DNA of 64,000 nucleotides from Candidatus Providencia siddallii (GTDB lineage: Bacteria > Pseudomonadota > Gammaproteobacteria > Enterobacterales > Enterobacteriaceae): the NCBI RefSeq assembly GCF_964026685.1, contig NZ_OZ034688.1, positions 186,001 through 250,000 on the forward strand, in the 5' to 3' direction. Below the pieces are notes generated by a model. That model was given only the letters and a program-made list of their open reading frames with translations. It made no database searches and was not told where the DNA came from. This document shows positions 1 to 64,000 of this stretch, in pieces. The translations under genes were made by a program, and so were the position numbers. Within the stretch, counting starts at the first letter, position 1. Every line of letters begins with the position of its first letter.

Positions 1-726
1 AATAATTTCAGCATTTAAGTATTTTGCTATATCTATTGATCTCATTGCTATTAAATTTAAATTTCATGGAATTGATGCAAGAATTGGTAAATTTATATTA
101 AATAATTCTTTTGTATTAAATTTTTTTGTTTTATTATTTGTTGAATGGTTTAATATCTTATATATATCAGTACGTATTTGTCCTGATTTATCAATAGGAG
201 CATTAATTTTGTTGATTATAACTCCAATTATTTTTTTATTTTTTTGTCCTCCAAATTCATTTTTAATTAATTTAAGACGTTCTTTAAATTGTATAATATT
301 ATTATTTTCTGGTGTAGTTACAAATATAATTTTAGCTCCTAATATTTTAGCTATTTCTTGGTTTAATGATTGTAAAAAAAAATAGTTTTGTGTAATTTTT
401 AAGCCTTCGATAAATGTAACTTTAGATGTTTTAGTATTTTTATAATATAGTGATACTATTCTTTCCATTAAAAAATCTTTTTTTGAAGCTGTTAATAATG
501 ATTTAACATATTCTATACTTAAAGGTTTTGTTAGTATTTTTACATAAGAATATTTTTTTAAAAGTTCTGTGGTATAATCTTTATTTTTTAATATGTCTGG
601 TTGATCTATAGGTTTAAAAAAATTTACTTCTCTGTTATCTTTTCTTATTAAGTGTATTAAACCTAAAGTAATACTTGTTAATCCAACATTATTTCCTATA
701 GGAATCAGCATGATTGTATGTGACAC
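1..726 (-). CDS. pta: Phosphate acetyltransferase, N-terminal part (cut by window edge)
   Basis: Interconverts acetyl-CoA and acetyl phosphate and works with the neighbouring acetate kinase. The first ~240 residues are present and begin with a conserved MSHTIMLIPIG-type N-terminus that matches the E. coli start; E. coli Pta has about 714 residues. An in-frame UGA at 64-66 (residue 221) falls where E. coli has Trp after an LxxxP stretch, and reading continues through it to base 1. The gene is therefore open at the left edge rather than truncated. It lies 70 bp downstream of ackA on the same strand, the usual ackA-pta operon order. Only the N-terminal domain is visible, so catalytic integrity cannot be judged. 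Confidence 0.93.
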
Positions 727-796
727 AAGAGTCTCTTTATTTTAAATATATAAAATTTTGTTATGTTATGTATAGAATACTGTTAATAGTGAATAT

Positions 797-1999
797 TTAT
801 TTAGTTAAACGAGCAGTATCTTTAGCAATTATTAATTCTTCATTAGTTGGAATAACTAATGCTGGTATACTGTCGTCTGTAGTAATTAAACATTTATTAT
901 TAAAACGTATATTAAGATTTCTTTTATGATCATATTTAAAACCAAGAATTGCTAATTTTTTTAATGTAATTTCGCGAAGTTGAATTGAATTTTCACCAAT
1001 CCCACCAGTAAAAACTAATGCATCTAGACGATTATTCATTAAAGAAATATAAGAAGCAATATATTTTCCTAAACGATGACAAAAAATATTCATTGCACGA
1101 TTAGCTTCTTTTTTTTTATTATAATTTTTTTCAACAAAACGATAATCATTGGTTATACCGGTTAAAGCTAATAATCCAGATTCTTTAGTTAATATTTTGT
1201 TTATTCTTTTTATGTTTATTTTTAGTTGATCATGTAAATAAAAAATAATTGCTGGATCAATATCTCCACTTCTAGTTCCCATAACTAATCCTTCTAATGG
1301 TGTTAACCCCATAGAAGTATCTACACTTTTTCCTTTTACAATTGCAGTTACAGAACAACCATTACCTAAATGGCAGGTAATAGCATTTAATTTATGTATT
1401 GGCTTATTTAATTTTTTAGCAGTTTCATTAGCAACATAATAATGACTTATTCCATGAGCTCCATATCTTCTAATTTTATATTTTGTATATAATTCATATG
1501 GTATTGCATATAAGAACGCTTCTTCTTTTATTGTTTGATGAAAAGCTGTATCGAAAACAGCAACATTTTTATTTATTAAATGTGGAAAAACTTTTTTTGA
1601 TTCGTTTATACCAATAAGTTGTATAGGATTATGTAATGGTGCGAATGGAATTGCTTTTTTTATGCCTTGAATAACTTCATTAGTTATTATTACAGATGAT
1701 GTGAATTTTTCACCGCCATGTACAATTCTATGTCCTATTGCTGTAATTTTTTTATATATATTATATTTTTTAGATAAAATTTTATTTGCAATAAAATTTA
1801 ATATCTCATTAAATGAGGAATTAACTTCTAGAGAAGTTAATTTATTTATATTACTAGTTTTCCATTTAATATAATATTTATTTGAATTTATATATTCAGC
1901 TATACCATATATTTTTTTTTTATTATTATTTGGATTAATAACAGCAAATTTCAATGTTGAACTACCATAATTTAAAATCAGTATAAGCTGATTTTGCAT
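797..1999 (-). CDS. ackA: Acetate kinase
   Basis: Transfers phosphate between acetyl phosphate and ADP, giving acetate and ATP by substrate-level phosphorylation in the cytosol. The protein has 400 residues, the family's usual length. It shows the N-terminal nucleotide-binding signature NYGSSTLKF (about residues 10-18), the [11 protein letters not shown] block (89-99), FDTAFH (149-154) and the phosphate-loop HLGNGCS (210-216). It ends in TAA and is followed 70 bp later by pta on the same strand. Nothing looks eroded. Upstream lies a long AT-rich region in which any promoter must sit, but none could be picked out with confidence. Confidence 0.97.
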
Positions 2000-3403
2000 G
2001 AAATAATCCTATTTTCAGTTAAATTATTTATATATTATATTATATAATATTATATATTTTATTATATAATACAACGTTTTATATTATTAGGTCAATTATT
2101 TATATTAAATAATTATACTAAATAATTTTTGTATTATCACGTATATTTAATGTTGTTTTTTAATAAAAAATTATTTGAAAAAGTATTTTTATAAAAGTAT
2201 TTTATTAAATATTTGTTTAAAATATAATAAAATATTATTGTTTATATTAATGTTTTAAAAAAAATTAAAGTTTAATAGTTATTCAACTTTATATAAAAAT
2301 TATTAAATTAATAAAATTAATATAATAAATTAACTTTTAATATTTATTGATTTAATTAATATTATTATTTACAACAAATATTTTATTGTTATTATATGTG
2401 TTATATTTTTATTTAATTAATTATATTTTTATATTTAATTTAAAAAATAAATATATTAAAAAACTTTTAAAAATGTTAATAATATTTTTTATTAAAAAAT
2501 TTAATATTATTTTTTTTATATTTTTTGATATTAAAATATTTTATATTGATTTGAGATATATAAATTGTGTTATATTATTTTAAATGTGATCATTTAAAAA
2601 GTGTTTTTTAGTTTTTATATATAATTTATTACTTTATATAATTTTAAAAAATATTTTAGTATTCTATTAATATTCTTATAATAAAAACTAATTTAATTAT
2701 ATATTTTAGTTTTAAGTAATTTTTTTTATTTTTTTTATATTCAGTTTTAATATTTTGTATTTTTTTTATTTTTTAACTTTTTATTATTATTTATTTTGTA
2801 GTAAAAATTTTACTTATCTTGTTTATTATATTTTACAATTAAAATTGTATTTGATTTTTTTTATAAATAAAATAAATTAATTTTGAAAAAAATTATATTA
2901 AAAAATTTTTTTCAAAATTTATAATTAATAATTTTATAAAATATTTAAGATATAATTATTATTATATTTAATATTTAAAAGTTTTATATAAAAATAATTA
3001 TAATTAATTTAAGTATTATTTTAATATTTTTAATATATAAGATGTTTTTATATAATATAATGTATAGTAAAAATACTAAATTAATGTAATTGTAAATATT
3101 AATTATTATAATATTATATTTTAAATATTATTAAATTTTTATGTAATTATTGTTTTATGATAGTTATTTACGTGTTGTTTTATATTAAATGTTTTATATT
3201 TTTATTATTTTTTATATATAATTTAATAAAATATACATGTAAAAAGTTTTTTTAATTTTTAATTAATTTATTGTTTTTAATGATTTTTAAAAAATATAAG
3301 TTTGATAAAATAATTTAATTTGGTTTTTTTAAAAAGTTATTAGTTAATTTTTGAAAATATTATTTAAAATTATAATTTTGATATTTTAATAAGTGAAAAT
3401 AAT
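2000..3403. other. 1.4 kb AT-rich non-coding region between ackA and nuoA
   Basis: No credible gene, tRNA or conserved RNA was seen. Short open frames here (for example 2386-2583 on the plus strand) encode only runs of I, L, F, N, K and Y, as random AT-rich DNA does. In E. coli the ackA-nuoA interval holds several genes, including lrhA, so this may be a fully decayed remnant. The nuo operon promoter should lie near its right end; a TATAAT occurs at 3371-3376, but the base composition makes such matches uninformative. Confidence 0.6.
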
Positions 3404-3853
3404 ATGATTTTATTAAATAAAAATTATGAATTACATTATATATTATCTTTATCAGTTTTTTTTATTGGAATTATTAGTTTTTGTGTTTTTTTGTTAATAA
3501 TTGGATATTTATTTGGTGGTCGATCTAAAATGATAACAAAACACATTCCTTATGAATCTGGTATTGATTCAGTTGGCAGTGCACGTTTAAGGATGTCTGT
3601 TAAGTTTTATTTAATATCTATGTTTTTTGTTATTTTCGATGTTGAATCTATGTTTTTGTTTTTATGGTCAGTTAATATTTTAGAATTAGGTTGGATTGGT
3701 TTTATTGAATCTAGTGTTTTTATTCTAATATTATTACTTGGATTGTTTTATTTAATTCGTATTGGCGCATTGAATTGGACACCAATAAATTCACAAAGAA
3801 AAGTTAAGTATTCAAGTAATATTTTAAAAATTAGTAATCGGTGTTTTAAATAG
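3404..3853 (+). CDS. nuoA: NADH:quinone oxidoreductase subunit A
   Basis: Small membrane subunit of respiratory complex I, located at the junction between the peripheral arm and the membrane arm. The 149-residue protein (E. coli 147) has three predicted hydrophobic helices. It carries the conserved block IPYESGIDSVGSAR, then the KFYLISMFFVIFDVESMFL segment with the conserved acidic residues of helix 2. It is the first gene of a complete nuoA-N operon and ends in TAG, one of only two TAG stops noticed in the nuo operon. nuoB follows 17 bp later. Confidence 0.97.
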   Translation: MILLNKNYELHYILSLSVFFIGIISFCVFLLIIGYLFGGRSKMITKHIPYESGIDSVGSARLRMSVKFYLISMFFVIFDVESMFLFLWSVNILELGWIGFIESSVFILILLLGLFYLIRIGALNWTPINSQRKVKYSSNILKISNRCFK

Positions 3854-3870
3854 AATTTAAGGTATAATAT

Positions 3871-4539
3871 ATGAAATATAATCTTACAAAGATAAATTTT
3901 AATACTATTAAAAAAAAATATTCATCAAATAAAACAGTTGATTATTCATTAATTAAAGAAGTAGAAAAATGTATATATATGGGGAAATTATCTAATATAT
4001 TACATAATGTTGTTAATTGGGGTCGTAAAAATTCTTTATGGCCATATAATTTTGGTCTTTCATGTTGTTATGTAGAAATGGTTACTTCATTTACTTCTGT
4101 TCATGATATAGCTAGATTTGGATCGGAAGTACTTCGTGCTTCACCTCGCCAAGCTGATTTTATGGTAATAGCAGGAACATGTTTTATTAAAATGGCTCCT
4201 ATTATTAAACGTCTTTATGATCAAATGTTAGAACCTAAGTGGGTTATTTCTATGGGATCATGCGCAAATTCTGGTGGAATGTATGATATTTATTCTGTTG
4301 TTCAAGGTGTAGATAAATTTATTCCTGTAGATATTTATATACCAGGTTGTCCACCACGTCCTGAAGCTTATATACAAGCTTTACTTTTATTACAAAAATC
4401 AATTGCTAAAGAACGAAGACCATTATCTTGGTTAATTGGTGACCAACATGTATATCGTGTAAAAATGCAGTCTGAAAAAGAAAAAAAACGTAATGAAAGA
4501 GTTAAAATGACTAAATTACGATCACAAGATGAAATTTAA
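3871..4539 (+). CDS. nuoB: NADH:quinone oxidoreductase subunit B (cluster N2)
   Basis: Peripheral-arm subunit that holds iron-sulphur cluster N2, the last electron carrier before quinone. The 222 residues match E. coli NuoB in length. The N2 ligands are all visible: adjacent Cys65-Cys66 (LSCCYVEM), Cys131 (GSCANSGG) and Cys160 (PGCPPRPEA). The N-terminal ~40 residues are lysine- and asparagine-rich, typical of AT-driven drift. The gene ends in TAA and is separated from nuoCD by 64 bp of almost pure AT that includes a 30-bp palindrome. Confidence 0.98.
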
Positions 4540-4546
4540 AATTTTT

Positions 4547-4576
4547 AATATATATATTATATATAATATATATATT
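4547..4576. repeat. 30-bp perfect AT-only palindrome inside the nuo operon
   Basis: The sequence equals its own reverse complement over 30 bases, all A/T, in the 64-bp gap between nuoB and nuoCD. It may be drift of alternating TA steps, or a hairpin that processes or attenuates the operon mRNA. There is no U-tract of the usual kind directly after it. Confidence 0.6.
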
Positions 4577-4603
4577 TTGATAATAAAATATTAATTACAA
4601 ATA

Positions 4604-6415
4604 ATGACTATAAAAAACAAAGATCAAAAAAAATATATTTTTGATAAAAAAATACAAAAAAAAGATCAGAAGTATTTTGATGAATTATTAATTTTAGAAT
4701 TAAATAACGAATTTGGAAAAAATATTTTTTCATTTCAAACAACTTGTATTGGTATGATGGTTATTTGGATAACTCGCGAACAATTGTTAAAAGTAGTAAA
4801 TTTTTTAAAGAAAATATCAAAACCATATATTATGTTATTTGATTTGCATGCAGTAGATGAACGTCAAAGGATTTATCGTCAAAACATTTCTGAGTCAGAT
4901 TTTACTGTGTTTTATCATTTTATTTCTATTGATCGTAATCATGATCTTATGTTAAAAGTTGCATTAAAGGAAAAAGATTTAATTATTCCATCAATAGTTT
5001 CTATATTTCCAAATTCAAATTGGTATGAACGTGAAGTTTGGGATATGTTTGGTATAGTTTTTAAAGGTCATCCAAATCTTCGTCGTTTATTAATGTCAAC
5101 GAATTGGAAAGGTCACCCGATGCGTAAAGATTACCCTGCTAGAGCTACTGAATTTAAATTATTTCATTTAACTAAACAAAAACAAGAATTTGAAATGGAA
5201 TCTTTAATTTTTAAGCCAGAAGAATGAGGTATGTTACGTGGTAATAAAAATGAAGATTTTATGTTTTTAAATTTAGGTCCGAATCATCCAAGTTCTCATG
5301 GTGCATTTAGAATTATTTTACAATTGGATGGAGAAGAAATTATTGATTGTGTACCTGATATTGGTTACCACCATCGTGGCGCTGAAAAAATGGCTGAACG
5401 TCAATCATGGCATAGTTATATTCCATATACAGATCGCATTGAATATTTAGGTGGTTGTATAAATGAAATGCCTTATATTTTAGCTGTAGAAAAATTAGCT
5501 GGAATAGAAGTACCAGATCGCGTAAAAGTTATTCGTATTATGCTATCAGAATTATTTCGCATAAATAGCCATCTTTTATATATTAGTACTTACATACAGG
5601 ATATAGGAGCTATGACTCCAGTTTTTTTTGCATTTACAGATAGACAAAAAGTATATGATGTTATTGAAGCTATTACTGGTTTTCGTATGCATCCAGCTTG
5701 GTTTCGCATTGGTGGTGTAGCTAATGATTTGCCACGTGGTTGGGATAAATTATTACGTAATTTATTAAAATGGTTACCAAAGAGACTAAAATTTTATATT
5801 TTTTCAGCATTAAAAAATTCTATTCTTAAAGGACGTTCAATTGGTGTTGCATCGTATAATAAGACAGAAGCTTTTGAATGGGGTGTAACTGGCGCTGGTT
5901 TACGTGCAACAGGAGTTGATTTTGATGTACGTAAATGGCGTCCATATTCTGGTTATGAAAATTTTGAGTTTGATATTCCAATTGCTAACAATGGTGATTG
6001 TTATGATAGACTTATGATTAAAGTTGAAGAAATATGGCAAAGTATTAGAATACTTGAACAATGTTTAAATAATATGCCAGAAGGTTTATATAAAGCAGAA
6101 CATCCATTAACTACTCCTCCTTTAAAAGAAAAAGTTTTGCAAGACATAGATACGTTAATAAATCATTTTTTACAGGTATCTTGGGGGCCAATTATTCCTG
6201 TTAATGAATCTTTTCAAATGATTGAAGCAACAAAAGGAATTAATAGTTATTACCTTATAAGCGATGGTAATACTATGAGTTATAGAACTCGTATTCGAAC
6301 TCCAAGTTATGCTCATTTACAGCAGATACCATCTGTTATAAAAGGAAGTCTTATTTCTGATTTAATTATTTATCTTGGTAGTATTGATTTTGTAATGTCG
6401 GATGTGGATCGTTAA
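4604..6415 (+). CDS. nuoC: NADH:quinone oxidoreductase fused subunit CD (one UGA read as Trp)
   Basis: Fused peripheral-arm subunit (30-kDa plus 49-kDa homologues) that helps form the quinone site; the fusion is the enterobacterial arrangement. With UGA as stop it would appear as separate nuoC (207 residues) and nuoD (394 residues) genes. The UGA at 5225-5227 (residue 208) lies in KPEE-W-GM, exactly the sequence E. coli has at the C-D junction, so this is one 603-residue protein. The D part shows [13 protein letters not shown], the HHRGAEK block and the C-terminal [15 protein letters not shown]. It ends in TAA two bases before nuoE. Confidence 0.96.
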
Positions 6416-6417
6416 AT

Positions 6418-6954
6418 ATGTGTGATAAAAATTGTAAAAAAAATAAATGTAATATGTTTAATAAATATAAGTTATTAATAAAAAATTTTAATTTAACATA
6501 TGAAGAATATAAAAAAATTGAAAATGAAAAAAAATGTTATGAGAATCCACAATCAGCATTAATATCAGCATTGACACTTTTGCAAAAAAATCGTGGATGA
6601 ATTGATGATAATACCATTTCAAGTGTTGCAAAAATTTTTGATGTTTCAATATCAGATGTAGAATGTTTAGCGACGTTTTATAGTCAAATTTTTCGTAAAG
6701 CAGTTGGAAAACATATTATTAGATATTGTGATAGCATTGTTTGTTTTATTACTGGATATAAAGATATAGAAAATGAAATAATAAGACAATTAAATATAAG
6801 ACCTGGTCAAACAACATTTGATAATCGTTTTACACTTTTACCTGTATGTTGTTTAGGGAATTGTAATAAAGCTCCTACTATAATGATTGATGATAATGTT
6901 TATAATAATTTAAATTTTAAAGATATTAAAAAATTATTGGAAGATTATGATTAA
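6418..6954 (+). CDS. nuoE: NADH:quinone oxidoreductase subunit E (one UGA read as Trp)
   Basis: NADH-dehydrogenase module subunit binding the [2Fe-2S] cluster N1a. A UGA at 6598-6600 (residue 61) follows NRG, where the family has RGW; translating through it gives a 178-residue protein (E. coli 166). The cluster ligands lie downstream of the UGA: Cys104 and Cys109 (CxxxxC in RYCDSIVC) and Cys145 and Cys149 (CLGNC). A 60-residue product ending at the UGA would have none of them. The N-terminus is Lys/Asn-rich and Cys-containing ([11 protein letters not shown]). The stop TAA overlaps the nuoF start by 8 bases. Confidence 0.95.
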
Positions 6955-8242
6955 ATATAATCTAAATTTAATAAATTGTAACCCGGAAACACATCCTATT
7001 ACATGGAGAAAACGTAAAGATAATCAACCTGTTATGTTAAATGAATATCTTAGTAAAAATGGATATAAAGGGATGAAACGTGCTTTAAAAAATATGACAC
7101 CAGAAGAAGTAGTTAATATTATTAATGATTCTGGTCTTAGAGGTCGTGGTGGTGCAGGTTTTTATACTGGAGTTAAATGGAAGCTTATATCAAGAGGTAA
7201 TTTAAATTTTCGTTATTTTTTATGTAATGCAGATGAAATGGAACCAGGTGTATATAAAGATCGTTTTTTATTAGAACAATTACCTCATTTATTAATAGAA
7301 GGAATTATTATTTCTGCTTATGCAATTAAAGCTTATCGTGGTTATATTTTTATTAGATATGAATATATTAATGCCGCGAAAACGTTACGTTTTGCTATTA
7401 ATGAAGCAAAGATGAATGGTATACTTGGTAAAAATATTTTTGGTTCTGATTTTGATTTTGAGTTATTTTTACATACTGGTGCTGGACGTTATATATGTGG
7501 TGAAGAAACAGCATTAATTAATTCACTTGAAGGTAAAAGAGCTATACCTAGGTTTAAACCACCTTTTCCATCTGAGTTAGGTGTTTGGGGTAAACCAACG
7601 TGTGTTAATAATGTTGAAACTATTTGTAATGTTCCTGCTATTTTAGAACATGGAACTAAATGGTATATTAATTTAAGTTTAGGTAAAAGCAAGGATACTG
7701 GTACTAAGCTTATGGGTTTTTCTGGTAGAGTTAAAAAACCTGGTTTATGGGAATTACCATTTGGTGTATCAGCTCGTGAAATTTTAGAAGATTATGCTGG
7801 TGGTATGAACGATGGTTTAAGATTAAAATCTTGGCAACCAGGTGGAGCAAGTACAGGTTTTTTAACAAATAAACATCTTGATTTGCCAATGGATTTTGAA
7901 AATATTGCTAAATCTGGTAGTAGATTAGGTACAGCAATGTCTATTGCTATAGATAATAAAATTAGTATAGTTTCAATACTTTGTAATTTAGAAAAATTTT
8001 TTTCACGTGAGTCATGTGGTTGGTGTACACCATGTCGTGATGGATTACCATGGATTGTAAAAATTTTACAAGATTTAGAAAAACATAAAGGTAAATCTGG
8101 AGATATAGAAACTTTGGAAAAATTATGTTGGTTTTTAGGCCCAGGTAAAACTTTTTGTGCTCATGCACCAGGTGCTATTGAACCATTAAAAAGTGCTATA
8201 AAGTATTTTAGAGAAGAATTTGAATTTTGTATTTTACAATAA
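6947..8242 (+). CDS. nuoF: NADH:quinone oxidoreductase subunit F (FMN and NADH site)
   Basis: Oxidises NADH through FMN and passes electrons to cluster N3. The 431 residues (E. coli 445) include the glycine-rich NADH/FMN loop [13 protein letters not shown] near residue 65 and the [19 protein letters not shown] region. The N3 ligands are Cys357, Cys360 and Cys363 (CGWCTPC) and Cys404 (TFCAHAPGA). The start overlaps the end of nuoE by 8 bases, suggesting translational coupling. There are no UGA codons, and it ends in TAA. The 66-bp gap before nuoG holds nothing recognisable. Confidence 0.98.
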
Positions 8243-8308
8243 GGTATTTAATATTATAAAAGCTATAAAAATTTAGGTTATTTTTAAATTAATTGGTGAA
8301 TTTTAATT

Positions 8309-11020
8309 ATGGTTTTAATATATATAGATAATAAAGAATATAGAGTTAGTGAAAATGATAATTTATTACAAGCTTGTTTGTCATTAGGATTAGATATCCC
8401 ATATTTTTGTTGGCATCCAGTTTTAGGAAGTTTTGGTTCTTGTAGACAGTGTGCTGTTAAACAATATAAAAATATTGATGATATTAGTGGTAATATAGTA
8501 ATGTCTTGTATGACACCAGTGATTGAAGGTATTCGTATATCTATTAGTGATGAAGAAACAAAAAATTTTCGTAAATGTATTATTGAATGTTTAATGACTA
8601 ATCATCCACATGATTGTCCAATTTGCGAAGAAGCTGGTAATTGTCATTTACAAGATATGACTGTGATGACAGGACATTATATTCGTAAATATCGTTTTAG
8701 TAAACGTACGCATATCAATCAAGATTTAGGTCCATTTATAAAACATGAAATGAATCGGTGTATTTCTTGTTATCGTTGTATTAATTATTATAAAAATTAT
8801 GCAGATGGAGTAGATTTAGGTGTTTTTGGTTCTCATAATAATATTTATTTTGGTCGTGCAAAAGAGGGTTCATTAGAAAGTGAATTTTCAGGTAATTTAG
8901 TTGAAATATGTCCAACTGGAGTTTTTACAGATAAAACATATTCTGAATTTTATAATCGTAAATGGGATATGCAATTTGCACCAAGTATTTGTCATCATTG
9001 TAGTATTGGTTGTAATATTATTCTAGGAGAGCGTTACGGTAAAATTGGCAGAGTAGAAAATCGTTATAATGGTTCTATAAATCATTATTTTCTTTGTGAT
9101 CGAGGTAGATTTGGTTATGGTTATACAAATCGTGAAGATCGTCCTAATCAAATTTTGTTACGACAAAATGGAATTGAATATATTATTTCTTCTACAAAAG
9201 CAATTCAAAATTGCATTGAGATTATTAATAATGCAAAAAGAGTAATTGGTATAGGTTCTTCACGTGCAAGTATTGAAAGTAATTATGTGCTTCGTAAATT
9301 AGTTGGTTCTGAGAATTTTTTTTCAGATTTTTCAGATGGGGAACATAGTAGATTACAATTAATATTAAATATTTTAAAAAATGGAGGTATTTATACACCA
9401 ACACTTCGTGAGATAGAAAAATATGATATGATATTAGTTTTAGGAGAGGATTTAACTCAAACTAGTCCTAGAATGGCTTTATCTATACGTCAAGCTATTA
9501 AAAATAAAACCATAAAACAAAATATATTTAATTGGCAAACTGAAGCAATTAAAAATATTTATCAAAATAATAAAAATATATTGATTATTACTAATACAGA
9601 CGAAACATCTTTAAAAGATATCGCTACTTTTAATTATTACGCACCAGCAGATGATCAAGCTCGTTTTGCTTTTGCTATAGCAAATATAATAAATAATGAG
9701 TTACCAAATGTTAGCGATTTATCAGAAGATTTAAAAAGAAATGTAAAAAATATAGCACAACTTTTTGTTAAATCTAGAAATCCATTAATTATTAGCGGTA
9801 CTCATAGCGCTAGTGAATCATTGATAAAATCGGCTGCAAATATTGCTTTTTCTTTAAGGTTAAAAGGGATTAATGTTGGATTATCTTATTTAGTTTCTAA
9901 TGCGAATAGTATTGGTTTAGCTATGATGAATGCTAAATCTATTGATAATGCATTTTTTTCTATTGAATCAAATGAAGTTGATGTTGCAATAGTTATTGAA
10001 AACGATCTTTATTATAATAATAGTATTAATGTTGTTGATAATGCTATTCAAAAATTAAATAAATTGATTGTATTAGATCACCAAAAAACTATTTTTATGG
10101 ATAAAGCAACTTTAGCTTTTCCATCGGCAAGTTTTGTAGAAAGTAATGGTACTTTAATAAATCAAGAAGGTCGTGCTCAACGTTTTTTTAAAGTATTTGA
10201 ACCAGATTTTTATAATAAAAAAATTGTTATAAAGGAAACATGAAAATGGTTATCACTATTTCAAAATAAATTAGATAAAAAAAATTTACAAGATATTACT
10301 TTTGATAATGTAGTAACTGATTGTGTTTTAAATATGCCTCAATTTAAAAAAATTATTGATGTATCTCCAAAGTCGTCATTTAATATTCACGGTCAAAAAT
10401 TAGCTAGAGAACCTCATAGATATAGTGGACGTACAGCAATATTAGCAAATAAATCTGTTCATGAACCATCTCAACCTAAAGATCTGGATTCTCCTTTTGT
10501 GTTCTCAATGGAAGGTAATAATAATATGATATCAAAACGTCAACAAATTGCATTTGCATGGTCACCAGGTTGAAATTCACCTCAATCTTGGAATAAATTT
10601 CAAGAAAAAATTTTTGGTCATTTATTGTTTGGAGATCCAGGTGTACGTTTATTTGATTCTATAAAAAGAAATATAAGTTTTTTTACTGAAATTCCAGACA
10701 GATATAAACCAAAAAAATCACAATGGCTTATTGTGCCATATTATCATTTATTTGGTTCTGATGAAATATCGCAACGTTCTGAAAAAATTAAAAATTGTAT
10801 ACCAAAACCTTATATTGTTTTAAATAAAAAAGATGCTATAAAATATAATTTATGTAATAGTTCTAAATTTAAATTTATATATAATAAACAAACATTTATT
10901 TTAAATGTATGTTTAAGTAAATATTTATCTAATGGGCAAATTGGATTACCTTTAGGTATGCATGGTCTTCCAACTTCAATGGCTGGAAATTTTGTTGAAA
11001 ATTTATATTGGAAAATATAA
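8309..11020 (+). CDS. nuoG: NADH:quinone oxidoreductase subunit G (two UGA read as Trp)
   Basis: Largest peripheral subunit, carrying several Fe-S clusters. Two in-frame UGAs, at 10241-10243 (residue 645) and 10571-10573 (residue 755), sit in VIKET-W-KWL and WSPG-W-NSPQ, where E. coli NuoG has Trp. Translated through, it is 903 residues (E. coli 908). The N-terminal ferredoxin-like cysteines (FCWHP, SCRQC, SCMTP), the [14 protein letters not shown] block, CISCYRC and the extra-cluster CHHCSIGC motif are all present. The molybdopterin-like C-terminal domain is more diverged. Its TAA shares a base with the nuoH ATG. Confidence 0.95.
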
Positions 11021-11997
11021 TGGTTTTATTATCTAATAATTTGGAAGAAATATTATATTCTATATTAAAACCAATAATAATTTTATTATCTATTATGTTA
11101 TGTAGTTCGTATATGAGTTTTATAGAACGTCGTATTTTGGGATTATTTCAAAATCGTTATGGACCAAATCGTGTTGGAATATTTGGTTTTGGACAAATTA
11201 TAGCTGATATGTTAAAAATGATTTTTAAAGAGGATTGGATTCCAAATTTTGCAGATAAAAAAATTTTTGTTTTAGCACCAACTATTGCATTTTGTTCTTT
11301 ATACTTTTCATTTGCAATAATACCGATTACATCGACATTTTATGTTGTTGATTTAAATATTGGAATTTTATTTTTTTTTATGATGTCAGGTATAGGAGTA
11401 TATTCGATTTTATTTGCAGGTTGGGCAAGTAATAATAAATATTCATTATTAGGTTCAATTCGTGCTTCTGCTCAAATTATTAGTTATGAAATATTTTTAG
11501 GAATATCATTAATGGGTGTAATTGCACAAGCTGGTTCATTTAATTTAATTGATATTGTAAATTCTCAGAAAATAATATGGAATGTTATACCACAATTTTT
11601 AGGTTTTATAACATTTATGATAGCTTCTTTATCTGTTTGCCATAGACATCCATTTGATCAACCTGAATCAGAACAAGAAATAGCTGATGGTTATCATATA
11701 GAATATTCAGGTATGAAATTTACTTTGTTTTTTATTGGAGAATATGTTGGAATTATTACAGTATCTGCATTGATAGTTACACTTTTTTTTGGTGGATGGA
11801 ACGGTCCATTTTTTTCGCCATTTTTATGGTTTGGATTTAAAACTTGTTTTTTTATTATTATGTTTATTCTTATTCGTGCTTCATTACCTCGTCCTCGTTA
11901 TGATCAAGTAATGTCTTTTGGTTGGAAAATTTGTTTGCCATTAACGTTATTTAATTTATTATGTACTGCAATATTTATTTTATATGATGTTAAATAG
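11020..11997 (+). CDS. nuoH: NADH:quinone oxidoreductase subunit H
   Basis: Membrane subunit linking the quinone cavity to the proton channels. I start it at 11020 (TAATG overlap with the nuoG stop) because this gives 325 residues, the same as E. coli, with aligned N-termini; an upstream in-frame ATG at 11008 would add four residues. Conserved blocks include [42 protein letters not shown], the acidic [11 protein letters not shown] loop and [11 protein letters not shown]. About eight hydrophobic helices. It ends in TAG, ten bases before nuoI. Confidence 0.97.
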
Positions 11998-12006
11998 GAT
12001 TTTAAC

Positions 12007-12549
12007 ATGACATTAAAAGATTTATTAATAGGTTTTGCAACTCAAATAAGAAGTATTTATATGGTTGCTTTGCATATATTTGATAAACGTGAAACCAAGA
12101 TGTATCCAGAAGAATCTGTATATTTATCACCACGTTATCGTGGTCGTATTGTTTTAACTCGTGCTCCTAATGGAGAAGAACGATGTGTAGCATGTAATTT
12201 ATGTTCAGTTGTTTGTCCTGTGAGTTGTATATCTTTACAAAAATCTATTAGTAAAGATGGAAGATGGTATTCTAAATTTTTTAGAATTAATTTTTCACGT
12301 TGTATTTTTTGTGGTTTATGTGAAGAAGCTTGTCCAACAAGAGCAATTCAATTAATACCAGATTTTGAAATGGCTGAATGGAAACGTAAAGATTTAGTTT
12401 ATGAAAAAAATGATTTATTAATTTCAGGTACAGGTAAATATCATGATTATGATTTTTATCAAAAATCAGGTGTATCTATTACTGGTAAGTGTAAAGGAGA
12501 AGCTGATAATGAAGAAAAACCAATTGATGTTAAAGAATTATTACCATAA
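12007..12549 (+). CDS. nuoI: NADH:quinone oxidoreductase subunit I (two [4Fe-4S] clusters)
   Basis: Ferredoxin-like peripheral subunit with clusters N6a and N6b, relaying electrons to NuoB. It has 180 residues, the E. coli length. Two complete 4Fe-4S motifs are seen: Cys60-x2-Cys63-x2-Cys66-x3-Cys70 and Cys99-x2-Cys102-x2-Cys105-x3-Cys109, each followed by the crossed-over proline. The C-terminal tail with DVKELLP resembles the E. coli end. There are no UGA codons, and it ends in TAA 11 bases before nuoJ. Confidence 0.98.
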
Positions 12550-12560
12550 GGAATAATTTT

Positions 12561-13079
12561 ATGAAATATTCATTTTACATTTCTGGTTTTATTTCAATTT
12601 TTGTTACTTTTATGATCATAATAAATACTAACCCGATTTATGCTTTGTTGTATTTATTAATATCTTTATTATCTTTATCTGTAGTATTTTTTTCGCTTGG
12701 AGCTTATTTTGCAGGTGTAATGGAAACCATTATATATGCAGGTGCTATTGTAGTATTATTTATTTTTGTTGTTATGATGTTAAATCTTGGAAAATCAATA
12801 AAAAAACAAAAAAATATTTATGTAAAATCAAAAAATTGGATTATTTTCACTATAATATCTATTATATTATTAATTATTTTAATTTATGGAATAAATAGTT
12901 TTCCTTTTGAAGAAAGGAATATTTGCAATATTATTACAATAAAAGAAATAGGAATGAGTTTATTTGGACCATATATATTAATTATTGAATTTATATCATT
13001 TTTATTATTAGCTGGTTTGATTGTTGCTTTTCATATCGGTTCTAATTATAAAAAAAATGATATTAATATAAAAAAATAA
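12561..13079 (+). CDS. nuoJ: NADH:quinone oxidoreductase subunit J
   Basis: Hydrophobic subunit of the complex I membrane arm. The 172 residues contain five predicted membrane helices. It includes the conserved GAYFAGVMETIIYAGAIVVLF region with the glutamate in the middle of helix 3 and the following FVVMMLNLG. The loop after helix 3 is lysine-rich (KSIKKQKN). It is somewhat shorter than E. coli NuoJ (184), mainly at the C-terminal tail. It ends in TAA, 17 bases before nuoK. Confidence 0.96.
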   Translation: MKYSFYISGFISIFVTFMIIINTNPIYALLYLLISLLSLSVVFFSLGAYFAGVMETIIYAGAIVVLFIFVVMMLNLGKSIKKQKNIYVKSKNWIIFTIISIILLIILIYGINSFPFEERNICNIITIKEIGMSLFGPYILIIEFISFLLLAGLIVAFHIGSNYKKNDINIKK

Positions 13080-13096
13080 AAAATTAGAGGATAATT

Positions 13097-13414
13097 ATGG
13101 TACCTATTCAACATGGATTAATTTTATCATCAATTTTATTTGTAATTGGATTAAATTGTTTAGTTATTCGTCGTAATTTTCTTTTTATGTTATTAGGTCT
13201 TGAAATTATTATAAATTCAATTGCATTAGCATTTGTTGTTGTTGGTAATTTTTGGCAACAATCTGATGGTCAAATTATGTATATATTAATAGTTTCATTA
13301 GGTGCTGCTGAATCAAGTGTAGGATTAGCTTTATTATTACGATTTTATCGTCGTTATCAAAGTTTAAATGTTGATAATCTTAGCGAGATGCATGAATGAG
13401 TTTATTATATTTAA
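13097..13414 (+). CDS. nuoK: NADH:quinone oxidoreductase subunit K
   Basis: Small membrane-arm subunit with three helices and the two conserved membrane glutamates (the one in GLEIIINS and the one in [11 protein letters not shown]). The E. coli-like protein would end at SEMHE (residue 100), where a UGA lies at 13397-13399 overlapping the nuoL ATG. If UGA is Trp throughout, translation adds WVYYI and ends at TAA 13412-13414, overlapping nuoL by 19 bases. I give the code-4 end; the classical end would be 13399. Confidence 0.93.
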
Positions 13415-15240
13415 CTATTTTAATTCCTTTTTTAAGTGCAATTTTATTAGCATTGTTTTGTGGAAAAGTATCAAAAAATACTTCTTCGGTTATTGGTGTT
13501 GGATCGATTTTAATAACATTTATTATTTCATTAATTATAAGTTATGAATTTTTGAAACATTTATCATTAATAAAAGGGTATATATTTGAACAAACTTTAT
13601 GGAATTGGGTTTTATTAGATAATTTTAATATATCTTTTACATTAATGTTAGATGGGCTTTCTTTAACAATGCTATGTTTGATAACTGGTGTTGGATTTTT
13701 TATTCATCTTTATGCCTCTTGGTATATGTTTGATAAAGAAGGTTATTCACGTTTTTTTGTTTATACTAATTTATTTATATCATGTATGATAATTTTAGTT
13801 TTAGGTAATAACATGATGCTAATGTATTTAGGTTGGGAAGGAGTTGGATTATGTAGTTATTTATTAATTAATTTTTATTATACTAATCCAGATAATGGAA
13901 GAGCAGCAATGAAAGCTTTTCTTATAACAAAAACTGGAGATATTTTTTTAGCAATTGCTATATTTGCTTTATGGAATAGCTTTGGTACTTTAAATTTTAA
14001 TGAAATAACAGTTACTGCTAATAAGTTTATTAATAATTTAGATTTAATATCATTTATTACTATAATGATATTGATTGGAGCTATTTCTAAGTCAGCTCAG
14101 TTTCCATTGCATACATGGCTTATTGATGCGATGGTTGGTCCAACCCCAGTTTCTGCATTGATACATGCTGCAACTATGATTACAGCAGGTGTTTATTTAA
14201 TAGCAAGAACTCATGTTTTATTTTTATTGGTACCAAATATACTTTATTTTATTAGTTTAATTGGGGCTATAACATTAATTATTGGTAGTTTTTTAGCAAT
14301 TTTTCAAAGTAATATAAAACGTATTCTTGCTTATTCTACTATGAGTCAAGTGGGTTATATGTTTTTAGCACTTGGGATACAAGCATGGGAACCAGCTATA
14401 TTTCATTTAATGATTCATTCATTTTTTAAATCTTTATTATTTTTATCTGTAGGTTCTATAATTATTATATTTAATAATGAACAAAATATATTTAATATTA
14501 GTGGATTACGTAAAAAATATTTACATTTGTATGTGTTTATGTTAGTTGGAATAAGTTCGTTAGCATCTATTCCGTTATTTACTTCAGGTTTTTATAGTAA
14601 AGAAAAAATTTTATATAGTTTACAACTTAATGAAAAAACCATGTTGTTATATATAAGTATAATAGGTGTATTTTTAACTACAATTTATAGTTTTCGTATG
14701 TTTTTTCTTATTTTTTATGGAGAAGAAATAAAAAAAATAAAAGAAGTTAATTTTTTAAAAAAATTTTCTTATTCGTTGCCATTAGTTGTTTTAGCTATTC
14801 TTTCTATGTTTATTGGTGCATTAATTCATCAACCATTAGAAGGTGTTTTTCCAGTAATACATTTTAAAAATAATTTTAATAAAATATTATTAGAAATAAT
14901 TAGTAGTTGTTTTGTTTTTATAGGATTATTAGTTACAATATTTTTATATTTAAATAAAAATTCAATTATTTATAAAATAAATAAAACATCGACTTTTTGT
15001 TTTTTGTTAAAATTTTTTAATGTAGATTTATTTTATGATACTTTTTTTGTAAAACCATTTAAAAAAATTACATATATTTTAAAAAATGATCCTATTAATT
15101 TATTTTTAGATTTATTTGGTTATTTTTTGTATTTTTGTGGGAAAATGCTTTCCATTAGTGAAAATGGGCAGATTCGTTGGTATATAACTTCAGTAGTATT
15201 AGGTGCGATATTGATTTTTACTTTTTTATTTTTAATTTAA
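13396..15240 (+). CDS. nuoL: NADH:quinone oxidoreductase subunit L
   Basis: Antiporter-like proton-pumping subunit with the long lateral helix. It has 614 residues (E. coli 613) and roughly 16 membrane segments. Conserved features include the [13 protein letters not shown] helix with its key glutamate, the [12 protein letters not shown] and [21 protein letters not shown] blocks, the pump lysine region ([11 protein letters not shown]) and the C-terminal amphipathic helix. The start codon ATG overlaps the nuoK reading frame. All its Trp codons appear to be UGG. Stop TAA. Confidence 0.97.
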
Positions 15241-15255
15241 AAAGGTATATATTAA

Positions 15256-16764
15256 ATGATATTGGTAAATTTATTATTAATTTGTTTTTTTGGAGGGTTA
15301 TTAAGTTGGCAAGTTGGAATATTTAATCGTAATATATCACGTTGGGTTTCAATTATTTCAACTATATTGTTATTTATTTTTTCAATTCATTTGTTATATA
15401 AAAATAATTTTATTTTATTTAATTTAAATAAAACTCAAAAATGGAAAGAAATTTTTTTTCTAAATTGGATTCCTTCTTTAGGAATAAATATTCATTTTGC
15501 TGTTGATGGATTGTCAATATTAATGATTATTTTAACTTCTATTGCTTCTATTTTTGCTGTATTGAGTTCATGGAATGAAAATAAAAAAAATCAAGGATTT
15601 TATTATTTTAATTTAATGTGGATAACTACAGGTATAATTGGTGTTTTTATATCAGTTGATTTATTTTTATTCTTTTTTTTCTGGGAAATGATGTTAATAC
15701 CAATGTATTTTATTATTATAAATTTTAAAAATAAAGATTTAAAAGATAAAAAAAATATTAATGTAGCAATGAAGTTTTTTATTTATACACAAATGAGCGG
15801 TTTTATAATGTTATTATCTATAGTTGGACTTGTATTAGCTCATTTTAAAACAAGTGGTATATTAACATTTAATTATAATGATTTACTTAATACTAAAATG
15901 TCTAGTACATTAAGTTTTATTTTAATGTTAGGGTTTTTTATTGCTTTTGCGGTAAAAATGCCATTAATTCCTTTTCATGGATGGATGCCAGATATTCAGG
16001 AATATTCTCCAAAATCAGGTTCTTTTGATATATTAGGTATTATGTTAAAAACAGGTGCTTATGGTATGTTTCGTTTTATTTTACCATTATTTCCAAAATC
16101 ATCTGATTTATTTGCTCCGATCGTAATGGTGATTGGGACGATTAGTATTTTTTATGGTGCAATATTAGCATTTAGACAAAATAATATTAAACGTTTAATA
16201 GCATATGGTAATTTATCTCATATGGGTTTTATAGTTATAGCGATTTTTTCTAATTCTATTTTAGCATATCAAGGAGCAGTTATTCAAATGATAGCTAATA
16301 GTTTATCAGGAATAGGATTAATTATAATTAGTGGTTTGCTTTATGATCGAATTAAAACTAGTGATATTCAAATGATGGGTGGGCTGTGAAAACATATTAA
16401 ATGGTTACCTGTACTAACATTATTTTTTTCTGTTGCAAATTTTGGAATACCAGGAACAGCGAATTTTATCGGTGAATTTATGATTTTGTTTGGTAATTTT
16501 AAACAATTTACTTTTTTAACATGTATTATTGCTTTTGGAATTATTTTTACTTCTATTTATTCATTATGTATGATGCAACAAATATATTATGGTGTTTCAA
16601 AATTAAAAATTGAAGTTAAAAAATTATCAATTCGTGAATTTAGTATGCTTTTAATTTTAGCAATTTTAATATTTATAATTGGTTTTTATGTACAACCAAT
16701 TATAGATATATCAATTAGTTCATTAAAAACATTATATAATCTACATTCTTTTTTGTTGAATTAG
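15256..16764 (+). CDS. nuoM: NADH:quinone oxidoreductase subunit M (one UGA read as Trp)
   Basis: Antiporter-like proton-pumping subunit. A UGA at 16387-16389 (residue 378) stands in QMMGGL-W-KHIKWLP, where E. coli has MMGGLW; reading through gives 502 residues (E. coli 509). The glutamate of FFWEMMLIPMYF, the lysine in FAVKMPLIPFHGWMPD and the conserved histidine motifs are all present. A product ending at the UGA would lose about a quarter of the protein, including the last membrane helices. nuoN follows 14 bases after the TAA. Confidence 0.95.
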
Positions 16765-16778
16765 GATTATAATTAGAT

Positions 16779-18239
16779 ATGAAAATAATATTTCAAAAAT
16801 TAATTGCAATGTCACCTATATTAATTATTGGTTTTACAATAGTAATATTAATGTTATCAATTTCATTAAAACGTAATAATTTGATTAATTTTATTATAAC
16901 ATTGTTTGGTTTTGTAACATCTTTATTATCAATTTTTTTATTAGGAATTAATAATTATTTAGTTAATATAAGTTTACTTGTTAAAATTGATAAATTTGCG
17001 TTATTTTGTAGTTCGTTAATTATTATTTCTGCTATTGCTTCTAGTATTTTTGGTTATTATTGGTTAAAAAATCTTGGTGATAATTATTATAAGGATGAAT
17101 TTTATTTATTAATTACCATTATTGTTTTAGGTGGTGTTTTATTATCTATATCAGATCATATGATTTCAATGTTTGTTGGAATTGAATTAATTACATTACC
17201 ATTATTTGGTTTAATATCTTATGATTATAAAACTAATTATTCTTTGGAAGCTGGAATAAAATATATATTATTATCGGTATCATTTTCGTTTTTACTATTT
17301 GGTATTGCATTTTTATATGCAGAATCAGGTGATTTAAGTTTTGTATCTATTGCAAATTTTTTTTCTGATAAACAAATTCATAAACCATTAGTAATAATTG
17401 GTTTAGGTATGTTGATAGTTGGATTTTGTTTTAAATTATCATTATTTCCTTTTCATTTATGGACACCTGATATTTATCAAGGATCTCCTATAGCTGTTTC
17501 GTCGTTTTTATCAACAGGAAATAAAATAGCTGTTTTTTCTGTTTTATTTCGTATTTTTGCAAAAACATCTATCAGTGATACTGAGAATATTGATATTTTA
17601 TTTTCAATTATTGCAGTTACATCTATTATATTTGGTAATTTATTAGCTTTAATACAAAAAAATATAAAACGTTTATTAGGTTATTCATCAGTTACTAATA
17701 TTGGATATTTACTTGTTGCTTTAATTTTAAGTCGTAATGACTTAATTATTTCAAAATATTTTATTATAATTTATTTAATAAGCTATGTATTTTCAAATTT
17801 AGGAATTTTTGGTGTTATTAATACAATTTCAAATTCTTTTAAAACAAAAAATTTTGATAACATGAGAGAATTTCGTGGATTATTTTATAATAATCCTATT
17901 TTAGCAGTGATTATGAATATAATGATATTTTCTTTAGCTGGTGTTCCTATGACATTAGGTTTTATTGCTAAATTTTATTTAATTATATCTGTTATGTATT
18001 CAAAAATTTTTTATTTAATAAGTATTATAGTTATAGGTAACATTATTGGTATATATTATTATTTACGTTTTGTAGCTAGTTTTTATGTTTATGAAAAAAA
18101 AGATATAAAAATGAATTTAAATTTTAAAAAAGAATTATTAAGTATTTTTTTTATAACAGTATGTACGTTTATTATTATTATATTCGGTATATGGCCTCAA
18201 TTTATAATTGATATTGCTTCAATGATAATAAACAATTAA
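16779..18239 (+). CDS. nuoN: NADH:quinone oxidoreductase subunit N
   Basis: Third antiporter-like subunit of the membrane arm and last gene of the operon. The 486 residues match E. coli NuoN (485). Membrane helices contain the conserved glutamate in FVGIELITLPL, the lysine in FCFKLSLFPFHLWTPD, YQGSPIAVSSFLSTGNK, and LLGYSSVTNIGY. The TAA stop lies inside the left arm of a strong terminator hairpin (18233-18284), so the operon ends here. Confidence 0.97.
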   Translation: MKIIFQKLIAMSPILIIGFTIVILMLSISLKRNNLINFIITLFGFVTSLLSIFLLGINNYLVNISLLVKIDKFALFCSSLIIISAIASSIFGYYWLKNLGDNYYKDEFYLLITIIVLGGVLLSISDHMISMFVGIELITLPLFGLISYDYKTNYSLEAGIKYILLSVSFSFLLFGIAFLYAESGDLSFVSIANFFSDKQIHKPLVIIGLGMLIVGFCFKLSLFPFHLWTPDIYQGSPIAVSSFLSTGNKIAVFSVLFRIFAKTSISDTENIDILFSIIAVTSIIFGNLLALIQKNIKRLLGYSSVTNIGYLLVALILSRNDLIISKYFIIIYLISYVFSNLGIFGVINTISNSFKTKNFDNMREFRGLFYNNPILAVIMNIMIFSLAGVPMTLGFIAKFYLIISVMYSKIFYLISIIVIGNIIGIYYYLRFVASFYVYEKKDIKMNLNFKKELLSIFFITVCTFIIIIFGIWPQFIIDIASMIINN

Positions 18240-18284
18240 AAAAATAAAAAAATGATATAAAATATTTTTTTGTTTTTTTAATTG
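18233..18284 (+). terminator. Terminator hairpin of the nuo operon
   Basis: Left arm 18233-18253, loop 18254-18263, right arm 18264-18284. There are 21 paired positions, perfect except for one U-G wobble (18245 with 18272), and a U-rich stretch follows. The left arm overlaps the nuoN stop codon. The stem is built almost entirely from A-T pairs. Confidence 0.75.
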
Positions 18285-18362
18285 TTTATGATTATTATAT
18301 ATATTTTTTAATAAAGTTATGTTTTATTTAAAAAAATTAGTAAAATATAAAAAAATAATATT

Positions 18363-19694
18363 ATGATAGATAAATACAATAAATATTTTTTTTTAAAGTT
18401 AATAGATGAAATAATATTATATATATCAATGTTAAAATTAAAAAAAAATGAATTTATTTCTATAGAAAAATATTTTAATAAAAACCTTTTTTTTCTTGGA
18501 TTAAAATGGTTGTCAAATCAAATTTTTTATCCACAATTTTATTGGTATAATAGAAATGGAAAAGAGGAAAATAGTGCTATAGGTATGTTAAAATCATTTA
18601 ATTCTATTAATGATGCCGAATTTTTTTTATTGCAACATTTAAAATATCCAAATTTACGGATTTGGGGTTTAAATGGTTGGAATTCAATTGGCAATGATAT
18701 ATCAAATAAAGTTAAACAAAAATCAACATTTTATTTTCTTCCGCGTTTAGAAATTTTTCGTTTTAATTTAAATATTACGTTTATTTTGAATATAAATGGT
18801 AAAAATGATATTTTAAATACTATTAATTTTTTACAGAAATTAAGATTTTTATCTAATTCAAAATTTGAATTATCAATAAATGTTATTAGTAAAAAATATA
18901 ATCCAAATTATCAAGAATGGTTTAATTTATTAACAAAAGCAATAAAAGAAATAAAAACAGGTAAAATAAAAAAAATTGTTTTAGCTCGAGAAGTAAAAAT
19001 AAATTTATCTAGTACAGTTTCGGTTGTTAAAATTTTGTTTTTTAATAAGAAAAAAAATTATAATTGTTATCATTTTATGATTGCATTTAATAAAAATTTA
19101 GGTTTTATATCATCTACTCCAGAACGTCTTTACTTACGAAAAGGAAAAAAATTATTTTCTGAAGCATTAGCAGGTACAATTGATAATGATATCAATAAAA
19201 ATATTTCAAAAAAACAATCGTATTTTTTAATGAAAAATGAAAAAAGTCAACTTGAAAATTTGATTGTTGCTAATGATATATGTAAACAATTGCAAAATAT
19301 AGTATCTAGTTTGTATGTTTCTAAACCTACAATTATTAAACTTTGTAAAATTCAGCATTTATGTAGGTCAATTAATGCTACGTTAATAAAGTCTTTAGAT
19401 AGCATTTGTTTATTACGATTACAACCAACTGCAGCAGTTTGTGGTTTTCCTAGAAAAAATTCTCGTGTTTTTTTATTAAGAAATGAACCTTTTGATCGTA
19501 ATTGGTATGCAGGAACCGGTGGATTTATCAGTTTAAATAAAAGTGAATTTGCCGTTTCTTTGCGTTGTGCCCAAATAAAAAAAACACAAATATTTTTATA
19601 TTCAGGAGCTGGAATATTGGATAATTCAGATCCTAATGAAGAATGAAAAGAAATTGAAAAAAAAATTTTTACATTAAAATCATTATTTGAATAA
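18363..19694 (+). CDS. menF: Isochorismate synthase, menaquinone-specific (one UGA read as Trp)
   Basis: Converts chorismate to isochorismate, the first step towards menaquinone. A UGA at 19644-19646 (residue 428) sits in DPNEE-W-KEIEKK, where E. coli has EQEWQEI; the full product is 443 residues (E. coli 431). The conserved catalytic C-terminal half is present: KIVLAREV, the FISSTPERLY block, SEALAGTI, LQPTAAVCGFPR, EPFDRNWYAGTGGF and LYSGAGI. The N-terminal half is weakly conserved, as is usual in the family. It is the first gene of a menFDBCE cluster, 123 bp after nuoN. Confidence 0.93.
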
Positions 19695-19766
19695 TAAATA
19701 ATGATTTTTTTAAAAGTAAATGTTTTATTATTAAAAATTATTTTTTAAAAAATATTGAGTGTATAA

Positions 19767-21440
19767 ATGTCTAGTTATTCTTTTAATATTAGTTGGGCTG
19801 AAGTAATAATAGAATCACTTGTTCGTCATGAAATGAAATATATTTGCATAGCTCCAGGATCACGTTCTACGCCTTTAATTATAGCAGCTGCAAAAAATAA
19901 AAAATTGATATGTTATACTCATTTTGATGAAAGAGGTTTTGGATTTTTTGCTTTAGGTATTGCTAAAGCAAAAAAAAAACCAGTTGGTATTATTGTAACA
20001 TCTGGTACTGCAGTTGCTAATTTGTATCCTTCATTGATTGAAGCAAGTATGACTGGAGAAAAAATTATTTTTATTACTGCTGATAGACCTCCTGAATTAA
20101 TTGGTTGTGGAGCAAATCAATCAATTAAACAAAGTAATATATTTTCATCTTATCCAATGCAAACACTAATGTTACCAAGACCAACAGAAGAAATATCTGC
20201 TAAATGGTTAGTTTCATCTATTGATGATTGTATGAATAGATTAAATTATGGAGTTTTTCATATTAATTGTCCGTTTGCTGAACCTTTATATGGTGAAATA
20301 AAAGAACATGATAGTTGAAAAAAATCATTAAATAATTGGTGGGATTCGAAATGTTTATGGTTAAAAGAATCATATATAAACAAAATGTATTTTGTTGAAG
20401 ATTGGTATTTTTGGAGACAAAAAAAAGGTATTTTGGTTATAGGAAAAATTGATGTAAAAGATAGCAAATATATTATTTATTGGGGAAAAAAATTAGGTTG
20501 GCCTATAATTGGTGATGTTTTATCGCAAATAGGACAACCTTATCCTTGTGCTGATTTATGGTTAAATCACCCGTTAATACAAAATATGTTTAATGAAGTA
20601 GAGTTAGTGATTCAATTTGGTTCTAATTTAACAGGAAAATATTTGTTGAATTGGTTATCAAATTGTAATCCAAAAGAATATTGGATTGTAGATTTAATGC
20701 CTCAACGATTAAATTTTGCAAATCATAGAGGTCGTAAATTTACTTGTTCTATAAAAAGTTGGTTAGATAACAATAAAGCATGTTTTAATTACTTTTGGTG
20801 TGAAAAATTATTTAAAATTGTACAAAATACTAAAAAATATGTACATAATCAATTAAATGAAAAATTATCTGAAGCTGCTATTGCGTATCAGTTACCTAAA
20901 TTATTGCCACAATCAGGTCAATTATTTATTGGTAATAGTTTAATTCTTCGTTTAATTAATGCTTTTGCTCAATTACCAATTTCTTATCCTGTATATAGTA
21001 ATAGCGGTGTAAAAGGTATTGATGGTCTTATATCAACTATGGCTGGTATTCAAATGGCAACAAAAAAACCAACATTAGGTATTATAGGTGATTTATCTGC
21101 TTTATATGATCTTAACAGTCTTATTTTATTGCGTAAACCTTTTGCTCCAATTGTTTTGATTATTATTAATAATAATGGTGGACAAATTTTTTCTATGTTA
21201 CCAACACCAAAAGATTTTAAAAAAAAATTTTTTTGTATTCCACAGAATATTAATTTTAAATATGCAGCTAAAATGTTTAATTTAGAATATTATATACCAA
21301 ATACTTGGTTAGAATTAAAATCAAAAATAGATCATTTTTGGTTTAATAAATCTCATACTTTGTTAGTAGAATTGATAGTTAATGATGATGAAGGGGTTAG
21401 AGTATTAAAACAATTAATGAAAGAAGTAGTTTTACTATAA
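19767..21440 (+). CDS. menD: SEPHCHC synthase MenD (one UGA read as Trp)
   Basis: Thiamine-diphosphate enzyme joining isochorismate and 2-oxoglutarate in menaquinone synthesis. A UGA at 20316-20318 (residue 184) follows KEHDS; reading on gives 557 residues (E. coli 556). Both ThDP-enzyme halves are complete: the N-terminal SRSTPLI and [17 protein letters not shown] blocks with the ThDP-activating glutamate, and the C-terminal [12 protein letters not shown]...NNNGGQIF cofactor motif. In E. coli menH follows; here the next 193 bp are empty and menB comes next. Confidence 0.94.
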
Positions 21441-21633
21441 AATATTTATTTATTATATATTTAATTAATTTTTTTTATTTTTATAAAATTGTTTATTTAT
21501 AATAATCAATAAAAATATTTTTAATATTAGTTATTAATTGATATAAAAGCATATATTTTATATAAAAAATATTTAATTTTTTAAATATATTTTAAATATA
21601 AAGTTTTAAAGTTTTGTTTTTAATATATAAATA

Positions 21634-22509
21634 ATGTATTTTGGAAAAAAAATGAATTTAAAAAATAAAAAAAGAGAATTAAATTTAATAAAATGGAAAG
21701 ATTGTTCAAAAGGATATAATGATATAATTTATTATAAATCTGAAGATAATATTGCAAAAATTGTTATTAATCGCCCCCATGTATGTAATGCTTTTCGTCC
21801 TGAAACTGTAAAAGAAATGATTAATGCTTTATATGATGCTCGTTATGATGAAAAAATTGGTGTAATTATTTTAACAGGAAAAGGTAAAAAAGCATTTTGT
21901 TCAGGTGGTGATCAAAAAATTCGTGGAAATAATGGTGGTTATCTTGATAGTAACGGTATGTCACATTTAAATATATTAGATTTTCAACGTCAAATAAGAA
22001 CATGTCCTAAACCTATTATAGCTATGGTTTCAGGATATGCTATTGGAGGTGGTAATATTTTACATATTATGTGTGATCTAACAATTGCTGCTGATAATGC
22101 TGTTTTTGGCCAAACTGGTCCGAAAGTAGGATCTTTTGATGGTGGATGGGGAGCTTCTTATATGGCTAGAATTGTTGGACAAAAAAAAGCTCGAGAAATT
22201 TGGTTTTTATGTCGTCAATATAATGCTAAAGAAGCTTTAGAAATGGGATTAGTTAACATTGTAGTTCCGTATATTCAATTAGAAAAAGAAACAATACATT
22301 GGTGTCGTAAAATTTTAGAAAATAGTCCAATTGCATTGCGTTGTTTGAAATCAGCATTAAATGCAGATTGTGATGGTCAATCAGGTTTGCAAGAATTATC
22401 TGGGAATGCAACTATGTTATTTTATATGACTAAAGAAAGTCAAGAAGGTCGTAATGCTTTTAATGAAAAACGAAAACCTGTGTTTTCTAAATATAAGAGA
22501 AATCCATAA
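21634..22509 (+). CDS. menB: 1,4-dihydroxy-2-naphthoyl-CoA synthase
   Basis: Crotonase-fold enzyme that closes the second ring of the naphthoquinone from o-succinylbenzoyl-CoA. The 291 residues (E. coli 285) contain the oxyanion-hole motifs AFCSGGDQK and [12 protein letters not shown], the [15 protein letters not shown] catalytic region and the C-terminal [12 protein letters not shown]...FSKYKRNP, nearly identical to E. coli. The start could be the second Met at 21652, which would give 285 residues. This is by far the best conserved menaquinone gene here. Its TAA overlaps the first menC ATG (TAATG). Confidence 0.96.
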
Positions 22510-23475
22510 TGCATGCTAAAATTTACTTATTTAAATTATTTATTGTGAAAAATAGTATTTTTAATAAAATGAAGATTCGTAATGGTTTATTAATTTGTTT
22601 AAAAGATAAACAAAATGAAGGTTGAAGGTGAAATTTCTCCTTTGTTTGGATTTAGTAGAGAAACATTAGATCAAGTTATAGATGAAAGTATTATTAAATT
22701 AACTGAATGGTTAAAAACAGGATTAATTAATGATAGTTGCTTTCCATCTGTAGCTTTTGGTTGTAGTTGTGCATTAGCTGAATTAAATGGAGAACTACCT
22801 AAACAAACAAATTATTCAAAAGCATTATTATATACTTTTGATGACTTAAAAAAATTAATTTTAAATGTTAATAAAATAAAAAACAAAAAGATTGTTAAAA
22901 TTAAAATTAATAATAATAAAATACTTAAAACTAGTAATCTTATAAATTTATTGTTTGAGACGATACCAAAATTGAACTTACGAATTGATGCTAATCGAAG
23001 TTTGACTTTTAATGAAGCTAATACATTTATTAATAATATAAATGTTCAGTATAGAGGATATATTGATTTTATTGAGGAACCATGTAAAACATATGAAGAG
23101 TCTATACAATTTGCAAAAAATACAGGAATTAATATTGCTTTAGATGAAAGTATACGTGAAGTTAATTTTAAATTAAAATCTGATTTTGGTGTTACTACAA
23201 TTATAATAAAACCGACATTAATAGGTAGTTTATCATACTGTCGTGATTTAATTAAAAAAATACATCTTTTAGGATTAAATGCTGTGATTAGTTCATCATT
23301 TGAAAGTAGTTTTGGATTAACACAATTATCAAGAATTGCTTATTGGTTAACACCTAATACAATACCAGGATTGGATACAATTATGTATAATGATTCGCAA
23401 TTAATCAGAGTATGGCCAGGATGTTTTTTACCTGTAAAACAATTAAATGATTTAAAAATTATATGAAAAAGTTAA
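22509..23475 (+). CDS. menC: o-Succinylbenzoate synthase, apparent 1-base frameshift near the N-terminus
   Basis: Enolase-superfamily dehydratase of menaquinone synthesis. Reading from the ATG at 22509 (overlapping the menB stop) gives about 38 MenC-like residues ending NEG, then UGA=Trp at 22623. The conserved continuation GEISPLFGFS is in the next frame, shifted by one extra A at 22626. Downstream all catalytic residues are present: KIKI, RIDANR, EEPCK, ALDES, IIIKPTL. A start at ATG 22615 would give an uninterrupted product lacking about 37 N-terminal residues. The end also has a UGA (23464-23466), so code 4 extends to TAA at 23475, overlapping menE. It may be a young pseudogene, a shortened enzyme or a sequence error. 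Confidence 0.75.
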
Positions 23476-24874
23476 ATATTTTAAACGATTGGCCTTGGAT
23501 ACATTGGAGTAATATTCAACCATATTCAATAGCAATAAAAACAGAATCAAAAAATTATACATGGCTTTCTTTAAAAAAAAAATTAATAAAATTGGAGCTT
23601 ATTTATCGAGTCAAGGTTTAAAAAAAAATCAAATAGTAATGTTACGCGGTAAAAATTGTATTGATATTTTGTTATGTCAATTAGCAATTATATCTATTGG
23701 GTCAATTGTTTTGCTATTGAATCCATATTTATCGAAATTTTTACTTGATGAATTGCTTGTTCATTTAAATATTGATTTTATTATTGATTTTAATTTAGAT
23801 AAATCATATTTATTTAATTATTCTAAATTAGAATATTTTAATTATAACAAATATAAAATAAAAAATAATTTTAAATTATTGAAATATTCTGAATTACTTA
23901 AAAAACCTGCTACATTAATTTTAACATCTGGTTCTAATGGATTACCAAAAGCTGTTGTACATAATATTTTTGCTCATATGAATAGTGCAAATAGTGTACT
24001 TGACGTTATTAATTATGAAAAATATGATTGTTGGTTATTATCATTACCATTATTTCATATATCAGGACAAGGAATAGTATGGAGATGGTTATTGCGTGGT
24101 GGTTTAATAGCGTTCAAGGAAAAAAAATTGTCAGATTCATTACATGGTGTTACTCATGTTTCTTTGGTTCCTACTCAACTTTTTCGTTTATTTAATAAAG
24201 ATAGACGTATTTTATTAAATTTAAAAGAAATATTATTAGGTGGAAGTATGATTCCAATATCATTAACAACAAAAATTGCAAATTTGGGTATTACTTGTTG
24301 GTGTAGTTATGGTATGACAGAAATGGCTTCTACTGTTTGTATTAAAGTTACGAATAATAAAAATGGTGTTGGTCTTCCGTTAAAAGGAAAAAAAATTCGT
24401 ATAATTAATAATGAAATACAAATAAAATCAAATACTAAAGCTTTAGGTTATTGGTTTGATGGTGATATTGTACCATTGAATTGTATTAATGGATGGTTTA
24501 AAACTAATGATAGAGGAGCTTATATTAATGGAGAATATCATGTTTTCGGTCGTTTAGATAATTTATTTTTTAGTGGTGGTGAATTTATTCAACCTGAATA
24601 TATAGAAAAAATAATTAATTCTCATAAAAATGTAATACAGAGTTTTATAATTCCTATTAAAGATAAAGAATTTGGATATAAACCAGTTGCTGTATTAGAA
24701 TTAAGAGAAAAAACATCAATTTCAATTATTGAAAAATGGTTAAAAGATAAAGTAGCTCCTTATCAATATCCAATTTATTTTTGTCGTTTATTACCTGAAT
24801 TTAAAGTATGTATTAATAAGATTTCTAGAAAATATATAAAAAAATGGTTTTTATCAAAAAATATATTTAAATAA
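23463..24874 (+). CDS. menE: o-Succinylbenzoyl-CoA ligase, frameshifted within an A10 run
   Basis: ATP-dependent acyl-CoA ligase activating o-succinylbenzoate. The ATG at 23463 opens a MenE-like N-terminus containing NDWPWIHWSN (E. coli SDWPWRHW). Its frame meets an uninterrupted run of ten A (23573-23582), and the MenE sequence continues one frame over (KKKINKIGAYLSSQG). One extra A would restore a protein of about 470 residues (E. coli 451). The AMP-binding LTSGSNGLPKA, YGMTEMAS, GRLDNLFFSGGE and C-terminal lysine (NKISRK) are intact. RNA polymerase slippage on the A-run could rescue it; otherwise only an internal start at 23561 (437 residues) remains. Confidence 0.82.
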
Positions 24875-24895
24875 TTAATAATTATTTAAATATAT
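24861..24895. terminator. Bidirectional hairpin between convergent menE and lysP
   Basis: A 16-bp perfect inverted repeat (24861-24876 and 24880-24895) with a 3-base loop, all A/T. It lies over the menE stop and just before the lysP stop on the other strand. Position and symmetry suit a shared terminator, although A/T-only stems are less certain. Confidence 0.55.
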
Positions 24896-24901
24896 ATTGT
24901 T

Positions 24902-26377
24902 TTAATGATTTTTTGTTTGAGAATTTATAAAATTCATATTTTTATATTTAACAAAATAACTTTTTTTTATAATTTTATATCCTATCCAAATTATTAAAAA
25001 TATAAAGATACTAATATAATTTGTTATCAATTTTAACCAATTAATTTTATTTTCTAAAAATATTTGATAACTTTGACTAAATATAATTATAAAACATAAT
25101 ATAAATGCAAATATAGGACCTATTGGAAAAAATTTTGAATGATATGGTAAATCGTTAATATTTTTTCCATGAAAAATATATCCTTTACGAAATCTATAAT
25201 GACTAATTGCAATACCTAGCCAAGCAATAAATCCTGTCATACCAGAAGTATTTAATAACCATATATAAATTGTTTTATTATTAAACATTGAACTTAAAAA
25301 ACAAATAGATGCAATAAATGTTGTAGCTAATAAAGAATTAAGTGGAATACCGTTTTTAGAAAGATTACTAAAAATTTTATGAGCTTTTTTATCTATGGAT
25401 AAAGCATATAATATACGACTAGAAGCATACATACCAGAATTACCAGCAGATAAAATTGCAATTAAAATAATTATATTTATTATTGATGCGGCATATAATA
25501 AACCAGAATTTTTAAATACTAAAGTAAAAGGACTTATACTTATATTTTTAATATTATTGTTTAATAAATTTAAATCATTATAAGGGATAATAAGACTAAT
25601 AATTAAAATAGTGAGAATATAAAATAATAAAATACGCCAAAAAACTTTTTTTATTGCATTTGGAATATTTTTACTTGGATTTTCAGATTCTCCTGCTGTT
25701 ATTCCAATAAGTTCAGTTCCTTGAAAAGAAAAACTTACAATCATTAAAACATTAATAATTGAAAAAAATCCATTAGTAAATTGCACATTGTTAATTTGTA
25801 ATTTATTAAATTCTTGATTTATTATAATGTTTAAAATTATTGTAAAACCAACGATAATAAAAATTATTATTGTTGTGATTTTAATCAATGAAAACCAGTA
25901 CTCTATTTCACCAAAATATTTTACAGATAGAAAATTAATTAAAAAAATTATTGTTAAAAAAATAATACTCCAAACCCAACATGGACTTTTTGGAAACCAA
26001 AAACTCATTATTAATTGTGCAGAAACTAAATCAACTGCAATAGTAACAGCTCAGTTATACCAATAATTTCAACTTAAAGCAAATCCAAAACCTTCATCTA
26101 CATATTTAGAACCATATGTTGCAAATGATCCAGATACAGGCATATATGCAGCTAATTCGCCTAAACTTGTCATCAAGAAATAAACCATTAATCCAACAAT
26201 AGAATAAGAAAATAGTGTACCGTATGGCCCAGCTTGTGTTAATATCGCTCCTGATGCAACAAATAGTCCAGTTCCTATTGATCCACCAATAGCAATCATA
26301 GTAATATGTCGTTGTTTTAAATTACGACGTAATTTAATATTATTTTTTTGTAAATCATTAATTATTTTTTTTGACAT
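24902..26377 (-). CDS. lysP: Lysine-specific permease (two UGA read as Trp)
   Basis: Amino-acid/proton symporter of the APC superfamily, for lysine uptake. Two UGAs fall at residues 103 and 109 in FALS-W-NYWYN-W-AVTIAVDL, where E. coli LysP has Trp at both sites. Read through, the protein has 491 residues (E. coli 489) with twelve hydrophobic helices. Typical blocks are IGGSIGTGLFVASG, SFQGTELIGITAGES, AGNSGMYASSR and NTSGMTGFIAWLGIAISH. With UGA as stop it would split into a 102-residue and a 368-residue piece. It is retained as a stand-alone gene, suggesting import of lysine from the host (inference). Confidence 0.95.
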
Positions 26378-26642
26378 TTATTATCTACTATTTTTAATAG
26401 TTTATATATTAAAAAATAATTTAAATTATATACTTGTTGTAAATATATTTTGAATGATATTTTAAAATAAAATGAATTATTTTTTAGTTTTATATTGATG
26501 TTTGTAATATAAAAAAACAAATAAGTATTATGTTAAAATTTTTATATATTAGATAGTTATTTTTTTAAAAAAAATATGATATTAAAATAATTATAATTTT
26601 TAATAGATTATTTTTAATTATTAATTATGTAAAATAATAAGT

Positions 26643-27242
26643 TTATATATTATTTATAATACGTCTTCCTGTATAGTATTTTTTGTTTCAATATGAATTA
26701 GTTATTTTTGAAATAATAACACCATTACTTGTTGATGCATGAATAAATTTTTCATCTCCTATGTAAATGCCTACATGTTTTAATGTATTATTTATTTTAA
26801 ATAATACTATATCTCCAATTTTTAAGCTTTTTCTTTTAACACTTTTTCCAGAAAATTCTTGTTCTGAAGTAGTTCGTGGTAGTTGTATTCCAAATTGTTC
26901 AAAAAAAGTTTGTTGTACAAAACTTGAACAATCAATTCCTTTTTTTGTTGTCCCGCCAAGTTTATATATAACATTTTTCCAATTATTATATTGTTTCATT
27001 ATTTTTGATTTAGCATTAATAAGTTGAATTAATTGTTCAAAATCATCTTGAGATATTTGTGTTATAGAGTTGTTATATATGTTATTATTTATATAATTTT
27101 TAGAAAAATTTTCTGTATTTTTTAATTTTTTTAAATCTTTTAAATTAGAACAAGAAATTAAAGTTAATGCTATAATTATTAAAATTATAATATTTAAACA
27201 AAAATTTTTATTTTTTTTATTAATTAACATTATATTATACAT
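26643..27242 (-). CDS. mepS: Murein DD-endopeptidase MepS/Spr lipoprotein (one UGA read as Trp)
   Basis: NlpC/P60 cysteine peptidase that cuts peptide cross-links so that the cell wall can expand. It has an N-terminal hydrophobic signal with lipobox LISC (Cys31). The catalytic set is Cys105 (GIDCSSFVQ), His156 (LKHVGIYIG) and His168 (FIHAST). A UGA at 26688-26690 (residue 185) stands in TNSY-W-NKKYY, where E. coli has PYWKKRY; the reading then ends at TAA 26643-26645, giving 199 residues (E. coli 188). Stopping at the UGA would lose the last helix. Flanked by 265 and 294 bp of empty AT-rich DNA. Confidence 0.93.
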
Positions 27243-27536
27243 CTTTATTTAAAAATAATATTTTAGATATTTATTTTTTAATGATTATTTAATATATGAA
27301 ATAATTTTGTAATTTTTTTGATTTTTTTTATTTATTAATTTTATTTAATTTATATTAATAAATATATAATATGTTGAATATTTTTTGAAAATATTATTTT
27401 TTAAAATATTTTTATATACAAATATTATTTATATATATATAAATATTTATGTATGTTGTAAAAAATACTTTTGTGAAGCAATTGAAAATATATAAAATAT
27501 ATTTATATTTTTATGGTATTTAGATACTAAAATATT

Positions 27537-28277
27537 TTATTTTTGAGCATCAAAACTAATACCGGTTTTTTTTAAGCTATCGTTACTCATTAAATAAATA
27601 TAAATTGGCATTATATCTATTGGTTTTTTTAGTATCGATGAATTTTCTAATGGAAAAGCTTTTTTACGCATTTTAGTATAAACAGCACCTGGATTTATAC
27701 AATTAATTCTTAAATTTGTTTTCTTATATTCTTTTGAAAGAATTTTCATTAGACCTTCTGTTGCAAATTTAGAAACAGCATAAGCACCCCAACCAGCGCG
27801 ACATTTTTTACCTGCTGTTGAACTTGTAAATACTAATGAAGGGTTTTGTGCTTTCATTAATAATGGAAGCAAAACTTTAGTTAATATAAAAACTCCATTA
27901 AGATTAACTTGTATCACTTTATTCCAAACATTAATAGGTTGATCTTTTATTGATGAAATAGTTCCTAAAATTCCAGCGTTATGTATAACACCATCTAAAT
28001 ATTTATATGTTTTAGAAATATTTTTTGCTAAATTTTTATATTTTTCATTGGTTGCTGTAAGTAAATCTAATGTATAAACATATGATTCTTTTGTTGTTAA
28101 TTTTTTAATTTCTAAACTAACAGCATCAAGTTTTTTTTTTGTTTTTCCTACTAAAATTATCGAAGCACCAAAACGTGCAAAAGTTATTGCTGCTTCACGA
28201 CCAATTCCATCTCCGGAACCTGTTATTAAAATTATTTTTTTATTTAAAATATTTTGTTTTGGTTTGTATTGAAACAT
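27537..28277 (-). CDS. yciK: Short-chain dehydrogenase YciK
   Basis: NAD(P)-dependent oxidoreductase of the classical SDR family; the physiological substrate is not established. The 246 residues show the Rossmann motif TGSGDGIGREAA near residue 20, HNAG, a serine in FTSSTAG and the catalytic YAVSK (Tyr-x3-Lys). In E. coli, yciK lies beside sohB as it does here, with the two divergent and 137 bp between them. Ends in TAA. Confidence 0.93.
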   Translation of the reverse strand: MFQYKPKQNILNKKIILITGSGDGIGREAAITFARFGASIILVGKTKKKLDAVSLEIKKLTTKESYVYTLDLLTATNEKYKNLAKNISKTYKYLDGVIHNAGILGTISSIKDQPINVWNKVIQVNLNGVFILTKVLLPLLMKAQNPSLVFTSSTAGKKCRAGWGAYAVSKFATEGLMKILSKEYKKTNLRINCINPGAVYTKMRKKAFPLENSSILKKPIDIMPIYIYLMSNDSLKKTGISFDAQK

Positions 28278-28414
28278 AATTTACATAAAGTTTATTTTTT
28301 ATTAAAATAGTAAGAAAAGTTAAATTGTATTTTTTTATATAATTTAACGATTTTATTTTGTATATTAAATAGTTTATTATAAATAATAAATATATATATT
28401 AGAAGGATTATTTT

Positions 28415-29434
28415 GTGGAATATTTATCTTTATATGGGTTATTTTTAGCTAAAATATTTACAATTGTAATTTTAGTTGTATTAATAGTATTTTTTACGTT
28501 TGGAATTGGTATAAAACGATATGAATCAAAAGGTTTTTTAAAAATTATAAAATTAAATAAAAAATATCTTGAATATCAACGTAAAATTAAACATGTTAAA
28601 ATGAATGATTCAGAAAAAAAGATATGGTTAAAAAAAATAAAAAAACAACAAAAATTAAAATTAAAAAATAGAAAAAATAATTTAAAATTAGGTAATTTAT
28701 TAAAAAAACCATGTTTGTATGTTTTAGATTTTAAAGGAAGTATAAATGCTAATGAAGTTATATCTTTAAGAGAAGAAATAACTGCTATTCTTTCAGTTAT
28801 TGAAAAAGAAGATGAAGTTTTACTTCGTTTGGAAAGTTCAGGAGGCATTGTTTCAGCTTATGGTTTAGCTGCTTCTCAATTAATGAGAATAAAAGAAAAA
28901 AATATTCCTTTAACTATTGTTGTTGATAAAATTGCTGCTAGTGGTGGTTATATGATGGCATGTATTGCAGATACAATTATTGCTGCCCCGTTTTCAATAA
29001 TAGGATCTATTGGTGTAGTTGCTCAAATACCAAATTTTTATAAATTATTAAAAAAATATAATATAGATATTGAATTACATACGGCTGGTGAATATAAAAG
29101 AACGTTAACATTATTAGGTAAAAATACTGAAGAAGGACGTAAAAAATTTATAGAAGATTTAAATTCAACTCATAAATTATTTAAAGATTTTGTTCATAAA
29201 AATCGTCCTTTATTAGATATAGAATCTTTATCAACTGGTGAATATTGGTATGGTCAAGATGCTTTAAATAAAGGTTTAATTGATAAAATTGGAGTTAGTG
29301 ATGATATAATTATGAATTCAATAAAAAATAAAAAAGTTATTAGTATTAATTATTCTATAAATAGAAAAATATTATATAGATTGACTGATAATATTACAAA
29401 AAATATTAATAAATTTCTATGGAATAATTTATAA
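28415..29434 (+). CDS. sohB: Inner-membrane peptidase SohB (S49 family)
   Basis: Signal-peptide-peptidase-like serine protease of the inner membrane. The GTG start at 28415 gives a product matching the E. coli N-terminus (YGLFLAKI), with a purine-rich AGAAGGA upstream. It has one N-terminal membrane segment (about residues 7-30) and a very basic Lys-rich linker. The S49 core has LDFKGSINANEV, RLESSGG, the catalytic-serine motif KIAASGGYMMAC and GSIGVVAQ, then the lysine-containing ELHTAGEYKRTLTLLG. 339 residues against 349 in E. coli. Ends in TAA before a strong palindrome. Confidence 0.95.
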   Translation: MEYLSLYGLFLAKIFTIVILVVLIVFFTFGIGIKRYESKGFLKIIKLNKKYLEYQRKIKHVKMNDSEKKIWLKKIKKQQKLKLKNRKNNLKLGNLLKKPCLYVLDFKGSINANEVISLREEITAILSVIEKEDEVLLRLESSGGIVSAYGLAASQLMRIKEKNIPLTIVVDKIAASGGYMMACIADTIIAAPFSIIGSIGVVAQIPNFYKLLKKYNIDIELHTAGEYKRTLTLLGKNTEEGRKKFIEDLNSTHKLFKDFVHKNRPLLDIESLSTGEYWYGQDALNKGLIDKIGVSDDIIMNSIKNKKVISINYSINRKILYRLTDNITKNINKFLWNNL

Positions 29435-29495
29435 CAAAAAAATATTTTTATATAATGCGAATTATAAATTTAATATAAATTATTTAAATTTAATA

Positions 29496-29530
29496 TTTTA
29501 TAAAACGTAATTTTATTACGTTTTATAAAA
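29496..29530. terminator. Bidirectional hairpin terminator between sohB and pepO
   Basis: A 16-bp perfect inverted repeat (29496-29511 and 29515-29530) with a 3-base loop. The stem contains two C-G pairs and is U-rich at its edges on both strands. It lies in the 256-bp gap between the convergent sohB and pepO genes, so it can end both transcripts. Confidence 0.75.
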
Positions 29531-29690
29531 TAAGTTGTTATTTGTTAGATTATATATTTTTTATAATTTAATTTTAAAAAAAAATTAATGTTATTTATTA
29601 TTTAACTATAAAAAAAAGATATGTTTTTTATTTTTGCTAAAATAAATAGTTGATATTAATTTTGTTAATAATTAAAAAATTAAAATATTT

Positions 29691-31727
29691 TTACCAAATA
29701 AAAACTCGTTCTTCAGGTTTTAAATAAAGTTTGTTATTTTCATTTACATCAAATGCTATATACCATTCTTCAATGTTACGAATAACACCATTAGTGCGAA
29801 ATTTGTATGGACTATGAGGATCTGTTATAATTCTATTAAGTTCTGATTCTTTATTAGATAATTCACGCCATATTCTAGCCCATGAAATAAAAAAATATTG
29901 TAATCCAATTTTATAATTATTTTTTTGAGATTTTTTTAAATAATTTTTTTTTGTGTAATGTTTATATGAATTTAAAGCTATATTTAATCCACCTAAATCT
30001 CCAATGTTTTCTCCAAGTGTTAAATTTCCATTTATTTTTTTACCATTTACTTCAAAAGTATTGTATTGGTTTATTAATTTTTTTGTTTTTTCTTTAAAAT
30101 TATTTTTAGCTGTATCGCTCCACCAATTTCGTAATTGACCTGTACTGTCATATAAACTTCCTTGATCATCAAAAGCATGTCCCATTTCATGTGCAATAAC
30201 TGCTCCAATTGAACCATAATTATATGCAGGATCAACATTACAATCGAAAAATGGAGCCTGTAATATTGCTGCAGGGAATACTATTTCATTTTGAACTGGA
30301 TTAAAATATGCATTTACAGTTTGAGGTGTCATTTCCCATTCCCATTTACGATTTGGTTGTCCTAATTTACTTAGTGTATTTTTATTATTCCATTTTAAAA
30401 TTTGTTTGTAATTATTTATAAGTGTTTTTGAATTAAGATTTATATCACTAAAATCATTCCATTTATCTGGATAACCAATTTTTATTGAAAAATTATCAAG
30501 TTTTTTTAATGCTTCTTGTTGTGTAAATGAATCCATCCAATTGTTGTTTTTTAATCGTTCACTAAATGTTTTTCGTATATTGTTAACTAATTCTTGAATT
30601 TTTTCTTTTGAATTTTGATTAAAATATTTTTTGACATATATTTTTCCTAGAGCTTCACCTTGAAGTGAATTAATTATTTGTAAAGCTTTTTGTTTTCTTG
30701 TTCTTTGTTTTTTTATACCATAAAGTTTTTTTGAAAAAAAATTAAAATGTATATCAAAAAATTCTTTGTTTAAAAAACCTGCATATCTATTTATATGTTT
30801 TAAAATAAGATAATCTTTAATAGTTGAAATTTGTGTGTTAAGAAATATTTTTATTGTATTTTGTACAGAGCTATCTGTTTCTACAATAATTTTTTTAAGT
30901 TTTTCTTCATTTAATTTATTTTTTTTTATAAAAAAATCCCAATTAAATCCATTTGTAAAATTTTTCATTTCCTGTAATGACATAGCATTATAATTTTTAA
31001 TGGTATCACGTTGTTCTTCAGGTGTTCAATGTATTTTAGCTATAGATTTTTCTAATTCAAGTATTTTTTTTGCTCTATTATTAACATTATTTTCACCTAA
31101 TTTTTTTAAAATAATTGTTATATAATTATAATAATCTTTACGAATTTTTTTCATTTGATCTGAATTTTCAAGATAATAATTACGATTAGGTAGTTCTAAA
31201 TTTCCTTGACTTATATATAAAATATATTCTTTTGGATTTTTAGCATCTAAATCTACCCAATAATTAATTATTGAACTATAGTATGGTGATGTCATTAAAT
31301 TACTTATTTCATTGTGGTTTTTTGCTTGTTTAATTGTTTTTAAATCATTTTTTATAGGAAGAATTCCAATTTTTTCAATAATATCTTTATTTATGTAGCT
31401 TAAATAGAGATTACGAATATTTCGTTGGTTATGGTCAAGTTTGCTTTCATTAATTATTTGAAGTTCATTAATTATATGTTGTAATTGTTTTTCTAAAATT
31501 AAATATAAATCAATAAAAGAATTAATTCGTGGCATCCCATTTGGAATTTTTGCGTTATTTATCCAATTATTATTAACGTAATTATAAAAATCATCACCGG
31601 GTTGAATTGAATCTGATAATATAATTTTTTGATTTTTATTATAAAATATTTCTTTTGCTATAACTTGATTTGTAAAAGAAGAAAATGTTGATATCCCAAT
31701 GAATAAAATTATCATATTGTTATGCAC
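29691..31727 (-). CDS. pepO: M13-family (PepO/neprilysin-like) zinc metalloendopeptidase (one UGA read as Trp)
   Basis: Large zinc endopeptidase that cuts small peptides. The N-terminal hydrophobic segment (about residues 4-25) ending near VIAKE suggests export to the periplasm or a signal anchor. A UGA at residue 234 (IH-W-TPEEQRD) interrupts an otherwise full-length 678-residue protein. The zinc site is complete: HEMGH (about 513-517), the downstream ENIGD glutamate (about 573) and the NAYFNP substrate-binding motif. E. coli has no close equivalent at this site; in E. coli sohB is followed by topA-cysB-acnA-ribA. It may be an ancestral enterobacterial gene retained here, or an acquisition; composition matches its neighbours. 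Confidence 0.88.
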
Positions 31728-31994
31728 GTAATAATTCCTTATTTTTTATAAAATTATTTAAAAATTAAATGTGTATTTATTTGAATTTTTTGAAGAAAAT
31801 TTCATTAAGAATTAATATATCATTAATTGATATTTTAATATGTATGTATAAATATAGTCAAGTTTTTTAAAAATATTTTTTTATATTTAATTGTTATTGT
31901 TTATTATTATACTTATAATATAATATAAAACTATAATATATGAATATATATTTTATAAAAAAAATATTTTATAATTTTTAAAATTAATTAAAAA

Positions 31995-32582
31995 TTATAA
32001 TAAAATATGTCCCATTTTTTTTGCTTTTATATCTAAATAATTTTTATTATTTGGATTACGACCAACTATCAATGGAACTCGTTCAATCACGTTAATTTTT
32101 GCGTTTCTCATTATATCTACTTTTTTAGGATTATTAGTTAATAATCGAATTTTTTTTATACCTAATAATTTATACATATCAGCACATATTGTAAAATCAC
32201 GTTCATCTGCTTTAAAACCTAATTTTATATTTGCCTCTACTGTATCAAATCCTTGATCTTGTAAACTATAAGCACGAATTTTATTAAGTAAACCAATATT
32301 TCTACCTTCTTGTCTATGATATAAAAGAACTCCACGACCTTCTTTGCTTATTTGAATTAAAGCAGTTTTTAATTGAAAACCGCAATCACAACGTAAACTA
32401 AATAATGCATCACCAGTTAAACATTCAGAATGAATACGGCTTAATACAGGTTTATAACCTGAAATATCACCAAAAATTAATGCTATATGATCTTGTTTTG
32501 TTAGTTTTTCTTCAAAACCAATCATAATAAATTGACCAAATGGAGTAGGTATTTTAGTTTGTGCAATGATTTTTAGCTGCAT
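31995..32582 (-). CDS. ribA: GTP cyclohydrolase II
   Basis: Converts GTP to the diaminopyrimidine that starts riboflavin synthesis. I start at [10 protein letters not shown] (32582), preceded by GAGAA, rather than four codons upstream; this gives 195 residues (E. coli 196). The zinc ligands Cys54, Cys65 and Cys67 (HSECLTGD...LRCDCGFQ) and the catalytic [11 protein letters not shown] block are intact, as is the [11 protein letters not shown]-binding region. Stands alone on the minus strand, divergent from pgpB as in E. coli gene order. Ends in TAA. Confidence 0.96.
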
Positions 32583-32694
32583 ATTTTTTCTCATTGGTGT
32601 TATAATTCTTTTTGGATTGATAATGTTTTATCAATATAAAAAACAGATGCAGTTTTAAATAATTATTTATACTTTTATATTTTAAAATATATTT

Positions 32695-33495
32695 TTGATA
32701 TATATATTATTAATGTATAGTATTACTATATCAAAGTTAAATAAAAGTAAAAAATATTTTTTTAAAAAGAAAAAAATGAAAAAAATAACTTTAATTATTA
32801 TTTTTTTTTCTATTATATTAATAATTCCTTATTTTTTTATAATTTTTAAAAATTTAACTTGTTTTCAAGAAATTGATAGTAAATTAATAAAATATTTTTT
32901 ATTATTAACTAATACAGCTGGTTTTCCGTATGCTATTTTATTATCAGTTATATTTTTATATTTTATATTATATTTTATTAATAATAAAAAAAAACAATTT
33001 CAAATAGCGATTATTTTATTATTTTGTATATTTTCACAACAATGTTTTAAAATATTAATTAAAAATATTTTTCAAAAACCAAGACCTTATGTTATTTGGT
33101 TATATAATAAAAATAAAAGAATAAATTTAAATTTTTATGATTTAAAAAAATATGAACGTATATATTTAATTGAAAAGATTGCTAAACAAAATAACGTATC
33201 TGTATTACAATATAAACATTGGCAAAGCGAAACTAGTTATTCGTTTCCATCAGGTCATGTGTTGTTTGTTTTTGATTGGTTGTTTTTATTTATAATTTTT
33301 TTTTGGCATCGTAAAAAATATTTTTTATTTATTATATTAATAATATGGGCTGAAGGGGTATCTTTTAGTCGTATATTATTAGGAATGCATTGGCCTATTG
33401 ATGTTATAGCTTCAATTATAATTAGTGCAATATTTACTTTGTTTTTTTATAAAATTTTTATATATAAAAATTTTATAAAAAAACAAAGTAAATAA
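32695..33495 (+). CDS. pgpB: Phosphatidylglycerophosphatase B / undecaprenyl-diphosphate phosphatase (PAP2)
   Basis: Inner-membrane PAP2 phosphatase acting on phosphatidylglycerophosphate and undecaprenyl diphosphate. About six hydrophobic helices. All three PAP2 signatures are visible: KNIFQKPRP (K-x6-RP), FPSGH, and SRILLGMHWPID (SR-x5-H-x3-D). The 266 residues compare with 254 in E. coli. The N-terminus is uncertain: the first Met at 32695 lies in very AT-rich DNA, and a Met at 32713 or the one before KKITL are alternatives. Order ribA-pgpB-(yciS-yciM lost)-pyrF follows E. coli. Confidence 0.9.
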   Translation: MIYILLMYSITISKLNKSKKYFFKKKKMKKITLIIIFFSIILIIPYFFIIFKNLTCFQEIDSKLIKYFLLLTNTAGFPYAILLSVIFLYFILYFINNKKKQFQIAIILLFCIFSQQCFKILIKNIFQKPRPYVIWLYNKNKRINLNFYDLKKYERIYLIEKIAKQNNVSVLQYKHWQSETSYSFPSGHVLFVFDWLFLFIIFFWHRKKYFLFIILIIWAEGVSFSRILLGMHWPIDVIASIIISAIFTLFFYKIFIYKNFIKKQSK

Positions 33496-33849
33496 AAATT
33501 AATATTTTTTAATTTTTTTTTATTATTTATAATTTTATTGTTTTAATTTAATATATATATATTTTTATTAAATATTAAAAATTATAATATTTAAGTATTT
33601 TGAATTTTGTTTGAAATGATTTTTTTAAAAATTTAAATTTTATTATTTTATTTAATTGTTTAAAAAAATATCAAGATATTTTTGAAATATAAGATATTGT
33701 TTTTGAATATATTTTATTATATTAAATATATTAGTATTATTAATATATGTGAAGTTAGTTTTTAATATTATTTTTTGTAAAAATATTAATAATTATATTA
33801 TATTTTAAATTTATTAACTATATTAATTAACTAATAAAAAGGTTTTAAA
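33496..33849 (+). other. 354-bp AT-rich spacer between pgpB and pyrF
   Basis: No gene or RNA was recognised. In E. coli this interval carries yciS and yciM (lapA, lapB); no trace of either could be read in any frame. The pyrF ribosome-binding site (AAAAAGG) lies at its right end. Confidence 0.6.
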
Positions 33850-34608
33850 ATGTCTAATTTAAAAGAAAAATCATTATGTTTTAATCAAAAAATTATTGTT
33901 GCATTAGATTATAAAAATATTAACGAAGCATTAGCTTTTATTGATAATATAAATCCAAAAGATTGTAAATTAAAAGTTGGACAAGAAATTTTTACTATTA
34001 ATGGTCCTAGTATTGTTAAAATACTTCATGATCGTGGTTTTGATGTTTTTTTAGATTTAAAATTTCATGATATTTCTTATACTGTTTCACGTGCAGTTGC
34101 CGCAGCAGCAGATATGGGTGTATGGATGGTAAATATTCATGCTATTGGTGGTGTTCGTATGATGGAAGCTGCAAAAAACGCTTTAAAAAATTATTCTTAT
34201 GATGCTCCATTATTAACAGCAGTTACAGTTTTAACTAATTTAAATCAGTTAGATTTTAATCGTTTAGGTATATATATTAATCTTCGTAAATATACAAAAC
34301 ATCTTGCTTTATTAAGTAAGGCATGTGGTCTTGATGGTGTTATTTGTTCTACTAGTGAAATTCAAGAATTAAGAAAAGCATGTGGCGTTGATTTTAAATT
34401 AATTACACCTGGAATTCGTATTTTAGGTGATAGTTCAGATGATCATGAAAATATCATGACTCCAGAAGATGCAATAAAAAAAGGATCTGATTATATAGTT
34501 ATTGGTCGATCTATTACGCGTACTAATAATCAATCTTTTATACTTAAGCAAATTAATAATTCAATAAATAAATTATATTTATCTAAAAGTGTATCTCTTA
34601 ATAAATAA
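33850..34608 (+). CDS. pyrF: Orotidine 5'-phosphate decarboxylase
   Basis: Last step of UMP synthesis, decarboxylating OMP. The 252 residues (E. coli 245) form the expected TIM barrel. Motifs are VALDY, LKVGQEIF, the catalytic DLKFHDI (Asp/Lys/Asp) and the C-terminal phosphate loop region IVIGRSIT. An AAAAAGG Shine-Dalgarno stands before the ATG. The E. coli partner yciH does not follow; instead a 208-bp gap leads to the convergent nth. Ends in TAA. Confidence 0.97.
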   Translation: MSNLKEKSLCFNQKIIVALDYKNINEALAFIDNINPKDCKLKVGQEIFTINGPSIVKILHDRGFDVFLDLKFHDISYTVSRAVAAAADMGVWMVNIHAIGGVRMMEAAKNALKNYSYDAPLLTAVTVLTNLNQLDFNRLGIYINLRKYTKHLALLSKACGLDGVICSTSEIQELRKACGVDFKLITPGIRILGDSSDDHENIMTPEDAIKKGSDYIVIGRSITRTNNQSFILKQINNSINKLYLSKSVSLNK

Positions 34609-34816
34609 TATTTTAATTATTTAAATTATTATTATTGATATAATAACATAATGTTATTTATAAATTTGTAAAAATATTTTTATTATTTATGTTATATTAT
34701 TTTTTATTGATATAAAATTTATTAAAAAAAATAATTTATATTATTTGTATTTTTTTAAATTTTAAAAATAAATAAGTTGTTTTTAAAAGCATTCATTAAT
34801 TTTATTTAAAAAGATT

Positions 34817-35449
34817 TTATATATAATATTTATTAAAATCGCATAAGTCTTTTATTATGCAAGAATAACAAGTAGGTTTTTTTGATTTACAAACATATTT
34901 TCCATGCAATAAAAACCAATTATGAAAATTAATTTTAAATTTTTTAGGTACAATTTTAAGTAATTTTTTTTCAATTATAGTTACATTTTTACCGGTTGCA
35001 AAACCTGTTCTATTACATACACGAAAAATATGAGTATCTACAGCAATTGTAGGTAAACCAAATATAACATTAAGAATTATATTAGCTGTTTTATCACCTA
35101 TACCTGGTAATTTTTTAAGAAGAATTTTATTTTTTGGTATTTGACTATTATATTTTTTAATTAAAATATTACATGTTTTATATATATTTTTAGCTTTTTT
35201 ATTATACAAACCAATTGTTTTAATATATTTTTTTATCCCATCGATTCCAATCAATATCATTTTTTCAGGTGTATTAGCTATTTTATATAGATTTATTGTA
35301 GCTTTATTTACACTAATATCTGTACTTTTAGCTGAAAGTAATGTAGATACTAATAATTCAAAATGTGAATTATATTTTAATTCTGTAGTGGGATTTGGAT
35401 TATTGTTTTTTAAACGAAATAAAATTTTTATTCGTTTTTCTCTATTCAT
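34817..35449 (-). CDS. nth: Endonuclease III
   Basis: DNA glycosylase/AP lyase that removes oxidised pyrimidines. The 210 residues number almost exactly as in E. coli (211): HhH motif LPGIGDKTA with catalytic Lys120, catalytic Asp138 (AVDTH), and the [4Fe-4S] ligands Cys187, Cys194, Cys197 and Cys203 at the C-terminus. It is one of few DNA-repair genes in the window. Its E. coli rsx neighbours are absent. Ends in TAA. Confidence 0.97.
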   Translation of the reverse strand: MNREKRIKILFRLKNNNPNPTTELKYNSHFELLVSTLLSAKSTDISVNKATINLYKIANTPEKMILIGIDGIKKYIKTIGLYNKKAKNIYKTCNILIKKYNSQIPKNKILLKKLPGIGDKTANIILNVIFGLPTIAVDTHIFRVCNRTGFATGKNVTIIEKKLLKIVPKKFKINFHNWFLLHGKYVCKSKKPTCYSCIIKDLCDFNKYYI

Positions 35450-35786
35450 TGTTATTGTTTTATAATAGTAAAATTATTATTTATTGATATTACAATTAAT
35501 AATATTTATTATTTATTTTAAATAATATTACATAATTAATATAGATATTTAAATTATTTTATTAGGATTAAATTTATAATGTATTTTAAAATATTATTTT
35601 TTATAGAATAGATATATATAATTTTATGTTAAAATTTATGTAATTTTTTATAAAAATTAAATAAATATTTGATCGTTTTTTTATATAAGAATATTATTTG
35701 TTAGTAAAATAATAAATTATATATATAAGTAATATATTTATACATAAATATATATTTTAAACAATATTATAAAAGGAAAAATATTT
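35450..35786. other. 337-bp AT-rich divergent spacer between nth and fumC
   Basis: No gene or RNA was recognised. It must contain promoters for the divergent nth and fumC; several TATAAT-like words occur but cannot be told from background. The fumC Shine-Dalgarno (AAAAGGAAAAA) is clear at the right end. Confidence 0.6.
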
Positions 35787-37184
35787 ATGGAAAAAACTCG
35801 TATAGAAAAAGATTCTTTTGGAACAATTGAAGTACCTGATAATAGATTATGGGGGGCACAAACTCAACGTTCTTTAAAATATTTTTGTATTTCAACAGAA
35901 AAAATGCCAATATCTTTAATACGTGCTTTAGCAATAGTTAAAAAAGCTTCTGCTATTGTAAATATTGATTTAGGATTATTAAAAAAAGAATATGGATTAG
36001 CAATTATTTCTGCTGCTGATGAAATTTTATCTAATAAACATATAAATGAATTTCCTCTTGTTATATGGCAAACTGGTTCTGGTACTCAAACTAATATGAA
36101 TATGAATGAAGTTTTAGCTAATAGAGCAAGCGAAATTCTTGGAAGTAAAAAAGGAATTGGACGTATTATTCATCCTAATGATGATGTAAATAAAAATCAA
36201 AGTTCTAATGATGTTTTTCCAACTGCAATGCATATTTCAGTTATTTTAAATATTTGTGAAAATTTATTACCTGAAGTAAAAAATTTGTTTAATACATTAA
36301 ATATAAAAGCAAAAGAATTTAAAAATGTAATCAAAATAGGCAGAACTCATTTACAAGATGCTACACCGTTAACTTTAGGTCAAGAAATTTCAGGTTGGTC
36401 GTCTATGTTAATGAATAATTTTGTACACATAGAAAATTCGTTATCTCATGTTCGTGAAATAGCTTTAGGAGGTACAGCAGTAGGTACAGGATTAAATACT
36501 CATTCAGAATATTCAATAATGGTTGCCGAAAAAATTTCTGAATTAACAAAACATCTTTTTATAACTTCTCCTAATAAGTTTGAATCTATTTCTACTTGTG
36601 ATGCTTTAGTTCATTCTCATGGTTCATTAAAAGGTTTAGCAGTATCATTAATGAAAATATCAAATGATATTAGGTGGTTATCATCTGGACCACGTTGTGG
36701 TATTGGTGAAATTTTTATACCTGAAAATGAACCTGGAAGTTCAATTATGCCTGGTAAAGTTAATCCAACTCAATGTGAATCGTTAAATATGATTTGTGCT
36801 CAAGTAATGGGAAATGATGTATCTATTAATATAGGTGGATCATCAGGTAATTTTGAATTAAATGTTTTTCGTCCGATGTTAATATATAATTTTTTACAAT
36901 CTGTAGAATTATTATCTGATGGTATTAAAAGTTTTAATAAAAATTGTGTTATAGGTATAAAAGCTAATTATAAACGTATTAATGAATTATTAAATAAATC
37001 TTTAATGCTTGTAACTATTTTAAATACACATATTGGTTATGATAAATCTGCTGAAATTGCAAAAAAAGCATATAAAGAAAACTTAACTCTTAAAGAATCA
37101 GCTTTAGCATTAAATTATTTAACAGAAGAGCAATTTGATAAATTTGTTCGTCCAGAAAATATGATTGGTGATATAAATTTATAA
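35787..37184 (+). CDS. fumC: Fumarate hydratase class II
   Basis: Hydrates fumarate to malate; the oxygen-stable, iron-free homotetramer. The 465 residues match E. coli FumC (467). The superfamily signature [11 protein letters not shown] begins near residue 317. Other active-site segments, [27 protein letters not shown] and [10 protein letters not shown], are all intact. It is the only TCA-cycle gene in the window, so what it connects to cannot be judged. Ends in TAA. Confidence 0.98.
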
Positions 37185-37584
37185 AAGAATTTTTTTAAAA
37201 GAATATTATTTATTTTTTAAAATATTATTTATTAAATATATATTTTTTTAATTGTTTTATTAATTAAAATATTTTTTTTATTAAAGTTTTTTATTAAAAT
37301 ATAAAATATTTATTATATTTTATATTATACACGTTATAATTGTTAATTAAATATGATTTAAATAATATTTTGTTATAGTAAAATATATTTTTATTTTTAT
37401 GGATTTTATTTTTTAATTAGTTTTATTTAAAATTATTATTTTGATTAATTAATGTTTATTAATGATTAATTAAATTTATTTTTTTTATTTTTGTTAAAAA
37501 TTTTAAGTTTTTTATTTTTATTGTGAATTATTTTGTAAATTTTTGATTGTAATAATATTTATTATGTTTTTTAATTTATTTTTT
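37185..37584. other. 400-bp AT-rich spacer between convergent fumC and spoT
   Basis: No gene was recognised. Because spoT stops about 210 codons early relative to E. coli, this is where its missing C-terminal half would lie. No trace of the SpoT C-terminal sequence could be read here in any frame, so the tail appears deleted or fully decayed. Confidence 0.6.
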
Positions 37585-39051
37585 TTAATTAATTAAATTT
37601 TCTTTATTTAAATTTTTTAAAAGATGACGTATTTTACTACGTGCTTTTGAACTAACAACAAAATTTAACCATGATGCATTTGGTTTTTTTTTTTGAGATG
37701 TAATGATTTTAATAGTTTGCCCGCTTATTAATGATTTTGATAATGGGTAAAATTTACAATCAACATGAGCTGCTATACATTTATGACCTATATCTGTATG
37801 AACAGCATAAGCAAAATCAACAGGTGTTGCTCCTATTGGTAACTCAATAATATGTCCTTTTGGTGTAAAAACATAAATTTCATTAGGAAATAAATCTAAT
37901 TTTACATTTTTGATAAATTCAAATGAATTAACAGTATTTTGTTGTAATTGTTTTAAATTTCGTATCCATTTCCATGTTCTTAATTGTATATGATAATAAT
38001 TATTGTTTTGTTTTTTATATTTCCAATGTATTGCTATTCCAATTTTAGTAATTTGATTCATTTCTTTTGTACGAATATAAATTTTTATAGGTATTCCTTG
38101 AGGTCCAATTAAAGATGTATGCAGTGATTGATATCCATTTGCTTTAGGAATTGCAATATAATCTTTAATTTTTCATGGATGTGGTTTATATAAACTGTGA
38201 ATTTTACCTAAAACTCTATAACAAGTATCTATATCTTGAACAATTATAATAAACACATAAATATTCATAATTGAATAAAAATGTTGTTTTTTTTGTTGGA
38301 TTTTTTGATATATCGAATATAAAGTTTTTTCGTGTAAGTTAATATAATAATTAAAATTCATTTTTGTTAAACATTTATTAATTTCAAAAAATATTTTTTT
38401 TGTTAAAATTTTATGATTATTATTAGCTGATTCAATTATTTTTTTTATAATGCGATATTTTTTTGGATATAATGTTTTAAATCCAAAATTTTCTAATTTA
38501 TTTTTTATATAGTTAATTCCGAGTTTATTAGCAAGTGGGCTGTAAATTTCTAAAGTTTCACGTGCAATACGTATTTTTTTATCATATCTTAATGAATTAA
38601 TCGTTTGCATATTATGCAAACGATCTGCTAGTTTTATTAGAATAACTCTAGTATCTTTTATCATAGCAATAATAATTTTTCGTAAATTTTCTACTTGCTC
38701 TTCTTTTTCATTGCGAAAATTAAGTTTATCTAATTTTGATACTCCTTCTACAAGATCAGCAACAGTTTTCCCGACTAATTGTTTTATATCGTCAAATGTT
38801 GTTTGTGTGTCTTCAATTGTATCATGTAATAATGCTGCCATTAATATTTCGTGTTCTAAATGCATTTTAGCTAAAATGCAAGCAACTGCTATTGGATGTG
38901 TTATGTAAGATTCTCCGCTGAATCTGGTTTGTCCTTCATGTGCTTTTCGTGCTATTAAATATGCTTTTTTTAATAATTCAATATGTTCATTTGTAAGATA
39001 TTCTTGAATAATTAAATTAAGTTTTTCAAATAAATGCAATTCAGACCTCAC
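37585..39051 (-). CDS. spoT: (p)ppGpp hydrolase/synthetase SpoT, C-terminally truncated (one UGA read as Trp)
   Basis: Controls the alarmone ppGpp. Present are the HD hydrolase domain (HD at residues 76-77, LLHDTIEDT), the pseudo-/synthetase domain (DYIAIPKANGYQSLHT) and the TGS domain (about 391-455, EIYVFTPKGHIIELP). A UGA at residue 293 (KPHP-W-KIKDY) is read as Trp. The protein ends in TAA at residue 488, just after KIRHLLKNLN; E. coli SpoT has 702 residues. The helical, zinc-finger and ACT/RRM regulatory region is missing. It may keep ppGpp hydrolysis while losing sensory control (inference). Follows rpoZ and gmk as in E. coli. Confidence 0.9.
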
Positions 39052-39074
39052 TTTTAGTGATTAGCGATGATCTT

Positions 39075-39335
39075 TTATATTTTAAGAAAATGATTGAATT
39101 TTATTTGTTTTTTATTTTCATATTCTTGATATTCATATTTGTTTAAAATATCAGAATTAATTAATCCTTTTTCTAGTTCTCGTAATGCTATAACTGTAGG
39201 TTTATCATTTTCTTCAGGAACTAAAGAATTTTTTATTCCTGTTTGTAATTGACGAGCTCTTCGTGCTGCTATTAATACTAAATCAAAACGATTACCTATT
39301 TTTTCTACTGCATTTTGTACTGTTATTCGAGCCAT
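39075..39335 (-). CDS. rpoZ: RNA polymerase omega subunit
   Basis: Small RNA-polymerase subunit that aids assembly of beta-prime. I start at [12 protein letters not shown] (39335), because GGAG lies about 12 bases before it and the E. coli protein begins there; an upstream ATG at 39353 would include that Shine-Dalgarno. The 86 residues contain the conserved [16 protein letters not shown] and [16 protein letters not shown] blocks; the C-terminal tail is diverged. Lies between gmk and spoT, the standard order. Ends in TAA. Confidence 0.95.
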
Positions 39336-39381
39336 AAAATATTTATACTCCAAAAATAAAATATTTTATTTTAAATTATTT

Positions 39382-40005
39382 TTATTTTTTTAAGAAATTG
39401 TTAATTAAAATATTAGTTTTTTTTATTTGGTATTTTAGTTTTAAATGCTCACTTCGTATAATTGATTGTAAATCATTTAAAGCTGTATTAAAATCATCAT
39501 TTATAATTAAATAATCATATTCATTAAAATGTTCTATTTCATTTATAGCGTATGAAATACGTTTTTTTATTGTTTCTTTATTATCTTGTCCACGTGTTTT
39601 TAATCTATGAAAAAGTTGTGTTTTTGATGGAGGAAGAATAAAAATACTACGTGTTTTTAATATTTTTTTTCTTATTTGTAAAGCTCCTTGCCAATCTATA
39701 TTAAGAATAACATCTGTGTAATTATTTAATAATTTTTCTATCATTATTTTTGATGTTCCATAATAATTTTCAAAAATATATGCATATTCTAAAAAATCAT
39801 TATTTTTGATTTTTTTTAAAAATTTACTTTTAGAAATGAAAAAATAATGTTTTCCATTTTTTTCTCCAGAGCGAATTGTTCTTGTTGTATAAGAAATAGA
39901 AACTTTGATATTATTAAAAATATAATTCTTTAATAGAGAATTAATTAAGCTTGATTTTCCTGTCCCGCTTGGTGCTGAAATAATATATAATATACCTTGT
40001 GTCAT
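39382..40005 (-). CDS. gmk: Guanylate kinase
   Basis: Phosphorylates GMP to GDP. It has 207 residues, identical in length to E. coli Gmk. The P-loop APSGTGKSSLI (about residues 10-20), the GMP-binding SYTTRTIRSGEKNGKHYFF region and the lid arginines (RLKTRGQD) are present. First gene of gmk-rpoZ-spoT, with a 46-bp gap to rpoZ. Ends in TAA. Confidence 0.97.
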   Translation of the reverse strand: MTQGILYIISAPSGTGKSSLINSLLKNYIFNNIKVSISYTTRTIRSGEKNGKHYFFISKSKFLKKIKNNDFLEYAYIFENYYGTSKIMIEKLLNNYTDVILNIDWQGALQIRKKILKTRSIFILPPSKTQLFHRLKTRGQDNKETIKKRISYAINEIEHFNEYDYLIINDDFNTALNDLQSIIRSEHLKLKYQIKKTNILINNFLKK

Positions 40006-40192
40006 AATATTTTTAACTAATTGTTGTAATAAAAATGTTAGTATATTGTATGAATATTAGTTAAATTTTTTAGAAAATTAATTTTTTATTAAAATAATAT
40101 TTATTTTTGTAGAAAAATATGTATTTAAAAAAATAATTGTTAATTATTAATAGAAATGTATATTTTATTTTTTATAAAATAGTTTTAATTCG

Positions 40193-40266
40193 CAGGGGCG
40201 GAGAGTTTCGAACTCCCAACACCCGGTTTTGGAGACCGGTGCTCTACCATATTGAACTACGCCCCT
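40193..40266 (-). tRNA. trpT: tRNA-Trp (anticodon CCA)
   Basis: Read on the minus strand this is a full cloverleaf: acceptor AGGGGCG/CGCCCCT with discriminator G, anticodon stem CCGGT/ACCGG and loop CUCCAAA with anticodon CCA. It is nearly identical to E. coli tRNA-Trp, with one extra base in the D-loop (AATATGGTA). D-stem position 24 is G, so it lacks the classical Hirsh UGA-suppressor change, and the anticodon stem has the normal five pairs. The 3' CCA is not encoded (CGA follows). The asp-trp pair follows rrnC in E. coli; no rRNA is next to it here. Confidence 0.95.
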
Positions 40267-40270
40267 ATAG

Positions 40271-40347
40271 TGGCGGAACGGACGGGATTTGAACCCGCGA
40301 CCCTCTGCGTGACAGGCAGATATTCTTACCAACTGAACTACCGCTCC
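40271..40347 (-). tRNA. aspT: tRNA-Asp (anticodon GTC)
   Basis: Cloverleaf on the minus strand: acceptor GGAGCGG with its complement, anticodon loop CUGUCAC with anticodon GUC, T-loop TTCAAAT, and an encoded CCA at 40271-40273. Closely matches E. coli tRNA-Asp. Only four bases separate it from tRNA-Trp, so the two are surely co-transcribed. Confidence 0.96.
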
Positions 40348-40519
40348 ATAATTTTTACTATTTGGTATTTATATTTAATAAATTTTTTATTAAAAATATT
40401 TAAAATTATTTTTAATACAAAATTTATTAAATATAAATAATTTTTTTATAATATGATGCTATATTTTTTTTTTAGTAAGTCAAGTTGTATTTTTAATATT
40501 TTTATTTTTATTTATTAGT

Positions 40520-40566
40520 TTTATACTATAAATATATTTTTTAAAAAAATATATTTATAGTATAAA
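40520..40566 (-). terminator. 47-base near-continuous palindrome after aroE (probable terminator)
   Basis: Arms 40520-40542 and 40544-40566 are exact reverse complements over 23 bp with a single central base. The stem holds one C-G pair in an otherwise A/T sequence. It lies 54 bases past the aroE stop and before tRNA-Asp on the same strand, suitable to end the tsaC-aroE transcript. Confidence 0.65.
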
Positions 40567-40620
40567 TTATTTTTTTGTTTTTTTATATATAATTTTATAA
40601 TAAAATATTATATATAAATT

Positions 40621-41442
40621 TTATATATGAGTTTTATTTTTTTTTAATTTTAATAATACTGGAATTACGTCTGGTATTTTTCCAAACCAACATTTAAAAG
40701 ATATTGCTGCTTGCCAAACAAGCATACCTAATCCATCAGAAAGTTTATTAGCTTTATTATTTTTTGCATATTTTAAAAAAGGTGTTAATTTATTTTGATA
40801 AAATAAATCATAATAAATAGTATTTTTTTTAAAAATTTTTGTAGTTATTTTTGGCATTTCATTATTCATGCTTGAAGATGTTGCGTTAATGATTAAATCA
40901 AAATTAGTTATAATATTTTCATTGTTTTTCTTACATTTTATATTTCCGAATTTTGTAAAAATATGAATTAATTTATTTGCTTTATAAAAAGTTCTGTTTA
41001 TTAAAGTAATATTACATCCATAATTTAATAATGGGTGTAATATGCCGCGAGTAGAACCTCCAGCACCTAATATTAATATATTACTATTAGTATGAATATA
41101 ATTATTTTGTTTTAAATCTAATAATAAACCTATTCCATCTGTATTATCACCAAGCAAAAAATTGTCATTTAATTTAATTATTGTATTAACTGAACCACAG
41201 ATTTGTGCTCTTTTAGTTGTTTTTGAAACTATTTTGAATGCTATTTCTTTAAATGGTGATGTGATATTTGCTCCATGACCACCATTTAAAAAAAAATTAA
41301 TTATATCTTTTTTAAAATTTTTTTTTGAAGTCGAAATTTTTTTGTATTTAATAGAAATTCCTATTTGTTTTGCATACATTTTATATATAAAAGGTGATTT
41401 ACTATGAATTATTGGATTTCCAAAAAGTGCAAAAATTTTCAT
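40621..41442 (-). CDS. aroE: Shikimate dehydrogenase
   Basis: NADPH-dependent reduction of 3-dehydroshikimate to shikimate in the aromatic pathway. The 273 residues match E. coli AroE (272). Substrate-site motifs GNPIIHSKSP, ITSPFKEIAF (catalytic Lys) and DNTDGIG (catalytic Asp) are present, followed by the nucleotide-binding LGAGGSTRG. It follows tsaC after 6 bases, so the two are coupled. Keeping a shikimate gene fits the chorismate need of the menaquinone genes, but other aro genes are not in the window. Ends in TAA. Confidence 0.96.
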   Translation of the reverse strand: MKIFALFGNPIIHSKSPFIYKMYAKQIGISIKYKKISTSKKNFKKDIINFFLNGGHGANITSPFKEIAFKIVSKTTKRAQICGSVNTIIKLNDNFLLGDNTDGIGLLLDLKQNNYIHTNSNILILGAGGSTRGILHPLLNYGCNITLINRTFYKANKLIHIFTKFGNIKCKKNNENIITNFDLIINATSSSMNNEMPKITTKIFKKNTIYYDLFYQNKLTPFLKYAKNNKANKLSDGLGMLVWQAAISFKCWFGKIPDVIPVLLKLKKNKTHI

Positions 41443-41448
41443 TATATT

Positions 41449-42006
41449 TTATCCTTTTCGATATATTTCACCAGTTTTTGAATTTCTAATTTCAGATTGT
41501 TTTGTTGATCCTCCAATTAATCCGTCGATAACATATATATTTTTAAAAAGTTTAATAACTTCATTTTTTGTTTTACATGGTTTTTGTCCATTTAAATTAG
41601 CACTTGTTGATATAATAGGTTTTCCATATTTGTTGCATAAAGTTTTAATAGGTTCATAATTAATAATTCTTATAGCTAATGTGTCAAATTTACCTGTTAA
41701 CCATTTTGGTGTTGTTATTTTTGCTTGAATAGTTCATGTTATATGTCCAGGCCATGTAGAAAACATAATTTTTTTTTGTTTTTCAGTTAAAGAATTATCA
41801 TTTATATATTTTTTAAAATTTTGATAATTGTTAGAAATAAGTATAAAACCTTTTTCTATTGAACGCTGTTTTAGTTTTAGTAAAGTATTTACTGCAATTT
41901 CACAATCTGGATCACAACCTAAACCAAATACTGATTCAGTTGGATATGCAATAATTTTTTTTTTATTTAGATATTTAATCGCATTTTCTATGTATTTATT
42001 TTTCAT
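41449..42006 (-). CDS. tsaC: L-threonylcarbamoyladenylate synthase TsaC (one UGA read as Trp)
   Basis: Makes threonylcarbamoyl-AMP for the t6A modification of tRNAs reading ANN codons. The 185 residues (E. coli 190) are complete only if the UGA at 41734-41736 (residue 91, WPGHIT-W-TIQ) is read through. Family motifs are IAYPTESVFGLGCDPD, LKLKQRSIEKGFIL, PKWLTG and STSANL. Ends GEIYRKG as in the E. coli protein, then TAA six bases before aroE. In E. coli topA-like yrdD, smg and dprA lie upstream; none is present here. Confidence 0.94.
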
Positions 42007-42316
42007 ATTGTAAAAATAATAAATTTATTATTGAATATATTTTTTTATTTAATTATAATTAGCGAAATTTTTATTTTTTAAAGAAAATTATATAGAATTA
42101 TTTTAATAAATTTTTTTAATATTTTATATTTTTATATAAAGATAAGATAATTTTTGTTATAATATAATATTATGTTATTCAATATTTTTATTTATATAAA
42201 AAATATTTAATAATTAATTTTAATTTAATATAATAAAAAAATATTTTTATAAGAAGTATTCATTATTTTAAGAAAGTTTTATTTGTTTTTAATAGTATAT
42301 TATTTTTTTTAAAATT
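42007..42316. other. 310-bp AT-rich divergent spacer between tsaC and def
   Basis: No gene was recognised. The E. coli genes at this place (yrdD, smg, dprA) have left no readable trace. It must contain the promoters of both tsaC-aroE and def-fmt. Confidence 0.6.
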
Positions 42317-42832
42317 ATGTCAAATTTAAATATATTATCTTATCCAGATAAACGATTACGTATAATAGCCAAACATATTAATAAAGTTAATATAAAAATT
42401 CAACGAATTATAGATGAAATGATTAATATTATGTATGAAAAAAAAGGTATTGGTCTTGCTGCAACACAAGTTAATGTTCATCATCGTATTTTTGTAATTA
42501 ATAATACTGAATTATCTGAAAAAAATAATATATTTATTAATCCAGAAATATTAAATAGATCAGGTGAAATTTATATAAAAGAAGGATGTCTTTCGATACC
42601 AAATCAATATGCATTTATATTAAGATCTAAACATATTAAGGTTCGTGCATTAAATTATAACGGTAATTTATTTGAGATTGAAGCTAATGATCTTTTAGCT
42701 GTTTGTATTCAACATGAAATAGATCATCTTTTTGGAAAATTATTTATTGATTACTTATCTTTTTTAAAACGTCAACGTATTTGTAAAAAATTAAAAAAAA
42801 TTGATAAATTTAAAAATATTATTTTAAATTAA
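42317..42832 (+). CDS. def: Peptide deformylase
   Basis: Iron-dependent removal of the formyl group from new proteins. The 171 residues (E. coli 169) carry all three motifs: GIGLAATQV (44-52), EGCLS with metal ligand Cys91, and QHEIDH with His133, catalytic Glu134 and His137. First gene of the def-fmt pair, with a 27-bp gap to fmt. There is no UGA, and the stop is TAA. Confidence 0.98.
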   Translation: MSNLNILSYPDKRLRIIAKHINKVNIKIQRIIDEMINIMYEKKGIGLAATQVNVHHRIFVINNTELSEKNNIFINPEILNRSGEIYIKEGCLSIPNQYAFILRSKHIKVRALNYNGNLFEIEANDLLAVCIQHEIDHLFGKLFIDYLSFLKRQRICKKLKKIDKFKNIILN

Positions 42833-42859
42833 ATGAAATAGTTAAGAAATGGGTTTTAT

Positions 42860-43807
42860 GTGTTTAAACAGTTAAAAATTATTTTTGCAGGAACAACAGA
42901 TTTTGCAGCTAAACATTTGTTAACATTAATTAAAAATAATTATCAAATAGTTGGTGTTATTACTACTTGTGATAAACCATCAGGTAGAGGTAAAAAAATA
43001 AAAAAAAATCCTGTTAAAATTCTTTCTGAAAAATATTTCATATCTTTTTCTCAACCGATTAATTTTAAAAATATAGAAATTCATCAATGGATTAAATATA
43101 AAAAAGTTGATTTATTAATTGTGGTTGCATATGGATTAATTTTACCACAATCTATATTAGATATACCTAAGTTAGGATGTATAAATGTTCATGCTTCTTT
43201 GTTACCTCGTTGGAGAGGACCAGCACCAATTCAATATTCTATTCATTCTGGAGACGATAAAACTGGTATAACTATTATAAAAATGGATGTTGGTATAGAT
43301 ACTGGTGATATACTTTATAAATCAATTATACCTATAAAGAAAAATGATACTAGTGCAACGTTATGTGATAAATTATCCAAAATAGGTTCGATTTCATTAA
43401 TAAAAGTTATTAAATTAATTTTAAATAATAAATGTAATTATGAAAAACAAAATAATAATTTTGCAAGTTATACTAAAAAAATTTTAAAAAAAGAAGCAAA
43501 AATAAATTGGAATGAAAGTGCTATTCAAATTGAACGGTATGTTCGTGCATTTAATCCATGGCCTATAAGTTATTTTTTATTAGAAAAACAATTAATAAAA
43601 GTATGAAAAGTTGAAGTAATTTCAGAATCGTATTCCAAAATACCAGGAACAATTGTTAGTGTAGATAAAAAAGGAATATATATTGCTACTGGTAATAATA
43701 CTTTAAATTTAATTCAATTACAGTTACCAGGTAAAAAATCGGTTGATATACGAAATATAATTAATTATTATAAAAAATTTTTTATACCTAATCAAATTTT
43801 AAAATAA
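42860..43807 (+). CDS. fmt: Methionyl-tRNA formyltransferase (one UGA read as Trp)
   Basis: Adds a formyl group to initiator Met-tRNA. The start is GTG at 42860 in the right frame (FKQLKIIFAGTTDFAAKHL). A UGA at 43604-43606 (residue 249) stands in LIKV-W-KVEVI, where E. coli has KVWKASV. Read through, it has 315 residues, exactly the E. coli length. The catalytic region GCINVHASLLPRWRGPAPIQ and MDVGIDTGD are intact; the C-terminal tRNA-binding OB domain lies after the UGA. In E. coli rsmB follows; here it is gone and trkA comes next. Confidence 0.95.
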
Positions 43808-43880
43808 ATTAATATTTTTATTAAATAAATTTATGTTTTATATTTAGTATATTATTTATATTTTCTTAGAAAAATAATTC

Positions 43881-43931
43881 TATAAATAATAATTTTTAAA
43901 AAAATTAAAATCTTAAAAATTATTATTTATA
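43881..43931 (+). terminator. 19-bp A/T-only inverted repeat between fmt and trkA
   Basis: Arms 43881-43899 and 43913-43931 are exact reverse complements, with a 13-base loop. It lies 73 bases past fmt and 38 bases before trkA. It could terminate def-fmt or form a structure in the trkA leader. Confidence 0.5.
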
Positions 43932-43969
43932 TATATTACATATTAAAATGCTGTATAAAATACATAATA

Positions 43970-45343
43970 ATGAAAATTATCATTTTAGGTGCAGGTAAAG
44001 TTGGAATAACACTTGCTGAAAATTTAGTTAATAAAAATAATGATATTACTATTGTTGATTTAAATGCAAATAGATTACGTCTTTTGCAAAAACAATTTGA
44101 TTTACGTGTTGTAAATGGATACGGATCTCATCCTTGTGTGCTTAAAGATGCTGGAGCAAAAAATACTGATATGTTAATAGCTGTAACTAATTCTGATGAA
44201 GTAAATATGATTGCTTGTCAGATAGCTCATTCTATTTTTAGTATACCTAAAAAAGTTGCTCGTATTAGATCATCTGAGTATATGCGTGAATCAAAAAAGT
44301 TATTTTTATATGAACAAATTCCTATAGATTATTTAATTTCTCCTGAACAAATAGTTATAGATTATATATTTAATGTTATTAAATATCCTGGAGCATTACA
44401 AGTTGTTAGTTTTGCAGAAGGTAAAATTAGTCTTGTTTCAATAAAAGCTTATTATGGTGGATATCTTATAGGAAAAACGCTTTTAAATTTACATAAGCAT
44501 ATATCTGATGTTAATGTTTATATTGTTGCGATTTTTCGTAAAAAAAAAACTGTTAAACCAAAAGGATCTACAGTTATAGAAGTTGATGATGAAATATTTT
44601 TTATTGTATCTACTGAACATATTAGAATAGTAATAAGTGAATTTCAACGGCTTGAAAGATCTTATAAACGATTAATGATTGTTGGAGGTGGAAATATTGG
44701 TTTTGGTTTAGCTAAAAAATTAGAAAAGAAATATAATATTAAACTTATTGAAAAAAATAAACAACGTGCTATTAAACTTGCTGAATTTTTACATAATACA
44801 ATTATTTTTCATGGTAATGCATCAGATCAAGAATTACTATCTGAAGAACATGTTGAACAAATGGATATATTTATTGCATTAACTGATAATGATGAAATTA
44901 ATATTATGTCATCTATGTTGGCAAAAAAGATTGGTGTAAAAAAAGTTGTATCGCTTATTCAAAATTCAGCTTATCTTGGTTTAATAAAAGATAAAACAAT
45001 TGATATTGCTTTATCTCCTCAACAAGCTACTATTTCTTCTTTACTAAGACATGTTAGAAAAGCAGAAATTATTAATGTTTTTTCTTTAAAAAAATGTGCA
45101 GCAGAAGTAATTGAGGCTGTTGTTGATAAAAATAAAAATACATCAAAAATAATTAATAAAAAAATTTCAGATATAAAATTTCCTGAAGGAGTTATAATTG
45201 GAGCAATAATAAAGAAAGATGAAGTTATTATTGCATCAGATAATTATATTATTGAACATAATGATCATTTAATAATATTTATTTCAGATAAAAATTCTGT
45301 TTCAGATATTGAACAAATATTTCAATTTAATAATTTTTTATAA
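43970..45343 (+). CDS. trkA: Trk potassium-uptake regulatory protein TrkA
   Basis: Cytosolic NAD-binding gating subunit of the Trk potassium transporter. The 457 residues (E. coli 458) have the typical duplicated architecture: RCK-N domain 1 with GAGKVGITLAENL at the N-terminus, RCK-C, then RCK-N domain 2 with GGGNIGFGLAKKL near residue 240 and a second RCK-C. The membrane partner TrkH/TrkG is not in the window. Ends in TAA; a hairpin shared with rplQ follows. Confidence 0.97.
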   Translation: MKIIILGAGKVGITLAENLVNKNNDITIVDLNANRLRLLQKQFDLRVVNGYGSHPCVLKDAGAKNTDMLIAVTNSDEVNMIACQIAHSIFSIPKKVARIRSSEYMRESKKLFLYEQIPIDYLISPEQIVIDYIFNVIKYPGALQVVSFAEGKISLVSIKAYYGGYLIGKTLLNLHKHISDVNVYIVAIFRKKKTVKPKGSTVIEVDDEIFFIVSTEHIRIVISEFQRLERSYKRLMIVGGGNIGFGLAKKLEKKYNIKLIEKNKQRAIKLAEFLHNTIIFHGNASDQELLSEEHVEQMDIFIALTDNDEINIMSSMLAKKIGVKKVVSLIQNSAYLGLIKDKTIDIALSPQQATISSLLRHVRKAEIINVFSLKKCAAEVIEAVVDKNKNTSKIINKKISDIKFPEGVIIGAIIKKDEVIIASDNYIIEHNDHLIIFISDKNSVSDIEQIFQFNNFL

Positions 45344-45404
45344 AAAACAAAAAAAATTATTAAATTGAAATATTTGTTTGTATATTTTTTAAAGAATAAA
45401 AAGT

Positions 45405-45430
45405 AAGAAGACCAAATATATGATCTTCTT
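45405..45430. terminator. Bidirectional terminator between trkA and rplQ
   Basis: Arms 45405-45413 and 45422-45430 pair over nine positions around an 8-base loop; on the minus strand the only non-Watson-Crick pair is a G-U. T-rich sequence follows on both strands (CTTTTTATT on the plus side, ACTTTTTATTC on the minus side). It can end both trkA and the rpsM-rplQ operon. Confidence 0.75.
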
Positions 45431-45439
45431 TTTATTATA

Positions 45440-45826
45440 TTAACTTTTATTATCTTTTTTATGTTTAATATTATAATTAGTAAAACTAATATATGCCATT
45501 GGTGCTTTATCACCAATTCGATATCCACATTTAAGAATACGAGTATATCCTCCAGTTCTATTTAAAAAGTTTGGTCCTAATATATTGAATAATTTAGTTA
45601 CTGTTTTATTATTACGAATTTTAGCAAATGCCAATCGTCTATTAGATACATTATCTATTTTAGCAACAGTAATTATAGGTTCAATTATGCGACGTAGTTC
45701 TTTTGCTTTAGATAAAGTTGTTTTAATTAATTCATGATTAATTAAAGAATTTATCATATTTCTAAACATAATTTTTCTATGACTACTGCTTTTATTTAAT
45801 TTGCAACGATTTTTACTATGACGCAT
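45440..45826 (-). CDS. rplQ: 50S ribosomal protein L17
   Basis: Large-subunit protein near the exit tunnel. The 128 residues (E. coli 127) begin [18 protein letters not shown], the conserved N-terminus, with the [13 protein letters not shown] and [11 protein letters not shown] blocks following. The C-terminal ~12 residues are Lys/Asn drift. Last gene of the rpsM-rpsK-rpsD-rpoA-rplQ (alpha) operon, 25 bp after rpoA. Ends in TAA. Confidence 0.97.
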
Positions 45827-45851
45827 AATTTAATCCTTAATTTCATTTTTA

Positions 45852-46841
45852 TTAATCATCGGAAATACTTGCTGGTGGCCAATTTTCTAAACGCATTCCT
45901 AAAGAAAAACCACGAGATGCTAAAACATCTTTAATTTCAGTAAGAGATTTTTTTCCAAGATTAGGAGTTTTAAGTAATTCAACTTCTGTACGTTGAACTA
46001 AATCACCGATATAATGGATAGCTTCTGCTTTTAAACAATTAGCAGATCGTACAGTTAATTCTAAATCATCGACTGGACGTAATAATATTGGTTCAAATTC
46101 TGGTTTTTTTTCTTCAATTTCAGGTTGTTTTATATTACGTAAATCAATAAAAGATTCAAGTTGTTCAGATAAAATAGTAGCTGCGCAACGAATAGCTTCT
46201 TCAGGATCTATTGTACCGTTTGTTTCCATTTCGATTATTAATTTATCCAGATCAGTTCTTTGTTCAACACGAGCGGCTTCAATATTATATGAAATACGTT
46301 CTATAGGACTATAACACGCATCTACTAATAAACGACCAATTGATCGATTATTTTCTTCTAAATGGACTCTTGTGTATGCTGGAATATATCCACGTCCACG
46401 TTGTACTTTTATTTTCATATTAATAGATGCATTTTTGTTAGTAAGATTACAAATAACATATTTTGGATTAACGATTTCAAAATCTTCATTTTGATTTATA
46501 TCATCTGCAGTCACAGGACCAATACCATTTTTATTTAATGTCAAAATAACTTCATTTTTATTAAAAACTTTTATTGCTAATCCTTTTAGATTTAAAATAA
46601 TTTCAAGAATATCTTCTTGAACACCTTCTTTTGTACTGTACTCATGTAATATACCGTCTATTTCAACTTCTGTTACTGCGCAACCTGGTAAAGATGATAG
46701 TAAAATACGTCTCAATGCATTACCAAGCGTATGTCCAAAACCTCGTTCTAAAGGTTCGAGTGTTATTTTTGCATGTGTGGAACTTATTTGCTCTATATTT
46801 ACTAAGCGTGGTTTTAGAAAATTTGTTACAGAATTCTGCAT
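45852..46841 (-). CDS. rpoA: RNA polymerase alpha subunit
   Basis: Assembly scaffold and regulatory subunit of RNA polymerase. It has 329 residues, as in E. coli. The N-terminal dimerisation domain ([23 protein letters not shown]) and the C-terminal DNA/activator-binding domain (about 250-329, [13 protein letters not shown]) are both complete, so promoter UP-element recognition is probably kept. Fourth gene of the alpha operon. Ends in TAA. Confidence 0.98.
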
Positions 46842-46867
46842 TGTCTCTTCTCCATTATGCTTAACAT

Positions 46868-47488
46868 TTATTTAGAGTAAAGCTCTACTATCAGATGTTC
46901 ATTAATATCTGCAGATAAATCAGTACGCTCTGGAATTCGTTTAAATATTCCTTTCATCTTTTTAGAATCTATTTCTAACCAAGATGGTTTTTCTCGTTGT
47001 TCTGATAAAAGTAAAGCTGATTTAATGCGAGTTTGTTTTTTAGCTTTTTCTCGAATGCTGATAATATCATTTTTTGAAACTAAAAAAGAAGGTATATTGA
47101 TAATATTATCATTTACCATAATAGATTTATGATTTACTATTTGACGTGCTTCTGCTCGAGTTGAACCAAATCCCATACGATAAACTACATTATCTAAACG
47201 TTTTTCTAAAAGTGTGAGTAAATTTTCTCCTGTATTACCTTTTAATCTAGTAGCTTTTTTATAATAATTATGAAATTGACGTTCTAAAATACCATAAATA
47301 CGTTTAACTTTTTGTTTTTCACGTAATTGAATTCCATAATCAGAAAGTCTATGTTTTTTAGCTCCATGTTGACCTGGTGCATGATTCAATTTACATTTAG
47401 ATTCAATAGCGCAAATTCCAGATTTTAAAAATAAATCAGTTCCTTCACGACGACTTAATTTCAGTTTTGCTCTTAAATATTTTGCCAT
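46868..47488 (-). CDS. rpsD: 30S ribosomal protein S4
   Basis: Primary 16S rRNA-binding protein and, in E. coli, the translational repressor of this operon. I start at [12 protein letters not shown] (47488), preceded by GGAG; this gives 206 residues, as in E. coli. The S4 RNA-binding domain (about 96-157, [20 protein letters not shown]) is intact. Together with the conserved pseudoknot before rpsM, S4 autoregulation may persist. If rpsK were translated past its UGAs it would overlap the first 92 bases of this gene. Ends in TAA. Confidence 0.97.
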
Positions 47489-47519
47489 TTTTTTCTCCAA
47501 TATTTCTTATGTAACATCA

Positions 47520-47909
47520 TCAAACTCGTCGTCTTTTAGGTGGACGACAACCATTATGTGGGATAGGGGTTACATCAGTAATATTAGTGATACGAAACCC
47601 AGCTGTATTAAGTGCTCTAATTGTTGATTCACGACCAGGCCCAGGTCCATTAACCATAACTTCTAAATTTTTTATACCATATTCTTTTACTGATTCAGCA
47701 CAACGTTCTGCAGCTACTTGAGCTGCAAATGGCGTTGATTTTCTAGAACCACGAAATCCTGAAGCAGCAGAAGAAGCCCAAGTTAGTACATTACCACTAC
47801 GATCTGTAATAGTTACTATAGTGTTATTAAAAGAAGCATGGATATGAGCTATGCCATCTGAAAGTTGTTTTTTTGTACGTTTTCGTGTGCGCAATACTGC
47901 TTTTGCCAT
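47520..47909 (-). CDS. rpsK: 30S ribosomal protein S11, ending in tandem UGA UGA
   Basis: Platform protein of the 30S subunit. The 129 residues equal E. coli S11 and end with the conserved [10 protein letters not shown] (E. coli GCRPPKKRRV). The next two codons are UGA UGA (47520-47522 and 47517-47519), with no UAA or UAG until 47397-47399. If UGA were always Trp, S11 would gain 41 extra residues, five of them encoded by UGA, overlapping rpsD. I annotate the conserved end. This gene is the main hint that UGA may still terminate in some context; a sequence error is also possible. Confidence 0.88.
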
Positions 47910-47918
47910 TTTAATACC

Positions 47919-48275
47919 TTATTTCTTGATTGATTTACGAGGTCCTTTGCGTGTTCTTGCGTTTGTTTTCGTTCGTTGCCCTCGCACTGGAAGATTACGT
48001 CGGTGACGTAATCCACGATAACATCCAAGGTCTATTAATCGTTTTATATTTAATGTATTTATTCTACGTAAATCACCTTCTATAATATATTTTGTAATTT
48101 CATCACGTATTTTATCTATTTCCTCATCGGATAAATCACTAATTTTAGTATATCTATTAATATTTTTTGTGTCGCAAATGTTTTGTGAACGACTTTTTCC
48201 TATTCCAAAGATCGATGTTAAAGCTATTACTGTATGTTTATGATCAGGAATATTTATGCCTGCTATACGGGCCAT
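47919..48275 (-). CDS. rpsM: 30S ribosomal protein S13
   Basis: 30S head protein contacting the 50S subunit and P-site tRNA. The 118 residues match E. coli length, with [14 protein letters not shown] at the start, the H2TH region and the basic C-terminal tail ([17 protein letters not shown]). First gene of the alpha operon. Its codons 2-3 (GCC CGT) are complementary to the loop of an upstream hairpin, see the leader entry. Ends in TAA. Confidence 0.97.
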
Positions 48276-48331
48276 TTGTTTTGTTCCTAAGTTATTACAT
48301 TATTGTGCTAAAAAGCCCGTTTCAATAATGT
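48267..48331 (-). promoter_or_regulatory. Alpha-operon leader with S4-type pseudoknot
   Basis: On the minus strand a 9-bp stem (48323-48331 with 48297-48305) encloses the loop AAACGGGCTTTTTAGCA. The loop ACGGGC (48315-48320) is complementary to GCCCGT (48267-48272) in codons 2-3 of rpsM. In E. coli the same loop sequence and the same pairing form the pseudoknot bound by S4 to repress the alpha operon. The match of the loop in such an AT-rich leader strongly suggests selection. Confidence 0.8.
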
Positions 48332-48398
48332 ATTATATAAATAAAAGGTTAATTAGTTAATTTTATATTTTTTATTAAATTTTTAATAATAATATATT

Positions 48399-48515
48399 TT
48401 AACCTTGACGTTGTTTATGTCTTGGTTCAATTTTGCAAATTATTCGAATATTACCATTTCGACGAACAATTTTGCAATTATTACATAATTTTTTTACAGA
48501 TGTTTTTACTTTCAT
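48399..48515 (-). CDS. rpmJ: 50S ribosomal protein L36
   Basis: Smallest large-subunit protein, 38 residues, same as E. coli. It begins [19 protein letters not shown] and ends HKQRQG. The zinc-binding pattern is Cys-x2-Cys...Cys...His. It sits between secY and rpsM as in E. coli; the 123-bp gap to rpsM holds the alpha leader. Ends in TAA. Confidence 0.96.
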
Positions 48516-48544
48516 TTTTTTTCCAATTAATAAATAAATTACAT

Positions 48545-49873
48545 TTATTTACTTTTAAGGTTTGCTTTTTTTAATACAGATTCGTATTGACTAGACATCA
48601 TTAATGTTTGTATTTGAGTCATAAAATCCATAATAACAACAACTACTATTAAAAGTGATGTTCCTCCAAAATAAAAAGGTACTTTCATTGCATCACGCAT
48701 AAATTCAGGAATTAAACAAATAAAAGTAATATATAAACCACCTATTAATGTCAAACGAGTCATTACTTTATTTAAATATTTAGCAGTTTGTTCACCAGGT
48801 CTAATCCCTGGTACAAAAGCGCCAGATTTTTTTAAATTATCCGCTGTTTCTTTTGGATTAAATACCAAATTTGTATAAAAAAAACAAAAGAAAATTATTG
48901 ATGATGCATAAAATAAAACGTATAACGGCTGTCCAGGTTGTAAATACATTGATATTGTTATTAACCAATTACATCCAATTCCATCACCAAACCAAGATGT
49001 TATTGTTCCTGGAAATAAAATTATGCTAGAAGCAAAAATTGCAGGAATTACACCAGCCATATTTACTTTTAGAGGTAAATGTGTACGTTGTGCTGCATAA
49101 ATACGACGTCCTTGTTGACGTTTTGCATAATTAACTATTATTTTACGTTGTCCACGTTCCATAAAAATAACAAATGAAGTTACTGTTAGTATTAATATAC
49201 TAACGAATAATAATAATATGAAATGTAATTCACCTTGACGTGTTTGTTCGATTGTATGTCCTATTGCTGGTGGTAATCCAGCTACAATACCAGCAAATAT
49301 TATAATTGATATACCGTTACCTATTCCTCTTTCTGTTATTTGTTCACCAAGCCACATTAAAAACATAGTTCCAGTTACTAAACTAATAATAGCAACTGTA
49401 TAAAATTGAAAACCTGGATTTATTATTATTTTTTGCATTCCTGGCATATTTGGTAAACCAACTGCAATTCCTATTGATTGAAAAATAGCTAATATTAAAG
49501 TGCTAAAACGAGTGTATTTATTTAGTTTTCTACGACCAGATTCTCCTTCTTTTTTTATCTCTGATAATTTTGGATGTATTACAGATAATAATTGTATAAT
49601 AATTGATGCAGAAACATATGGCATAATTCCTAGTGCAAATATTGAAGCTCTACTTAGAGCACCACCAGAAAACATATTAAACATTTCAATTATTGTACCT
49701 TGCTGTTTTATTAATAATTTAGAAAGAACTCCAGCGTCTATACCAGGTATAGGGATAAAAGATCCAATTCTAAAAATAACTAAAGAAATTAATACAAATA
49801 ATATTCTATTTTTTAATTCGTTAATTCCATTTTTAGAACTTTGAAAATATAATCCTGGTTGTTTAACAGTCAT
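48545..49873 (-). CDS. secY: Preprotein translocase subunit SecY
   Basis: Channel subunit of the Sec translocon in the inner membrane. I start at [13 protein letters not shown] (49873), matching the E. coli N-terminus; this gives 442 residues (E. coli 443) and an 11-base overlap with rplO. Ten membrane helices are expected. Signature segments are [48 protein letters not shown] and [16 protein letters not shown]. Ends in TAA. Confidence 0.97.
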
Positions 49874-50315
49874 TATTAATTTTTTCCTCAATTTTTCCAC
49901 CAGATTTTTTTATTGCTGCAATAGCACCTTTTGTAATACGAGTATTTCGTATAGTGATTGCACGATCTATAGTTCCTGATAAGATAATTTTTATATATTT
50001 TATATTATTATTAATAATTTTAGCTGATTTTAGTATATTTAAATCAATAATATTGCTTTCAATTTTATTGATATCTGATAAACGAATTTCTGAAGTAAAT
50101 ATTTTTTTTCTAGAAGTAAATCCAAATTTTGGTAAACGTCTATATAATGGCATTTGTCCTCCTTCAAACCCACGACGTATTTTACATCCAGAGCGGGATT
50201 TTTGTCCTTTGTGACCACGTCCACTTGTTTTTCCTAGGCCAGATCCAACGCCGCGACCTGTACGTTTTGATTTTCGTTTTGAACCTTTAGCAGGAGATAG
50301 TTCATTTAAAAACAT
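49863..50315 (-). CDS. rplO: 50S ribosomal protein L15
   Basis: Assembly protein of the 50S subunit. The start is [15 protein letters not shown] (50315), fitting E. coli MRLNTLSPAEGSKK, rather than five codons upstream. 150 residues (E. coli 144). Contains the glycine-rich [20 protein letters not shown] segment and [17 protein letters not shown]. Its tail ([10 protein letters not shown]) extends slightly beyond the E. coli end and overlaps the secY start by 11 bases. Ends in TAA. Confidence 0.96.
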
Positions 50316-50319
50316 TTTT

Positions 50320-50499
50320 TTATTCCTCAATTTTTATCATATAAAAAATTAAGTTAATCATACCGCGTATTGTAGGAGTATCATTACGTTCTACTGTATG
50401 AGATATATGTCGCAAACCTAAACCAATTAGCGTTGCTTTATGTTTTGGAAGGCATCCAATGGAACTGCGAATTTGTGTTATTTTAATAGTTTTTATCAT
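50320..50499 (-). CDS. rpmD: 50S ribosomal protein L30
   Basis: Small 50S protein of 59 residues, the E. coli length. Conserved core [16 protein letters not shown], then [20 protein letters not shown] and RGMIN. Lies between rpsE and rplO with gaps of 4 bases each. The stop region also supplies the rplO Shine-Dalgarno (GAGGAATAA). Ends in TAA. Confidence 0.95.
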
Positions 50500-50503
50500 T
50501 ATT

Positions 50504-51004
50504 TTACCAAATAATTTCTTTTATAGTTTTATTTCGTTTAGCAGCGATCATTGTCGGTGTTTTTATATTACTTAAAGCTTTTAAAGTTGCGCGAACTACA
50601 TTAATTGGATTAGTGGATCCATATGTTTTAGCTAATATATTTTTGATACCTACTACTTCTAAAACAGCACGCATTGCTCCTCCTGCTATAATACCTGTTC
50701 CTTCATAAGCTGGTTTCATAAATACATGTGAACTAGTATATGTTCCTTTTATTTGATGGAATAATGTTCCATTATTTAATATAATTTTTTTCATATTTCG
50801 GCGAGCTTTTTCCATTGCTTTTTGTATTGCTGCTGGAACTTCACGTGCTTTTCCATAACCTAACCCAACACGACCATGACCGTCTCCAACTACAGTTAAT
50901 GCAGTAAAACTAAAAATACGACCACCTTTAACTGTTTTTGCTACTCTATTTACTGCAATTAATTTTTCTTGTAGTTCGTTAGCTTGTTTTTCAATATTAG
51001 TCAT
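50504..51004 (-). CDS. rpsE: 30S ribosomal protein S5
   Basis: 30S protein involved in decoding accuracy and mRNA unwinding. 166 residues, close to E. coli (167). The double-stranded-RNA-binding N-terminal domain ([22 protein letters not shown]) and C-terminal domain ([21 protein letters not shown]) are complete. The last residues (KEIIW) differ from the E. coli tail. Part of the spc operon. Ends in TAA. Confidence 0.97.
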
Positions 51005-51013
51005 AATGCTACC

Positions 51014-51367
51014 TTAAAATTTAAGACCAGCTATACGAGCTGCATTTGCTAGTGTCTGGACTCTGCCATGATATTTAAAACCTGAACGGTCAAAAGCAAT
51101 TTTTATTATACCTTTTTTTAGTGCTCGTTCTGCAATTAATTTACCAACTTTAAATGCAGCATCTTTATTTCCTGTATACTTTAGTTGTTTTTTAATATTT
51201 TTTTCTATTGTAGATGCTGTAATTAATGTTTCTGATCCGCTTGGTGCAATAATTTGTGCATAAATATGTCGTGGAGTACGATGGACAACTAGCCGATTTA
51301 TATTTAATTCTTGTATTTTTCGTCTTGTACGTGTTGCACGACGTAAACGAGCTGCTTTTTTATCCAT
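51014..51367 (-). CDS. rplR: 50S ribosomal protein L18
   Basis: Binds 5S rRNA in the central protuberance. 117 residues, the E. coli length. Conserved N-terminus [38 protein letters not shown], and C-terminal [19 protein letters not shown]. Ends in TAA nine bases before rpsE. Confidence 0.97.
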
Positions 51368-51383
51368 ATTATTCCTTTTGATA

Positions 51384-51923
51384 TTATTTTTTTTTGTTTT
51401 TAATTTCTTTTGTACGTATTATTTCATTAATATATCGTATACCTTTACCTTTATAAGGTTCAGGAGGACGATAATTTCGTAGTTTGGCTGCCACTTGTCC
51501 AACTATTTGTTTATCAATACCTTTTAATATAATTTCTGTTTGCGTCGGACATTCAGCTGTAATACCAGATGGTAAAATATATTTAATTGAATGTGAAAAT
51601 CCTAAAAATAAATTTATTATATTATTTTCAATTGTAACTCGATAACCAACACCAATTGTTTGAAGTTTTTTTGTAAATCCTTTTTTTATTCCAAAAATCA
51701 TTGAATTAAGTAATGAACGTGCAGTTCCTGCCTGCATCCAAGCATTATTAAAACCTTTTCTTATTGAAAAAGTAATATAACCATTTTTATATTTTACTTC
51801 AACTGCATTATGTATAATTTTAGTTAATTTATTATTTTTATCAAAAATTGAAACGATTTGTCCATTAATTATTACATTAACATCAACGGGTACAATAATA
51901 TGTGTTTTAGCTACACGGGACAT
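51384..51923 (-). CDS. rplF: 50S ribosomal protein L6
   Basis: 50S protein near the factor-binding site. Start chosen at [15 protein letters not shown] (51923), as in E. coli, not ten codons upstream. 179 residues (E. coli 177). The duplicated fold is complete, with [24 protein letters not shown] and [11 protein letters not shown] near the end. The upstream Shine-Dalgarno GAGG lies within the rpsH-rplF gap. Ends in TAA. Confidence 0.96.
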
Positions 51924-51937
51924 TATTTCCTCACTAA

Positions 51938-52333
51938 TTAAGATACATAACAAATTATTTCGCCACCAAGTTTAGATTCTTTAGCTGTTTTTGCAGTCAT
52001 AATACCTTTAGAAGTTGAAATGATTGCAATACCTAAACTAGAAATAGCTTGAGGTAATTCATCTGTTTTCTTATAAATACGTAAACTTGGTTTGCTTACG
52101 CGTTGAATATTTTCAATTACTGCTTTTCCTTTAAAATAACGTAAAGTTATCGAAAGATCTGGTTTTTTTATATTATTTTCAATTTTATATTCATCAATAT
52201 ATCCTTCTTCTTTTAAAATTTTACTTATAGCTAATTTTATTTTAGAATAAGGTATATTAACTTTAGTTTTATACGCATTTTGCGCATTACGAATACGTGT
52301 CAACATATCTGCAATTGGATCTTGTATACTCAT
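51938..52333 (-). CDS. rpsH: 30S ribosomal protein S8
   Basis: Primary 16S rRNA binder and, in E. coli, translational regulator of the spc operon. 131 residues (E. coli 130). N-terminus [18 protein letters not shown] and the C-terminal RNA-binding region with [21 protein letters not shown] are intact. Fourteen bases upstream of rplF. Ends in TAA. Confidence 0.97.
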
Positions 52334-52361
52334 TTACTACTCCTTATCTAATAGTTTAAAG

Positions 52362-52667
52362 TTACCAGCTTGCTTTTCTGAGACCAGGAATTTCACCACG
52401 CATTGCTGCTTCACGGACTTTAATACGACTTAAACCAAATTTTCTTAAAAAACCATGTGGTCGTCCAGTTTGTTTGCATCTGTTACGTTGTCTGCAAATA
52501 CTTGAATCACGTGGCATAGTTTGTAATTTTAAAACTGCGTTCCAACGTTCTTCATTAGAAGAATTTATGTTAGATATAATAGTTTTTAGTTTTGTTCGTT
52601 TTTTTAAAAATTTTTTAGCTAATTTTATTCGTTTTATATCACGAGCTTTCATAGATTTTTTAGCCAT
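52362..52667 (-). CDS. rpsN: 30S ribosomal protein S14
   Basis: 30S head protein, 101 residues as in E. coli; the long, zinc-free form. [13 protein letters not shown] at the start, [19 protein letters not shown] in the middle, and PGLRKASW at the end with Trp encoded by UGG. The central segment (about 25-50) is drifted. Ends in TAA. Confidence 0.97.
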
Positions 52668-52680
52668 GAATATTACCTAT

Positions 52681-53220
52681 TTACTTACAAAAAGGAAAGT
52701 TAAATGCTTCTAATAGTGCATATCCTTCATTATCTGATTTTGCTGTAGTGGTAATTGTAATATCTAATCCTCGTATACAATCAATTTTATCGTAATCTAT
52801 TTCAAGAAAAATGATTTGTTCATGTATACCTATACTGTAATTACCTTTACCATCAAAAGATTTAGGTGATAAACCACGAAAATCACGTATACGTGGTATA
52901 GCAATACAAATAAGACGTTCAAAAAAATCCCACATTCGTTCGCCATGCATAGTTACTTTACATCCTATTGGATGTCCTTGACGAATTTTAAAATTTGCAA
53001 TAGATTTACGTGCTTTAGTAATTATAGGTTTTTGTCCTGATATTGCTGTTAGGTCAATCATTGCTTTTTCTAGTAGTTTTTTTTCGTTAATTGCTTTACC
53101 AACACCCATATTTAGTGTTATCTTCTTAATCTTAGGTACTTGCATGACAGAAGTGTAATTAAACTTAGATATAAGTTTATTAACTACTTTATTTTTATAA
53201 AAATCATGCAATTTTGACAT
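52681..53220 (-). CDS. rplE: 50S ribosomal protein L5
   Basis: Binds 5S rRNA and contacts S13 and tRNA in the central protuberance. Start at [12 protein letters not shown] (53220), matching E. coli; an upstream TTG would include the GGAG Shine-Dalgarno. 179 residues, the E. coli length. Conserved [33 protein letters not shown] and the C-terminal [13 protein letters not shown]. Ends in TAA. Confidence 0.97.
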
Positions 53221-53235
53221 TATATACTCCAAAAA

Positions 53236-53547
53236 TTACTTAATAGTTTCGTTATTAGATTTGAAAAAACGAACTTTTTTTCCGTTTTCAAATTTAAAAC
53301 CTATGCGATCTGCTTTGTTACTTGTTTTGTTAAAAATTGCAACGTTAGAAATTGAAATTGTTGATTCTTTTTCTATTATTCCACCTGGTTTGTTTGCAGA
53401 TGGTATTGGTTTTTGATGTTTTTTTACTAAATTTATTCCTTTTACTATAATTTTATTAGAAAAAACTTTTATTACTTTACCTCGTTTTCCTTTATCTTTT
53501 CCGGTTAATATAATAACTTCGTCATTAAAACGAATTTTAGCTGCCAT
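53236..53547 (-). CDS. rplX: 50S ribosomal protein L24
   Basis: Early 50S assembly initiator with a KOW motif ([18 protein letters not shown]). 103 residues starting at [11 protein letters not shown] (53547); E. coli 104. An upstream GTG in frame adds two residues but aligns less well. The C-terminus [15 protein letters not shown] is nearly identical to E. coli. Lies between rplN and rplE with short gaps. Ends in TAA. Confidence 0.96.
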
Positions 53548-53558
53548 AATCACTCCAT

Positions 53559-53930
53559 TTATAATACTTCAGGTGCTAGAGAAATAATTTTCATAAATTT
53601 TTCATTTCTAATTTCGCGAGTTACAGGTCCAAATATACGTGTACCAATTACTTGTTCATTAGTATTATTTAATAATACGCAAGCATTATCATCAAATCTA
53701 ATTATAGAATAATCAGGACGACGTATACCTTTTTTTGATCGCACTATTACAGCTTTCATTACATCGCCTTTTTTAACTTTACCTTTTGGAATTGCTTCTT
53801 TAATAGTAATTTTTATAATATCTCCAATATTTGCATAACGACGTTTAGAACCACCTAAAACTTTGATACACATTACTTTACGTGCACCAGAGTTGTCAGC
53901 TACATTTAATACTGTTTGTTCTTGTATCAT
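53559..53930 (-). CDS. rplN: 50S ribosomal protein L14
   Basis: 50S interface protein and first gene of the spc transcription unit in E. coli. 123 residues from [18 protein letters not shown] (53930), identical in length to E. coli; an upstream in-frame start at 53954 would add unsupported residues. The C-terminal [14 protein letters not shown] is conserved. It is preceded by a 120-bp gap with a clear terminator for rpsQ and probably the spc promoter. Ends in TAA. Confidence 0.97.
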
Positions 53931-54002
53931 TGTTTTACTCCGTTTAAAAAGCAAACATTTTAAGTTATATTTTTATATAATAATATTATTTAATAGAAAA
54001 AT

Positions 54003-54029
54003 AAACGGCTCTTTTTAATTGAGCCGTTT
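54003..54029 (-). terminator. Terminator at the S10 / spc operon boundary
   Basis: A 9-bp perfect stem (54003-54011 with 54021-54029) that is relatively G/C-rich (core CGGCTC), with a 9-base loop. It is followed on the minus strand by TATTTTTC. It lies between the rpsQ stop and rplN, the place where the E. coli S10 operon ends and the spc operon begins. Confidence 0.85.
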
Positions 54030-54050
54030 TGTTTATAAAAAATTGTTATT

Positions 54051-54305
54051 TTACATAATAGTTTTTTTTACAATTTTAATTAATATCCAAGATATAGTTT
54101 TAGCAATAGGTCGTGATTGTCGTATTTCTACTATATCACCAATATTACATTCATTATTTTTATCATGTACATGTAATTTTGTTGTTCTACGTATAAATTT
54201 ACCATAAATCGGGTGTTTTATAACTCGTTCAATAGCAACAACGATTGATTTTTCCATTTTGTTACTAATTACACGACCTTGCATAGTATGTGTTTTATAG
54301 TTCAT
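54051..54305 (-). CDS. rpsQ: 30S ribosomal protein S17
   Basis: Primary 16S rRNA-binding protein with an OB fold. 84 residues, as in E. coli. Conserved [39 protein letters not shown] and [17 protein letters not shown]. Its start overlaps the end of rpmC by 11 bases. Last gene of the S10 block, followed by the terminator at 54003-54029. Ends in TAA. Confidence 0.97.
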
Positions 54306-54492
54306 TACGTAATACCTTTTCTGTTAAAAAAGTTTTTACACGTGCAATATTACGTCGTGTTTTTTTTAAAAGATGAAAATTTTTTATTTGTCCATTTGAA
54401 GTTTGCATTCGTAAATTAAATTGCTCACGTAATAAACAAAAAAGTTCATTGTTTAGTTCTTCTTTATTTTTTTCTTTTAGTTTTTTTTTCAT
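54295..54492 (-). CDS. rpmC: 50S ribosomal protein L29
   Basis: Exit-tunnel protein of two helices. 65 residues (E. coli 63). Core [18 protein letters not shown] and [14 protein letters not shown] align with E. coli; the N-terminus is Lys-rich. Two bases after rplP and overlapping rpsQ by 11 bases. Stop TAA. Confidence 0.94.
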
Positions 54493-54494
54493 TT

Positions 54495-54908
54495 TTATTC
54501 TATTATTATTTTTTTTAAAAAAGTAGTTTTTATAGGTAGTTTAGCAGCTGCTAATAAAAAAGCTTCTCGTGCTAGTTCTTCTGATACATCATCCATTTCG
54601 TATAAAATTTTTCCAGGTTGAACCATTGCAACCCAATATTCTACGTTACCTTTTCCTTTACCCATACGAACTTCTAACGGTTTTTTAGTAATTGGTTTAT
54701 CTGGAAAAATTTTAATCCAGATTTTACCTTGGCGTTTGATAGCACGAGTCATTGCACGTCGTGCTGATTCAATTTGTCGCGATGTTAATCTACCATGATT
54801 AATAGCTTTAAGTCCAAAAATACCAAAATTGATATTTGTATTATTTGCTATTCCACGATTTCTTCCTTTTTGCATTTTTCTGAATTTCGTGCGTTTAGGT
54901 TGTAACAT
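54495..54908 (-). CDS. rplP: 50S ribosomal protein L16
   Basis: 50S protein organising the A-site region of 23S rRNA. 137 residues (E. coli 136). N-terminus [19 protein letters not shown], then FGIFGLKAI, the [16 protein letters not shown] segment and [17 protein letters not shown]. Slight C-terminal drift. Thirteen bases after rpsC. Ends in TAA. Confidence 0.97.
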
Positions 54909-54920
54909 TAGAATATCTCC

Positions 54921-55622
54921 TTATTTGTACTTTCGTCCTTTACGTTGTTTTTTAGATTGAGTTGTTTGTGTTTCTTGTTTTAATATATTAATATTACCTA
55001 AGATTTCACCTTTAAAAATCCATACCTTTATACCTATAACACCGTAAGTGGTATGAGCTTCTGAAGTGTTATAATCTATGTTTGCACGTAGTGTATGTAA
55101 TGGTACTCTTCCTTCGCGATACCATTCTGTACGTGCGATTTCTGTTCCTCCTAAACGACCACTAATTTCAACTTTAATTCCTTTTGCTCCTACACGCATT
55201 GCGTTTTGTACTGCACGTTTCATAGCACGACGAAAGATAACTCTTCTTTCAAGTTGTGATGATATATTATCAGCTACTAGTTTAGCATCTAATTCAGGTT
55301 TTCTAATTTCTGAAATATTGATTTGTGAAGGTACACCTGTTATATTTGCTATTATTTTTCTTAATCTTTCAATATCTTCGCCTTTTTTGCCAATTAGAAT
55401 ACCTGGACGTGCAGTATAAATAGTAACTCGTATGCTTTTAGCAGGTCGCTCAATTATTATACGTGAGACAGATGCTTTTATTAATTCTTTTTTTAAAAAT
55501 TGTCGTACTTTGAAATCGCTATTTATATTATCAGCAAAATCACTTGTATTTGCATACCATATAGAATTCCAAGATTTTATAACTCCTAAGCGAATACCAT
55601 TTGGATGTACTTTTTGACCCAT
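54921..55622 (-). CDS. rpsC: 30S ribosomal protein S3
   Basis: 30S entry-channel protein with mRNA helicase role. 233 residues, the E. coli length. The KH type-2 domain (about 39-107, with [17 protein letters not shown]) and the C-terminal domain ([26 protein letters not shown]) are complete. Lies between rplV and rplP. Ends in TAA. Confidence 0.98.
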
Positions 55623-55639
55623 TATTGATCTCCAGAGAT

Positions 55640-55972
55640 TTATAATTTTGAAACAATTACAGTTATATGGCTAGTTCGTTTAAGTATATGATTTACACGT
55701 CCTTTTGCACGTGGTATAATACGTTTCATAGTTGGTCCTTCATCTATAAAAATTTTTGTAATTTTTAATTCATCTATGTCAGCTCCATCGTTTTGTTCTG
55801 CATTGGATATTGCAGATTCAAGAACTTTTTTTATTAAAATAGCAGATTTTTTATTTGTATAAGTTAAGATTTCTAAAGCTCGTGAAACTTTTTTACCGCG
55901 AATTAATTTGGCAACTAAACGAGTTTTTTGAGCAGATGAATGTGCATGTCGTCGTATAGCTAAGGTTTCCAT
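55640..55972 (-). CDS. rplV: 50S ribosomal protein L22
   Basis: Lines the peptide exit tunnel. 110 residues as in E. coli. N-terminus [38 protein letters not shown], and the tunnel hairpin region [14 protein letters not shown]. Twelve bases after rpsS. Ends in TAA. Confidence 0.97.
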
Positions 55973-55984
55973 GTTTTCTACCTT

Positions 55985-56263
55985 TTAACGTTTTTTAATT
56001 TTCTTATCTGCTGTATGGCCACGATAAGTACGAGTTGGTGAAAATTCGCCGAGTTTATGTCCGATCATTTCTTCTGTTATGAAAACTGGAATATGTTGTC
56101 GTCCATTATGTATAGCTATAGTTAATCCTACCATATTAGGGAAAATTGTTGAACGGCGTGACCATGTTTTAATTGGTTTTTTATCGTAATTTTTAATTGA
56201 TTTTTCTATTTTTTTTAGTAAATGTAAATCAATAAAAGGACCTTTTTTAAGAGAACGTGGCAT
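55985..56263 (-). CDS. rpsS: 30S ribosomal protein S19
   Basis: 30S head protein near the A site. 92 residues, as in E. coli. [43 protein letters not shown] and [14 protein letters not shown] are all conserved. Sixteen bases after rplB. Ends in TAA. Confidence 0.98.
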
Positions 56264-56279
56264 TGTTGATCCCTATAAT

Positions 56280-57104
56280 TTATTTTTTAGAACAATGACG
56301 TATAATAAATTGTTCAGTACGTTTATTATTTCGAGTTTTTTTACCTTTTGTTTGAACCCCCCATGGAGTTACAGGATGTTTTCCAAAATTTCGTCCTTCA
56401 CCTCCACCATGTGGATGATCTATGGGATTCATTGCTGTTCCTCGTACAGTTGGTCTAATACCTCGCCAACGATTTGCACCTGCTTTACCTAAAATTTGTA
56501 ACATGTGTTCAGAATTTCCTACTTCACCTAAAGTTGCACGGCATGTAGATAAAATTTTTCGTATTTCGCCAGAACGAAGACGAATAGAAATATAAGTATT
56601 TTCTCGTGCAATGATTTGTGCATAAGCTCCAGCTGAACGTGCCAATTGTCCTCCTTTGCCTGGTTTTAGTTCAATGTTATGAATTGTAGTTCCTATAGGT
56701 ATATTTTTCATTGGTAATGTATTACCAATTTTAATTGGAGAATTAATACCAGATTGAACGTAATCGCCAATTTTTAAATTTTTTGGTGCTATTATATAGC
56801 GATATTCTCCATCTTTATATAGTAAAAGAGCAATGTTTGCTGAACGATTAGGATCGTATTCGAAACGTTTAACAATTGCTGTAATATTATCTTTATTTCG
56901 TTTAAAATCAATTTTGCGATATTGTTGTTTATGTCCACCACCAATATGACGTGTAGTTATGCGACCATTGTTATTACGGCCTCCTGATTTATTATTTTTT
57001 TCTAATAAAGAAAAATAAGGTTTACCGTTATGAAGGTTATGATTAATTATTTTAACAACATGACGACGACCTGGAGATGTTGGTTTGCATTTAACAATAG
57101 TCAT
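56280..57104 (-). CDS. rplB: 50S ribosomal protein L2
   Basis: Essential for subunit association and the peptidyl-transferase centre. 274 residues (E. coli 273). [14 protein letters not shown] at the start, [33 protein letters not shown], and [20 protein letters not shown] with the conserved His near residue 230. Fourteen bases after rplW. Ends in TAA. Confidence 0.98.
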
Positions 57105-57118
57105 TATTTAAATCCTTT

Positions 57119-57421
57119 TTATTCTGAGTTATTAAAGAAGTCCAAATTATACCCTTCTTTTATACGTATATAAGCTTTTTTCCAATCGTTACGATAACCA
57201 ATATGTTTTCCGTGACGTTTGCTTTTACCTTTTATTAATAATGTATTAATACTTTTAACTTTAATTTCGAATAGTTTTTGTATAGATTTTTTTATTTCAT
57301 TTTTGGTAGCATCTTTAATAACTTTAATAACAATTGTGTTATTTTTTTTTATTAACGAAGATGTTTTTTCAGATAAATGAGGTGTTTTTAATATTTTGAA
57401 GAGTCGTTCTTTATTTATCAT
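57119..57421 (-). CDS. rplW: 50S ribosomal protein L23
   Basis: Exit-port protein that docks trigger factor and SRP. 100 residues, as in E. coli. N-terminus [20 protein letters not shown], then [29 protein letters not shown] in pieces. The ATG overlaps the end of rplD (sequence ATGATAA holds both the rplW start and the rplD UGA-UAA). Ends in TAA. Confidence 0.96.
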
Positions 57422-58023
57422 GATAACATTTCCTCAATTTTTTTGATAGCATCTATCGTTAAGATTATTTTATTAAAAGTTATAAGATTAATTGGATTAA
57501 TTTTATCCGAGCTACATACGTCAACATTATGTAAATTTCTTGAAGCTAAAAACAAATTTTTATTTAATTTAGCGGTTACTATCAAAACATTTTTAAAATT
57601 CATATCGTTAAGTTTTTTCATTAAAACTTTTGTTTTATGAGTTTTTAAAGTAAAATCATCAAAAATAATTATGCGATTTTTACGTACTAATTCTGAAAGA
57701 ATACTTTTTAATGCAGCACGGTACATTTTTTTGTTGATTTTTTGTTTATATTTTTTTGGTTTTGCAGCAAAAGTAACACCACCAGATCTTCATATTGGAC
57801 TATTTATTGATCCTGCACGTGCTCGTCCTGTACCTTTTTGACGCCAAGGTTTTTTCCCTGATCCAGAAACTTCCGCACGAGTTTTTTGAGAGCGTGTACC
57901 TTGACGAGCACCAGCTGTGTACGCAGTAATTACTTGGTGAATCAGCGATTCGTTAAAGGCGTATTCAAAAGTTGCTTTCGATAAAATTGTTGTTTTGTTA
58001 GTATCTCTTGTTAACAATTCCAT
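57415..58023 (-). CDS. rplD: 50S ribosomal protein L4 (UGA read as Trp inside, and at the end)
   Basis: 50S assembly protein lining the exit tunnel; in E. coli also the repressor of the S10 operon. A UGA at 57787-57789 (residue 78) lies in [16 protein letters not shown], an invariant Trp of the family, so an uninterrupted L4 requires code 4. The conserved C-terminus EEMLS is followed by UGA at 57418-57420 and at once by UAA at 57415-57417. Code 4 therefore adds a single Trp (202 residues; E. coli 201). Of all the UGA codons here, the internal one is among the strongest evidence for reassignment, since L4 is essential. Confidence 0.96.
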
Positions 58024-58039
58024 ATCATCTCCTAAGATA

Positions 58040-58669
58040 TTAAGCTTTTATAGAAGGCTTAACAATTAGATTTTCACCAGTAGCACCTGGAACTGCGCCT
58101 TTGATTATTAGTAAATCACGGTTAGTATCGATACGTATTACATCTAAATTTTGAATTGTTACTTTTTCATTTCCCATATGTCCTGCCATTTTTTTACCTT
58201 TAAACACTCTTCCTGGTGTTTGATTTTGACCTATAGAACCAGGTGCACGATGTGATAAAGAATTTCCGTGTGTAGTATCTTGAGTTTTAAAATTCCATCG
58301 TTTAATTGTACCTGAAAAACCTTTACCTTTAGATATACCGGTAACATCTACTTTTTTTATTGTTGTAAAAAAATCTACGCTAATATTTTCTCCTATATTA
58401 AAATCGGAAATTTTTTTAGTTCTAAACTCATTAAGAATACGACCTGCTTCAACATTAAATTTGGCAAAATGGCCTGCTTCAGGTTTAGAGATATGTGTGT
58501 TCTTTTTGATTCCAGTAGTAATTTGAACAGCATTATACCCATCGGTTTTTACAGTTTTAATTTGAGTTATACGATTTTTTTTTATTTCAATAACAGTAAC
58601 TGGTATGGATAAACCATCTTCAGTAAATATACGTGTCATTCCTATTTTTTTACCTACTAGACTAATCAT
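58040..58669 (-). CDS. rplC: 50S ribosomal protein L3
   Basis: Early 50S assembly protein reaching the peptidyl-transferase centre. 209 residues, as in E. coli. [18 protein letters not shown] at the N-terminus, the extension [14 protein letters not shown]...[30 protein letters not shown] in pieces, with the Gln methylated in E. coli (GQNQTPG) present. Sixteen bases before rplD. Ends in TAA. Confidence 0.98.
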
Positions 58670-58702
58670 ATTTTTAATCTCTCGAATTAGTTATGCTTTT
58701 AA

Positions 58703-59344
<642 letters not shown>

Positions 59345-59381
59345 AAATTTCAAAGGCATTTATATTGCACCTTTGAAATTT
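59345..59381 (-). terminator. Terminator hairpin after tufB
   Basis: A 12-bp perfect stem (59345-59356 with 59370-59381) around a 13-base loop, including two G-C pairs next to the loop. It starts 20 bases past the tuf stop codon on the minus strand. The following T-tract is modest. Confidence 0.75.
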
Positions 59382-59401
59382 AAAAAAAATATTTGTAAAA
59401 A

Positions 59402-60586
59402 TTAAGATATAATTTTTACAACAACACCGGCACCTACTGTACGTCCACCTTCTCTAATTGCAAAATGTAATCCATCATCCATTGCTATTGGGTGTATTAA
59501 TGTTACTTTCATTTTTACATTATCACCTGGCATAACCATTTCTGTATTATCAGGAAGTTCTATGTTTCCTGTTACATCAGTAGTACGAAAATAAAATTGT
59601 GGTCGATACCCATTAAAGAATGGAGTGTGTCGTCCGCCTTCGTCTTTGTTCAAAATGTAAACTTCAGATTCAAATTGTGTATGAGGTTTTATTGATCCAG
59701 GTTTTGCTAAAATTTGTCCTCGTTCAATTTCTTCACGTTTAGTTCCTCGTAAAAGAACACCTACATTTTCGCCTGCACGTCCTTCATCAAGTAGTTTACG
59801 AAACATTTCAATTCCAGTACAAATTGTTTTTGTAGTTTCTTTTATTCCTATTATTTCGATTTCTTCACCAACTTTTATAGTTCCACGTTCAATACGTCCT
59901 GTTACTACAGTTCCTCTACCAGATATTGAAAAAACATCTTCAATTGGAAGTAAAAAAGGTTTGTCAATTATACGTTTTGGTTCTGGAATATAACTATTTA
60001 AATAATCTGCTAATTCAAGAATTTTTTTCTCCCATTCTGGAATTCCTTCTAGAGCTTTTAAAGCTGAACCGCGAATAATTGGTGTTTCATCTCCTGGAAA
60101 ACCATATTGAGATAATAATTCACGTATTTCCATTTCAACCAATTCTAATAGTTCTTCATCATCTACCATATCACATTTATTTAAAAAAACAACGATATGA
60201 GGAACACCAACTTGACGTCCTAATAAAATATGTTCTCTAGTTTGAGGCATTGGTCCATCTGTAGCGGCAACAACTAAAATAGCTCCATCCATTTGTGCTG
60301 CACCAGTAATCATATTTTTAACATAGTCAGCATGTCCTGGACAGTCAACATGTGCATAATGTCTAGTTGAAGTTTCATATTCTACATGTGAAGTAGAAAT
60401 GGTTATACCACGTGCTTTTTCTTCTGGTGCATTATCAATTTGATCAAAAGCACGTGCAGTACCGCCAAATGTTTTTGCAAGAACTGTAGTTATTGCAGCT
60501 GTTAAAGTAGTTTTACCATGATCAACGTGGCCAATTGTACCAACGTTAACGTGTGGTTTTGAACGTTCAAATTTTTCTTTAGACAT
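59402..60586 (-). CDS. tufB: Elongation factor Tu
   Basis: GTPase that delivers aminoacyl-tRNA to the ribosome. Start at [19 protein letters not shown] (60586) gives 394 residues, as in E. coli; an upstream frame extends six codons without support. GTPase motifs [19 protein letters not shown] and GSAL are all present. The upstream Thr-Tyr-Gly-Thr tRNAs identify it as the tufB locus even though it now neighbours rpsJ. Its codons avoid UGA. Ends in TAA. Confidence 0.98.
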
Positions 60587-60681
60587 TATATCCCTCTTAA
60601 ACACGGAATCGATGGTTACATTAAATCGATAAAGTAATATTAACTTATATATTTTTATTTAATAAAGTCAATATAAATTTA

Positions 60682-60754
60682 TGCTGATAGGCAGTTTTGA
60701 ACTGCCTGCCTCACCCTTACCAAGGGTGTGCTCTACCAATTGAGCTATATCAGC
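60682..60754 (-). tRNA. thrT: tRNA-Thr (anticodon GGT)
   Basis: Cloverleaf on the minus strand: acceptor GCTGATA/TATCAGC with discriminator A, anticodon loop CUUGGUA with anticodon GGU. The T-arm GCAGG...CTGCC has drifted from E. coli but still pairs. The 3' CCA is not encoded. Last tRNA before tufB, as in E. coli. Confidence 0.95.
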
Positions 60755-60760
60755 AATATA

Positions 60761-60832
60761 AGCGGGCAGCGGGGATCGAACCCGCATAGTCAGCTTGGAA
60801 GGCTAATATAATAACCATTATATGATGCCCGC
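60761..60832 (-). tRNA. glyT: tRNA-Gly (anticodon TCC)
   Basis: Cloverleaf on the minus strand: acceptor GCGGGCA/TGCCCGC, discriminator U, anticodon loop CUUCCAA with anticodon UCC, T-loop TTCGATC. Close to E. coli glyT. CCA is not encoded. Six bases from tRNA-Thr(GGT). Confidence 0.95.
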
Positions 60833-60876
60833 AAAAAACTTAAAATTATAACTCTTTTTAATTTATTATTTTTAAT

Positions 60877-60961
60877 TGGTGGTGGGAGAAGGATTCGAAC
60901 CTTCGAAGTCAATGACAGCAGATTTACAGTCTGTCCCCTTTAGCCTCTTGGGTATCCCACC
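60877..60961 (-). tRNA. tyrU: tRNA-Tyr (anticodon GTA)
   Basis: Class II tRNA with a long variable arm on the minus strand: acceptor GGTGGGA/TCCCACC, anticodon loop CUGUAAA with anticodon GUA, and an encoded CCA at 60877-60879. Matches E. coli tyrU in place and sequence type. Confidence 0.95.
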
Positions 60962-60983
60962 TTAAATTGTATAATTATAAATA

Positions 60984-61056
60984 TGCCGGCACCAAGAGTT
61001 GAACTCGGGACCTACTGATTACAAGTCAGCTGCTCTACCAACTGAGCTATACCGGC
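60984..61056 (-). tRNA. thrU: tRNA-Thr (anticodon TGT)
   Basis: Cloverleaf on the minus strand: acceptor GCCGGTA/TGCCGGC (one mismatch-like G-U/A pair area), discriminator A, anticodon loop CUUGUAA with anticodon UGU. CCA is not encoded. First of the four tRNAs of the thrU-tyrU-glyT-thrT-tufB transcript. Confidence 0.94.
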
Positions 61057-61367
61057 ATAATTCTACTAATATTTTATGTATATAAATTATATGTTGCAAC
61101 AAAAATAGTTTTTTTTTTGTTTATTTGATCAGATTTTATTCATTTTATATTTTTTATAATTTTTAAAAAACGAAATATTTAGTGTAATTAAGATAAAATA
61201 ATATATTTTGTTTTTTAGTTATTTTATTTAAATAAATTATTTTATTCGATTTTAATTAATTTTTGTTTGTAAAAAATATTGTTTTAATTGTTTTTTTATA
61301 TTTTTTTTTAAAAAAATTTTTTGATATATTTATAAATTTTAATTAAAAATTTTAAAATATTTTATTT
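61057..61367. other. 311-bp AT-rich divergent spacer between tRNA-Thr and coaA
   Basis: No gene or RNA was seen. It should hold the promoter of the tRNA-tufB unit (minus strand) and that of coaA (plus strand). Long T and A runs dominate and no motif can be singled out. Confidence 0.6.
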
Positions 61368-62327
61368 ATGAAAAATAAAGAATATTTTTACGATAGTTTA
61401 TATTTAGAATTTGATAAAAAACGTTTAACTTCAATGTGTTATTTTATTCATTTTATGTTATCGTATAATGAACTTTTTAAAAAAATAGGTATTAATGAAG
61501 AATTATCAATAAATGAAGTTATTGATAATTATTTGCCTTTAGCTTATTTGTTAAATTTTTTTATTAATGATAGTTTTAATCGTAAAAAAATTTTATCTAA
61601 ATGTTTTGATGTAAATAATTTTAAAGTACCATATCTTATAGGTGTAGCAGGAAGTGTAGCTGTAGGTAAAAGTACAACAGCTAGGTTGTTGCAATCGTTA
61701 TTAAGTAGTTTTTATAAACATAAAAAGGTTGAGTTGATTACAACTGATGGTTTTTTGCATTCCAATAAGGTATTGTTAAATAGAAAAATTATGAATAAAA
61801 AAGGTTTTCCACAATCATATGATATGTGTAAATTAATAAAATTTATTTCTCAAATAAAATCAGGTGTTCGTAATTTAACTATTCCAATTTATTCACATTT
61901 AAAATATGATATTATCCCTAATAAAATGCAATTAGTTGATCAACCAGATATATTAATACTTGAAGGATTAAATGTTTTACAAAATAGTATTGATTATCAA
62001 GAATGTTCATATCATCGTGTGTTTGTATCAGATTTTATTGATTTTTCAATTTATGTCGATGCAGAACCACAATTGTTAAGAGAATGGTATATAAGTAGGT
62101 TTTTGAAATTAAGAAAAAGTGCATTTTTAGATTCTAATTCTTATTTTCATAATTATTCAAAAATAACAGAAAAAGAATCAATAGAAATTGCTGGTTTTAT
62201 TTGGGATGAAATTAATGGTTTAAATTTAAAAGAAAATATTTTACCAACAAAAAAAAGAGCAAATTTAATAATAAGTAAAGGAAAAAATCATTCTATTCAA
62301 AATATTCACTTAAAAAAATTTTTATAA
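61368..62327 (+). CDS. coaA: Pantothenate kinase (type I)
   Basis: Phosphorylates pantothenate, the committed step to coenzyme A. 319 residues (E. coli 316). The P-loop GSVAVGKS is at 95-102, then the TTDGFLHSN and KKGFPQSYD segments and the LEGLNVLQ block are conserved. No UGA. It runs towards birA and the two genes overlap tail-to-tail by six bases (TTATAA gives a stop to both). Synteny with E. coli birA-coaA-thrU is kept. Confidence 0.97.
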
Positions 62328-63125
62328 AAGTTTATTTGTGTTAAAAATTTTTCCATTTATGTAAGAATTAATTTTTCCATATGAGTTTTCTAGTAATAAT
62401 TCACCATAGTTATTTATTCCTCTTTCTATTCCTGAATTAATACTATTATTAGTTAAAATGTTAATATTTTTATTAAAAAATTTATCTAAAATAATCCATC
62501 TATTAATAAAAGGTTTTAATCCATTTTTTTCAAAAATAATTATTGATTTTATTATTTCCTGTGTAATATTTGCAATAAGTTCGTTTCTTTCTATATTTTT
62601 TATTTTTTCTTTTAAATAAGTCCAATTATTATTAGTAAAATTTTTATTTTTGATATTATTTTTATTTTTTTCAATATTTATTCCAATTCCAATAATTGTA
62701 TGTAATGAATTATCATTTTTTTTTATTGATTCAATCAAAATACCAGCGAGTTTTTTATTATTTATATATAAATCATTTGGCCATTTTAATTTTATTTTTT
62801 TATTTATTTTTTTGTTTAATATTTCAGCTATAACTACTCCAATTGTTAAGCTTAGTCCAATTGTTGTTATAGTATTTTTTAAAAAAAATTTTCAATATAT
62901 AGAAAAATAAATATTACCAAATGGAGAAAACCATTTATGTCCTCTTCTACCTCTTCCTTCGCTTTGAGTTTCAGCTAAACAAATATCTCCAGATTTTAGT
63001 TTTGATAAATTATCTAACATATATTGATTTGTTGAATTAACAGAATTAAGAATAATGATATTTATATTATTTATATATTTCTGTATTTTTTGTTTATTTA
63101 ATAAATTATTTTGTTGAAGTAACAT
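62322..63125 (-). CDS. birA: Biotin-protein ligase lacking the DNA-binding domain (one UGA read as Trp)
   Basis: Attaches biotin to the biotin carboxyl carrier protein. A UGA at 62892-62894 (residue 78, YFSIY-W-KFF) aligns with a Trp in E. coli BirA (MFWRL). Reading through gives 267 residues, against 321 in E. coli. The ligase core is intact: [22 protein letters not shown] (57-70), KWPNDL (114-119), KKLAGIL. The protein begins at the point equivalent to E. coli residue ~60, so the N-terminal winged-helix repressor domain is absent. Only 90 bp separate it from murB, so there is no room for the domain. It should be a ligase without repressor function (inference). Confidence 0.93.
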
Positions 63126-63152
63126 TTTATCTTATATAATAAATTATTATGA

Positions 63153-63194
63153 TTATTATAAAAATATTTTTTATAAAAAATATTTTTATAATAA
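63153..63194 (-). terminator. 42-bp perfect A/T-only palindrome between murB and birA
   Basis: Arms 63153-63173 and 63174-63194 are exact reverse complements over 21 bp with no spacer and no G or C. It lies 22 bases past the murB stop and 28 bases before the birA start on the same strand. It could be a terminator or mRNA-processing hairpin. Confidence 0.55.
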
Positions 63195-63215
63195 AGTTTA
63201 TATAAAAATAAATAT

Positions 63216-64000
63216 TTATGAAATATATTTCATTGGATTTATTTCACCTTTTTTTCCAATAAATCTTACTTCTGGTTCTAAAAAAATATTAAAACGTGCA
63301 ATTACTGATTTATTTAAAATTTTAGCTAAATTAATAATATCTTTCCAAGAAGCATTATTTTTATTAATTAAAATTAAAGATTGTTTTATATATACAGCAG
63401 CCCCTCCAAATTCAAATCCTTTTAACCCGCATTGATCAATTAACCATGCTGCAGAGATTTTTATCTTGCTGTTAGATTGTATATATTGTGGACAATTAGG
63501 ATATTTTTGTTTAATTTTTTGAGCTTGTTCTATAGATATAATTGGATTTTTAAAAAAACTACCAGCATTTCCAATCACTGATGGATTTGGTAATTTGTTT
63601 TTACGAATTTTACATATTGTTTTAAAAATTTGTTGTGGTGTTACTGTTAATGGATTAAATTTTTTTAAAATATCATATGAAAGTTTAGGTGACCATATTT
63701 TTGAAAAAATTAATCCAACTGAAATTATTGCATGTGTTTGTTTGTATCTATATTTAAAAATACTATCACGATATTTAAAATTACATTTGCTTGCTGAAAT
63801 CCTATTAATTTCTTTTGTTTTTAAAGAAATAATATCTACATATTCACATATATCTTTTAATTCTAGACCATAAGCTCCTATGTTTTGAATTGGAGCAGAA
63901 CCAACACACCCAGGTATCATAGCTAAATTTTCAGCACCGTAGATTCCTTTTTTTAATAGTTTTATAATAAGTTTATGCCAATTTTCTCCAGAATATACAT
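63216..64000 (-). CDS. murB: UDP-N-acetylenolpyruvoylglucosamine reductase (5' part beyond window)
   Basis: FAD- and NADPH-dependent reductase that makes UDP-MurNAc for peptidoglycan. The visible ~261 codons run from SGENWHKL to the C-terminus MKYIS; E. coli MurB has 342 residues. Conserved IPGCVGSAPIQNIGAYG, YRDSIFK, the catalytic GNAGSFFKNP serine and LEPEVRFIG are present. The frame stays open to base 64000, so the gene continues off the right edge; the Met at 63920 is internal. The murB-birA order is that of E. coli. Ends in TAA. Confidence 0.96.
   Translation of the reverse strand, partial: VYSGENWHKLIIKLLKKGIYGAENLAMIPGCVGSAPIQNIGAYGLELKDICEYVDIISLKTKEINRISASKCNFKYRDSIFKYRYKQTHAIISVGLIFSKIWSPKLSYDILKKFNPLTVTPQQIFKTICKIRKNKLPNPSVIGNAGSFFKNPIISIEQAQKIKQKYPNCPQYIQSNSKIKISAAWLIDQCGLKGFEFGGAAVYIKQSLILINKNNASWKDIINLAKILNKSVIARFNIFLEPEVRFIGKKGEINPMKYIS

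Follow-up and report, generated by a model that had tools for sequence, protein, structure and literature searches.

The tRNA-Trp locus and the tRNA complement

The minus strand of the window carries a tRNA-Trp gene alongside a tRNA-Asp(GUC) gene, a pairing that matches the aspT-trpT arrangement of Escherichia coli (Table 1). The window is a 64,000-nucleotide stretch (contig positions 186001-250000) of the single-contig, 755,758-base genome of a Candidatus Providencia siddallii strain, referred to here as PSAC; the second P. siddallii genome, which we take to be that of PSOF and call the sister strain, is the one further genome of the genus in the comparisons. According to Table 1 of PMC11218487, PSAC is a symbiont of the blood-feeding leech Haementeria acuecueyetzin with a genome of 756 kbp and 33 tRNAs, and PSOF has 844 kbp and also 33 tRNAs.

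ARAGORN places the tRNA-Trp gene at 40192-40266, so that the gene reported in an earlier note on this DNA, made from the sequence alone, is present and its limits (40193-40266) are one base too narrow. The anticodon is CCA, and the gene is the sole tRNA-Trp not just in the window, as had been noted, but in the genome: a model search of the complete PSAC sequence (E ≤ 0.001) finds 33 tRNAs, among which ARAGORN identifies this one tRNA-Trp and no UCA anticodon. The suggestion that a second tRNA-Trp(UCA) lies elsewhere is therefore ruled out for this assembly. The sister strain also has 33 tRNAs; ARAGORN gives a call for 32 of them, of which one is tRNA-Trp (CCA) and none has a UCA anticodon. Ten matches to the tRNA-Sec model in the PSAC genome all fall below the cut-off, and selenocysteine decoding of UGA was rejected on this ground.

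In an alignment of the tRNA-Trp genes of PSAC, the sister strain and E. coli (trpT), numbered by our own placement of positions 9, 24 and 27-43, the anticodon loop CUCCAAA is unchanged relative to trpT and the anticodon stem has all five pairs (CCGGU/ACCGG) with C27-G43 kept. The stem is thus not of the shortened 4-bp type, and neither of the Hirsh-type suppressor changes (G24A or A9C) is present, G24 and A9 being as in trpT; the earlier description of loop, stem and G24 was correct throughout. At the Hirsh pair 11-24 the sister-strain tRNA-Trp has C11-G24, while PSAC and E. coli have U11-G24. The PSAC gene otherwise differs from trpT by one additional D-loop base and a few further changes. 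That base, previously singled out as the visible oddity of this tRNA, is real by comparison with trpT but is common to the sister strain, and it is therefore probably not the cause of UGA reading.

UGA at tryptophan positions and at gene ends

Alignment of 48 window genes to E. coli K-12 reveals eight in-frame stop codons in PSAC, all of which are TGA and all of which fall on an E. coli tryptophan; there is no in-frame TAA or TAG among these genes, and 120 other E. coli tryptophan positions are TGG. In the sister strain these genes have a single TGA on tryptophan (in menC) and 138 TGG. From this conservation we infer that the residue inserted at the in-frame UGAs is tryptophan. The comparison with the sister strain was extended to 204 kb, comprising the window, four 20-kb stretches and one 60-kb block, and UGA is present at 34 of the 470 positions at which the sister strain has TGG and PSAC has TGG or TGA. 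This final count uses a looser overlap filter (178 alignments kept and 729 dropped, with at least three identical residues required within 6 columns); an earlier, strict overlap filter omitted tamA, and the looser one adds two sites (34 vs 32). At least two UGA-Trp codons are found in each of nuoG, an amino acid permease gene and tamA. There is also one PSAC UGA each in spoT, tamA and an unnamed gene (contig 573647) at a position where the sister strain does not have tryptophan, all three followed by A (UGA-A); the remaining rows of this kind were set aside by eye as antisense, tRNA, start-overlap or run-on stretches. The spoT gene (window 37585-39051) is shortened, with about 488 codons vs about 695 in the sister-strain frame.

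Table 1. Positions of the tRNA genes, in-frame UGA codons and UGA stop codons in the window, with prfB (contig coordinates) added. UGA-N denotes UGA with its following base.
Feature	Position	Strand	Description
Window-edge gene beside ackA, probably pta (gene order only)	64..66	-	UGA-A at Trp
nuoCD	5225..5227	+	UGA-G at conserved Trp (EEWGM)
nuoE	6598..6600	+	UGA-A at conserved Trp
nuoG, first of two	10241..10243	+	UGA-A at conserved Trp
nuoG, second of two	10571..10573	+	UGA-A at conserved Trp
nuoK stop	13397..13399	+	UGA-G, ATGA overlap with nuoL
nuoM	16387..16389	+	UGA-A at conserved Trp
menF	19644..19646	+	UGA-A at conserved Trp
menD	20316..20318	+	UGA-A at conserved Trp
menC	23464..23466	+	UGA-A at Trp near C-terminus; TGG in sister strain
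Amino acid permease	26051..26053	-	UGA-G at Trp; TGG in sister strain
Amino acid permease (same gene)	26069..26071	-	UGA-A at Trp; TGG in sister strain
NlpC/P60-type murein endopeptidase	26688..26690	-	UGA-A at Trp; TGG in sister strain
PepO-like peptidase (match below the model's curated cut-off)	31026..31028	-	UGA-A at Trp; TGG in sister strain
spoT	38173..38175	-	UGA-A where sister strain has Gly
Sole tRNA-Trp	40192..40266	-	Anticodon CCA; 5-bp anticodon stem; A9, G24 and C27-G43 intact; extra D-loop base
tRNA-Asp(GUC)	40271..40347	-	Neighbor of tRNA-Trp; ARAGORN
tsaC	41734..41736	-	UGA-A at W91; same in sister strain
fmt	43604..43606	+	UGA-A at Trp; TGG in sister strain
rpsK stop	47520..47522	-	UGA-U, then a second UGA
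rplD stop	57418..57420	-	UGA-U, then UAA; overlaps rplW start
rplD (ribosomal protein L4)	57790..57792	-	UGA-A at conserved Trp 78 (E. coli numbering)
BirA-type biotin ligase	62892..62894	-	UGA-A at Trp; TGG in sister strain
prfB (RF2)	contig 617459-618559		Frameshift site lost; in-frame UGA-A at W48

UGA also serves as a stop codon. The 48 window genes end in TAA (41), TGA (4) and TAG (3) in PSAC and in TAA (39), TGA (8) and TAG (1) in the sister strain, although one of the four PSAC TGA ends, that of menC, is a near-end tryptophan codon by comparison with the sister strain. In a larger set of 166 gene pairs, which may include a few antisense ORFs, ten PSAC rows end in TGA; three of these were dropped (a run-on in rplC, an antisense ORF, and tsaC with its internal TGA), and the other seven were judged genuine: rpsK, rplD, nuoK, an mtn-like nucleosidase gene, rnhA, gltX and tamA, the last three and the mtn-like gene having been named by eye from their translations. 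A possible eighth stop, a UGA-U at contig 139310 that aligns with the final residue of the sister-strain protein, was left uncounted. If rpsK were read past its UGA UGA it would gain about 40 residues and overlap rpsD. Five of the seven UGA-ended genes have UAA or UAG in the sister strain, a point that counts against the reading proposed below; UGA ends have thus been gained or lost both ways, or in one strain or the other. Ten of the 166 pairs have a TGA end in the sister strain and TAA or TAG in PSAC. The code-4 genome implied by the earlier note is thus only half right: UGA occupies tryptophan positions, but it still ends the seven genes judged genuine, and prfB is kept.

Only two UGA-Trp codons were found in the sister strain, in menC and tsaC. 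In tsaC (window 41449-42006) both P. siddallii strains have UGA-A at W91, a position that in 25 other relatives is Trp (17), Phe (5), Tyr, Gln or Ile (1 each) in an alignment of 27 loci from which three weak second matches were left out; the sister strain must therefore also read UGA at least there. The sister-strain UGA of menC is at W42. With UGA at these places in both strains, some reading of UGA as tryptophan seems to predate the strain split. The PSAC copy of menC (window 22510-22660) has its UGA at the place of W42 followed by one extra, frame-shifting base, as seen by eye, and an ATG at 22615 restarts the remainder of the gene. The interval from menD to menB, which holds menH in E. coli, shows no such gene in PSAC.

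The base following UGA and the termination machinery

The base that follows UGA at tryptophan positions is far from random. At the 34 sites it is A in 30 and G in four and never C or U, compared with A 142, G 88, C 69 and U 137 after UGG in the same 204 kb (Fisher test, 1.4e-10 for A and 1.3e-9 for a pyrimidine). Expressed as a share of all tryptophan codons, UGA accounts for 30/172 before A, 4/92 before G and 0/206 before C or U, with 0/69 before C alone. The first 27 sites already gave A 24 and G 3, vs A in 96 of 308 after UGG (Fisher, 4e-9), and the 60-kb block, fetched after the rule had been seen, added five sites with the original filter, all followed by A, or six with A and one with G using the looser filter. 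In nine cases out of the 34, PSAC has A after the codon and the sister strain has C, G or U. Other synonymous changes from NNG to NNA served as a control and occur at 340/382, 170/198, 154/176 and 256/294 positions before A, C, G and U respectively (a first version gave G-to-A shares of 0.88, 0.88, 0.88 and 0.86); as this control has no next-base effect, the rule is unlikely to reflect an influence of the neighboring base on mutation.

The seven UGA stops are followed by U in five (rpsK, rplD, the mtn-like gene, gltX and tamA), by G in nuoK and by A in rnhA, the last being a counter-example that counts against the rule. U at this +4 position in 5/7 stops vs 0/32 of the UGA-Trp codons then known gives a p value of 3.6e-5, and the UGA stops of the sister strain are not skewed in this way (A 6, U 6, G 1 in 13 rows, tsaC among them). 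Two genes use the codon both ways: rplD has UGA-A as tryptophan and UGA-U as its end, and tamA has UGA-A and UGA-G at tryptophan positions and UGA-U as its end.

A look-up of prfB, as the earlier note had proposed, located the gene, which carries an in-frame UGA-A of its own. It is full length with a score of 470 bits, its SPF and GGQ motifs are intact, and its frame is open apart from this one TGA at the conserved W48, which is TGG in the sister strain. The UGA is at one of five tryptophan codons in the gene and could be of chance origin. Both P. siddallii strains have lost the frameshift motif, which 79 of 80 enteric prfB loci carry. Among the best 80 matches in named genomes, a set that may omit records of the window's own genome, the top match to the PSAC RF2 is from Providencia (73%). 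The PSAC RF2 departs in many places from residues conserved in 95% or more of 81 enteric RF2s; many of these positions differ in the sister-strain RF2 too, and G211K (E. coli numbering), four residues past SPF, is found in PSAC and not in the sister strain.

Several other translation components were considered. RF3 has no match above the cut-off in either genome, and because it is missing from both strains its loss was rejected as the cause of the strain difference; loss of PrmC and loss of MiaB were rejected because both proteins were found in both strains. TrmL also has no match above the cut-off in either strain, but its substrates are tRNA-Leu species and its missing match therefore says little. 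At 16S positions 726, 1054 and 1199-1201 and 23S positions 1093-1095, which we take to be the sites of rRNA UGA suppressors, the PSAC sequences are as in E. coli. The 16S rRNA has U-to-C changes at 1183 and 1189, near helix 34, which run against the AT drift and are absent in the sister strain; C1189 occurs in bacteria with normal termination.

Interpretation and relation to known systems

We think it fairly probable that UGA is part-way through reassignment in this genome, with an unaltered CCA tRNA reading it in competition with RF2 and the next base deciding the outcome. The sole and otherwise ordinary enterobacterial tRNA-Trp would read UGA by near-cognate pairing, with C34 opposite A, and would compete with RF2 at each UGA; followed by A, and sometimes by G, the codon would be read as tryptophan, and followed by U it would act as a stop. 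RF2 would be retained and is probably limiting, with RF3 missing and the ancestral frameshift control of prfB gone, and synthesis of full-length RF2 would require that the UGA-A at codon 48 of prfB be read as tryptophan. The role of the CCA tRNA as the reader, its competition with RF2, a low RF2 level and feedback through prfB are all inferred. Of the options raised in the earlier note, reading by the CCA tRNA once RF2 is weak or absent fits best, with the correction that RF2 is not absent, prfB being present with SPF and GGQ. We suggest more tentatively, as a possibility rather than an expectation, that UGA is in effect read in four letters, with UGA-A and UGA-G as tryptophan and UGA-U as stop, sometimes within one mRNA, and that the RF2 level, acting through the prfB UGA-A as a substitute for the lost frameshift control, tunes the reading of UGA across the cell.

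What is reported for E. coli bears on this in both directions. Excerpts from PMC5289835 cite E. coli tRNA-Trp as prone to misread UGA-A, link +4U to little read-through and improved contact with RF2, and state that in bacteria +4C also weakens termination, above all in UGA-C. The expectation for leaky near-cognate reading, that it be best with A at +4 and nil with U, agrees with the counts, and the permissive UGA-C expected from the same excerpts (PMC5289835) does not appear (0/69). This last count is not predicted by a simple model of weak stop contexts; that UGA-C is never tryptophan speaks instead for a tRNA that favors a 3' purine or for a next-base preference of RF2 itself. The next-base rule alone leaves a weak tRNA and an RF2 of altered context preference unseparated. 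Wild-type tRNAs ordinarily read near-cognate codons with low efficiency, which sits poorly with the genes that need at least two UGAs read (nuoG, the permease gene and tamA), and the loss of RF3 and the D-loop base, being common to the sister strain, leave the difference between the strains unexplained.

An altered RF2 that recognizes UGA only before certain bases (U and perhaps C), leaving the rest to the tRNA by default, is unlikely although it has points in its favor, since it would also account for the absence of UGA-C from tryptophan positions and since the PSAC RF2 departs from the enteric consensus at many positions, including G211K near SPF, which is not shared by the sister strain. 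The sister-strain RF2 differs at many of these places too, however, and we know of no RF2 substitution that gives such next-base selectivity; moreover, an altered RF2 overlaps with the competition between CCA tRNA and RF2 instead of excluding it, and excerpts from PMC5289835 report that RF2 cross-links with the +4 base. Editing of C34 to U, or its modification, in part of the tRNA-Trp pool would provide cognate reading of UGA, and a mixed pool would allow both UGG and UGA to be read. We know of no bacterial case of such C34 editing, and a cognate tRNA should depend less on the next base than is seen here; the strength of the next-base rule makes this explanation less likely, and the preference for A also matches the misreading reported for E. 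coli tRNA-Trp (excerpts from PMC5289835), so that we consider it quite unlikely.

A complete change to code 4, in which UGA is tryptophan everywhere and the leftover UGA ends are harmless short extensions, accords with the gain of only about 1-13 residues expected from read-through in nuoK, rplD, rnhA and the mtn-like gene, and with the ten gene pairs in which a UGA end of the sister strain is UAA or UAG in PSAC. Against it stand the long extension of rpsK into rpsD, the retention of RF2 with its motifs, and the lack of UGA-Trp before C or U, which it does not predict, and we regard it as very unlikely. Assembly errors or pseudogenes are hardly credible as the source of the in-frame UGAs: a few genes do look degraded (spoT is shortened and the menC N-terminus shifted), but the in-frame stops of the 48 aligned genes are without exception TGA and at tryptophan, and errors give no reason for a next-base rule to hold.

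If the four-letter reading holds, PSAC would represent, in a living organism, an ambiguous stage in a change of code that begins in leaky contexts while the tRNA is unmutated. It has long been asked how a codon can acquire a new meaning while the cell survives, and few intermediates are known. The stop codon looks as though it is captured context by context, before a change of anticodon and before loss of RF2, and capture seems to start in contexts in which UGA is known to be misread by wild-type tRNA-Trp. The base after UGA is a directly testable rule. There is also a warning for annotation, in that wholesale use of either code 4 or code 11 for such genomes would be wrong for some genes.

UGA recoding in this symbiont is already in print. 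A 2023 paper by Manzano-Marin, Kvist and Oceguera-Figueroa (evad164) announces in its title an alternative genetic code in 'Ca. Providencia siddallii'; its subject, the symbiont of Haementeria acuecueyetzin, is almost certainly PSAC. The next-base rule, the double use within genes and the prfB UGA were not found in the literature searched, which did not include this key paper.

Among known systems, context-dependent codons that serve as both stop and sense have reportedly been described in ciliates (PMC4967479), and PSAC is similar in that one codon has two meanings set by context; the ciliate case concerns a nuclear code and eukaryotic termination, whereas bacterial RF2 and the next base are involved here. 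The 4-bp-stem tRNA-Trp(CCA) is described in excerpts from PMC13092985 (a paper whose main text does not mention 'Providencia'); PSAC is like Zinderia in that a CCA tRNA appears to read UGA without a UCA tRNA, and is unlike the 4-bp-stem type in having a five-pair stem with A9 and G24 kept. With Hodgkinia, as presented in excerpts from PMC2704378, it shares UGA at conserved tryptophans, a reduced symbiont genome and a single tRNA-Trp. Hodgkinia has lost prfB, has changed its tRNA-Trp to UCA and uses UGA for 48% of its tryptophans, whereas PSAC keeps prfB and the CCA anticodon and has UGA at 34 of the 470 tryptophan codons compared; it thus resembles step 1 of the model in that paper, before RF2 loss, without the tRNA mutation supposed there. 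It also recalls the leaky reading of UGA-A in E. coli, which involves the same type of tRNA and the same favored next base (excerpts from PMC5289835), but what in E. coli is the misreading of a stop codon is in PSAC apparently built into dozens of genes.
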